40,137 bases of DNA, from the NCBI GenBank assembly GCA_903845065.1, contig CAIMWH010000252.1, positions 1 to 40,137 of the forward strand, read 5' to 3'. A program made the position numbers and the translations under genes. Below, piece after piece: positions 1 to 40,137 of this stretch; position 1 is the first letter of the stretch; every line of letters begins with the position of its first letter. The DNA is from an uncultured Rhodospirillales bacterium (GTDB lineage: Bacteria > Pseudomonadota > Alphaproteobacteria > Acetobacterales > Acetobacteraceae). The notes beneath the pieces were generated by a model, which saw only the letters and a program-made list of their open reading frames with translations, ran no database searches and was not told the origin of the DNA.

Positions 1-893
1 AGCAGCCCTCGCGTTCCGCTGTCGCGGCCGCCGTGGCCCTCGGCGAAGTGCATGCGCTGGTGGCCGGCGTCGGTCTCGATGCCGCTGCCGCCGCCGCCGC
101 CAAGCTGCCCGGCGTCTCCAAGGTGCTGGTGGCCGATGCCGCCGAGTACGCGCACCTGATGGCCGAGCCGATGGCCGCGCTCCTGGTGGCCCTCGCGCCT
201 AGCTACAGCCACATGCTTGCCGCCACCACCGCGGTGGGCAAGAACATCATGCCGCGCGTCGCCGCCCTGCTGGACAGCCAGCCGATCAGCGACATCGCCG
301 GCGTGGTCGACGCCGACACCTTCGTGCGCCCGATATATGCCGGCAACGCGCTCGCCACCGTGAAGTCCTCGGACGCGAAGAAGGTCATCACCGTGCGCGC
401 CGCCAGCTTCGATCCGGTGGCCGCCGAAGGCGGTTCCGCCGCCATCGAGGCGATCGCCGCCATCGGTGCCCCCTCGATCTCGACGTTCATCTCGGCCGAA
501 CTCTCCAAGTCCGAGCGTCCGGAACTCACCGCCGCGCGCGTGGTGATCTCGGGCGGGCGCGGCATGCAGAACGGCGACAACTTCAAGCTGCTCGAACCCA
601 TCGCCGACAAGCTGGGTGCCGCTGTCGGTGCGTCCCGCGCCGCGGTCGATGCCGGGTTCGTGCCGAATGACTACCAGGTCGGCCAGACCGGCAAGATCGT
701 CGCGCCGGACCTTTATGTCGCGGTCGGCATCTCGGGTGCCATCCAGCATCTGGCCGGCATGAAGGACAGCAAGGTGATCGTCGCCATCAACAAGGACGAG
801 GAGGCGCCGATCTTCCAGGTGGCCGACTATGGCCTGGTGGCGGACCTGTTCGTCGCATTGCCTGAACTCGCCGCCGAGTTGGAGCGGGGCTGA
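1..893 (+). CDS. etfA: Electron transfer flavoprotein alpha subunit, 5'-truncated
   Basis: This is the C-terminal part of EtfA, the FAD-carrying subunit that passes electrons from acyl-CoA and other dehydrogenases to ETF:ubiquinone oxidoreductase. The reading frame is open to the left edge, and residues before the GTG at 33 ([16 protein letters not shown]) already match the family's N-terminal domain. The gene therefore starts outside the window and 33 is not the true start. The C-terminal half has the FAD-binding signature: [43 protein letters not shown] and [11 protein letters not shown]. The TGA is followed directly by the ATG of the next gene (TGAATG), so the two are probably co-transcribed. 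etfB would be expected just upstream. Confidence 0.95.
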
Positions 894-1823
894 ATGAAAA
901 TGGATACCGCGGTCTCCCCCGCCAGCACGGACGCCCTTCTCGCCGCCCCCGCCATCGCCAGCGTTGGCGTGGTGGGTGCCGGCCAGATGGGCAGCGGCAT
1001 CGCCCATGTCTGTGCCCTGGCCGGCCTGACGGTCGTCCTCCTCGATGTGAAGGCGGACGCGCTGGAAAAGGCCATGGCCCTGATGGGCCGCAACATGGAC
1101 CGCCAGATCGGCCGCAACCTGATCACCCCCGTCGAAAAGGCGGAGGCGCTCGGGCGCATCACCACCGCGACCGACTATGCCGCCTTCGGCGAGAGTGACC
1201 TCGTGATCGAGGCCGCCACCGAGAAGGAAGACGTCAAGCGGGCCATCTACAAGGTGCTCACGCCGCACCTCAAGCCGTCCTGCATGGTGGCCTCCAACAC
1301 CTCCTCGATCTCGATCACCCGCCTCGGTGCCAGCACCGATCGGGCCGAGAAGTTCATCGGCATGCACTTCATGAACCCGGTGCCGGTGATGAAGCTGGTG
1401 GAGGTGATCCGTGGCATCGCGACCGACGAGCCGACGTTCCAGGCGGTGCAGGCGCTGTCGGCCCGACTGGGCAAGATCACCGCCGTGTCGGAGGATTTCC
1501 CCGCCTTCATCGTCAACCGCATCCTGGTGCCGATGATCAACGAGGCCGTCTACACCCTGTACGAGGGCGTGGGCTCGGTTTCCGCCATCGACAGTGCCAT
1601 GCGGCTGGGCGCCAACCACCCGATGGGCCCGCTCGAACTGGCCGATTTCATCGGGCTCGATACCTGCCTGTCCATCATGCAGGTGCTGCACGAGGGCCTG
1701 TCGGACAGCAAGTACCGGCCCTGCCCGCTGCTGGTGAAATACGTCGAGGCCGGCTGGCTCGGCCGCAAGACCAACCGGGGCTTCTACGACTACACGCAAA
1801 CCCCGCCGCGCCCCACCCGATGA
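894..1823 (+). CDS. hbd: 3-hydroxybutyryl-CoA (3-hydroxyacyl-CoA) dehydrogenase
   Basis: A 309-residue NAD(P)-dependent dehydrogenase interconverting 3-hydroxyacyl-CoA and 3-oxoacyl-CoA, used in beta-oxidation or C4 metabolism. The Rossmann motif GVVGAGQMGSGIAH lies near residue 24. The central SNTSSISI and the catalytic-His region GMHFMNPVPVMKLVEVI follow. The C-terminal domain carries NHPMGPLELADFIGLD. About 20 residues before the Rossmann strand exceed the family's usual length. ATG 900 is an alternative start two codons in. The gene has zero spacing from etfA, which fits electron delivery from acyl-CoA oxidation. The paaH/fadB-type name is equally possible. Confidence 0.93.
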   Translation: MKMDTAVSPASTDALLAAPAIASVGVVGAGQMGSGIAHVCALAGLTVVLLDVKADALEKAMALMGRNMDRQIGRNLITPVEKAEALGRITTATDYAAFGESDLVIEAATEKEDVKRAIYKVLTPHLKPSCMVASNTSSISITRLGASTDRAEKFIGMHFMNPVPVMKLVEVIRGIATDEPTFQAVQALSARLGKITAVSEDFPAFIVNRILVPMINEAVYTLYEGVGSVSAIDSAMRLGANHPMGPLELADFIGLDTCLSIMQVLHEGLSDSKYRPCPLLVKYVEAGWLGRKTNRGFYDYTQTPPRPTR

Positions 1824-1836
1824 GCAGCAACCGGCG

Positions 1837-2088
1837 GTGGGCGTGATGGACCGGCAGGAAATCCTCGACCGCGTGCGCACGGTGGCGGCGGAATGCTTCG
1901 CCTGCCGCCCCGAGCAGATCAACGAGGCCACCGTGGCAGCCGATGTCGAACGCTGGGATTCGCTGCGTCATCTGGTGTTCGTCAGCAGCCTGGAGCAGGA
2001 GTTCAGCGTCGAGTTCGACATGGACGCCATCGCCGGGCTGACCGATATCGGCGAACTGCTCGGCCTCATCGCGGCCCTGTCTGCATGA
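1837..2088 (+). CDS. Acyl carrier protein (accessory, non-FabF-linked)
   Basis: A small acidic carrier protein of about 80 residues with the phosphopantetheine attachment motif W-DSL-RHL. The serine is residue 39 counted from ATG 1846, or 42 from GTG 1837. It is distinct from the housekeeping AcpP at 30761-31000. The tail (FSVEFDMDAIAGLTDIGELLGLI) matches PP-binding proteins of polysaccharide or secondary-metabolite loci. The stop overlaps the next ATG (ATGA at 2085-2088), so it is translationally coupled to the WcbI/GT61 gene. The start is uncertain between 1837 and 1846. Its likely role is to carry an acyl or glyceryl unit for the glycan enzymes downstream. That is inference from the neighbouring FkbH-like gene. 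Confidence 0.85.
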   Translation: MGVMDRQEILDRVRTVAAECFACRPEQINEATVAADVERWDSLRHLVFVSSLEQEFSVEFDMDAIAGLTDIGELLGLIAALSA

Positions 2089-4175
2089 CGCGACCGCTGA
2101 TCGTCGGCGCCGGAACCTGCGTGATGCAGGCGGTGATCGGCCATCTCGGAACCATCCCCGGCCTGAAAGACCGCGTCGACCTGGTGCTCTCCCAGGTCGG
2201 CGCCGGCGGCCGCCCGGCGCTGGATGCCGAACTGCTGGCACGCTGCTCGGTGCTGATCGAGGAATCGACCCCCTGGCGCGGCGCCGGCACCCTGGACGCT
2301 GCCGAGCGGGAGGCGCTGCCCGCCACCTGCGCGATGATCTCCATCCCGTCGCTGCACTTCAACTCGCTGTGGCCGCTGATGGTGGAGGACCCACGCAACC
2401 GGCCCGACCCCGGCGCGCCGTTCGGCCGCCTGCCCTTCGGCATGGGGGATCGCCAGGGGCTGAAGATCGTGCAGACCGTGAGCGATCCGGCTGCCCGCCG
2501 CGTTGCATACGATAGCGCCGATATCACCAAGCTGGTGAACATCGGCCGCTACCATGAGTTGGAGACCCGCAGCTTCTTCGCCCGCGAACAGGGCTGTGAC
2601 GTGCGGGTGGCCGCCTACGTGATGACGGAGTTCCGCCGCCGGCGGCTGTTCTACACCCACGCCCACCCCACCGGGGACCTGCTGGCCTTCATGCTGGCGC
2701 AGCTTTTCGCCATCCCGGCGCTGCGCGACCTCATCAAGCTGCCATACGACCAACTGGTGCGCGGCGCGGCCGAATGGGGCCGGACCAGCGGCGTGTTCGC
2801 CGGCGAGGATGCCCCGATCCACCCTGTCGTGGCCAAGCATTTCGGCCTCGAGTGGTGGCGGGCCGACCTGACCTATCGCTGGCTCGGCAAGACCAAGACC
2901 TTCGACGAGTGGATCAACTTCTACCTGACCTTCGATCCCGACCATCCCGAGGCGCCACCGCCCCCTGCCCTCCCGGCACCAGTCGCCACGCTTGAACCGC
3001 CGCGCGAAATTCTGCCGCGCGATATACCGGTTGGCCCGTTCCTCGGCACCCTGGTGCGGGGCAATGAGAGCGCCAACCCGCTGCTGCTGTCCGGCAGCAC
3101 GCGCGTCACCCGGCCGGTTCCCTTCGCAAGTGGCGCGTTTGACCTCGCGCTGTCCCCGTACGGGCAGTTCTTCTCCAATCCGCAGGAGACCACCTACGAG
3201 CCGGGCGAGACGCTGGTTGCCTGCCTGCGCGATGCCACCGTGATCGGCGATGACGGCCTGGTGGTGCATGACGGGCGCATCGTGGCGGACACGTTCCGCA
3301 ATTTCCGCCACGGCGCCGCCTCGCCGATGGTGGCAACGCCCGGGCCGCGCTCCATCACCCTGCACCCCGGCATGCCGGCCACCACCCGCCGCCTGAGCGG
3401 GCCGCATTTCTGTGGTGTCGCCGGGCTGTGGCATGACTATGGCCACTGGATTTTCGGCATGCTGCCGCGCCTCGCCGCCTACCTGCAGCGCCGCGCGCAG
3501 GTGCCCGGGCTGCGGCTGATCCTGCCGCGCCTGCCCGCCACCGGGTTCCAGGCCGAAACCCTCGACCTGCTCGGCATCACGCCCGATTGCATCGAGATCG
3601 TTGCCCCCACCGAGCGCCTGCTGTGCGACGAACTGCACATGACCACCGCGTTTGACCTGTGGCGCGTCTCGCCGTTCGGCCGCATCGCCGCCGAGCGCCT
3701 GGTGTCCGCCTGGGCGGCCGAGGGGGGTATCGAGGCCGGGCTGCCGCGCCTGCATATCCCGGCCGCCACGCCCGCCGGCCGCCAGCCGCGCCAGGACCCG
3801 CTGTTTTCCGCCGCCCTGGCGATCCGCGGCTTCCGCACCGTCGAACTCGATGGCATTAGCCTGCGCCGGCAGATCGCCCTCATGCGCGGCGCCCGTTTCC
3901 TCGTCGTCGAGGGCGGCCCGACGTCGGCCAGCGTGTTCTTCGCGCCCAGCCACTGCCGGGTGCTGGAGATCTTCGATCCGCGCAATGTGCAGCCCATGGT
4001 GTGGTCGGCCGCGGCGGTCAGCGGCCTGCAATACGGCTATCAGGTTGGTGCGCTCGAGCGGCCCGGCGGCGATAATTTCGTGGTCGGCACCCAGATGGTG
4101 AGCTGGACGCTCGATCGCATGCTGCTCGACATCGCCCCGCCGCAGCCTGCCGCGGCACATGCCTTCCGGGCCTGA
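2085..4175 (+). CDS. WcbI-like domain fused to GT61 (DUF563) glycosyltransferase
   Basis: A 696-residue two-part protein. Residues 1 to about 290 resemble the WcbI capsule-biosynthesis domain: a VGAGTCVMQAVIG start, YHELETRSFFAREQ, and FYTHAHPTGDLL near 190. WcbI of Burkholderia is known to bind CoA and is needed for capsule. After a Pro-rich linker near 290-305, the C-terminal part resembles GT61/DUF563 glycosyltransferases: GLWHDYGHWIFGMLPRL at about 447 and FLVVEGGPTSASVFFAP near 605. The start is ATG 2085, overlapping the ACP stop; the longer frame from 1893 reads through the ACP gene and is not real. The coupling suggests the WcbI part may take its group from the ACP or CoA while the GT61 part adds a sugar. 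The exact reaction is unknown. Confidence 0.8.
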   Translation: MTRPLIVGAGTCVMQAVIGHLGTIPGLKDRVDLVLSQVGAGGRPALDAELLARCSVLIEESTPWRGAGTLDAAEREALPATCAMISIPSLHFNSLWPLMVEDPRNRPDPGAPFGRLPFGMGDRQGLKIVQTVSDPAARRVAYDSADITKLVNIGRYHELETRSFFAREQGCDVRVAAYVMTEFRRRRLFYTHAHPTGDLLAFMLAQLFAIPALRDLIKLPYDQLVRGAAEWGRTSGVFAGEDAPIHPVVAKHFGLEWWRADLTYRWLGKTKTFDEWINFYLTFDPDHPEAPPPPALPAPVATLEPPREILPRDIPVGPFLGTLVRGNESANPLLLSGSTRVTRPVPFASGAFDLALSPYGQFFSNPQETTYEPGETLVACLRDATVIGDDGLVVHDGRIVADTFRNFRHGAASPMVATPGPRSITLHPGMPATTRRLSGPHFCGVAGLWHDYGHWIFGMLPRLAAYLQRRAQVPGLRLILPRLPATGFQAETLDLLGITPDCIEIVAPTERLLCDELHMTTAFDLWRVSPFGRIAAERLVSAWAAEGGIEAGLPRLHIPAATPAGRQPRQDPLFSAALAIRGFRTVELDGISLRRQIALMRGARFLVVEGGPTSASVFFAPSHCRVLEIFDPRNVQPMVWSAAAVSGLQYGYQVGALERPGGDNFVVGTQMVSWTLDRMLLDIAPPQPAAAHAFRA

Positions 4176-5493
4176 GCGCTACGACGCACCGCCGAGCCGA
4201 CTGCGTGACATGCCGCGCATCGCGGTGCGCGGGCGCCTGGTGCGGCCGCGGGCCGGGATCAACCATGTGCTGGCCTATGGGCAGTCGCTGTCGAGCGGTT
4301 GGGATGGCTGGCCGCCGCTGTCGCTGACGCCTGAGCCGGGGCTGCTGATGCTGGGCGGCTCGGTTCGTCCCGGCGCGGAATCCGGCCCCGACTGGCAACC
4401 GGTGGGCGATGCGCGGTTCCAGCCCCTCGCCGCCACCTTGCAGGATCCCGCCTCCGGCCGCCTGCTCGATCCCGCCACGCCGGGGCTACTTGGCCAGATG
4501 ATGGGCGAAACCCCGCTCGAAACCGCCCTCGCCGAATGGCGCCACCGCGCCGCCATGCCGGGGGAGATGCAGTTGCTCGCCAGCAGTTGCGGCGTCGGCG
4601 CCCGCACCATCGAGGCTTTGGCGGAGGGCGCGACACCGCCGCTGTTCAACCGCCTTGCCACCTGCACCAGCCTTGCGCGGGGCATCGCCACGGCGCGGGG
4701 CCTGGCCTACCAGCCTTGCGCGCTGCTCTTCCTCCAGGGCGAACACAACAGCCTCGGCCTCGCCGGCGGCACCGCCGATCGCGCCACCTACCTCGCCCAC
4801 CTGCTGCGCCTGCACGATACGGTGCAGGCGCGCTTCGGCGGGCGGGACGGACCGATCGCGCTGTTCCTGCACCAGTCCGGCGGGGACTATGCTTCGGACA
4901 GCCAGGCCATCGCGCAGGCGCAACTCGATGCAGCACTGCTGGTGCCGAGCATCTACCTCGCCGCCCCGGTGTATCCGCTGCCGGCGCGCGGCGGACATCT
5001 CGATCCCAACGGATACCGCTGGCTGGGCGCCCAGTTCGCCAAGGTGATGCACCGCGTGCTGACGCTGGGGGCTGATTTCAAGCCGCTCCACCCGGTTCGC
5101 AGCTTCGTCTGCGGCACGCAGGTGAACGTCGATTTCCATGTGCCGCAGCCGCCGCTGGTGTTCGGCCGGCCGTTCGGCGGGCGCGAACGCATCGCGGTGC
5201 CGGATCGCGGTTTCGCGGTGCGGGACGTCGACGGCGCGGTGCCGTTGCGCGGGGTGGAGATCAATGGGCCGAGCAGCCTACGAATCACCCTCGCCCGCCC
5301 CCCGCGTGGCGCCGCCACGCTGCACTACGCCGGGCAGTCCCATCACGGCGGGCGCGGCGCGCTGCATGACAGCGACCCTGCCCGCGCCCGCGCCCGCTTC
5401 GCCGCCCTGCCCGACTGCCCCGCCGATGACCTTGCGGGCCGGCCATATCCGCTGGCGAACTGGTGCGTCGCCTTCAATCGGCCGCTGGACTGA
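4159..5493 (+). CDS. SGNH/GDSL-type esterase (sialate O-acetylesterase-like)
   Basis: A 444-residue protein. It has an N-terminal AYGQSLSSGW block (nucleophile Ser region), a central FLQGEHNS block, and GGHLDPNGYRWLGAQF, which looks like the His-containing block V of SGNH hydrolases. The overall layout resembles carbohydrate O-acetylesterases of the SASA/DUF303 type, followed by a beta-rich C-terminal region. No signal peptide is visible, so it is probably cytoplasmic. The start at 4159 overlaps the previous gene by 17 nt; ATG 4210 (MPRIAVRG) is an equally good start and fits the family better. Its likely role is removal or transfer of an O-acyl group on the glycan made by this locus. That is inference. 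Confidence 0.7.
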   Translation: MPSGPERYDAPPSRLRDMPRIAVRGRLVRPRAGINHVLAYGQSLSSGWDGWPPLSLTPEPGLLMLGGSVRPGAESGPDWQPVGDARFQPLAATLQDPASGRLLDPATPGLLGQMMGETPLETALAEWRHRAAMPGEMQLLASSCGVGARTIEALAEGATPPLFNRLATCTSLARGIATARGLAYQPCALLFLQGEHNSLGLAGGTADRATYLAHLLRLHDTVQARFGGRDGPIALFLHQSGGDYASDSQAIAQAQLDAALLVPSIYLAAPVYPLPARGGHLDPNGYRWLGAQFAKVMHRVLTLGADFKPLHPVRSFVCGTQVNVDFHVPQPPLVFGRPFGGRERIAVPDRGFAVRDVDGAVPLRGVEINGPSSLRITLARPPRGAATLHYAGQSHHGGRGALHDSDPARARARFAALPDCPADDLAGRPYPLANWCVAFNRPLD

Positions 5494-5523
5494 TTGCCCG
5501 AGCCGGCTGCGCTGGGGTAGTCT
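5494..5523 (+). promoter_or_regulatory. Possible promoter upstream of the FkbH-like gene
   Basis: TTGCCC (5494-5499) and TAGTCT (5518-5523) are 18 bp apart in the 88-bp gap before the FkbH-like gene. Both boxes are weak matches. The gap otherwise shows only a good ribosome binding site (AGGAG at about 5570) ahead of ATG 5582. Confidence 0.25.
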
Positions 5524-5581
5524 GCGGCGGTGACATCGACGGGACGGGCAACACGGCCTGTCGCTGGCAGGAGCTCCCAAA

Positions 5582-7387
5582 ATGCCTGATCGCCCGGCTG
5601 CGCCGCTTGCCAACCTCGACGAGCTGCGCGCCGCGCTGAGCGCCAAGCCCCCGTCCCTCGCGGCCCTGTTCGATACCGGCGAGCGCATCATCGCCAGCCC
5701 GCCCGGAATGTGGCCAACCCAGCGGGTGGCGGTGCTGGGCACCCTCACCACCGATTTCATCGCCCGTACCCTGGCCTGCGGCATGGTGCTGGAAGGGGTG
5801 CAGCCGCTGGTCTACCAGGGCCCGTTCGGCACCTATGTGCAGGAAATCCTCGACCCCTCCTCCCCCCTGCACCGCTTCGCGCCCGACCTGGTGCTGCTGG
5901 CGCCGGATTGGCGGGACGTGGTGGAGACCCTGCCGCCCACCGCCAACGAGGCCGAGATGGAAGCCGCGATCGGCCAGAAGGTCGATCTGTTCCGCCATTT
6001 GTGGTCCCTGCTGAGCCGTGGCGGCGCCTGCCGCATCATCCAGCACAGCATCGCCGTGCCGGCCCGGCGCTACTGCGGCCTCGCCGAACGCCTGCTACCG
6101 GGCTCCATCGAGCGCCAGGCGCGCCGCTTCAACGAGCGGCTGTTCGCCGCCGGGCACAACCGCGTCACCTGGGTGGATATCGAGGCGCTGGCGGCCGAGA
6201 TCGGCACCTTGCGGTTCGCGCCATCGAAGTTCTACCACAACGCCCGCCTCGGCTTCGACAACCGCTACCTCCCCAACTATCTCCCGCTGTTCCGCGGCGC
6301 CTGGCGCAGCGCCTTCGGCCGCACCCGCAAGGTGCTGGCGCTCGACCTCGACAACACGCTGTGGGGCGGGGTGATCGGCGATGACGGGGTGGAGGGCATC
6401 GTGCTCGGCCCGGCCACGCCCGCCGGCGAGGCGTTCCAGGACTGGCAGCACTACATCGCTGCCCTGCGCGCCCGCGGCGTGGTGCTGGCCGCCTGCTCCA
6501 AGAATGATCCCGCCATCGCCGAAACCGCCTTCCTCCATCCGCAGACCGTGTTGAAACGCGCCGATTTCTCCGGTTTTGCCTGCTCGTGGGACAACAAGGT
6601 GCAGGGCCTGCGGCTGCTCGCCCGCGCCCTCAATCTCGGCCTGGACAGCTTCGTGTTTTGCGACGACAACCCCGCCGAGTGTGACCTGGTGCGCCGCGAA
6701 TTGCCCGAAGTCGCGGTGATCCACCTCGGCACCGACCCCACCCAGTTCATTGACTTGCTCGATGCCGGCCACTGGTTCGACCAGCAGCACCATACCGGCG
6801 AGGATCTCGGCCGCTCCGACATGTACGCCGCCCGGGCCCAGGCCCTGGAAGCGCAGGAGGCGGCGCCCGATGTGAATGCCTATTTGCGCGGCCTGCGCAT
6901 GGTGGGCCGCGCCTACCGGCCGGAGGACGCCGACATGGAGCGGGTGGCGCAGCTTGAACTCAAGACCAACCAGTTCAACCTCACCACCCGCCGCTACAGC
7001 GCCGAGGCGCTGGCCGGCTTCATGGCCCGCCCGGACGCCGAGGTGCTGGCCTTCCGTCTCGCCGACCGCTTCGGGGACCATGGGCTCACCTCCACCCTCG
7101 TCGCCTTCCACGAGGGCGACGCGTTGCGCATCGACAGTTGGTTGATGAGCTGCCGGATTTTCTCCCGCACCGCCGAACACTTCATCCTGCGCCATTTACT
7201 GGGCCTCGCCGCCGCCCGCGGCGCGCGGCGCATCGTGGGCGAATACCGCCCGACGGCGAAAAACGGCGTGGTGGCGGACCTGTTCCCCCGCCTCGGTTTC
7301 ACCGCCAGCGCCGATGCCGCGTTCTTCGAACTGGCGGTGGACGCACCTGACACCGGCACGCTCGACACCACCATCGCCGCCGCATGA
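5582..7387 (+). CDS. FkbH-like HAD-superfamily protein (HAD-IIIC, GNAT-like C-terminus)
   Basis: A 601-residue protein in the FkbH family. The N-terminal part (about 40-240) is SGNH-like. The HAD catalytic motif ALDLDNTLWGGVIGDDG has Asp255 and Asp257. The conserved CSKND motif has Cys305, and FVFCDDNPAECDLVRR supplies the later HAD acidic motif. The C-terminus from about 440 (LKTNQFNLTTRRY ... FGDHGLTSTLV) is acetyltransferase-like. Characterised FkbH proteins convert 1,3-bisphosphoglycerate to glyceryl-S-ACP; all motifs for that are present here. The start has AGGAG ten bases upstream. The stop overlaps the next ATG (ATGA, 7384-7387). With the ACP at 1837 it could form a glyceryl-ACP donor. 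The substrate is inferred, not shown. Confidence 0.88.
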   Translation: MPDRPAAPLANLDELRAALSAKPPSLAALFDTGERIIASPPGMWPTQRVAVLGTLTTDFIARTLACGMVLEGVQPLVYQGPFGTYVQEILDPSSPLHRFAPDLVLLAPDWRDVVETLPPTANEAEMEAAIGQKVDLFRHLWSLLSRGGACRIIQHSIAVPARRYCGLAERLLPGSIERQARRFNERLFAAGHNRVTWVDIEALAAEIGTLRFAPSKFYHNARLGFDNRYLPNYLPLFRGAWRSAFGRTRKVLALDLDNTLWGGVIGDDGVEGIVLGPATPAGEAFQDWQHYIAALRARGVVLAACSKNDPAIAETAFLHPQTVLKRADFSGFACSWDNKVQGLRLLARALNLGLDSFVFCDDNPAECDLVRRELPEVAVIHLGTDPTQFIDLLDAGHWFDQQHHTGEDLGRSDMYAARAQALEAQEAAPDVNAYLRGLRMVGRAYRPEDADMERVAQLELKTNQFNLTTRRYSAEALAGFMARPDAEVLAFRLADRFGDHGLTSTLVAFHEGDALRIDSWLMSCRIFSRTAEHFILRHLLGLAAARGARRIVGEYRPTAKNGVVADLFPRLGFTASADAAFFELAVDAPDTGTLDTTIAAA

Positions 7388-9216
7388 ACCCGGCCGGGCC
7401 CGATACCATCATGGAGGCCATCATCCCCTACCGTGGATTTCTCGAATCGTTCATCGCGCTCAATCGTATCGCCAGCATCGTGGAAATCGACTGCGGGGAC
7501 TGGCAGCACACCCGGTTCACCCTGCCCGATGCGGTGACGTATCTCGGCCTGGACCGGTCGGCCGCCGTGGTGGAGCGCAACAATGCGCGGTTCGCCAGCG
7601 CCACCCATCGCTTCGCCGTGATGCCCGCCGATGCCGATGACATTCCGGTGGCCCAGTTGCTGTTGATGAAGGACGCGTTGCAGCATCTCGGCAACGACAG
7701 TATCCGTGCCCTGTGCGACACCCTGTTTCCCCGTTTTGCGCACTGCCTGCTCACCGATTCCTACCGCAAGCTGGACACGCCGCAGAACACCGATATCCCG
7801 GACGGCGGTTTCCGTTGCCTGGACCTGTCGGCCGCCCCCTTCCACCTCGATGGCGCCTTCGTGCTGGAGTTTCCCGGCGAGAACTGGGAGCTCAAGCGCG
7901 CCTTCCTGCATCGCCCCGCGGCGGCGCACCATGCGGTGATCGAGGCGGATATCGTCATGCTGCAAACCGCCGATCCGGTGGTCTACCGCGACATGCTGGA
8001 CCTGACGGGCGCGGTGAACATCGAATACTGCCAGCGCAACGCCATCGCCTATGAGAGCGTGCTCGGGGTGAAATCCGGCGTGTCGCCCTGGATGTCCACC
8101 TACAACCGCATCTTCATGCTGGATGACCTGGTGCGCCGCGGCTTCCGCGGCTGGGTGATCTATGCCGACGCCGATGCCTATGTCGGCAATTTCACCTTCG
8201 ATATCAGGGCGTACCTCGCTGCCAACCGCCGGTTCTGCCTGATCGGCGCCACCGGCGGCACCGATGAGCCGTGGAACCTCAACGCCGGCATCCTGTTCAT
8301 CAACCTTGGAGACCCGGTGGGCCGCGCCTTCGCCGCCGATTGGCTGAAGCGATTCTGCGCCACCATCCCGGCCACCACCCTCGCCTCGCCCGACACCCGA
8401 TGGGGCAGCGTGCCGAGTGACCAGGACCTGATGTACGAGTGCATCCGCGAAGTGCCCGGCCTGGTGGCGAAAACCAAGCGGGAGGAGGGCCGCGTCTTCA
8501 ACTACGATGACGGCGCATTCATGAAGCAGGCCATCCGCGCCGGCTATGTGGACCTCGCCAGACGGATCGAGGCCATCCGCCTCGCCACCACCGCCGTGCT
8601 TGCCGCCAACCCGCGGCCAGTGCCGCCGCCCGCGCCGGCGCCGCTGTCGGCCGCTGAACTCGCCGCGCTGGCGCTGCTAGGCCAGAGCCAGCGCCTGCTG
8701 GCCGAGGGGCAGGTCGAACCCGCCATCCTCGCCGCCGAGCAGGCCGTGGTGGCGGCGCCCGAGCATGCCACCTGCGCCGTGCATCTCGCCTATCTCATGG
8801 TGGCGCACCGCCCGCTGCCCGAGGCCGAGGCCGCCTGCCAGCGCGCCCTGGCAATCGCGCCCGAGGATGCCGGCGCGCTGAACGCCTTCAGCATGTGCTG
8901 CGCCCGCGCCAACCGCCTGCAGGAGGCGGTGGCCGCCGCCCGCCAATCGGTGCAGTTGCGCCCTGGCAACCCGCATTTCCATGGCAACCTCGGCAACCTG
9001 CTGCGCCGCATCGGGGACATGCACGGCGCCGAGGAAGCCTATCGCGGCGCCATCGCCTGCGCCCCGGGCGTGGCAACCCCGTATCGGGATTTGAGCCTGC
9101 TCTACGCCGAATACGGGCTCTGGCACGATGCCCTGGTAACGGCGCGGCAGGCCGCCGAGCTTGCCCCGCACGACCAGGCGATTGCCAGCCACCTTGCCAG
9201 TTTGCTCGCGAGGTGA
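7384..9216 (+). CDS. Methyltransferase - glycosyltransferase - TPR fusion protein
   Basis: A 610-residue three-part protein. Residues 1 to about 180 resemble a class I SAM methyltransferase (SIVEIDCGDWQ, YLGLDRS, LLLMKDALQHLGN). Residues of about 185-400 resemble a GT-A glycosyltransferase: a DXD-like GWVIYADADAYVGNF, then LNAGILFINLGDP and PSDQDLMYECI, reminiscent of GT34/GT8-type enzymes. After a Pro/Ala linker (about 405-420) come four or so TPR units, including CAVHLAYLMVA, ALNAFSMCCARANR and HGNLGNLLRRIGD. No signal or membrane segment is visible. Its start overlaps the FkbH-like stop by 4 nt. TPR-bearing glycosyltransferases often act on proteins, for example flagellin or S-layer, so a protein acceptor is possible. 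Domain assignment is firmer than the substrate. Confidence 0.75.
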   Translation: MNPAGPDTIMEAIIPYRGFLESFIALNRIASIVEIDCGDWQHTRFTLPDAVTYLGLDRSAAVVERNNARFASATHRFAVMPADADDIPVAQLLLMKDALQHLGNDSIRALCDTLFPRFAHCLLTDSYRKLDTPQNTDIPDGGFRCLDLSAAPFHLDGAFVLEFPGENWELKRAFLHRPAAAHHAVIEADIVMLQTADPVVYRDMLDLTGAVNIEYCQRNAIAYESVLGVKSGVSPWMSTYNRIFMLDDLVRRGFRGWVIYADADAYVGNFTFDIRAYLAANRRFCLIGATGGTDEPWNLNAGILFINLGDPVGRAFAADWLKRFCATIPATTLASPDTRWGSVPSDQDLMYECIREVPGLVAKTKREEGRVFNYDDGAFMKQAIRAGYVDLARRIEAIRLATTAVLAANPRPVPPPAPAPLSAAELAALALLGQSQRLLAEGQVEPAILAAEQAVVAAPEHATCAVHLAYLMVAHRPLPEAEAACQRALAIAPEDAGALNAFSMCCARANRLQEAVAAARQSVQLRPGNPHFHGNLGNLLRRIGDMHGAEEAYRGAIACAPGVATPYRDLSLLYAEYGLWHDALVTARQAAELAPHDQAIASHLASLLAR

Positions 9217-9267
9217 TCTGTTGTTGTTTTATTCCAATATTCGATAAATATATGGACCTAAAACAAC
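9217..9267 (+). promoter_or_regulatory. AT-rich leader with candidate promoter
   Basis: These 51 bp are strikingly AT-rich in a GC-rich region. TTGTTG (9221-9226) and GATAAA (9243-9248) are 16 bp apart and could be -35/-10 boxes for the methyltransferase gene. ATATT-N5-AATAT (near 9237-9251) can pair. No ribosome binding site precedes ATG 9268, so translation may start within the ATGATGAAGGA region, or the message may be nearly leaderless. Confidence 0.35.
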
Positions 9268-10128
9268 ATGATGAAGGATTATCTACCGATCATTCTCCAG
9301 GCCGAACGTGATGCGGCGGCCGGAGATGTCGTGGTGGCATTGCGCAAGTTGCGCAAGCTGTCGCTGATGGATTTCTCCGGCCTGATGTGGGAACTGCCGC
9401 ATCCCGACCTGCCGCACCTCAACGCCCTGCTGCCACGCATGGCGAGCGAGGATGTGCAGCGCGCCTGGACCGGCGCCGCCGGGCCGCAGATGATGCAGGG
9501 CACCGTCGATTTCGTCCGCATCATGCAAACCCAGTTCGAGCGCATCTGCCGCCGCCCGCTGCAACAGGCCCGCATCCTGGATTACGGCTGCGGCTATGGC
9601 CGGCTGGCGCGCCCGATGTACTGGTTCACCGATCCGCACGACTACTACGGCGTCGATCCCTGGAATCGCTCGATCGAGCTTTGCACCGAGGACGGCATCC
9701 TCGGCAATATCGCGCAATCGGAATATTTCCCTGCCACTCTGCCGGTCGGTGAGGCGCGCTTCGATCTCATTTATGCCTACTCGATATTCACCCACACCTC
9801 GCTGAAGGCCACCAACGCGGCGCTGCGGGTGCTGCGTGACTATATCCACAGCACCGGCCTGCTCGTCATCACCGTCCGCCCGATCGATTTCTGGCAGATC
9901 GTCGGCCGCATCCCTGAGGCGGACCGCCAGGCCCAGGTTGCGATCCACCAGCGCGACGGCTTCGCCTACGTGCCCGACAGCTTCCCCGTCATCAACGGCG
10001 AGGTGATCTTCGGCGACACCACGCTGACTCCGGAATGGCTGGAGCGCAGCCACCCGTACTGGCGGGTGGAAGCCTATGATCGCGGGATCGACCCGTGGCA
10101 GACCGTCCTGATGCTGACGCCGCGCTGA
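9268..10128 (+). CDS. Class I SAM-dependent methyltransferase
   Basis: A 286-residue protein with a helical N-terminal stretch followed by the SAM-binding motif I ARILDYGCGYGRLARP at about 98-112. YGVDPWNRSIELC (motif II) and FDLIYAYSIFTHTS (motif IV/V) follow. This arrangement matches Methyltransf_25/11-type enzymes that act on small molecules or sugars. The two in-frame ATG codons at 9268 and 9271 are both possible starts. It lies in the same direction as the FkbH-like and fusion genes but behind its own AT-rich leader, so it may be transcribed separately. It ends 4 bp from the stop of the convergent gene at 10133. Its substrate is unknown; a sugar hydroxyl of the local glycan is a reasonable guess. 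Confidence 0.85.
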   Translation: MMKDYLPIILQAERDAAAGDVVVALRKLRKLSLMDFSGLMWELPHPDLPHLNALLPRMASEDVQRAWTGAAGPQMMQGTVDFVRIMQTQFERICRRPLQQARILDYGCGYGRLARPMYWFTDPHDYYGVDPWNRSIELCTEDGILGNIAQSEYFPATLPVGEARFDLIYAYSIFTHTSLKATNAALRVLRDYIHSTGLLVITVRPIDFWQIVGRIPEADRQAQVAIHQRDGFAYVPDSFPVINGEVIFGDTTLTPEWLERSHPYWRVEAYDRGIDPWQTVLMLTPR

Positions 10129-10132
10129 TCGC

Positions 10133-11779
10133 CTAGCGGATACGCGGTGCCGGCGCGTCCGGGTCCGCCGCGTAGTTCGACAGCCGGAACGCCGCGTGCA
10201 CCGTGCCCGCCGCGTCTGGCACCAGCGCGGGCGCGCCCGCCTGTCCGCCGGCCAGGCCGAAGCGGCGGCGCAGCACCGCGGGGCTGGCGAGCAGGCGCGC
10301 GGTGTCGTGCAGCGGCAGCAGCCGCCACAGATTTTCCAGCCCCACCGTCGCGAGATCGAACTCCGCGCAGGCGGACAGGATTTCCGCCCGCCGATCGGCC
10401 AGCACGGTGGAATGGCGATCGAGCCCGGAACAGACAATCATGCCGGTCGGCCCGCAGTCGAGCGCAGTAAGCACGATATCGGGCCGGTACTGCCGCAGCA
10501 CCAGCAGCATCTTCCACACATCCCCGGTCCAGAAATACCGCGTCGCGGTGTCCTCCTCGGGATCGGTGCGATGCGCCCGCTCCGCCATCCGGGTGTTCAG
10601 CGGCAGGCAGTCGTGCAGCAGGATCAGCGAGCGGTCATGGCAATGGCGCTCGATGTTGATGAAATCATTAAGCAGGCTCTCGATCAGATGCTCGCCGTCG
10701 AGAAAGGCGATATCCACCGCGCCGCCGAGCAGCGCCGCCACGTTGTTTTCGGCGAAGAACGTCTCCGGCCGGGTGCGGAAGAACAGCGTCCGCCCGGCCA
10801 TCCGCACCTCGGAGACGGTCTTCAGGCGGGGATCGACGCAGACCGTGTCGCAGGAAAACGCCCGCGTCGCGAATTCGCCGGATGAGCCGCTTTCGAACAC
10901 CAGGCGCGGTTGCAGCACGCGATCGAACGCGGCCAGTAGTTGCACGAAATACGGCCCGGGATGGACGAAGGCCGTCACCGGCGGCCGCGCGCAGGCCTCC
11001 AGCGTCTCCGCCCGTCCGCCATGGCCGGGCACCCACCAGTAGTGCGGGTGCGCCACCAGGGGCGCGCCGTCCGGCAGGGCGGGGTCGGCCGGCGGTTGCG
11101 GGGTCTGCATGGCATAGTCGGCGTCATACGGAACGTGCTTGAGGTATTCGCCGTAGCGGTCCCCATACAGGGTCCGGTCGATGTGGGTGAACGGCAGGTC
11201 GTCCTCCACCACCACGCCCGCGTAGTCCTCCACATCGCGTTGCGACAGGGCGAAATAGGCCTCCAGCGCCGCCCCGGCGATAATCTGCAGGCCGGATTCC
11301 GCCCGCTTCCAGCGCGGGCACCACAGCGCCGTCCAGCCCTCGCGCGCGGCGTTGAAATAATCCACCGCCCGGTCGGACACTAGGAAGGCGTCAGACTCGA
11401 CATGCACCACCTTCTCGAACCCGTGCGCCCGGGCGAATTTCGCGGCGAAGAAGAACGAGCGCACCCAGCCCGGAAAATCCGACACCGAGCGGCGGCCGAG
11501 GTTCCGGGTGAAATGATAGAGCAGCACCGGCGCGTCAGGCATCACCGTGTCGGTGTCGCGCACGATGGTCACATCGGGCCAGTCGGGCAGATGGTCCGAG
11601 CCGTCATCGACGATGAGGATCTGGTCGTAGTGCAGCCGCGAGGCGAGCATGGCGTCCAGCCAGGGACGAAAACGCCGATCCCAGGACTGCCACCCCCCGC
11701 CGCCACGGCGCGCGAACGCAGTGCAGAACAGCAGGGTCTTGGGGGCAGGTTGCGGCATCACAAGGTTCCGGGACTTCAC
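10133..11779 (-). CDS. Glycosyltransferase-like / class I methyltransferase fusion
   Basis: A 548-residue protein with two halves. The N-terminal half (about 13-250) looks GT-A-like: KTLLFCTAFARR, QILIVDDGSD, and KVVHVESDAFLVSD with an acidic ESD in place of DXD. The C-terminal half (about 285-450) looks like a class I methyltransferase of the Methyltransf_24 type: RLVFESGSSGEFATRAF, TVCVDPRLK, VDIAFLDGEHLIESLLND and SLILLHDCLP. An alternative start is ATG 11758 (MPQPAPKTLL). Convergent to the previous methyltransferase with a 4-bp gap, it may be the last gene of a minus-strand pair with the beta-helix gene (58-bp gap). A second glycosyltransferase-methyltransferase fusion in the same locus is unusual. 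Function beyond domain type is not visible. Confidence 0.7.
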   Translation of the reverse strand: MKSRNLVMPQPAPKTLLFCTAFARRGGGGWQSWDRRFRPWLDAMLASRLHYDQILIVDDGSDHLPDWPDVTIVRDTDTVMPDAPVLLYHFTRNLGRRSVSDFPGWVRSFFFAAKFARAHGFEKVVHVESDAFLVSDRAVDYFNAAREGWTALWCPRWKRAESGLQIIAGAALEAYFALSQRDVEDYAGVVVEDDLPFTHIDRTLYGDRYGEYLKHVPYDADYAMQTPQPPADPALPDGAPLVAHPHYWWVPGHGGRAETLEACARPPVTAFVHPGPYFVQLLAAFDRVLQPRLVFESGSSGEFATRAFSCDTVCVDPRLKTVSEVRMAGRTLFFRTRPETFFAENNVAALLGGAVDIAFLDGEHLIESLLNDFINIERHCHDRSLILLHDCLPLNTRMAERAHRTDPEEDTATRYFWTGDVWKMLLVLRQYRPDIVLTALDCGPTGMIVCSGLDRHSTVLADRRAEILSACAEFDLATVGLENLWRLLPLHDTARLLASPAVLRRRFGLAGGQAGAPALVPDAAGTVHAAFRLSNYAADPDAPAPRIR

Positions 11780-11837
11780 GCTGGCAGGGCTTCTGGCAGA
11801 TCGCCGGGCGAAGGTATAGGCAAACCCGCCGCTACCA

Positions 11838-13718
11838 TCAGCCGTGCGCCGCCAGGCTCCATTTTCCGTTCAGTTCCACCAGTTCCACCACCCCGCCGGC
11901 ATTCACCGCCACCGCCGGCAGCAGGCCGGCGAGCCGACCGCCATCGGGGAAGAACAGTGTCAGCCGCCGCTCGGAGGGCAGCGGGATGCCGAGTTGCACC
12001 CGCACCTTCGCCCCCGTACCCGGCCCGCCCAGGCGCACCGCCGCGCGGGTGAAATTCTTGCCCGGCGCCGACAGGCGGAACCCGATAAGCCGCCCGCCGC
12101 CCCCGGTCCAGACATTGGGCACCAGCTTGCCCACCCCGGCCACATCGCCATCCCCCTCCAGCACCGCGGTGCTGGCAGTCGGATCGTAGCCGGTGCCTGG
12201 TTCGTCCACCGCGATCCAGCCGATGCCGGTGCCGACGCTTGCCATGCTCGCGGTCCGCACCTGGGTCAGCGTCTGCAATCCGGGCGGCAGCACCACCGCA
12301 TCGGCGATATCGGGCACCGTCAGCACCCCGCCCTGCGGCGCCACCGTGATGCGGCCGGCGCCGTTGAAGCGGGCGTGGCGCACGGTGATGGTGGCGGTGG
12401 CGGCATACAGCACCCGCTCAGGACCTGGCGCGCCGGGACCGGACGAGATGATGTCCAACCCGTCGAACACGATATCCCGCGCGCCGTCCCGCACCTCGAT
12501 GGCGTGGCCGGCTTTCAGGCGGGAGATATCCAGGGTGGTGTTGGTGAAACGCAGGTGGTTCATCTGGTACTGGAACCAGCCGCCGCCGTATTCGGTATTC
12601 CAGATCGCCACCGCCGGCCCGGTGCAGCCCAGCACGATGTTGTCGCTGCCGGTGATGAGGTAGGAGCCGCCGGGATTGATCCCGGCGCCCTCGATATCCG
12701 TCACCCGGCAGCGCGAAATCCGCACCTCGTAGGCGCCCCCGGTATCGATGCCGAAGCCGCGCTCGTTGGAGACCTCGCAATCCTCGATGGTGCAGTGCCG
12801 CGCATTGGCATCGATGCCACCGTTCTCCCAGTTGGCGCGGGTGCGGCAGCCGGTGAGGCGCAGGTTCTCGGCGTCGGCATAGATGCCGTAGCCGCCGTTG
12901 CCCCACGAATACAGGTTCACCAGCGTCGCCTCCACCACATCGGGCAGGTTGGGGCCGAGCACCATCTTCTGCCCGCCCGGCGCCTCGTTGTAGTTGCCGA
13001 TGGCGAAGCCTGACTGGCCGTTCTTCCAGGCGAAGCTGTCCGCGATGGTCAGGCGCTTCAGCGGCGCGCCGGTGCGGGTGCCGAAGCGGTGGCACTGGAT
13101 GCCGGCGCCCTTGTTGTCATGCAGCCGCAGCCCGCTAAGCCGCCAGTTGGCGCCATGCTCGATCCATATCCCGCTGCCGCCGTTGCGCGCCGCCTCGATC
13201 TGGTCGAGGACCATCAGCGCCTCCTCCCCGCCATCGGCGGCCACCGCGATCAGCAGCCCGGTGGGGCCGCTGCCGCGCAGCACTCCGCACTGCCGCAGCG
13301 TGCAGGCCGCCGGCGCGCCGACGATGGAGACCATGCCGGCATCGGCCCCGGTATGCGCGCCGCCGCCATCCCAGATCACGCCGCTGATATCGATCACTTC
13401 CTTGGTATCGATGCGAAACCATGACCCGGCCTGGAGCCCGGTGCCGACGATGCGGCTGGCGCCCGGCACCCCGTGCATATGCACCGCCACATTCTGCGCC
13501 AACACCGGCCCGGCGACCTTGTAGCTGGTGGCCCGCAGCCGGAATCCCTTGCCCGAGCGCAGCGCGGCGTTGAAGGTGGCGGTATCGTCCGCCCCGCCGA
13601 CCGGGCCGAAACTGTCAATATAAGGCGCGTCGTCACCCGTGCCCTGCGCCATCGCGGGCAGCGGCAGCAGGGCGGCGGTGGCCATCAGCAGGGTGGCGCG
13701 GCGGGCAATGGGGTGCAT
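11838..13718 (-). CDS. Secreted right-handed beta-helix (pectate-lyase-like) protein
   Basis: A 626-residue protein with a clear N-terminal signal peptide (RRATLLMATAALLPLPAMAQG; likely cleavage after AMA at about residue 24). It starts with DTATFNAALRSGKGFRLRATSYKV, a layout typical of Pectate_lyase_3 proteins. The middle (about 120-430) is rich in short repeated beta strands with Asn ladders and turns (SGIWIEHGANWRLSGLRLHDN, YGIYADAENLRLTGCRT, GFGIDTGGAYEVRISRCRV), the hallmark of a parallel beta-helix. A Gly-rich C-terminal domain (about 490-626) resembles virion or host-binding tails. It is probably a periplasmic or extracellular polysaccharide lyase or epimerase, or a glycan-binding protein. 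No catalytic residues can be assigned by eye. Confidence 0.8.
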   Translation of the reverse strand: MHPIARRATLLMATAALLPLPAMAQGTGDDAPYIDSFGPVGGADDTATFNAALRSGKGFRLRATSYKVAGPVLAQNVAVHMHGVPGASRIVGTGLQAGSWFRIDTKEVIDISGVIWDGGGAHTGADAGMVSIVGAPAACTLRQCGVLRGSGPTGLLIAVAADGGEEALMVLDQIEAARNGGSGIWIEHGANWRLSGLRLHDNKGAGIQCHRFGTRTGAPLKRLTIADSFAWKNGQSGFAIGNYNEAPGGQKMVLGPNLPDVVEATLVNLYSWGNGGYGIYADAENLRLTGCRTRANWENGGIDANARHCTIEDCEVSNERGFGIDTGGAYEVRISRCRVTDIEGAGINPGGSYLITGSDNIVLGCTGPAVAIWNTEYGGGWFQYQMNHLRFTNTTLDISRLKAGHAIEVRDGARDIVFDGLDIISSGPGAPGPERVLYAATATITVRHARFNGAGRITVAPQGGVLTVPDIADAVVLPPGLQTLTQVRTASMASVGTGIGWIAVDEPGTGYDPTASTAVLEGDGDVAGVGKLVPNVWTGGGGRLIGFRLSAPGKNFTRAAVRLGGPGTGAKVRVQLGIPLPSERRLTLFFPDGGRLAGLLPAVAVNAGGVVELVELNGKWSLAAHG

Positions 13719-13745
13719 GGGGGTCTCCCTCGGGCGGATCGGCCC

Positions 13746-13759
13746 TGTGATCTATCACA
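13746..13759. promoter_or_regulatory. Palindromic candidate operator TGTGATCTATCACA
   Basis: A dyad with 6-bp arms (TGTGAT/ATCACA) and a 2-bp centre sits in the 117-bp divergent gap between the beta-helix gene (start 13718) and the msrQ-like gene (start 13836). The half-sites look like CRP/FNR-family ones, but the spacing is 2 bp shorter than a CRP site. It lies 28 bp ahead of the beta-helix start and 77 bp ahead of the msrQ start, so it could control either. Confidence 0.35.
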
Positions 13760-13835
13760 TCGCGCCCCATCTGGCCGTAACATGCGCGTGGCCGCCGGGT
13801 CATACTGGGCACGCGGGACGACACAGGAGTTGGCG

Positions 13836-14684
13836 ATGGCGATGACGAACTGGGCAATCTGGCGGGATCATTCGGGGCGGCTATCGGCCCTGAAGCTGGC
13901 GGCACTCGTGGTCCTGCTGCTTCCCGGCACGTACCTCCTGCTCCGCTACGCCGCGCATGACCTCGGCGGCCGGCCGATCACCGAACTCATCCACGGCAGC
14001 GGCGACTGGACAATTCGGTTCCTCCTCGCCACCCTCGCCGTCACCCCGTTGCGCGCCGTGCTGGATTGGCCGCGCGTGGTGCTGCTGCGCCGCATGCTCG
14101 GCGTGGGCGCGGCCTGCTACGCCGGCGCGCACTTCCTGCTCTACATCATCGACCAAAAATGGAACCTGCTCACGGTCGCGAGCGAGATCGTGCTGCGCTT
14201 CTACCTCGCCATCGGCTTCGTCACCCTGCTCGGCCTCGCGGCTTTGGCGATCACCTCGACGGATGGCTGGCAGAAGCGCCTGCGCCAGCGCTGGAAGGCG
14301 CTGCACCGGCTGGTGTTCCCGCTCACCGTGCTCGCCCTGTTCCACTATTTCCTGCAATCCAAGGCCGACGTGACCAACGCCGTGTTCGCCGCCGGGGTGT
14401 TCGCCTGGCTCGGCTTCTGGCGCCTGGCGCCGCGCCGCTGGCAGGCGCGGATGACCACCCTGCTCGCCCTCGCTTTGCTCGCCCCGCTGGCCACCGCGCT
14501 GGTCGAGGGCGCCTGGTACGCGCTCGCCACCGGCGTGCGCGCCTCCCGCGTGCTGATGGCCAACCTCGATCCGTCGATGATGCGCCCCTCCACCGAGATC
14601 ATGATCAGCGCCGGCGTGCTGCTCGCGGTGGCCGCCGCCCGCCGGGTGGCGAAGCGGCGGCCGCGGCGGGCGTTGGCGCTATAG
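13836..14684 (+). CDS. msrQ: MsrQ-like heme-binding ferric-reductase-type membrane protein
   Basis: A 282-residue integral membrane protein with about six transmembrane helices. It matches the MsrQ/YedZ family: TIRFLLATLAVTPLRAVLDWPRVVLLRRMLG, YAGAHFLLYIIDQ, EIVLRFYLAIGF and RWKALHRLVFPLTVLALFHYFLQSKAD. The conserved histidines (in GAHF, ALHRL and LFHY) are the expected heme ligands. MsrQ normally passes electrons from quinones to the periplasmic methionine sulfoxide reductase MsrP. No msrP lies nearby, so the partner is encoded elsewhere or differs. The start is ATG 13836 with ACAGGAG upstream; the frame is open further left but that part is antisense to the beta-helix gene. It overlaps bcp tail-to-tail by 6 bp. 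Confidence 0.85.
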   Translation: MAMTNWAIWRDHSGRLSALKLAALVVLLLPGTYLLLRYAAHDLGGRPITELIHGSGDWTIRFLLATLAVTPLRAVLDWPRVVLLRRMLGVGAACYAGAHFLLYIIDQKWNLLTVASEIVLRFYLAIGFVTLLGLAALAITSTDGWQKRLRQRWKALHRLVFPLTVLALFHYFLQSKADVTNAVFAAGVFAWLGFWRLAPRRWQARMTTLLALALLAPLATALVEGAWYALATGVRASRVLMANLDPSMMRPSTEIMISAGVLLAVAAARRVAKRRPRRALAL

Positions 14685-14688
14685 CGCC
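14675..14688. other. Perfect palindrome holding both convergent stop codons
   Basis: GGCGCTATAGCGCC is a 14-bp perfect inverted repeat. Its centre CTATAG is the TAG stop of the msrQ-like gene on the plus strand and the TAG stop of bcp on the minus strand. It may act as a small shared stem, but no T-tract follows on either side, so a terminator role is doubtful. Confidence 0.5.
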
Positions 14689-15146
14689 TTGGCCGCCGCC
14701 AAAACCGCGGCGGCATGCCCGGGGATCTTGATCTGGCGCCAGATTTTCGCGATCCGGCCCTGCGCGTCGATCAGGAACGTCGAGCGTTCCATGCCCATGT
14801 ATTTGCGCCCATACATGGATTTCTCCACCCAGGTACCATAGGCCGCCGCCGTGGTCTTCTCGGCGTCCGACGCCAGCGGGAACGTCAGGTTGTACTTGGC
14901 GGCGAATTTCTCGATCGGCTTCATCGGATCGGGCGACACCCCGATGACATCGAGCCCGGTGGCGGCCAGCGCCGGCAACGCCTCCTGGAACGCGCAGGCC
15001 TCGGTGGTGCAGCCCGGGGTATCCGCCTTGGGATAGAAATACAGCACGAACGGTTTGCCCGCGTAGCCGGCAAGGCTCACCGTGCGGCCCCCGCTGGCCG
15101 GCATTTCGAACGCGGGCGCCGGCGCGCCCTCGACCAGATCACTCAT
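14679..15146 (-). CDS. bcp: Thioredoxin-dependent thiol peroxidase (peroxiredoxin Bcp/PrxQ)
   Basis: A 155-residue atypical 2-Cys peroxiredoxin reducing hydrogen peroxide and organic hydroperoxides in the cytoplasm. The peroxidatic Cys46 lies in FYPKADTPGCTTEAC and the resolving Cys51 five residues on, as in Bcp. The full-length family layout (KPFVLYFYPK, VIGVSPDPM, KYNLTFPLASD, RSTFLIDAQG) is present. The start codon overlaps the glnE stop (ATGA, 15143-15146), so it is co-transcribed behind glnE. Conservation of all key residues makes activity likely. Confidence 0.96.
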   Translation of the reverse strand: MSDLVEGAPAPAFEMPASGGRTVSLAGYAGKPFVLYFYPKADTPGCTTEACAFQEALPALAATGLDVIGVSPDPMKPIEKFAAKYNLTFPLASDAEKTTAAAYGTWVEKSMYGRKYMGMERSTFLIDAQGRIAKIWRQIKIPGHAAAVLAAAKAL

Positions 15147-18049
15147 TCCTCGATCGCTCCCACATGGCGGATGAAGGCCGCGCGTACCTCGCGCGACACC
15201 TCGTCCAAGGTGGCGTGAAGCCCGGCCAAGTCAACCGCCGCGATGCCATCCGCCCGCACCGCGGCCAGCAATGCCTCCGCCGCCGCCTCGGATAGTTTCG
15301 CCTGCGGATTGCGGCCATAGAGGATGCGCAGCAGCCCCTGCACGGTGCGCCACAGCCGGTCCGCCCGCAGCAGCGGCGCGGCATCGGCGGGCGGCAGCAG
15401 TTCGGCCAGCGCCTGCCGCGTCGCCGGCCCCGCCGGGCGCCCGGCCAGCAGTTGCAGGGTCTGGGCGATGAACTCCACCTCGATCTGCCCGCCCGGCCGC
15501 AGCTTCACATCCCACTGCCCCTGCGGCGGCAACTCCTTGAGCAGGCGCTGGCGCATGGAGGCCGCGTCGGCACGGATCTTCTCGGCCGATCCGGCGGTGG
15601 CGATGGCGGTGCGCATGGCCTGCTCCACCCGCAGCCGCAGCGCCCGCGGCCCGGCCACCACCCGCGCCCGGGTCAGCGCCATGCGCTCCCACGTCCAGGC
15701 TTCCGAGGCATGGTATTTCTCGAACCCCTCCAGCGGCACCGCCACCGGCCCCTTGTTGCCGGACGGGCGCAACCGCATGTCCACGGCGAACATCGGCCCG
15801 TCCGCATCGGGCGCGGTGAGGGCGGCGACATAGGCATGCACGGCACGAATGAACCACTGGCTCGCCGGCAACGGGCGCTTCCCGCTGCTCTGGGTCACCT
15901 CGGCCGGATGGTCGTAGATGAACATCAGATCGAGGTCGGAGCCCGCCATCATCTCGCGCCCGCCGGCCTTGCCGAGCAGCACCACGGCCATGCTGCCGCC
16001 CCGCACCCGTCCGGAGCGGCGGGCGAAATCCTCGATCACCCGCGGCAGCAGGGCCGCCAGCGCCGCGTCCGCCATCGCGGTGCGCGCCACCCCGGCCCGG
16101 TCGGCATCGAGCCGCCCCTCCAGGGTGGCCACCGAGATCGAGAAATCCTCCTCCCGCACGGTGGCGCGGATGATGGTGATGGCATCCTCCAGCGAGCGCG
16201 CATCGGCCAGCCGCGCCCGCAGCAGCGTGGCGATCGGCGGCCCGGCCTGGGGTGCCAGCAGCCCCTCGATCGCCGAGGGCCGCCGCGCCAGATGGTCGGC
16301 CAGCGAGGGCGCGGCGCCCAGGATGGCCGCCACCCGATCCATCAGCGCCGGATTGCGCTGGAACAAAGCCAGCAACTGCACCCCCGCCGGCAACCGACCG
16401 AGAAATTCGTCAAACCGCGCGAAGGCCGCATCCGGCTGCGCCTGGCGGGCAAGTGCCTGCAACAGCCCGTTCAGCACCGCCCGCATCATCTCGCGCGAGC
16501 GTTGCGAGCGCAGCGCCCGCACCCGCCCACCGTGCCAGGCGCGCACCGCGGCGATGATGGCGCCATGATTGGTGTAGCCCATCGCCACCAGCGCATTCAC
16601 CGTCGCCTCGGGCGGATCGATGCCGCTGAAATCCAGCGCCGGCGTGGCATCCCCCTCCATCCCCGGCACCGCCTCGAACAACTCGGCGTAGCGCGCCTGC
16701 ACCCGGCCGAGATGACGCAGCAGCGCCTGGGCGAAGCCGTCGGCATCCGGCTCGCCCATGAAGGCGGCGAAGGCATCAAGCTGGGCCGGTGCCTCGGGCA
16801 GCACATGGGTCTGCCGGTCCGCCACCATCTGCAACCGATGCTCCACCCCGCGCAGATAGACATAGGCGGCATCCAGTTCGCTCACCGCCCGCCGCTTGAG
16901 GTGCCCGGCGCGCGCCAGCAGCCGCAACGCCTCCCGCGTGCGGTTCACCCGCAGCACCGGATCACGCCCGCCCCACACCAGTTGCAGGGTCTGGGCGAGG
17001 AACTCGATCTCGCGAATCCCGCCCCGCCCCAGCTTCACGTTGTGCCCCAGCACCCGCTTCGCCGGCTCGGCCGCCCCGTTCACGCCGCCCAGCTTGTGCT
17101 CGTTGATCCGCCGCTTCATGGCGTGGATATCGGCGATGGCGGCAAAATCGAGGTGCCGGCGCCACACGAACGGGCGGATTTCCTGCAAGAACGAGGCGCC
17201 GAGCAGCAGGTCGCCGGCCACCGGCCGCGCTTTCAGCATCGCCGCGCGCTCCCAGTTCTGGCCCATGCTCTCGTAGTATGCGATGGCTGCGGGCAACGCG
17301 ATGCAAGGTGGTGTCGCCGCCGGATCGGGTCGCAGACGGAGGTCGGTACGAAACACATAGCCGTCGGCGTCGCGCGCCTCCATCAAGGTCACAAGGTCGC
17401 GTGCCAGTCGGGAGTAGAAGCCACCGGGCGATTCCCCGTGGTAGACACCGGAGTCCGGGTCCTGGAGCAGAATGAGGTCGATATCGCTGGAGTAGTTCAG
17501 TTCGCGGGCGCCGAGCTTGCCCATGCCAAGCACGGTGAACCCGGACTCGCGCTCCGGCGTCTGCGGATACGGCAGGCGCAGGGACCCCGAGTCGTGCCCG
17601 GCCCGCAGCAGATGCGCGACCGAGCGCTGCAATGCGCCCTCGGCGAGGTCGCACAACGTCTCGGTCACCCGTTCGAGCGGCCACAGCCCGCCGATGTCGG
17701 CGATGGCGGTGGCGAGCGCGATGATGCGCTTGGCTTGGCGCAAGGTCGCGGCCAGCTGCGCGCGCGCCATGGTGGGCGGGCAGGCGTTGACCATCTGCAA
17801 CGCGGCGGCCACCACCCCATCGGGGCCGAACTGCACCACCTCGCGCAATGTGCCGGGCTCGCGCAGCACGAGTTCGCCGAGATAGGGACTGTTGCCGCCG
17901 AGCGCCCGCAGCAGCGCCCGCGCCGGCCCGGCGGCCAAGCGTGCCTCGGCGCGGCCGAGATCAGTGAACCGCTCCACCAGCCGATCGGCGGCGGCGGGAT
18001 CGGCTGGACGGGGCCAGATTTGGGGCAGTCGGAACGGATTGGCGCGCAT
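15143..18049 (-). CDS. glnE: Bifunctional glutamine synthetase adenylyltransferase/adenylyl-removing enzyme
   Basis: A 968-residue protein, close to the usual family length. It adenylylates glutamine synthetase when nitrogen is ample and removes AMP when it is scarce, responding to PII. Two nucleotidyltransferase domains are visible. The N-terminal deadenylylating one has GMGKLGARELNYSSDIDLIL near residue 187. The C-terminal adenylylating one has LLGKAGGREMMAGSDLDLMFIY near 703. Each is followed by the GGIREIEF or GGQIEVEF strand. The start has only 14 bp to the divergent AsmA-like gene, so each promoter must lie inside the other gene or overlap it. Confidence 0.97.
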   Translation of the reverse strand: MRANPFRLPQIWPRPADPAAADRLVERFTDLGRAEARLAAGPARALLRALGGNSPYLGELVLREPGTLREVVQFGPDGVVAAALQMVNACPPTMARAQLAATLRQAKRIIALATAIADIGGLWPLERVTETLCDLAEGALQRSVAHLLRAGHDSGSLRLPYPQTPERESGFTVLGMGKLGARELNYSSDIDLILLQDPDSGVYHGESPGGFYSRLARDLVTLMEARDADGYVFRTDLRLRPDPAATPPCIALPAAIAYYESMGQNWERAAMLKARPVAGDLLLGASFLQEIRPFVWRRHLDFAAIADIHAMKRRINEHKLGGVNGAAEPAKRVLGHNVKLGRGGIREIEFLAQTLQLVWGGRDPVLRVNRTREALRLLARAGHLKRRAVSELDAAYVYLRGVEHRLQMVADRQTHVLPEAPAQLDAFAAFMGEPDADGFAQALLRHLGRVQARYAELFEAVPGMEGDATPALDFSGIDPPEATVNALVAMGYTNHGAIIAAVRAWHGGRVRALRSQRSREMMRAVLNGLLQALARQAQPDAAFARFDEFLGRLPAGVQLLALFQRNPALMDRVAAILGAAPSLADHLARRPSAIEGLLAPQAGPPIATLLRARLADARSLEDAITIIRATVREEDFSISVATLEGRLDADRAGVARTAMADAALAALLPRVIEDFARRSGRVRGGSMAVVLLGKAGGREMMAGSDLDLMFIYDHPAEVTQSSGKRPLPASQWFIRAVHAYVAALTAPDADGPMFAVDMRLRPSGNKGPVAVPLEGFEKYHASEAWTWERMALTRARVVAGPRALRLRVEQAMRTAIATAGSAEKIRADAASMRQRLLKELPPQGQWDVKLRPGGQIEVEFIAQTLQLLAGRPAGPATRQALAELLPPADAAPLLRADRLWRTVQGLLRILYGRNPQAKLSEAAAEALLAAVRADGIAAVDLAGLHATLDEVSREVRAAFIRHVGAIEE

Positions 18050-18063
18050 CCGGCAGGCTGGCC

Positions 18064-21000
18064 ATGAGGGCGCTCGCCGGTCAAGCCATGCGCGGCATGT
18101 GGTTCGTCACCCACCGCATCATCAGCCTCACCCTGGCGCTCACCCTGATCGGCCTCGTCGGCACCATCGCGCTGTCCTGGCGGCTCAAGAGCGGCCCGAT
18201 CGAGCTTCCCTGGCTGACCCGCCAGCTCCAGGCCGCCGCCAACACCGATGGCGGCCCGGTGCGCTGGAGCATCGGCACCGCCTCGCTGGCCTGGGAGGGC
18301 TTCAGCGCCGAACTCGATCGCCCGCTCGATATCCGCGTCACCGGCATCGTCGCCACCCGGGCCGACGGCGTGGTGCTGGCCCGCCTGCCCGAGGCCAGCG
18401 TCACCTTCGCTGCCCGCGAAATGCTGCGCCTGCGCCTGGTGCCGCGAACCATCGAACTGCGCGGCGCCCAGATCCGCGCCACCCGCAGCGCCGACCAGGG
18501 CCTGGTGCTTGACCTCGGGGACCCCACCGCCACCCCCGACGCGCCCGACAGCCGCGCCGTGACCGACGTGCTGGCCGACCTGCTCAAGCCGATCCGGCCC
18601 AACCAGGACAGCCCGCTCAGCCAGTTGCGCCGCCTCGTGGTGCACAACGCCAGCCTGCTGCTGACCGACCGGATCACCAACACCGAATGGTCCGCCCTCA
18701 ATGTCGGGATCGACCTCAAGCGCGCCCCCGAAGGCGGCGCCGAGGCCGATATCACGCTCGATGCCCCGCTCGGCACCCAGAAGGCCCGCATCACCGGCCA
18801 CGCCGTGCTGCGCGACCAGGACGATTTCGTCACCCTCACGGCGCGCGGCAGCGAGGTGAACCCGGCCCGCCTTGCCGCCGACCTGCCGCTGCTGGCCCGT
18901 GGTGCCCCGGTTGACGTGCCGGTGTCGCTCGAAATCAACGCGATATTCGACCGCGCGCTGGCCTTCCGCCGCGGCGAGGCCACCGCCCGCCTCGGCACCG
19001 GCACCATCGCGGTGGCTCGCGGCAGCCTGCCCATCAACATGGCCAGCGTGACCCTGCGCGGCACCCTCGCCACAGCCACCCTGAACGACATGGAGGTGGA
19101 CGTGCCGACCCCCTCCGGCGCCGTCACCCACATCGCCGGTTCCGGCTCGCTGGAAGCCGACGCGGAGGGCTACCGCGCCGAACTCGCCCTCACCCTCGAT
19201 GAAATCCTCGCCACCGATCTCGGAATCCTGTGGCCCGAGGGCATCGCGGGCAAAGGCACCAAGCCGTGGATCATGAAGAACATCACGGCCGGCACCGCGA
19301 CCGACCTGCACGTTTCGCTCAGCCTTCGCGCCGATCCCACCCTCGCCAATCTCAGCCTCACCCACATCGCCGGCGGGCTCGACGGCAACGGCATCACCAT
19401 CCACTGGCTGCCCCCGGTGCCGCCGATCGAGCAGGCCGAGGCGCAGCTGACCTTCGTCTCCCCGGACGTGATCGACTTCACCTTCACCTCCGGCAAGCAG
19501 GCCGGCCTGCAACTCAGCAATGGCCTGGTTCGCATCTCCGGCCTCTCGGTGCGCGACCAGGTGGCCGATATCTCGGCTGACATCGCCGGCCCGCTCGCCG
19601 ATGTCATCGGCATCCTCAAGCACCCCCGCGTCCGCCTGCTTGACCGCCGGCCGATCGAGATGCGCGCCCCCGCCGGGGAGGCGCGCGGGCGGCTCGAAAT
19701 CGCCGCCCTGCCGCTCGAAAGCTGGCTCACCGTGGAGGACGTCAAGCTGCGCGCCACTGCCCGCCTCACCGGCGTGCACCTCGGCGCCATCGCCGCCGGG
19801 CGCGATCTCGACCAGGGCGTGCTGGACCTGCAGGCCTCCAATGACGGGCTCAAGGTGCAGGGCACCGCGCAGCTTGCCGGCATCCCGAGCAAACTCGGCG
19901 TGGAGATGGATTTCAAGCCGGGCAGCGCCGCCCAGGTCGTCCAGTCCGTCACCGTGAATGCCAGCGCCGACGCGGGCCAGCTTGCCGCCATCGGCCTCGA
20001 TGCCGGCGACGTGCTGAAGGGTGCCGTGCCTGGCACCCTGACCTGGCTGACCCGCCGCGACGGCCGGGGCGAAATCACCATCAAGTCCGACCTCACCGCC
20101 ACCGAACTCGCCATCGATCGCCTGAGCTTCACCAAGCCGCCCGGCAAGCCCGCCCAGGCCGACATCCATGTGCAGCTCGACCGGGACCGCATCACCGCCG
20201 TCGATCGGGTACAGGTGCAGGGCGAGGGCATCGCGGCCGAGGCGCGCATCACCTTCGCCGCCGGCAAGCCCACCCAGGCCCTGGTCAACCGCCTGCGCCT
20301 CGGCGCCAACACCGACCTCACCGCCGACATCCGCTTCCCCGCCCGCGACGGCGCGCCCTGGCAGATCAACCTCGGCGGCAACAGCATCGATGCCAGCGCC
20401 GAACTGCGCCACCCCGCCCCCGGCACCCCCACGCCCGCCACCGGCCCGCCCTACGTCATCGATGCGAGGCTGAACCGCGCGGTGCTCGGCGAAGGGCGGC
20501 AGATCAGCCAATTGGTGCTGCACGCCGAAAATGACGGCCGCATCAACCGCCAGCTTCATGTCTCCGGCCGCGTCGGCACCGCCGGGCCGTTCCAGATCGA
20601 TATCGCCCCGGTGCTGTCCGGCCGCACCCTCACCGGCAAGGCCGATGACGCCGGCGGCCTGCTCCACGCGCTTGACCTGATCGACGATATCCAGGGTGGC
20701 GCCATGAAACTCACCGGCCGCTACGACGACACCAAGGCCGACCACCCGCTGAACGGCACAATCGAGATCACCGACTTCCGCATGGTCAAGGCGCCGGCCC
20801 TGGCCAAGCTGCTGCAGGCCGTCACCTTCTACGGGCTGGTGGAACTCATGCGCGGCCCCGGCCTCGGCTTCAGCCGGCTCGACACGCCGTTCCACCTCAC
20901 CGGCGACACCCTGGTGCTGGACGACACCCGCGCCTTCAACGCCTCCCTCGGCATGACCGCCAAGGGCCGCATCGATATCGCCACCGGCCGCTGCGACCTG

Positions 21001-21252
21001 ACCGGCACCATCGTGCCGGCCTATTTCTTCAACTCGCTGCTCGGCAACATCCCCCTCGTCGGCCGCCTGTTCAGCGCCGAGCGCGGCGGCGGCCTGCTGG
21101 CGGCCAACTACTCGCTCTATGGCGACTGCAACGACCCCGACGTGGGGGTGAACCCGCTCGCCGCCCTCACGCCCGGCTTCCTGCGCGGGCTGTTCGGGCT
21201 GTTCGACGGCGCATCCACCCCCCAGCCCACACCGCCGGCGCCGATCCGCTGA
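18064..21252 (+). CDS. Large AsmA-like/DUF3971 envelope protein (YhdP/TamB type)
   Basis: A 1062-residue protein with one N-terminal membrane segment (about 18-40: THRIISLTLALTLIGLVGTIAL), followed by a very long periplasmic part built from repeated beta strands. The first part matches the DUF3971 style. The C-terminal end (ALAKLLQAVTFYGLVELMRGPG ... LTGTIVPAYFFNSLLGNIPLVGRLF) matches the AsmA-like C-terminal domain. Proteins of this group (YhdP, TamB, YdbH) are thought to be bridge-like carriers of phospholipid between inner and outer membranes. ATG 18088 (MRGMWFVTHRII) is an alternative start. Divergent from glnE by 14 bp, convergent with dppA by 13 bp. Confidence 0.88.
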   Translation: MRALAGQAMRGMWFVTHRIISLTLALTLIGLVGTIALSWRLKSGPIELPWLTRQLQAAANTDGGPVRWSIGTASLAWEGFSAELDRPLDIRVTGIVATRADGVVLARLPEASVTFAAREMLRLRLVPRTIELRGAQIRATRSADQGLVLDLGDPTATPDAPDSRAVTDVLADLLKPIRPNQDSPLSQLRRLVVHNASLLLTDRITNTEWSALNVGIDLKRAPEGGAEADITLDAPLGTQKARITGHAVLRDQDDFVTLTARGSEVNPARLAADLPLLARGAPVDVPVSLEINAIFDRALAFRRGEATARLGTGTIAVARGSLPINMASVTLRGTLATATLNDMEVDVPTPSGAVTHIAGSGSLEADAEGYRAELALTLDEILATDLGILWPEGIAGKGTKPWIMKNITAGTATDLHVSLSLRADPTLANLSLTHIAGGLDGNGITIHWLPPVPPIEQAEAQLTFVSPDVIDFTFTSGKQAGLQLSNGLVRISGLSVRDQVADISADIAGPLADVIGILKHPRVRLLDRRPIEMRAPAGEARGRLEIAALPLESWLTVEDVKLRATARLTGVHLGAIAAGRDLDQGVLDLQASNDGLKVQGTAQLAGIPSKLGVEMDFKPGSAAQVVQSVTVNASADAGQLAAIGLDAGDVLKGAVPGTLTWLTRRDGRGEITIKSDLTATELAIDRLSFTKPPGKPAQADIHVQLDRDRITAVDRVQVQGEGIAAEARITFAAGKPTQALVNRLRLGANTDLTADIRFPARDGAPWQINLGGNSIDASAELRHPAPGTPTPATGPPYVIDARLNRAVLGEGRQISQLVLHAENDGRINRQLHVSGRVGTAGPFQIDIAPVLSGRTLTGKADDAGGLLHALDLIDDIQGGAMKLTGRYDDTKADHPLNGTIEITDFRMVKAPALAKLLQAVTFYGLVELMRGPGLGFSRLDTPFHLTGDTLVLDDTRAFNASLGMTAKGRIDIATGRCDLTGTIVPAYFFNSLLGNIPLVGRLFSAERGGGLLAANYSLYGDCNDPDVGVNPLAALTPGFLRGLFGLFDGASTPQPTPPAPIR

Positions 21253-21265
21253 GCCGGCGGCGCGG

Positions 21266-22084
21266 TTACCGCAGCAGCGCCGACATCGCGCCCACCGCGC
21301 CGATCCAGCCCACCACGCCCGCCATGTCGTTGGCCGCGAACGCTACCGTGCGCGGCGCCACGCGTTCGGACACCGGAATGCCGCTCACCAGGTCCGCCAG
21401 CGTCACCGAGGACAGATCGAGTTCCAGACGGTGCGGCCCCGGGATCACATAGGGCCGGCATCCGCCCGCATTGCGCACCGCCCGTGCCGCCGCCGCCTGG
21501 ATGGCGGCGCGCGCATTGGCCGGCGACAGCGCCCGCGCCGCCCGCTGCGACAGCGCCGTCTTGACCACCGCCATCTCGGCGCCGGGAAACAGCGGGGCAC
21601 ACTGCGCCTTCAACTGGTCATCCCCGGTCAACAGCAGCACCGGCACCCCGAGGCTGCCCGAATAGGCGCCATACAAGGTCGCCTCGGCGCAATCGATCCC
21701 GTTCACCCGGATCGCCGAAAACGCGAACCCGTTGACCGTGTGGGACAAAATCCCGTTGCGCCCGGCACCCGCATGATAGCCGGTAAAGAACACCCCGGCG
21801 TAGCTGGCATCGAGCCCGGCGCACATATAGGTGGGCTTCGGCCGCCCGAGGATCACCTCGGCGCGTGGGTCGAGCAGTTCCGGCAGCAGGTTGGTCATCG
21901 GCCCGTGGCTGTCATTCACCAGCACCTCGGTGGCGCCGCCCTCGAACGCGCCGACGATCGCGGCGTTGACCTCCTCGGTCATCAACCGCCGCGCCCGCTC
22001 GTATTCGGTGTTGCCCGGCGTGCCCTGCTGCGGCGTCACCACGCCGGCGACGCCCTCGATATCGGCGGAAATGAAGATCTTCAT
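21266..22084 (-). CDS. dppA: DppA-type D-aminopeptidase (peptidase family M55)
   Basis: A 272-residue zinc aminopeptidase. The metal ligands of Bacillus DppA are at matching places: Asp8 and Glu10 (FISADIEGVAG), His60 (NDSHGPM), His104 (TGYHAGAG) and Glu134 (GIDCAEATLYGAYSG). His115 of the active site is also kept (ILSHTVNG). Family members release N-terminal D-amino acids such as D-Ala from short peptides, which ties to peptidoglycan peptide recycling. Its start overlaps the acyltransferase stop (ATGA, 22081-22084). It is the last gene of a four-gene minus-strand group. No signal peptide is visible, so it is cytoplasmic. Confidence 0.94.
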   Translation of the reverse strand: MKIFISADIEGVAGVVTPQQGTPGNTEYERARRLMTEEVNAAIVGAFEGGATEVLVNDSHGPMTNLLPELLDPRAEVILGRPKPTYMCAGLDASYAGVFFTGYHAGAGRNGILSHTVNGFAFSAIRVNGIDCAEATLYGAYSGSLGVPVLLLTGDDQLKAQCAPLFPGAEMAVVKTALSQRAARALSPANARAAIQAAAARAVRNAGGCRPYVIPGPHRLELDLSSVTLADLVSGIPVSERVAPRTVAFAANDMAGVVGWIGAVGAMSALLR

Positions 22085-23205
22085 GGGTGCTTCCTGATGA
22101 ACGGAGTTTGTGCCGAGGCGAACATCTGCCGGACCACGCGCCGCCCGGGCTGCTCGACCAGAACATACGCCACCCAGGCGAACGGGATGACGACGAGGGT
22201 GCCGAGGGCGGCAAAGCCGAGCGCGACGGCGGGATGCACATCGGTGCCCAGCATCGCGGTTGCGAGCCCGAGCTCCAGGGGCCGGATCGGGTTGTGGATC
22301 AGATAGATCGAGTAGGAGACCACGCCGAGGAAATACGGCACCCGCGTCGACAGCAGCGCCGCAGCCCGCCCCTGATTGGCGGCAAACGCTACCACGAGAA
22401 AGGGGAACATCAGCGCCGCCGGCAGGTCCACCCGCAGCACCAGGCTCAGCCCACACGCCGCCGCCAGACCGAATGCCACGATATCCGCCGCGAAAATCGC
22501 CCGCAGCCGCGGCGCGTCATAGGCCCGGAACGCCAGCATGCCGAGCGAGAACTCCGCCAGGCAGCGCACCAGGTTCAGCGGCATCGCCTCATAGGTGAGC
22601 CCCAGGCGGGGCAGCCGCGTCGCCAGCAGCACCAGCAACCCCACCGCGACTATGCCGCCCAGCGCGGACACCGCGCGCCCGGCGAAAAATATCGCCACCA
22701 ACAGCGGAAACGCCAGATAGGCCACGATCTCGGTACTGATGGACCACGCCGGCCCGTTGAACGTGGCGCCGATACCCAATCCGGGCAGCAGCAGCAGGTT
22801 CGCCGCCAGGTCGGCCGCGAAACTGCCGCTCACGAAAAACCGGTTCGCCCCAGTTAGAGCGATATCCACCGCCCCCAGCACCGCCACGATCAGCACCACC
22901 GAGACATGCAGCGGCATCACCCGCGCCACCCGGCGGGCGAGGAAATCGGTATAGGCCCCCGGCCGCCGCGCCTGGAACGAGGCGAGGTAGGTGTAGGACA
23001 TGATGAAGCCGCTGAGCACAAAGAAGAAATCCACTGCCATGTAGCCATGCGGCACCAGCGAGGGGATGGTCTGCGCGGTGAGGTTCTGCCCGGTCGCCGA
23101 GAAATGGGTGGCCACCACCGCCAGCGCCGCAACGCCGCGCATCGCCGTCAGCGCCCGCAGTTCGCCACGCTCGGCCGTCTTGGGTTCGACAGGTGCGGCG
23201 CTCAT
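22081..23205 (-). CDS. Acyltransferase 3 family membrane protein
   Basis: A 374-residue multi-pass inner-membrane protein of the acyltransferase_3 family. Members move acyl groups (often acetyl or succinyl) onto lipopolysaccharide, exopolysaccharide or peptidoglycan. It opens with LRALTAMRGVAALAVVATHF, containing the conserved Arg of the first helix and the active-site His of the HF motif. VDFFFVLSGFIMSYTY, RRVARVMPLH and about ten hydrophobic segments follow. The C-terminus ends in YVLVEQPGRRVVR, as in the family. It overlaps by 4 nt with both neighbours (ATGA at 23202-23205 and 22081-22084), so all three are translationally coupled. Coupling to D-aminopeptidase and DmpA-type genes suggests a cell-wall or D-amino-acid role. 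The substrate is unknown. Confidence 0.92.
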   Translation of the reverse strand: MSAAPVEPKTAERGELRALTAMRGVAALAVVATHFSATGQNLTAQTIPSLVPHGYMAVDFFFVLSGFIMSYTYLASFQARRPGAYTDFLARRVARVMPLHVSVVLIVAVLGAVDIALTGANRFFVSGSFAADLAANLLLLPGLGIGATFNGPAWSISTEIVAYLAFPLLVAIFFAGRAVSALGGIVAVGLLVLLATRLPRLGLTYEAMPLNLVRCLAEFSLGMLAFRAYDAPRLRAIFAADIVAFGLAAACGLSLVLRVDLPAALMFPFLVVAFAANQGRAAALLSTRVPYFLGVVSYSIYLIHNPIRPLELGLATAMLGTDVHPAVALGFAALGTLVVIPFAWVAYVLVEQPGRRVVRQMFASAQTPFIRKHP

Positions 23206-24236
23206 CCGCGCAGGCCCGGCGCATCGCGCAGCCCGAGGCGGCGATGCCCGGCCCGGCCCACGGTGGTGGGTGCCGCCGCCAGCGCGTCCATCACCGCCTC
23301 CTGCGTTGCCTCGGCCACGGCGAGGAACGGCAGGTCGATCCGGTTCTCGTTCAGCACCCTGAGCGGCGCGATATCGCCCTTGCCGTCATGATCGATGCGG
23401 TTGGCAGTGGTGAAGCCGATCGCGAGGTCCCCGCTGCCATTGCCCCAGAACGAGCCGGCCCACGCCAGCCCCGCCCCGGCGCGGCGGATCACCCGGCGCA
23501 ACTGGCGGTGTTCGAGTGGAATATCCGTCGCCACCACCACAATCACCGAGCCGCGCTCGGTTGCCATCGGCCCGGCCACCCCCATCCGCCGCCCGTCCGG
23601 CAGGCGCAAATCCCCCGCCCGCCCAAAATTCGCCAGCACGAGCACGCCGACATGATACTCCGCCCCATCCAGCGTCATCCGGCGTGACGACGTGCCGATG
23701 CCGCCCTTGAAGCCGAAGCAGCTCATCCCCGCCCCCGCCCCCACCGCGCCCGCGGCAAACTCCGGCCCCGCCGCATCGAGCGCGGCAAAGGCATGCGCCT
23801 CCGTCACCGCAAGCGCCTGGATATCGTTGAGATGCCCGTCATTGCACTCGCACACCACCGGATTGACCGTGGAGGTGCGCCGCCCGATGTCGGGATTGGC
23901 CGCGATCGCCCGGCGCACCAGCGCGGTGGAACAGGTGCCGACCGACAGCGTGTTGGTGAGCAGGATCGGCGTTTCGAGCTGCCCGAGTTCCTCCACCTGC
24001 ATCAGCCCGACCGACTTGCCGAACCCGTTCAGCACATCCGCCGCCGCCAGCGGCTTGTCGCGGAAAACATTGCCGCCATGCGGCACCACCGCCGTCACCC
24101 CGGTGCGCAGATCGCCCTCCGTCAGGGTGCAGTGACCCACCGCGACGCCCGCCACGTCGGTGATGCTGTTGCGCGCGCCGATCGGCATCCGGCCGCAGCC
24201 CAACCCGAGGTCACGCGCACGTAAAATAGCCGGCAC
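23202..24236 (-). CDS. P1 (DmpA) family aminopeptidase/D-esterase
   Basis: An N-terminal-nucleophile hydrolase of the DmpA/BapA family (peptidase S58), which cleaves N-terminal residues including D-Ala amides or beta-amino acids. The family opening RARDLGLGCG ... NSITDVAGVAVGH is present. GKSVGLMQVEELGQLETPILLTNT and VVCECNDGHLND follow. FGFKGGIGTSSRR is where the autoproteolytic cut before the nucleophile is expected. I chose GTG 24236 (MPAILRARDLGL) because it fits the family's N-terminus. GTG 24293 has a better ribosome binding site, and TTG 24320 gives the longest frame. The stop overlaps the acyltransferase start. In the family the proenzyme splits into alpha and beta chains. Confidence 0.92.
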   Translation of the reverse strand: MPAILRARDLGLGCGRMPIGARNSITDVAGVAVGHCTLTEGDLRTGVTAVVPHGGNVFRDKPLAAADVLNGFGKSVGLMQVEELGQLETPILLTNTLSVGTCSTALVRRAIAANPDIGRRTSTVNPVVCECNDGHLNDIQALAVTEAHAFAALDAAGPEFAAGAVGAGAGMSCFGFKGGIGTSSRRMTLDGAEYHVGVLVLANFGRAGDLRLPDGRRMGVAGPMATERGSVIVVVATDIPLEHRQLRRVIRRAGAGLAWAGSFWGNGSGDLAIGFTTANRIDHDGKGDIAPLRVLNENRIDLPFLAVAEATQEAVMDALAAAPTTVGRAGHRRLGLRDAPGLRG

Positions 24237-24331
24237 TGGTGGCTCGGAATGGAGCAGATCGGACAGGGCACGCACTCCTCGGGTCGCCGCCACGATGCCC
24301 CCCAGCCCCGGCCGAGGCAAGCCACGGCCCG

Positions 24332-25165
24332 TCAGTGCGCCTGGCGTGCTTCCACGAACGCCACCGCGGCCTCCACCACGCCGTGGTCGGCGAGGTCGTT
24401 ATGCTGCCCGTCGGCGATCTGGCGGTATTCCCGATCCCGTACCGTCGCCGCCGCCATCAGCCGTTCCGCCATCACCATCGGGATCATCGTATCGTCCGTC
24501 CCATGCATCACCAGCAGCGGTATCCGCACCGCGGGAATGCGCGACAGGCTGTCGAACCGGTCCCGCAGCAGCAGGTTCACCGGCACGAAATGATAGCGGG
24601 ACCGCGCGATATCGGTCATCGAGGTGAATGGCGCCTCCAGGATCAGCGCCGCCGCCGGCACCTCGGTGGCAAGCCTGACCCCCACTGCGGTGCCGAGCGA
24701 CTCGCCCCACAGCACAATCCGGCGTTCATCGATCCCCATCGCCCGCAACGCCGCGTAGCCGGCCCGCGCATCGAGATCGAGCCCCTCCTCGCTGGGGGAC
24801 CCTTCATTGCCGCCGAACCCGCGATATTCCACCAGCAGCATGCCCCAGCCCACCGCGGCCAATTGCCCGAGGCGCCCGGCGCGGTGGCCGATATGGCCGG
24901 AATTGCCGTGGAAGAACAACGCCACCGGCTTGGAGGCATCGGCCGGCGGCTGATACCAGGCGTTGAGGTCCAGCCCATCGGAGGTATGCACCTGCATCAC
25001 CCGCACACCGGGCACGCCCGCCACCACCGGGTCCGGCCGGACGGAGGTGTTGAGAAAGATGATCCGCCGCTGCCACACGAACAGCCCGGCGCACACCGTC
25101 AGATAGAACACCACGCCGATCAGCACGAGGTTGGACACCAGGCGAGTGAAATCGATCTCGGGCAT
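24332..25165 (-). CDS. Membrane-anchored alpha/beta hydrolase (BEM46/FrsA-like)
   Basis: A 277-residue hydrolase with one N-terminal membrane anchor (about 10-31: VSNLVLIGVVFYLTVCAGLFVW). The core has the oxyanion-loop FFHGNSGHIGHR, LLVEYRGFGGNEG, the nucleophile elbow LWGESLGTAVG (Ser near 154), the acid HGTDDTMIP, and the catalytic His in DGQHND. It resembles the serine aminopeptidase S33/BEM46 group. The start is ATG 25165 with GAGG upstream. ATG 25225 and 25228 would add about 20 residues and are possible. The open frame continuing left of these to 26260 is antisense to the MFS gene and not coding. First gene of the four-gene group ending at dppA. Substrate unknown. Confidence 0.9.
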   Translation of the reverse strand: MPEIDFTRLVSNLVLIGVVFYLTVCAGLFVWQRRIIFLNTSVRPDPVVAGVPGVRVMQVHTSDGLDLNAWYQPPADASKPVALFFHGNSGHIGHRAGRLGQLAAVGWGMLLVEYRGFGGNEGSPSEEGLDLDARAGYAALRAMGIDERRIVLWGESLGTAVGVRLATEVPAAALILEAPFTSMTDIARSRYHFVPVNLLLRDRFDSLSRIPAVRIPLLVMHGTDDTMIPMVMAERLMAAATVRDREYRQIADGQHNDLADHGVVEAAVAFVEARQAH

Positions 25166-25245
25166 TTTCAAAGGCCTCGCGCGGCTGGAGGAGGCGGCGG
25201 GTGGAGGGTCGATCGATGCAGCCATCATGTCCGTCGTGCAAGGGT

Positions 25246-25267
25246 GTTCGTTAATGAACCGTATAGT
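25246..25267. promoter_or_regulatory. Near-palindrome and TATAGT box in a divergent gap
   Basis: GTTCGTTAATGAAC (25246-25259) is a dyad with one mismatched pair, followed by TATAGT (25262-25267), a good -10 box reading toward the MFS gene. No convincing -35 box lies 16-18 bp upstream. The site lies in the gap between the alpha/beta hydrolase and the transporter, so a repressor bound there could affect both. Confidence 0.3.
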
Positions 25268-25327
25268 GGGGACCGCATTGTTGGTTTTGTGTTTGGCTCG
25301 GGCGCGCCGGCCGGGCCAAACTGCGCC

Positions 25328-26590
25328 ATGGTCATCACCCTGCTCGCCGCCCGCCGTTTCCTGCCGCTGTTCATCACCCAGTTCCTGGGTGCGCTGAATG
25401 ACAACCTGTTCAAGAACGCCATGGTCCTGCTCCTGCTGTGGCGCGCCGGCGAGGCCGGCCCGGCCCTGGTCGCCGCCGCCGGCGGGGTGTTCATCCTGCC
25501 CTACGCGCTGTTCTCCAGCCTGGCCGGCGAGTTGGCCGACGGGCGGGAGATGGCCGGGCTGATCCGCATCATCAAGCTGTTCGAGATCGCCCTGATGGCG
25601 CTCGGCACCATCGGCTTCCTCGCCGCGGACCCATGGCTGCTGATGGCCGTGTTGTTCGGCATGGGCGTGCACTCCACGTTTTTCGGTCCGTTGAAATATG
25701 CCATCCTGCCGGTCCAACTCGCGCATCACGAACTGGTCACCGGCAACGGGTTGATCGAGGCCGGCACCTTCCTCGCCATCCTCGCGGGCACCATCATGGG
25801 CGGCGGCCTGGTGCTGGGTGAAGGCGGCGCCTGGATGGTCTCCACCGCCAGCATCGGCGTCGCCGCCCTCGGCTACGCCGCCGCGCGCATCATCCCCGCC
25901 GCCCCGCCTGCGTCCCCGGGGTTGCGGCTGGACTGGAACATCTGGCGCGGCACCGCGGCCATCCTCGCCCTCACCCGCGCCAACCGCCCGGTGTGGCGCG
26001 CCATCCTGGCGATTTCCTGGTTCTGGACGGTGGGCGCCACCGTGCTGTCGCAGTTCCCGGTGCTGGCGAAGGATGTGCTGGGCGCCGGCGGCCCGGTGGT
26101 GACGCTGTTCCTCGCCACCTTCTCCATCGGCATCGGCGCCGGCTCGATGCTGGAGGCCCGCCTGCTGCAGGGCACCATCTCTCTGCGCCACCTCCCCTGG
26201 GCCACGGCGGGAATTTCCCTGTTCGCCTGGGATTTCGTCAGCGCCAGCACCGGCATCCACTTGCCCAACCCCGCCGCCATCGCCGGATCACCGGCGGGCT
26301 GGCGCATCCTGGCCGACCTGTTCCTGCTCGCGGTGTGCGGCGGCATCTACTCGGTGCCGCTCTACGCCCTGACGCAGGAACGCTCGGACCCGGCGTTGCG
26401 CTCCCGCGTGATCGCGGCGAACAACGTGATGAACGCCCTGTTCATGGTCGCCGGCGCGGTGATCGCCGCCGCCCTCGCCAGCCAGGGCGTCGGCGCCCCG
26501 GCGATCCTGCTGATCACCGCCACCGCCAACCTCCTAGTCCTGGCCTTGATCTGGCACTCTCTCCGAGAACCGCGGAACCCAAACGTATAA
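25328..26590 (+). CDS. MFS transporter, LplT-like (lysophospholipid flipping family)
   Basis: A 420-residue transporter with about twelve membrane helices. The N-terminal FITQFLGALNDNLFKNAMVLLLLW is the family signature of LplT and of the MFS part of Aas-type fusions, which move lysophospholipids across the inner membrane for re-acylation. STFFGPLKYAILP and LVTGNGLIEAGTFLAILAGTIMGG also fit. The start is ATG 25328; the frame open to 24239 is antisense to the hydrolase and peptidase genes. No fused acyltransferase domain is present. Its stop codon lies inside the large palindrome that begins at 26587. Confidence 0.88.
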   Translation: MVITLLAARRFLPLFITQFLGALNDNLFKNAMVLLLLWRAGEAGPALVAAAGGVFILPYALFSSLAGELADGREMAGLIRIIKLFEIALMALGTIGFLAADPWLLMAVLFGMGVHSTFFGPLKYAILPVQLAHHELVTGNGLIEAGTFLAILAGTIMGGGLVLGEGGAWMVSTASIGVAALGYAAARIIPAAPPASPGLRLDWNIWRGTAAILALTRANRPVWRAILAISWFWTVGATVLSQFPVLAKDVLGAGGPVVTLFLATFSIGIGAGSMLEARLLQGTISLRHLPWATAGISLFAWDFVSASTGIHLPNPAAIAGSPAGWRILADLFLLAVCGGIYSVPLYALTQERSDPALRSRVIAANNVMNALFMVAGAVIAAALASQGVGAPAILLITATANLLVLALIWHSLREPRNPNV

Positions 26591-26662
26591 AAGTTTTTTG
26601 TTTCTTTTTTTCAAAAAAGAAAGCGCTTTCTTTTTTGAAAAAAAGAAACAAAAAACTTTTAT
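26587..26662. terminator. Perfect 76-bp AT-rich palindrome, bidirectional terminator
   Basis: Every base from 26587 to 26662 pairs about an axis between 26624 and 26625 (38-bp arms, no mismatch, no spacer; GCGC centre). Only 14 of 76 bases are G or C, in a genome of about 70% GC. Each strand ends the hairpin in ACTTTTAT, giving a U-tract. It sits between the convergent MFS gene (stop inside the left arm) and the ThDP-enzyme gene (stop 8 bp beyond), so it can end both transcripts. Each arm also contains its own inverted repeat (26601-26609 with 26614-26622), so alternative folds exist. Confidence 0.85.
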
Positions 26663-26669
26663 CCCATGC

Positions 26670-28289
26670 CTACTCCTTCGGCGGCGCAAAGAACTCGAAC
26701 GGGATCACCTCCTGGGTGATATCCGTCATCACCTCGATCAGCGTCGGCGAGTTCATCGCCATCGCCTCCACAAGCGCCTTCTTCAGCCCATCCGCATCCG
26801 TCACCCGCCACGACGGCACGCCGAAGCTCTTGGCGTACATCTGGAAATCCGGGTTCTTCAGCGCGCTGCCTGCATCGCGCCCATCGAACAACCGGCGCTG
26901 GTCGCGCAGCACGTTGCCGTAGGCCGAATTGTTGAACATCACGATCACCAGGTTGATGCCGAACTGCACCGCGGTGGCCAACTCCACGCCGCCGAACAGG
27001 AATCCGCCATCCCCGGTGATGGAAATCACCGGCCGGTCCGGATGCGCCACCTTCACGCCCAGCGCCATCGGCACTCCAGCACCCAGCGTGCCCGAGAACC
27101 CAGACGAGATCAGGCTGCGCGGCGAATAGATCGGGAAGCCGATCCACGCCGCATAGCCCACCTGCGTCACCTCGTCGCACAGAATGCCATCCTCCGGCAT
27201 CACATCGCGGATGGCGTTCACCCAGGTCATCTGCGGCTGCACGCGCTGGATATCCACCACCGTGCGCGCCTTGGCCTCGGCGATTTCCGCCGCCCGGGCA
27301 GCATCCTTCCGCGCCGCCACCAGCGGGATCAGCGCCCGCACGGCGTCCGCGCTATCGGCCACGATGCCGACATCCACCTTCAGCCGCCGCATTTCCGCCG
27401 GATCGATATCGATGCGCGCCAGCTTCACCCCCGAGCGGGTGGAACCCCAGCGCCCCGTGGCGGTATCCATCCGGGTGCCGATGCCGATCAACAGGTCCGT
27501 CCCCGCCCACAGCTTGCCCGCCGAGGTGATGTTGAGCCCGAGCGGATGCCGCGCATCGACAATCCCACGCCCGGTGCGGAAAGAGGCCACCGGAATGCCC
27601 ACCTTCTCCGCCAGCGCCAGGATTTCATCGGCGGCATGGATCGCGCCCGACCCCACCCAAATCATCGGCGCCTCGGCCCCGTCGATCAACTTGGCCAGTT
27701 CGAGAATTTTCTCGCTGTCCGGCACCGGATTGGGCGCCAGCGGCAGCGGTTCCTGCGGGGTGACATCGGCCACCGCGGGGAATTGGTCCCACGGCATTTC
27801 GAGCGCCACCGGGCTCGGCCGGCCGGACTGCATGTGCTGGAACGCCTGCGCCACTTTCCACGGCGCCTCCGTCGGATGCTCGATCCGGTCGGCCCATTTC
27901 AGCATCGAGCGCAGGGTGGCGAGCTGGTCCGGCATTTCATGCAGGCTGCCGCGCAGCTTGCCGATCTGCGCGCTCGGCACCTGGCCGGTCAGGCACAGCA
28001 CCGGCGCATTGAGCCCCCAGCCCGTCACCAGCGCCGCCGCCGTGTTCATCACGCCAGGCCCCGGCACCACCGAATAGGCCGAAGGCTGCCCGGTGGAGCA
28101 GGCATAGCCGATCGCCATGTAGGCGGTAGTCTGCTCGTGGCGGGTATGGATCAGCCGCATACGATTGGAATTGCGCGCGAAAGCGTCGAACAACCCGTAC
28201 ACCTGCACGCCGGGCAGGCCGAACATGGTGTCCACCCCGTGCCGCAGCAGCCCGTCGACGATCGCCTCGCCGCCTGTCATCCGTGCCAT
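26670..28289 (-). CDS. Thiamine diphosphate-dependent enzyme, acetolactate synthase-like
   Basis: A 539-residue ThDP enzyme of the acetohydroxyacid synthase/benzoylformate decarboxylase superfamily. The Pyr domain carries the activating Glu52 in TRHEQTTAYMAIGYA. The middle domain (about 195-330) includes PMIWVGSGAIHA. The PP domain has GDGG at about 425 and NN at about 451, the classic ThDP/Mg motif spacing, in VISITGDGGFLFGG ... VIVMFNNSAYGN. No small regulatory subunit (ilvN) lies nearby, so it may not be the biosynthetic AHAS; the 2-oxoacid substrate cannot be told. The start is ATG 28289 with GGAAGGA upstream. It lies 58 bp behind mltG in the same direction, and the palindrome ends the transcript. 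Confidence 0.88.
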   Translation of the reverse strand: MARMTGGEAIVDGLLRHGVDTMFGLPGVQVYGLFDAFARNSNRMRLIHTRHEQTTAYMAIGYACSTGQPSAYSVVPGPGVMNTAAALVTGWGLNAPVLCLTGQVPSAQIGKLRGSLHEMPDQLATLRSMLKWADRIEHPTEAPWKVAQAFQHMQSGRPSPVALEMPWDQFPAVADVTPQEPLPLAPNPVPDSEKILELAKLIDGAEAPMIWVGSGAIHAADEILALAEKVGIPVASFRTGRGIVDARHPLGLNITSAGKLWAGTDLLIGIGTRMDTATGRWGSTRSGVKLARIDIDPAEMRRLKVDVGIVADSADAVRALIPLVAARKDAARAAEIAEAKARTVVDIQRVQPQMTWVNAIRDVMPEDGILCDEVTQVGYAAWIGFPIYSPRSLISSGFSGTLGAGVPMALGVKVAHPDRPVISITGDGGFLFGGVELATAVQFGINLVIVMFNNSAYGNVLRDQRRLFDGRDAGSALKNPDFQMYAKSFGVPSWRVTDADGLKKALVEAMAMNSPTLIEVMTDITQEVIPFEFFAPPKE

Positions 28290-28347
28290 TGGTCGCGTCC
28301 TTCCCGTGCTTTCGCACAACCTGCCACGACCGCGTGCTGGACGAAAG

Positions 28348-29301
28348 TCAGCGCCCGGCCAACCAGCGCGCCACGTTGCGGTTGTGTTCCTCCAACGTGC
28401 GGGCGAACACATGCCCGCCGGCGCCGTCGGTGACGAAATACAGTTCGTCCGTCACCACCGGATGCGCCACCGCCTGCAACGCGGCGATCCCCGGGCTGCC
28501 GATCGGCCCCGGCGGCAGGGCGTGCGCACGATAGGTGTTGTATGGATTGTCCACCGCGAGATCGGCGCGGGTGAGGGCCAAGCCGCCCGTCATCGCGCCC
28601 CCGGTCACCGCATAGATCACCGTCGGGTCCGATTGCAGCCGCATCCCCTTGGTCAGCCGATTGAGGAACACCGCGGCCACCCGCGCCCGCTCCTCCGGCC
28701 GCGCCGTCTCGCGCTCCACGATGCTGGCCAGGGTCACCATCTCATCCGCGGTGCGCAGCGGTAGCCGTTCGGCCCGCTCCACCCAGATCCGCATCACCGC
28801 GCGCTGCATCGCCGCATGGGCCCGCTCGCTCAGCGCCGCCCGGCTCAGCCCCCGCTCAAACGTATACGAATCGGGCAGCAGCGCCCCATCCGCCGGCACC
28901 GCCACATCCCCCGCCAGCGCCTCGGCCCGATCGAGCAGCAGCGCGATCTGCGCCCCGGTCAGCCCTTCCGGAATATTCAACCGATGCTGCACCGGCCGCC
29001 CGGTTCGCAGCACGGCGAGCACCTCGCGCAGACTGGCATGGGCGGGAAACAGCAATTCCGCCGAATGCAGCGCCCCGGACCGCCCGGTCACCAGCACGGC
29101 GGCGCGAAACCGCCACACATCCGCCACCACGCCCGCCGCCACCAGCGCCCGGCCAACCTCGGCCTGCGAGCCATGCGGCACCACCAGCGCGACATCCTTC
29201 GCCAGCGGCCCGGGTGCTGCATAGTCCCGCCGCGCCTGCCAGGTCCCGGCCAGCCCCAGCGCCACCACGGCCACCGGCACCAGCAGCCAGCGCCATCTCA
29301 T
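28348..29301 (-). CDS. mltG: Endolytic murein transglycosylase MltG
   Basis: A 317-residue inner-membrane protein that cuts growing peptidoglycan strands and so sets their length. It has a short N-terminal anchor (RWRWLLVPVAVVALGLAGTW), a LysM-like region and the YceG catalytic core: LASIVERET (catalytic Glu), VAAVFLNRLTKGMRLQSDPTVIYA and DNPYNTYRAHALPPGPIGSPG. The chosen start is ATG 29301. An in-frame GTG at 29325 lies inside the stem of the terminator following fabF, so it is unlikely. fabF-mltG order is common in Proteobacteria. Transcription must come from read-through of that terminator or from a promoter not recognised here. Confidence 0.94.
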   Translation of the reverse strand: MRWRWLLVPVAVVALGLAGTWQARRDYAAPGPLAKDVALVVPHGSQAEVGRALVAAGVVADVWRFRAAVLVTGRSGALHSAELLFPAHASLREVLAVLRTGRPVQHRLNIPEGLTGAQIALLLDRAEALAGDVAVPADGALLPDSYTFERGLSRAALSERAHAAMQRAVMRIWVERAERLPLRTADEMVTLASIVERETARPEERARVAAVFLNRLTKGMRLQSDPTVIYAVTGGAMTGGLALTRADLAVDNPYNTYRAHALPPGPIGSPGIAALQAVAHPVVTDELYFVTDGAGGHVFARTLEEHNRNVARWLAGR

Positions 29302-29308
29302 GCCCAAA

Positions 29309-29335
29309 GAAAAAGCGAGGAGCACCGCCCCTCGC
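29309..29335 (-). terminator. Rho-independent terminator after fabF
   Basis: On the minus strand, GCGAGG (29335-29330) pairs with CCTCGC (29320-29315), extended by a G-U pair and GC/GC to a 9-bp stem with a 3-base loop. UUUUUCUUU follows (29314 downward). It lies 46 bp beyond the fabF stop and directly before the mltG start, so it should separate the two genes at least in part. Confidence 0.75.
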
Positions 29336-29380
29336 CTTGCCTGTCTCGATCCAAATCGACGTCTCCCGGCGCAGCCCGGA

Positions 29381-30643
29381 TCAGCGGACCCGCCCGACCA
29401 CGATGCTCGCGTTGGTGCCGCCGAAGCCGAAGCTGTTGGACAGCGCCATATCGATCTTGCGCGGCTGCGCCACCTTGGCGACGCGGTCGATCACGCTCTC
29501 CCGGCTCGGGTTCTCCAAATTCAGCGTCGGCGGCGCCACCTGGTCACGCACCGCGAGAATGGAGAAGATCGCCTCGATCGCGCCCGCCGCCCCAAGCAGA
29601 TGTCCGGTGGCCGACTTGGTGGAGGACATCGCGATGGACTTGGCATGATCGCCAAAGAATCGCTCGACGGCCTCAAGCTCCAGGTCATCGCCCATCGGCG
29701 TGGAGGTGCCGTGCGCGTTGACGTACTGGATCTGCTCGGGAACCAGCTTGCCGTTGCGGAACGCCGCCTTCATCGCGCGATAGGCGCCATCATGGCCCTC
29801 CGCCGGCGCGGTGATGTGATAGGCGTCACCGGACATGCCGTAGCCAAGGATTTCGCCGTAGATCTTCGCGCCGCGTGCCTTGGCGTGCTCGAATTCCTCC
29901 AGCACCACAATCCCGGCGCCTTCGCCCATCACGAACCCGTCGCGGTCCTTGTCCCACGGGCGCGAGCCCTGGGTCGGGTTGTCGTTGAACCCGGTGGACA
30001 GCGCGCGCGCCGCACAGAACCCGGCAATGCCGATCTGGTTGACCGCCGATTCAGTGCCACCCGCCACCATCACCTCGGCATCGCCGAACATGATCAGCCG
30101 CGCCGCATCGCCGATGGCATGCACGCCGGTGGCGCATGCCGTCACCACGCTGTGGTTGGGGCCTTTGAAACCATATTTGATCGATAAATGGCCCGAGGCG
30201 AGATTGATCAGGGCGGCCGGAATGAAGAACGGCGAAATCCGCCGCGCCTTGCCTTCCTTGATCATCAGCGCCGTCTCGTAGATCGTCTCGAGACCGCCGA
30301 TGCCGCTGCCGATCATCACGCCGGTGGCGCAGCGATCTTCCTCGCCCGTCGGCATCCAGCCGCTGTCCTCGACCGCCTCGGTGGCGGCGACGAGCGCGAA
30401 CTGGATGAAGCGGTCCATTTTCCGCTGGTCCTTGGGCGCAATCCACTCGGCCATGTCGAGCTTGCCGTCGGCCTTCGACCCCAGCGGGATCGTGCCGGCG
30501 ATCTTGGCCGGCAGGTCACCAACGTCAAACGACTGGATCGCCGAAATGCCGGATTCGCTGTTCAGCAGGCGCTTCCAGACATGCTCAACACCAAGGCCGA
30601 GCGGGCTGGCGATGCCCATGCCGGTAACCACAACGCGACGCAT
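29381..30643 (-). CDS. fabF: Beta-ketoacyl-ACP synthase II
   Basis: A 420-residue condensing enzyme that extends acyl-ACP with malonyl-ACP in fatty acid synthesis. The catalytic triad is visible: Cys near 170 (VTACATGVHAIGDA), His near 311 (NAHGTSTPMGD) and His near 348 (KSATGHLLGAAGA). The N-terminus is MRRVVVTGMGIASPLG; the start is ATG 30643 with AAGGA upstream. The longer frame to 30676 has no support. It follows acpP by 117 bp, with a hairpin in between. Confidence 0.98.
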   Translation of the reverse strand: MRRVVVTGMGIASPLGLGVEHVWKRLLNSESGISAIQSFDVGDLPAKIAGTIPLGSKADGKLDMAEWIAPKDQRKMDRFIQFALVAATEAVEDSGWMPTGEEDRCATGVMIGSGIGGLETIYETALMIKEGKARRISPFFIPAALINLASGHLSIKYGFKGPNHSVVTACATGVHAIGDAARLIMFGDAEVMVAGGTESAVNQIGIAGFCAARALSTGFNDNPTQGSRPWDKDRDGFVMGEGAGIVVLEEFEHAKARGAKIYGEILGYGMSGDAYHITAPAEGHDGAYRAMKAAFRNGKLVPEQIQYVNAHGTSTPMGDDLELEAVERFFGDHAKSIAMSSTKSATGHLLGAAGAIEAIFSILAVRDQVAPPTLNLENPSRESVIDRVAKVAQPRKIDMALSNSFGFGGTNASIVVGRVR

Positions 30644-30736
30644 CGCTGTTATCCTTGCTCCGTGGCTTCCCCACAAGCGCCGCGCCAGGGCTGCCCCCGC
30701 GCGGAACTTGCGTCATCCGTAGTCCAGAAGAAATGC

Positions 30737-30756
30737 GCGGGCCGGGAAAGGCCCGC
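30737..30756 (-). other. Hairpin between acpP and fabF
   Basis: On the minus strand GCGGGCC and GGCCCGC (7 bp) flank a 6-base loop just after the acpP stop. Only UUUCUUCU, not a clean U-tract, follows. It may be a partial terminator or an mRNA-stabilising stem that lets acpP be made in excess of fabF. Confidence 0.4.
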
Positions 30757-30760
30757 TGCT

Positions 30761-31000
30761 TCAGGCGGCGCGCTTCTTCTCGATGTATTCCACCGCGTCC
30801 TTCACGGTGCTGATCTTCTCGGCGGCGTCTTCGGGGATTTCAACGCTGAAAGCTTCCTCGAAGGCCATCACCAGCTCGACCGTGTCGAGGCTGTCGGCAC
30901 CGAGATCGTCGATGAACGACGCATCCGCGGTCACCTTGCTTTCCTCGACGCCGAGATGCTCGACCACGATCTGCTTCACCCGATCGGCGATATCACTCAT
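30761..31000 (-). CDS. acpP: Acyl carrier protein (fatty acid synthesis)
   Basis: The 79-residue housekeeping ACP. It carries growing acyl chains on phosphopantetheine at Ser37 in [15 protein letters not shown]. The sequence [20 protein letters not shown] and the acidic helix II match AcpP of Alphaproteobacteria. The start is ATG 31000 with AAAAAGGAAC upstream; the frame open to 31771 is a fabG shadow. It sits between fabG (200-bp gap, own candidate promoter) and fabF. It differs clearly from the accessory ACP at 1837. Confidence 0.99.
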
Positions 31001-31128
31001 ATCAGTTCCTTTTTCCGGTTGCCTTTGATCGGTTCCGGATAACTGGTTGCCAAATTTCCACCCTCTCGAGGCGGCCGTCACGCGACTCCGGGGAGGCGTA
31101 ATCAATCCCCCCGCCGATGAAGCGGGGC

Positions 31129-31157
31129 GCTTAGCATGGTTTGTCCGCGCGCGCCAA
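31129..31157 (-). promoter_or_regulatory. Candidate acpP promoter in the 200-bp fabG-acpP gap
   Basis: TTGGCG (31157-31152) and CTAAGC (31134-31129) on the minus strand are 17 bp apart. A 6-bp stem (31109-31114 with 31122-31127) would lie at the start of the leader. The gap is the longest in the fab cluster, which fits a separate acpP promoter. Box matches are moderate. Confidence 0.3.
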
Positions 31158-31177
31158 CCGCTCCAACCGCCCCAGCC

Positions 31178-31194
31178 GGCAGGGAATCCCTGCC
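31178..31194 (-). terminator. Hairpin after fabG
   Basis: GGCAGGG and CCCTGCC (7 bp, 3-base loop) lie 6 bases beyond the fabG stop. No U-tract follows, so it is at most a weak terminator or a 3'-end stabiliser for fabD-fabG mRNA. Confidence 0.4.
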
Positions 31195-31200
31195 AACCTA

Positions 31201-31938
31201 CTACAGCATGGCCATACCGCCATTGATATGCAGTGTGGCCCCGGTCACCCAGCCGGCTTCCGCACTCGCCAGGTACACCGCGGCCGCCGCGATATCGGCC
31301 GGCGCGCCCATCCGCCCGAGCGGGATCTGCTCGTTCAGCTTGGCCTTCTGGGCATCGGTCAGCGCCTCGGTCATGGGCGTGGCGATAAAGCCCGGCGCGA
31401 TCATGTTCACCGTCACCCCACGGCTCGCCACTTCCAGCGCCAGCGCCTTGGTCATCCCCACCAGCCCGGCCTTGGCGGCGGCATAGTTGGCCTGGCCCGG
31501 ATTGCCGGTGGCGCCCACGATGGAGCCGATGCCGATGATGCGGCCCTCGCGCCGGCGCAGCATGCCCTTGAGTGCGGCGCGCGACAGGCGGAACGGCGCG
31601 GTCAAATCCACATCGAGCACCGCCTGCCAGTCCTCGTCCTTCATCCGCAGCGCCAGCATGTCCTTGGTGAAGCCGGCGTTGTTGACCAGGATATTGAGCG
31701 GCCCGGCGGCAGCCTCGGCGGCGGCCACCAGCGCGTCCGGCGCGGCGGGGTCTTTCAGGTCGGCCGGACACACATGCACCCGCTCGCCCAGTTCGCCCGC
31801 CAGCGCATCGAGCGCATCGCGCCTGGTGCCGGAAAGCGTCACGATGGCACCCTGGCCATGCAGCGCGCGGGCGATGGCGGCACCGATGCCACCCGATGCG
31901 CCGGTGACCAGCGCCGTCTTGCCGTCGAGGCGGAACAT
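31201..31938 (-). CDS. fabG: 3-oxoacyl-ACP reductase
   Basis: A 245-residue NADPH-dependent short-chain dehydrogenase that reduces 3-oxoacyl-ACP in each elongation round. It shows the Gly-rich [16 protein letters not shown] motif, LNILVNNAG, and the Ser-Tyr-Lys active site in [24 protein letters not shown]. It ends in [12 protein letters not shown], typical of FabG. The start is ATG 31938, 11 bp after fabD, with AGGGATAACAGCC upstream. The longer frame to 32280 is a fabD shadow. Confidence 0.98.
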
Positions 31939-31949
31939 GGCTGTTATCC

Positions 31950-32909
31950 CTAGAAGGTTTTGAGGATGGCTTCGATTTCGGCTGGCGTGCCCGCGGCGGC
32001 CGCGGCCGAATCCGGTGACAGCCGCTTGGCGATCCCGGTCAGCACCTTGCCCGAGCCAAGCTCCAGGAACGAATTGACCCCAAGCTCGGTCATCGCGCCC
32101 ACGCATTCGCGCCAGCGCACCGTCGCCGTCACCTGCTCCACCAGCAGCCGCACGATCTCGGCCGGATCGGTCACCTTGGCGGCGGCCACATTGGCCACCA
32201 GCGGCACCATCGGGCGCAGCGGCATGGTGCGCTCCAGCGCCTCCGCCATCGCATCCGCCGCCGGCGCCATCAGCCGGCAATGGAACGGGGCGGACACCGG
32301 CAGCATCATCGCCCGCTTCACCCCCTTGGCCTTGGCGATGACACAGGCCCGCTCCACCGCCCCCTTGGCGCCCGACACCACCACCTGCCCGCCGCCGTTG
32401 TCATTGGCGACGTCGATCACCTCTTTCTTGCCCTCGGGATTCTCCGCCGCCTCGGCGCAGATCTCCCGCGCCAGCTCGATCTCCGAGCCCAGCAGCGCCG
32501 CCATCGCCCCCTCGCCCGCCGGCACCGCCTTTTGCATCGATTGCCCGCGCAGCTTCAGCAGCCGCGCCGCATCGGCCACCGAGAAGCTGCCCGCCGCCGC
32601 CAGCGCCGAGTATTCGCCAAGCGAATGCCCCGCCACCACCACGGCTTTGTCCGCCAGGCGAAAGCCCCCTTCCCGCTCCAGCACCCGCAGCACCGCCAGC
32701 GAATGCGCCATCAGCGCCGGCTGCGCGTTCTCGGTCAGCGTGAGTTCCTCGGGCGGCCCCTCGAACATCAGCTTGGACAGCTTCTGCCCCAGCGTATCGT
32801 CAACCTCCTGGAACACTTCGCGCGCGGCGAGAAACGCCTCGGCGAGGTCGCGGCCCATGCCGGGGGCCTGGCTACCCTGTCCGGGGAAGATGAACGCGTG
32901 CACGGCCAT
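31950..32909 (-). CDS. fabD: Malonyl-CoA:ACP transacylase
   Basis: A 319-residue transferase loading malonyl from CoA onto ACP. It shows [14 protein letters not shown], the nucleophile Ser96 in [13 protein letters not shown], the conserved Gln in [11 protein letters not shown], and the His of [10 protein letters not shown] (about 210). The start is ATG 32909 with GGGAG upstream; the frame to 33011 adds untranslated leader. First gene of the fab cluster; a promoter with a perfect -35 box lies about 75-100 bp upstream. Confidence 0.98.
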
Positions 32910-32929
32910 GGGGACGTCTCCCGGAATTT

Positions 32930-32960
32930 GTCGCCGCTTCAACGAAATCGGTGCGGCGAC
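32930..32960 (-). other. Stem-loop in the fabD leader
   Basis: GTCGCCGC and GCGGCGAC form a perfect 8-bp stem with a 15-base loop in the fabD 5' leader, about 20 bp before the start codon. It may affect fabD translation or mRNA stability; no known riboregulator is recognised. Confidence 0.4.
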
Positions 32961-32982
32961 GGTGGATTTGTTAATGCGGGCG

Positions 32983-33011
32983 GGGGTAGCTTCGAGGGAA
33001 CGGGCTGTCAA
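32983..33011 (-). promoter_or_regulatory. Candidate sigma-70 promoter of the fab cluster
   Basis: The consensus -35 box TTGACA (33011-33006) is followed after 17 bp by TACCCC (32988-32983), a poor -10 box. It reads toward fabD and lies in the 140-bp divergent gap with the amidotransferase gene. A weak -10 with a perfect -35 often indicates activator or growth-rate control. Confidence 0.45.
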
Positions 33012-33049
33012 TCAGCATGCCCCGACGCCAAACGCCACGGAGATGTGCG

Positions 33050-33817
33050 ATGTGTCGATTTCTTGCCTATCGCGGCCAGCCGATCCTGCTCGAAGACCTC
33101 GTCGCCGCCCCCGCCCATTCGCTGATCGAACAATCCCTCCACGCCACCGAAGCCCGCACCGGCACCAACGGCGACGGCTTCGGCATCGGCTGGTACGGCG
33201 AGCGCGACACGCCGGGCCTGTATCGTGAGGTGCATCCCGCCTGGTCCGACGAAAACCTCCGCTCGATCTGCTCCCAGGTCCGCTCGCGCCTGTTCTTCGC
33301 CCATGTCCGTGCCTCCACCGGCACCGCGACGAGCCGCTCGAACTGCCACCCCTTCGCCGTCGGCCGCTACATGTTCATGCACAACGGCCAGGTCGGCGGC
33401 TGGAGCGGGGTGCGCCGGCAGGTCGAGGCGATGATCCCCGACCAGCTCTACATGGCCCGCCAGGGCACCACCGATTCCGAGGCCCTGCTGCTCGCCGCCG
33501 TCGCCCTCGGCCTGATCGACGATCCGGTGGCCGCCATCTCCGCCATGCTCGCCCGCGTCCGCCGCCTGATGGATGCCGCCGCCATCGGCGAACCGCTGCG
33601 CTTCACCGCGGCGCTGACCGACGGCGCCACCATCTGGGCCTTCCGCTGGGCATCGGACGGCAAGCCCGCCACGCTCTATTGGAAAGAGGACGACACCGGC
33701 CTCATCGTGGTCTCCGAACCCATCGACGGCCACCGCGAGGACTGGGAGGCCATCCCGGTCGGCGGCTGCGTCATCGCCCCCGCCGGCGGCGCCGTGCGCG
33801 TGGCAGCCCTGATGTGA
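33050..33817 (+). CDS. Class II glutamine amidotransferase (YafJ/EgtC-like)
   Basis: A 255-residue protein with an N-terminal-nucleophile amidotransferase fold. It opens with MCRFLAYRG; after Met removal Cys2 is the nucleophile, which fixes ATG 33050 as the start. NGDGFGIGWYG, RLFFAHVRASTGTATSRSNCHPF and MHNGQVGGW are the conserved glutaminase loops. Such proteins release ammonia from glutamine or gamma-glutamyl compounds. The family includes EgtC of ergothioneine synthesis, but no egtB or egtD lies nearby, so the role is unknown. It is divergent from fabD. Confidence 0.9.
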   Translation: MCRFLAYRGQPILLEDLVAAPAHSLIEQSLHATEARTGTNGDGFGIGWYGERDTPGLYREVHPAWSDENLRSICSQVRSRLFFAHVRASTGTATSRSNCHPFAVGRYMFMHNGQVGGWSGVRRQVEAMIPDQLYMARQGTTDSEALLLAAVALGLIDDPVAAISAMLARVRRLMDAAAIGEPLRFTAALTDGATIWAFRWASDGKPATLYWKEDDTGLIVVSEPIDGHREDWEAIPVGGCVIAPAGGAVRVAALM

Positions 33818-33828
33818 GCCCAACTGCC

Positions 33829-33857
33829 TTGCATGCCCCCCCCATTCCCTGTATAAG
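33829..33857 (+). promoter_or_regulatory. Sigma-70 promoter of rpsF-rpsR-rplI
   Basis: TTGCAT (33829-33834) and TATAAG (33852-33857) are exactly 17 bp apart, 12 bp after the amidotransferase stop. The match is good for a highly expressed ribosomal operon. Transcription would begin near 33864, giving a leader of about 100 bases. Confidence 0.75.
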
Positions 33858-33870
33858 CCGCCGCTTCCCT

Positions 33871-33941
33871 GCCGGGAGAGACGGCCTTTCCCGGCTATGC
33901 CCACGCGCCATGGTGGCGCGAGACCCCATCCGGGTCTGGGG
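33871..33941 (+). ncRNA. Structured leader of the S6-S18 operon (possible autoregulatory element)
   Basis: Three stems are visible: 33871-33877 with 33889-33895 (7 bp), 33904-33910 with 33914-33920 (7 bp), and then two competing ones. The competing pair is AGACCC/GGGTCT (33921-33926 with 33932-33937) and CCCCA/TGGGG (33924-33928 with 33937-33941). An exposed CCG lies at 33930-33932. S6:S18 binding leaders upstream of rpsF are known in several phyla and need a CCG bulge. Whether this one matches that motif needs a covariance search. Confidence 0.4.
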
Positions 33942-33967
33942 CTGAAACAATCCAGAGGGGGATTTAC

Positions 33968-34486
33968 ATGCCGCTATACGAATGCGTGATTATCGCACGC
34001 AATGACGTGACCCAACAGCAGGTCGAAGCCATCGCCGCGACCATCGGCGCCCAGATTGACGCCGAAGCGGGCGTCGCCCCGCCGCCGGCCGACGAAATCC
34101 GCGGCCCGGCCTGCATCAAGAAGCAGGAATACTGGGGTCTGCGCAGCCTGGCCTACCGTATCAAGAAGAACCGCAAGGGCCACTACATGCTCCTCGGTCT
34201 CGATGCCAAGCCGGCCTCGATCAAGGAAATGGAGCGTCAGCTCGGCCTGAACGAAGATGTTCTGCGCTTCATGACCATCCGCCTCGAAGCCATCGACGAA
34301 GCCCCGTCCGCCATCCTGTCGCGCAAGTCCGACGATCGCGACAAGGGCTTCCGTGGCCCGAAGCCGGCCGGCCGGTTCGAGAGCGGCCGCAAGCGCGGCT
34401 ATGACGACCGTGAGGAATTCCGCGCCCGCGACGACAGCCGCGGCGGTGAAGAGTTCCGCAGCGAATTCCGTGGCGTCGAGGAGTAA
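33968..34486 (+). CDS. rpsF: 30S ribosomal protein S6
   Basis: A 172-residue S6. MPLYECVIIARNDVTQQQVEA and YWGLRSLAYRIKKNRKGHYMLLGLDA are the family core, which pairs with S18 on the 30S platform. Residues of about 118-172 form an extended, highly charged Arg/Asp/Glu tail (KSDDRDKGF ... RGGEEFRSEFRGVEE), longer than in E. coli and common in Alphaproteobacteria. The start is ATG 33968 behind AGAGGGGGA. Six bases separate it from rpsR. Confidence 0.99.
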   Translation: MPLYECVIIARNDVTQQQVEAIAATIGAQIDAEAGVAPPPADEIRGPACIKKQEYWGLRSLAYRIKKNRKGHYMLLGLDAKPASIKEMERQLGLNEDVLRFMTIRLEAIDEAPSAILSRKSDDRDKGFRGPKPAGRFESGRKRGYDDREEFRARDDSRGGEEFRSEFRGVEE

Positions 34487-34492
34487 TCAGCC

Positions 34493-34771
34493 ATGTCCGA
34501 CACTCGTGAAGATGTGAATCCCGCCGCCCGCCGCTCGGCCGTCGGCGCCCGCCGTCCGTTCTATCGCCGCCGCAAGTCCTGCCCGTTCTCGGGCGCCGGC
34601 GCCCCGGTGATCGATTACAAGGACGTCCGCCTCCTGAGCCGCTTCCTGTCCGAGCGCGGCAAGATCGTGCCCAGCCGTATCACCGCGGTTTCGGCCAAGA
34701 AGCAGCGCGAGTTGGCCCAGGCCATCAAGCGCGCCCGCTTCCTGGCGCTGCTGCCCTACACCGTCGCCTGA
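34493..34771 (+). CDS. rpsR: 30S ribosomal protein S18
   Basis: A 92-residue S18. [68 protein letters not shown] is the full conserved core, split here as read. It has one cysteine in the RRRKSCPF region rather than a full zinc-binding set. Co-transcribed with rpsF and rplI. Confidence 0.99.
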
Positions 34772-34784
34772 GGAGAACAGCACC

Positions 34785-35354
34785 ATGGCACAAGTGGAAC
34801 TGATTCTGCTCCAGCGCGTCGAGAAGCTGGGCCAGATGGGCGATCTCGTGAAGGTGAAGCCGGGCTATGCCCGCAACTTCCTGCTTCCGCTGAAGAAGGC
34901 GATCCGCGCCAACAAGGACAACCTGGCCCGCTTCGAGACCCAGCGCGCCCAGCTCGAAGCGCAGAACATCAAGCGCCGCGAGGAGGCCGAACGGGTCGCC
35001 GAGCGCGTTGGTGGCCTCTCGGTCGTCATCGTGCGGCAGGCCGGCGAGGCCGGTGGCCTCTACGGCTCCGTCAGCTCGCGTGACATCTCCGACGCCTGCA
35101 CCGCCGCCGGCCTCTCGGTCGGCCGCAGCCAGGTTGTGCTCGAGCACCCGATCAAGTCGCTCGGCCTGACCAAGGTGCGCGTTGTCCTGCACCCGGAAGT
35201 CTCGATCGGCGTGACGGTCAACGTCGCCCGCTCGGTCGAGGAAGCCGCCAAGCAGGCCCGCGGCGAAGCAGTCGGCCAGGCCGCCGAGGAAGACGAGGCC
35301 GTCGGCCTCGAAGCCCTCCTCGACCAGGACGGCGGCGAAGACGAAGACGCCTGA
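34785..35354 (+). CDS. rplI: 50S ribosomal protein L9
   Basis: A 189-residue L9. The N-terminal [21 protein letters not shown] motif binds 23S rRNA; a long connecting helix and the C-terminal domain ([11 protein letters not shown] ... [16 protein letters not shown]) follow. The last 35 or so residues form an acidic tail ([22 protein letters not shown]). AGGAGAACAGCACC precedes ATG 34785. A terminator follows at 35363. Confidence 0.99.
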
Positions 35355-35362
35355 TCCATCCG

Positions 35363-35392
35363 TATCCCCCGGCCCGCCAGGGTCGGGGGATA
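35363..35392 (+). terminator. Terminator after rplI
   Basis: TATCCCCCG and CGGGGGATA pair perfectly over 9 bp around a 12-base loop, 8 bp after the rplI stop. The following GCCTTTCT is only partly T-rich. It lies between convergent rplI and the GT9 gene, and the stem could also help end the minus-strand transcript. Confidence 0.65.
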
Positions 35393-35399
35393 GCCTTTC

Positions 35400-36323
35400 T
35401 CAGGCCCAGGTAGGCCGCATCACCGCTTGTGCGCGCGCGAACACCTCGTCCACCCCCAGGGCCTTCAGGTCCTCCGCCCGCAGCACCACCAGCCACTCCC
35501 CCTTCGGCCCACGCGGCGCGGTAATCGCGGGATCGCTGTCCGGCCCGAACAGCACCACGCACGGCGTGCCCGACAGCGCCGCCAGATGCATCGGCCCGGT
35601 GTCGTTGCCCACCACCACCGCCGCCCGCCGCGCGATATCGTAGAGTTCGCCAAGCGAGGTCTGCCCGGTGAGATCCACCGCCTGCGGACATATCAGCTTG
35701 ATGAACGCCCCCAGATCGGCCTCGTTGGGCGCCCCGATCACCACCGGCGTCACACCCTTGTCCCACAGCATGCGCGCCAGTACGCCATAGTTCTCCGCCG
35801 GCCACCGCTTGGCCGGCCGATGCGCCGCCGCCCCCGGCGCGAACAGCGCGAACCGGCGCGGCAGGTCGGCCTGGCTCTTCGGCAGCCATGACATATCGGG
35901 CAGCGGAAAATCGCAGATCCCCGCCATCTCCAACTGCTCCTGCTGCCGCTCCCGCGTGTGCATATCGTCGCGTCCCGGATTGGCATGCGGCAACGCACAC
36001 CCCGCCGCGATGCCCGACCAGCACGGCCGCCCGGCCAGCCGGAAATAGCGCGACGACCGCCCGGAGGTCTGCAAATCGTACACCATGTCATACCCCCGCA
36101 ACTGCCGCCGCAACCGCAGCAGCCCCGGCAGGTTCCACCACCCCGGCCGCGCATCCACCTCCACCCGGTCAAACCACGGGGACGCGGCCCCGAGTTTCGC
36201 GAACGGCGCCGTGGTCAGCAGGGTGATCTCATCGCCGGCATGCGCCGCCCGGATCGCCGCGAACGGCGCGAAGGACTGCACGAAATCCCCGAACGCCCCC
36301 AGCCGGATCACCAGCACCCGCAC
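35400..36323 (-). CDS. Glycosyltransferase family 9 (heptosyltransferase-like)
   Basis: A 307-residue GT-B enzyme. MRVLVIRLGAFGDFVQSFAPFAAIR is the family's N-terminal signature. FALFAPGAAAHRPAKRWPAENY and VVVGNDTGPMHLAALSGTPCVVLFGP form the ADP-heptose-binding part. Members add heptose or related sugars to the lipopolysaccharide core at the inner face of the inner membrane. The start is GTG 36323, sharing one base with the GT4 stop (TAGTG), so translation is coupled to the GT4 gene. Confidence 0.93.
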   Translation of the reverse strand: MRVLVIRLGAFGDFVQSFAPFAAIRAAHAGDEITLLTTAPFAKLGAASPWFDRVEVDARPGWWNLPGLLRLRRQLRGYDMVYDLQTSGRSSRYFRLAGRPCWSGIAAGCALPHANPGRDDMHTRERQQEQLEMAGICDFPLPDMSWLPKSQADLPRRFALFAPGAAAHRPAKRWPAENYGVLARMLWDKGVTPVVIGAPNEADLGAFIKLICPQAVDLTGQTSLGELYDIARRAAVVVGNDTGPMHLAALSGTPCVVLFGPDSDPAITAPRGPKGEWLVVLRAEDLKALGVDEVFARAQAVMRPTWA

Positions 36324-37471
36324 TAGCCCAGCACCTCCCGATAGACATCCAGCGTCGCCGCCTGCAACCCCGCCGTGGTGTAGCGCGCCGAAACCGACGC
36401 CCGCGCCGCCTCCCCCATCGCCGCCCGCGCCTCGGCATCCATCGCCAGCGCCGCATCCAGCGCCACCGCCAGCGCCGCCGCATCCCCGGGCGGCACCCGC
36501 ATCCCGGTCACCCCATCCTCGATGGTCTCGGCGGCGCCACCATGATCGGTGCCGATGACAATCCGCGCCATCGACTGCGCCTCGATCACCACCCGCCCGA
36601 AGCCCTCCGGCGCGATCGACGGACTGACCACCACGTCCGAAAGCATCAGCGCCGCCGGCATATCATCGCAATGCCCCACCATCCGCACCCGCCCGGACAC
36701 CCCGAGCCGCGCCGCCAATGCCACCAACTCCGCGCTGAACTTCGCCCGCCCCTGGTCGCTCCCCACCAGCACCACGCAGGCCTCACGGTTCCGCATCCGC
36801 GCCAGCGCCTCGATCAGCACCGTCTGCCCCTTCCACCGCGTCAGCCGGCCCGGCAGCATGATGGTGGGATGGCCATCCTCCACCCGCCACGCCTTGGCCA
36901 GCTTGGCCATCCGATCGATCGACACCCGCGCCGGATCGAACACCGCCGGGTCCACCCCGCGCGGGATCACCCGGATACGCTCCGGCGGCACCCCATGGCG
37001 CGACCGGATCAGCCCCGCCACGAAATTGCTGATGGCGATCACGATCTCGCCCTGCGCCATCACCGCGTTGTAGCGCCGCTTGAGCGGAAAATTCTCGCCA
37101 TACGGCGCGTGATAGGTGGTCACGAAATGCACCCCGGTTCGCCGCGCCGCCAGCCAGGCCGACCACGCCGGCGCCCGCGAGCGCGCATGCACGATATCCA
37201 CCCGCTCGCGCCGGATCAGCTCCGCCAGCGCCGCGGCGTTGCGCCACAGCCGCCACGGGCTCTTGCTGTCCAACGGCAGGCGAAAATGCCGCCCCCCCGC
37301 CCGCTCCACCGAGGACACCAGCCGCCCCCCCGCACTCGCCACCAGCGCCCGCCCGCCGGCCCGCGCGATCGCCTGCGTCACCTCCACGGTGCCGCGTTCC
37401 ACCCCGCCGCCATCCAGCGCCGGCAGTACCTGAAGCACCACCGGGTAGGCGGCATCTGTGGTCTCGTTCAT
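36323..37471 (-). CDS. Glycosyltransferase family 4
   Basis: A 382-residue GT-B glycosyltransferase. The acceptor side shows LQVLPALDGGGVERGTVEVTQAI and DIVHARSRAPAWSAWLAAR. The donor side shows IRVIPRGVDPAVFDP, TIMLPGRLTRWKGQTVLIEALARM and SPSIAPEGFGRVVIEAQSMARIVIGTDHGG, with the conserved Glu of the EX7E motif. The start is ATG 37471; the frame open to 38194 is antisense to the hydrolase gene. Divergent by 27 bp from that hydrolase and coupled to the GT9 gene; the pair probably acts in lipopolysaccharide core or O-chain assembly. Confidence 0.93.
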   Translation of the reverse strand: MNETTDAAYPVVLQVLPALDGGGVERGTVEVTQAIARAGGRALVASAGGRLVSSVERAGGRHFRLPLDSKSPWRLWRNAAALAELIRRERVDIVHARSRAPAWSAWLAARRTGVHFVTTYHAPYGENFPLKRRYNAVMAQGEIVIAISNFVAGLIRSRHGVPPERIRVIPRGVDPAVFDPARVSIDRMAKLAKAWRVEDGHPTIMLPGRLTRWKGQTVLIEALARMRNREACVVLVGSDQGRAKFSAELVALAARLGVSGRVRMVGHCDDMPAALMLSDVVVSPSIAPEGFGRVVIEAQSMARIVIGTDHGGAAETIEDGVTGMRVPPGDAAALAVALDAALAMDAEARAAMGEAARASVSARYTTAGLQAATLDVYREVLG

Positions 37472-37498
37472 GCTGGCGCTATAAAGCAGGAGTCGACC

Positions 37499-38269
37499 AT
37501 GGAACAGACCGGCATGGAACACGCGGGGCGCTTGGACCGCGGCGACGGCATCGAACTCGCCTGGGCCAAACTCTCGGGAACCGGCCCCACGGTCGTCTTC
37601 CTCCCCGGCTTCAACAGCGACATGGCCGGCATCAAGGCCACCTCGCTGCGCGACTGGTGCGCCACCCACGGCCACGCCATGCTCCGGCTCGACTATTCCG
37701 GCCACGGCGAAAGCGGCGGCGCCTTCACCGATGGCAGCATCGGCCGCTGGATGCAGGACGCCCTGCTGCTGATCGACCGCCTCACCGAGGGCCCGCTCCT
37801 CCTCGTCGGCTCCTCCATGGGCGGCTGGATCAGCCTGCTCATCGCGCTGCGCCGGCCCCACCGCATCGTCGCCATCACCGGCATCGCCGCCGCCCCCGAT
37901 TTCACCGAACTGCTGATGTGGAACGGCCTCTCCCCCGCCGAACAGGCCCACCTGATGCAAACCGGCCGCCGCGAAGTGCCGAGCCAGTACGGCGACCCCT
38001 ACATCATCACCAAGGGCCTCATCGAGGACGGCCGCACCCACCAGCTCCTCGGCGCCCCCATCGCCATCATTTGCCCCGTCCGCCTCCTGCAAGGCCAGCG
38101 TGACGATGACGTGCCCTGGGAACAAGCACTCACTTTGGCCCGCCAGCTCGAGTCGGAGGATGTTGAAGTCACCCTCATCAAGGACGGTGACCACCGCCTG
38201 TCACGCCCGTCCGACATCGCCCTCCTCATCCGCACCGTCGCGGCCCTCCTCGGCGAGAATGGCGGCTAG
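37499..38269 (+). CDS. Alpha/beta hydrolase
   Basis: A 256-residue soluble hydrolase. It has VVFLPGFNSDMAG, MLRLDYSGHGESGG, the nucleophile Ser106 in VGSSMGGWISL, the acid in LLQGQRDDDVPW, and the catalytic His near 232 in KDGDHRLSRP. It resembles the carboxylesterase/palmitoyl-thioesterase ABHD10-like group. AGGAGTCGACC precedes ATG 37499, which fixes the start; the frame open to 36542 is antisense to the GT4 gene. Its last 69 bp overlap the 3' end of the convergent epimerase-like gene. Confidence 0.92.
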   Translation: MEQTGMEHAGRLDRGDGIELAWAKLSGTGPTVVFLPGFNSDMAGIKATSLRDWCATHGHAMLRLDYSGHGESGGAFTDGSIGRWMQDALLLIDRLTEGPLLLVGSSMGGWISLLIALRRPHRIVAITGIAAAPDFTELLMWNGLSPAEQAHLMQTGRREVPSQYGDPYIITKGLIEDGRTHQLLGAPIAIICPVRLLQGQRDDDVPWEQALTLARQLESEDVEVTLIKDGDHRLSRPSDIALLIRTVAALLGENGG

Positions 38270-39091
38270 CCCGGCCCGGTAATCCGGATAGCGCCAGCGA
38301 TACCCCAGCATCGTCTGGGTATCAGCCGACGCCACGCGCCGGTTCTCCGCCCAGAACGAGCGCGCCATCGCACTCATCCCCGCCTCCGCCTCCACGAACG
38401 GCACCAGCGGCGGCGGCTCAACCCCCAGCAGCCGCGCCGCCTCCGCCACCACCGACGCAGTGTCGGACGGCACATCATCGGCCAAATTCAACACCCTCAC
38501 CCCCGCCCCCCGCCCCTGCCCCATCGCCGCCAGCACCGCACCCACGACGTCATCGCGATGAATACGCCCGAACGCATGGCCAGGCTTGTCCACCCGCCGC
38601 GCCCGCCCCGCCCGCACGTCATCCAGCGCCGAACGCCCCGGCCCATAAATCCCGGCCACCCGGAACACATCCACCGCCACCCGCCCGCCGAACGCCCCCC
38701 ACCCCTCTTCCGCCGCCACCCGCCGCCGAGTCCGCGCGCTCCCCGGCGCCGGCGCCGTCGCCTCGTCCACCCAGCCGCCGCCCCGATCGCCATACACCCC
38801 GGTGGTCGACAAATAGCCGATCCAGCGCACCCCCGCCGCCGCCAACGCCGCCCCATGCGCCGCCAGCACCGGATCGCCGGCCTCATCCGGCGGCGCCGTC
38901 ACCAGCACATGCGTGGCATCCGCCAACACCTCGCCCGCCGCCGCGAACCCCACCATCCGCCACGCCGCCCCCTGCCGCACCGCCCCCCGCGTCGTCACCG
39001 TCACCCTAAATCCCGCCGCGCAGGCCGCCCGCGCCACCGCCAGCCCGCAATATCCGCCGCCGAAAATCACCAACCGCGCCATCGTCACCAT
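38201..39091 (-). CDS. NAD-binding epimerase/dehydratase-like protein (extended SDR)
   Basis: A 296-residue Rossmann-fold protein. It opens with ARLVIFGGGYCGLAVARAA (Gly-rich NAD(P) motif). WIGYLSTTGVYGDRGGGWVDE carries Ser/Thr and Tyr as in sugar-nucleotide epimerases, but no Tyr-X3-Lys is visible (the Tyr is in VYGD). RIHRDDVVGAVLAAM and VLNLADDVPSDTASVVAEA are typical of atypical SDRs such as YeeZ. The start is ATG 39091 or ATG 39082; GAGG spacing slightly favours 39082. The 3' end runs 69 bp into the convergent hydrolase gene. Confidence 0.88.
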   Translation of the reverse strand: MVTMARLVIFGGGYCGLAVARAACAAGFRVTVTTRGAVRQGAAWRMVGFAAAGEVLADATHVLVTAPPDEAGDPVLAAHGAALAAAGVRWIGYLSTTGVYGDRGGGWVDEATAPAPGSARTRRRVAAEEGWGAFGGRVAVDVFRVAGIYGPGRSALDDVRAGRARRVDKPGHAFGRIHRDDVVGAVLAAMGQGRGAGVRVLNLADDVPSDTASVVAEAARLLGVEPPPLVPFVEAEAGMSAMARSFWAENRRVASADTQTMLGYRWRYPDYRAGLAAILAEEGRDGADEEGDVGRA

Positions 39092-39137
39092 CGCCTCTTT
39101 GCCGTCATGCCGTCCGGCAGACTACACTGTCGCCACG

Positions 39138-39971
39138 ATGAACCTGCGTCTTTCCGCATTGCTCGGCGCCCTGATCCTCACCATCGCCGCCGCCGCCTGG
39201 GTCCTCACCCCGGCCGCGCCGCCGCCGGTGGAGGAAACCGCCGTCACCACGCCCGGCCTGCCGCTCCCAGTCCCGCCGGTTCCCCCCCGCGTGGCCGAAG
39301 GGCAGGAGTACGAGCAATGCCTCGACCTCCTCGAAACCGACCCCACTAGCGCCGCCGCCCTTGCCGGCGGCTGGACCAACGGCGGCGCCGGCGCCACCCA
39401 CTGCCTGGCCCTTTCCAAAATCGCCCTCGGCCAACCCGCCGACGGCGCCGCCCTGCTCGAACAACTCGCCGGCCTCAGTGACGCCGCCCCCGCCGTGCGC
39501 GCCATCGTCTACGGCCAGGCCGCCCAGGCCTGGCTCATGGCCGACGAAGGCGGCCGCGCCTACGCCGCCGCCACCCGCGCCCTCGTCCTGCTGCCCGACG
39601 ATACCGACCTGCTGATCGACCGCGCCACCCTCGCCACCACCCTCGAACGCTTCGCCGACGCCGTCGCCGACCTCAACATCGTGCTCGCCCACGAGCCCGA
39701 CCGAACCGACGCCCTCACCCTGCGCGCCGCCGCCCTGCGCCACCTCGACAAACTCGACGCCGCCCAAGCCGAAATCACCCGCGCCCTCGCCATCGATCCC
39801 GACTACCCCGAAGCCCTGCTCGAACGCGGCATCCTGCGCCAACGCGGCGGGGACCCCGATGGGGCGCGCGAGGACTGGGAACGAGTGATGGAACTGGCGC
39901 CGGATAGCCCGAGCGGGGATCTCGCCGAGCAGAACCTCGCGTTGCTGGAGGCCGGGCCGGACGCGAAGTAG
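39138..39971 (+). CDS. Membrane-anchored or secreted TPR protein
   Basis: A 277-residue protein with an N-terminal hydrophobic segment (LSALLGALILTIAAAAWVLT), which may be a signal peptide or anchor. A Pro-rich linker (PLPVPPVPP) and a periplasmic part with at least three TPR units follow (AYAAATRALVLLPDDTDLLIDRA, AVADLNIVLAHEPDRTDALTLRA, AQAEITRALAIDPDYPEALLERG). TPRs bind partner proteins; none is obvious here. The start is ATG 39138; the frame open to 38913 is antisense to the epimerase-like gene. Divergent by 46 bp from that gene. Confidence 0.87.
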   Translation: MNLRLSALLGALILTIAAAAWVLTPAAPPPVEETAVTTPGLPLPVPPVPPRVAEGQEYEQCLDLLETDPTSAAALAGGWTNGGAGATHCLALSKIALGQPADGAALLEQLAGLSDAAPAVRAIVYGQAAQAWLMADEGGRAYAAATRALVLLPDDTDLLIDRATLATTLERFADAVADLNIVLAHEPDRTDALTLRAAALRHLDKLDAAQAEITRALAIDPDYPEALLERGILRQRGGDPDGAREDWERVMELAPDSPSGDLAEQNLALLEAGPDAK

Positions 39972-39994
39972 GCGGGTCCCGCCGCCGTCAAGTC

Positions 39995-40137
39995 CTACCA
40001 GACGAAGGCGGGGAGGCAGGCGACGGGGGACAGACCGGCCGCTGCGGCCGCACGGTCGATGGCCACAGGGTCGCCGCCGAGTTCGGCGCCATGGATGCCG
40101 CCGAGCACCCAGCACGAGTCGATTCCGACCGAGGCGG
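39995..40137 (-). CDS. 3' end of an unidentified gene, cut by the window edge
   Basis: The minus-strand frame ending in TAG at 39995-39997 is open to the right edge (47 codons visible). Its codons end almost only in C or G, as in real genes here, and it reads AS-VGIDSCWVLGGIHGAELGG ... LSPVACLPAFVW. I do not recognise the family from this tail. It is convergent with the TPR gene, 23 bp apart. Confidence 0.5.
   Translation of the reverse strand, partial: ASVGIDSCWVLGGIHGAELGGDPVAIDRAAAAAGLSPVACLPAFVW

Follow-up and report, generated by a model that had tools for sequence, protein, structure and literature searches.

The D-alanylation of teichoic acids is a parallel to carrier-fed surface decoration: DltA acts as loader, DltC as carrier, DltB is an MBOAT protein and DltD an SGNH protein. 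A locus in a 40,137-nucleotide stretch of DNA (the window) from an uncultured Rhodospirillales bacterium of the Acetobacteraceae resembles Dlt-type systems in combining a loader, a carrier and a probable transferase for a cell-surface polymer, but has FkbH in place of DltA, has no match to a three-sequence MBOAT profile and encodes a WcbI domain as the likely transferase. FkbH also belongs to the methoxymalonyl-ACP sub-cluster, which comprises FkbG–K. Mad homologues of the genes of this sub-cluster and a stand-alone ACP in tetronate pathways have been described (PMC7489565), and FkbH with the same motifs loads glyceryl units in polyketide and NRPS systems; for suomilide, O-methylation of the glycerate that FkbH loads has been proposed (PMC13122637, PMC10143770). 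The locus differs from all of these in having no polyketide or peptide synthetase, but a WcbI and a GT61-like domain instead.

The sugars of Campylobacter jejuni flagellin bear di-O-methylglyceric acid (PMC3068675), and cj1302, a gene with an fkbH domain, lies within the flagellin glycosylation locus (PMC7099621). The feature that the window would share is a surface sugar bearing methylated glyceryl, a group to which cj1302 may be linked; the difference is that methylglyceryl addition in C. jejuni depends on Cj1295. ACP genes are present in that locus as well.

The crystal structure of the Burkholderia capsule WcbI (4bqn) contains bound CoA; none of the substrates tried revealed acetyltransferase activity, and the authors suggest that a partner is missing (PMC4104973). 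By title, a single structure study of WcbI (2013) was found in the open-access literature, with no reaction demonstrated. The window domain shares the predicted fold and the positions of Cys14 and His201 but is fused to a GT61-like domain, lies beside ACP and FkbH genes and lacks the ADP-contact loop of 4bqn. Finally, FkbH lies close to an ACP in loci of Stutzerimonas, Bradyrhizobium and Sinorhizobium meliloti (pSymB), where MBOAT occupies the place taken by WcbI in the window. A search of the open-access literature found no role of FkbH-ACP pairs on glycans, and only the aeruginosin/suomilide work for FkbH together with MBOAT.

The ACP and FkbH genes and their flanks

Six open reading frames were confirmed at positions 1837–10128, all on the plus strand, as the first-pass annotation had reported. 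Its description of most of them as overlapping was overstated: two of the five junctions are 4-base overlaps (starts at 2085 and 7384), two are gaps of 88 and 51 bases, and one depends on the start of the SGNH gene, which overlaps the preceding gene if placed at 4159 and leaves a gap if placed at 4210.

The first gene (1837–2088, plus strand) encodes, as first annotated, a dedicated ACP; it carries the phosphopantetheine serine, in WDSL, and matches PF00550 above the cut-off (22.3 versus 20.8 bits). It differs from the FAS ACP at 30761–31000, and two PF01648 phosphopantetheinyl-transferase matches in the genome could serve its priming. The FkbH protein (5582–7387, plus strand) consists of FkbH_N, HAD-IIIC and C-terminal FkbH regions, matches TIGR01686 (260 bits, E 2e-77, cut-off 146.65) and PF21211 (E 4.5e-6), and has the intact DLDNT and CSKND motifs noted earlier; among 84 aligned rows DLDNT is found in 80 and C[ST]KN in 63. 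FkbH is a single-copy gene in this genome and is predicted to be the glyceryl-ACP loader.

The earlier remark that no polyketide synthase lies here holds, as the locus proteins gave no Pfam match to KS, condensation or acyl-CoA dehydrogenase domains. An MBOAT profile built from three sequences likewise had no match in the six frames of the whole window. The locus is not within a polysaccharide cluster: the rest of the window is mostly housekeeping, and its GT9 and GT4 glycosyltransferases are found only at 35400–38194. An Acyl_transf_3 protein at 22081–23205, 12 kb away, is another acyltransferase candidate.

Directly upstream lies the gene for 3-hydroxybutyryl-CoA dehydrogenase, hbd (894–1823, plus strand; PRK07530 equivalog, 526 bits, cut-off 420). 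This gene is a housekeeping flank outside the module, because it is a single copy in the genome (at E 1e-60) and occupies the same place, after etfA, in a genus mate (G020) that lacks FkbH and carries different DNA between the same flanks. A methoxymalonyl route via the adjacent hbd was thus ruled out, and no dedicated dehydrogenases of the kind that mark a methoxymalonyl-ACP sub-cluster were found beside FkbH and the ACP. On the other side, two minus-strand neighbours are of uncertain membership, a Methyltransf_24-domain protein (10133–11779; PF13578, 35 bits) and a right-handed beta-helix protein (11838–13718; PF13229).

The WcbI/GT61-like fusion and the probable accessory proteins

The second gene (2085–4175, plus strand) encodes a fusion protein of 696 aa. 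Its WcbI domain (2085–2954), a candidate glyceryl transferase, matches PF18588 with 56.6 bits in the fusion and 58.9 bits alone (E 7e-16, cut-off 29.2). The AF2 model of the domain (pLDDT 86.7) matches the fold of 4bqn and 4bqo (for 4bqo, Z 21.0 and rmsd 4.2 over 261 residues); matches to non-WcbI structures by VIA-align and Foldseek were far weaker (next Z 8.6) and were not taken as kin. The WcbI part of the proposed WcbI-like/GT61 fusion is thus upheld, and its GT61 part (3438–3965) falls short of the PF04577 cut-off of 27, at 23.7 to 25.9 bits, the latter for the domain as delimited here; it is about 42% identical to a free-standing protein of a relative, L031, that passes this cut-off.

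In the alignment, the CoA-contacting Cys14 and His201 of 4bqn are kept in GAGTCVMQ and THAHPTG, which may form the putative acyl-transfer site. The region of the 4bqn loop (residues 167–172, ADP contact) has 12–14 residues in all 44 aligned WcbI rows, the window included and duplicates L005 (two), L119 and L128 left out, versus 19 in 4bqn. Loss of the loop was rejected as a mark of ACP users, being the same in rows linked and unlinked to FkbH; since the loop is absent from all 44 rows, sequence cannot tell ACP users from CoA users.

The SGNH protein (4210–5493, start 4159 possible; plus strand) has no match in Pfam; the esterase assignment of the first-pass annotation is borne out by its predicted fold (AF2 pLDDT 81.2), which matches carbohydrate acetylesterases (Foldseek E 1e-10 to XAC1771, 7kmm) and also a phage tailspike (E 2e-17). 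GQS and His 263 of HLDPNG are invariant in an alignment of 13 rows and are candidate catalytic residues. The protein encoded at 7384–9216 (plus strand) had been called a methyltransferase-glycosyltransferase-TPR fusion. Its C-terminal TPR part is clear; the N-terminus is methyltransferase-like, with Methyltransf_25 below the cut-off (E 0.004–0.016), and the middle matched no glycosyltransferase family, its possible GT-A label coming from a DxD-like stretch judged by eye. The last gene (9268–10128, plus strand), for the lone class I methyltransferase MT2, was correctly named and passes PF13489 (33.9 bits, cut-off 27). The SGNH and methyltransferase-TPR proteins look accessory.

Recurrence in related genomes

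The full six-gene set was found together in none of the fetched relatives, and it was rejected as a conserved unit: relatives of the SGNH gene in 12 other genomes have no FkbH within about 1.5 kb, and the methyltransferase-TPR protein matched other fetched relatives (L077, L079) through its TPR part alone. The recurring core is ACP, WcbI and FkbH, seen within the Acetobacteraceae as well as in one Caulobacter and one Ramlibacter. Gene order is conserved in part, as L032 keeps etfA-hbd-ACP-WcbI/GT61 with FkbH and MT2 downstream; this MT2, a 45% relative, lies on the opposite strand immediately before FkbH. WcbI, noted at first as a side part, is present as claimed, not in a side role but as a recurring partner and the likely transferase. 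Altogether, the genes first annotated are present and their recurrence as a set of six is not borne out.

A Niveispirillum plasmid carries a tight tandem operon FkbH-ACP-WcbI-SDR, and one genome (G001) has the order FkbH-ACP-WcbI-WcbI. In tandem WcbI pairs, the Cys is present in one member and absent from the other. Elsewhere, the ACP and WcbI genes are joined by an AMP-ligase: in G059 the three lie together with no FkbH match at 1e-20, and in L031 the ligase is fused to the ACP and adjoins WcbI, which is separate from GT61 there, as opposed to the fusion in the window. Four close FkbH loci (L038, L039, L042, L147) have no WcbI within 5 kb, and L033 ends at a contig edge.

Of the 80 named FkbH loci (best 80 of 90 relatives), 74 have a same-strand ACP no more than 5 kb from FkbH; in 19 of the 80, the sequence to one side of FkbH is shorter than 5 kb. 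MBOAT is found near FkbH in 49 of these 80, 29 of the 49 being Pseudomonas/Stutzerimonas kin, and WcbI in 9, as counted with profiles self-built from few sequences. The two were never found in one locus (0/80), as expected if both fill the same slot. Across 150 genomes of the family, FkbH is present in 47 and WcbI in 41, and 7 of 59 collapsed WcbI sites, window included, lie within 10 kb of FkbH (the two frames of FkbH in G078, the genome of L039, merged as one site). Random placement in 4.5 Mb predicts 0.2 sites, an excess of about 35-fold over a null that disregards the clustering of such genes in glycan loci. An ACP lies within about 1.5 kb of WcbI in 4 of 35 loci examined (30 of 67 family places and 5 from the class; the window is one of the four), compared with none among 30 loci of GT61 (p 0.12 by Fisher's test, not significant), which is insufficient to regard the WcbI family in general as an ACP user.

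The FkbH proteins linked to WcbI do not form one clade (AU p 2e-7, with the label group partly chosen after the first tree and with L144 and L145, whose WcbI is 8–10 kb away, scored as 'other'); that of the Niveispirillum plasmid falls on another branch. The link between WcbI and FkbH thus formed more than once. This tree left out 22 of the 29 Pseudomonas/Stutzerimonas rows, same-genome copies (L001–L005, L020, L023, L148), short contigs (L072, L087, L093) and rows no longer than 350 residues; L039 is one of the rows missing from it.

Proposed route and alternative explanations

We favor, at a probability of roughly 0.53, a carrier-protein-dependent acylation of a surface glycan in which FkbH is the glyceryl loader of the ACP and the WcbI domain is the transferase that delivers the group to a sugar; the acyl group, the acceptor and the use of ACP by WcbI are what we infer here. 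Judging by its family, FkbH would move glyceryl from 1,3-bisphosphoglycerate to the phosphopantetheine of the dedicated ACP. The WcbI domain would hold this phosphopantetheine in the pocket that takes CoA in the solved WcbI, and its conserved Cys/His site would pass glyceryl to the sugar, as the recurrent neighbourhood and the conserved residues suggest. More speculatively, O-methylation of the glyceryl or of the sugar might fall to one or both methyltransferases, and removal or editing of acyl groups to the SGNH esterase. The loci compared are best read as a constant ACP whose partners swap between lineages: the loader is FkbH or an AMP-ligase, and the transferase is WcbI or MBOAT. Against the favored reading count the scarcity of ACP genes near WcbI in the loci examined, the close FkbH loci with no WcbI within 5 kb, the other acyltransferase candidates, the uninformative loop and the position of the locus outside a polysaccharide cluster. 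A bolder form of the proposal, in which WcbI is here an ACP-dependent O-acyltransferase whose missing partner is acyl-ACP, WcbI pairs are catalytic and helper subunits, and the locus belongs to a modular, mobile class of glycan acylation systems using (O-methyl)glyceryl groups, is tentative. The earlier suggestion that FkbH and its ACP serve a surface glycan and not a polyketide is supported by FkbH-ACP pairs beside MBOAT or WcbI in several phyla; its six-gene unit, with WcbI as a side part, is not.

The strongest competitor, although rather unlikely, is that WcbI is an ordinary CoA-dependent O-acetyltransferase and that FkbH and the ACP decorate the same glycan independently, another protein transferring the glyceryl. 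NCBI annotates WcbI as a putative acetyltransferase, CoA is bound in the WcbI crystal (PMC4104973), most examined WcbI loci have no ACP neighbour, and hexapeptide-repeat proteins in L032 and L040 are other acyltransferase candidates. Against this stand the repeated origin of the WcbI-FkbH linkage, the tandem orders with WcbI directly after the ACP, also with a different loader, and the absence of loci with both WcbI and MBOAT among the best 80 of 90 relatives. That glyceryl-ACP is made for a small molecule of the methoxymalonyl-ACP or tetronate type, with the synthetase elsewhere and the glycan genes mere neighbours, is improbable. FkbH-ACP pairs are established in natural-product pathways (PMC7489565), and contig C241 of the same genome encodes an NRPS-like protein (condensation, AMP-binding, PP-binding); the dehydrogenase directly upstream would also fit, but it is the housekeeping hbd found in the FkbH-less genus mate as well. 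The locus proteins gave no match to KS, condensation or acyl-CoA dehydrogenase domains, FkbH recurs beside WcbI or MBOAT in the best 80 of 90 relatives, and synthetase-sized frames (>1100 aa, families untyped) occur in 12 of these 80 loci, many of which are short. That a variable island has gathered these surface-glycan genes by chance, without a common pathway, is more improbable still: the six-gene set is not conserved, the DNA between these flanks is different in the genus mate, and FkbH and WcbI are both common in the family, but the ACP accompanies FkbH in 74 of the best 80 of 90 relatives, and the WcbI-FkbH linkage far exceeds random placement, a null blind to glycan-locus clustering.

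If the favored carrier-dependent acylation is correct, glycolysis feeds surface decoration through a carrier protein, and the glycan should bear a group of +88 Da (glyceryl) or, if di-O-methylated, +116 Da. The WcbI-FkbH link offers a single short in vitro test for the roles of both proteins, and the Niveispirillum plasmid operon and S. meliloti pSymB, both from non-pathogens, are candidate loci for it.

As a separate observation, a pair of genes for a 3-hydroxyisobutyrate-dehydrogenase-like protein and a hydrolase lies about 7 kb or less from FkbH in 7 of 14 annotated close loci, including L038 and L042, where WcbI is absent.

Gene content and context of the FkbH locus

Directly after the housekeeping pair etfA-hbd, the window carries six genes on the forward strand (1837-10128), which encode, in this order, an 83-aa ACP, a 696-aa WcbI-GT61 fusion, an SGNH-type esterase-like protein, a 601-aa FkbH, a 610-aa methyltransferase-like/TPR protein, whose middle part found no match in the family search, and a 286-aa class I methyltransferase (MT2, 9268..10128, +). 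Two of the gene junctions are 4-base overlaps, one is a possible overlap and two are gaps of 88 and 51 bases. The ACP is not that of fatty-acid synthesis, which has a separate gene (30761-31000) amid the fatty-acid synthesis genes of the window. FkbH is present in one copy in the 5.9-Mb draft genome, of which the window is a complete contig of 40,137 bases, and two PF01648 matches in the same genome are available for priming the ACP. Past 13.8 kb, the window holds chiefly housekeeping genes (for GlnE, fatty-acid synthesis and ribosomal proteins); two glycosyltransferases, a heptosyltransferase-like GT9 protein and one of GT4, are encoded at 35400-38194. An Acyl_transf_3 (OafA-type) acyltransferase gene lies on the other strand between two peptidase genes (22081-23205), 12 kb off the locus. 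Elsewhere in the genome (L208, C235:259-2080), the profile of FkbH-linked ACPs gives a good score to a second ACP, whose gene adjoins that of an AMP-binding ligase at the edge of a contig; the two may belong to another carrier-dependent acylation set.

The six-gene locus is accessory. In the genus mate G020, a single contig carries etfA, hbd and an MsrQ-like gene in the same order as the window, with an hbd-MsrQ interval of ~5.7 kb versus ~12 kb in the window, and a search there for the six genes found no match. Neither of the two genus mates searched, G020 and G111, has FkbH at 1e-20. Across the family, FkbH is encoded in 47 of 150 genomes and WcbI in 41 of 150; the named organisms closest by FkbH, among the matches listed, are mostly Acetobacteraceae.

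Predicted carrier-dependent acylation

The analysis establishes the genes and their families, the neighbourhoods that recur, which residues are conserved and what folds are predicted; the module that we infer is one of putative carrier-dependent surface acylation. Judging from its family, FkbH would charge the ACP with glyceryl from 1,3-bisphosphoglycerate, a reaction described for polyketide pathways (PMC7489565), and the WcbI domain would transfer this group to a sugar. More speculatively, the methyltransferases might O-methylate the glyceryl group or the sugar, which we liken to suomilide, whose glycerate is proposed to undergo methylation (PMC13122637, PMC10143770), and to Campylobacter flagellin, which bears di-O-methylglyceryl pseudaminic acid (PMC3068675; also PMC13317227) and whose glycosylation locus includes an fkbH-domain gene (PMC7099621). 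The SGNH-type protein, whose predicted fold matches carbohydrate acetylesterases, might perform trimming. Flagellin islands with ACPs have been mentioned (PMC4875605, PMC7874193); the first of these papers does not contain the word FkbH. The first-pass annotation of a possible ACP-dependent glycan-decoration locus, with a C3 unit that may be passed to a surface glycan or glycoprotein, is sharpened rather than confirmed; the module is real, recurring and partly mobile.

The predicted structure of the WcbI domain, of good confidence (pLDDT 86.7), matches solved WcbI with Z 21 over 261 residues, the next rows falling below 9. Aligned to 4bqn, the WcbI structure from the Burkholderia capsule system, it retains Cys14 and His201, two residues close to the thiol of CoA in the crystal structure (PMC4104973). 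In the study of solved WcbI, the protein bound CoA, three assays detected no acetyltransferase activity, and the authors proposed a missing partner (PMC4104973); a putative acyl-ACP donor would account for the absent activity. Only 4 of the 35 WcbI loci examined have an ACP within ~1.5 kb, so this proposal is limited to the present module and does not extend to all WcbI proteins. Tandem WcbI pairs also occur (e.g. L034:4768-6932, L141:10407-12130 and L142:6997-8848). In all nine pairs compared, the Cys is kept in one copy, and the second copy, possibly a helper subunit, has neither this Cys nor the His; in four of the nine, Arg replaces the His of the Cys-bearing copy.

FkbH neighbourhoods and phylogeny

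With one genome taken per species, the best 80 of 90 relatives gave 80 FkbH loci. Within 5 kb of FkbH, a same-strand ACP was found in 74, an MBOAT acyltransferase in 49, WcbI in nine, and WcbI together with MBOAT in none. The 49 MBOAT cases are not independent, because 29 belong to Pseudomonas/Stutzerimonas kin; the other 20 include Bradyrhizobium, Bacteroidota, Clostridiales, Leptospiraceae, Myxococcota and Acidobacteriota. FkbH-ACP-MBOAT loci of Dlt-like layout are seen in several phyla (L088, L052, L097, L106 and others, and L214). In L214 (Sinorhizobium meliloti pSymB), the MBOAT, ACP and HAD (FkbH) genes are grouped, with a recombinase and an IS element close by. The Stutzerimonas locus L052 has a gene for an LpxR-family outer-membrane protein two genes past the ACP (13101-14069), a hint that the target in that organism is lipid A or LPS.

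Among 59 collapsed WcbI sites in the family genomes, the window included, seven lie within 10 kb of FkbH, compared to 0.2 expected under random placement, although part of this excess is expected without a shared pathway because both families favour glycan loci. In the FkbH tree, the branch of the window (SH-aLRT 95) comprises 15 rows, of which 11 are linked to WcbI, none to MBOAT and four to neither (L033, which is cut by a contig end, L038, L042 and L147). L038, L042 and L147 are true exceptions, and so is L039, which is outside the tree. The layout nearest to that of the window is L032 (etfA, hbd, ACP, WcbI-GT61, MT2 on the other strand, FkbH), with 49% identity in WcbI-GT61 and 66% in FkbH. 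It has a hexapeptide-repeat protein at the position of the esterase, and such proteins, present in two relatives, could be rival transferases. In L031, WcbI and GT61 are separate genes and the ACP is fused to an AMP-binding enzyme. The genes for an alpha/beta hydrolase and for a 3-hydroxyisobutyrate-dehydrogenase-like protein (L066:1051-3167) have counterparts in L034-L038 and L042, and in this subclade the pair lies within ~7 kb of FkbH.

Repeated origin and exchange of parts

The link between WcbI and FkbH arose more than once. The FkbH of G064, a family genome with a WcbI pair upstream of it, and that of a Niveispirillum plasmid both fall in another part of the FkbH tree than that of the window, and a topology uniting all 13 WcbI-linked FkbH, a group chosen partly after the tree was seen, was rejected (p-AU 2e-7). 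Another family genome, G059, in which an FkbH search at 1e-20 found no match, has the order AMP-binding ligase, ACP, WcbI, next to a long open frame that encodes several GT4 and TPR domains. Taken with the separate WcbI-linked FkbH branches, this arrangement suggests that the carrier is constant and that the loader and the transferase change. The Niveispirillum plasmid carries a tandem FkbH-ACP-WcbI-SDR operon (L211:7812-12292) with transposases at both sides; a sulfotransferase is encoded upstream of the operon.
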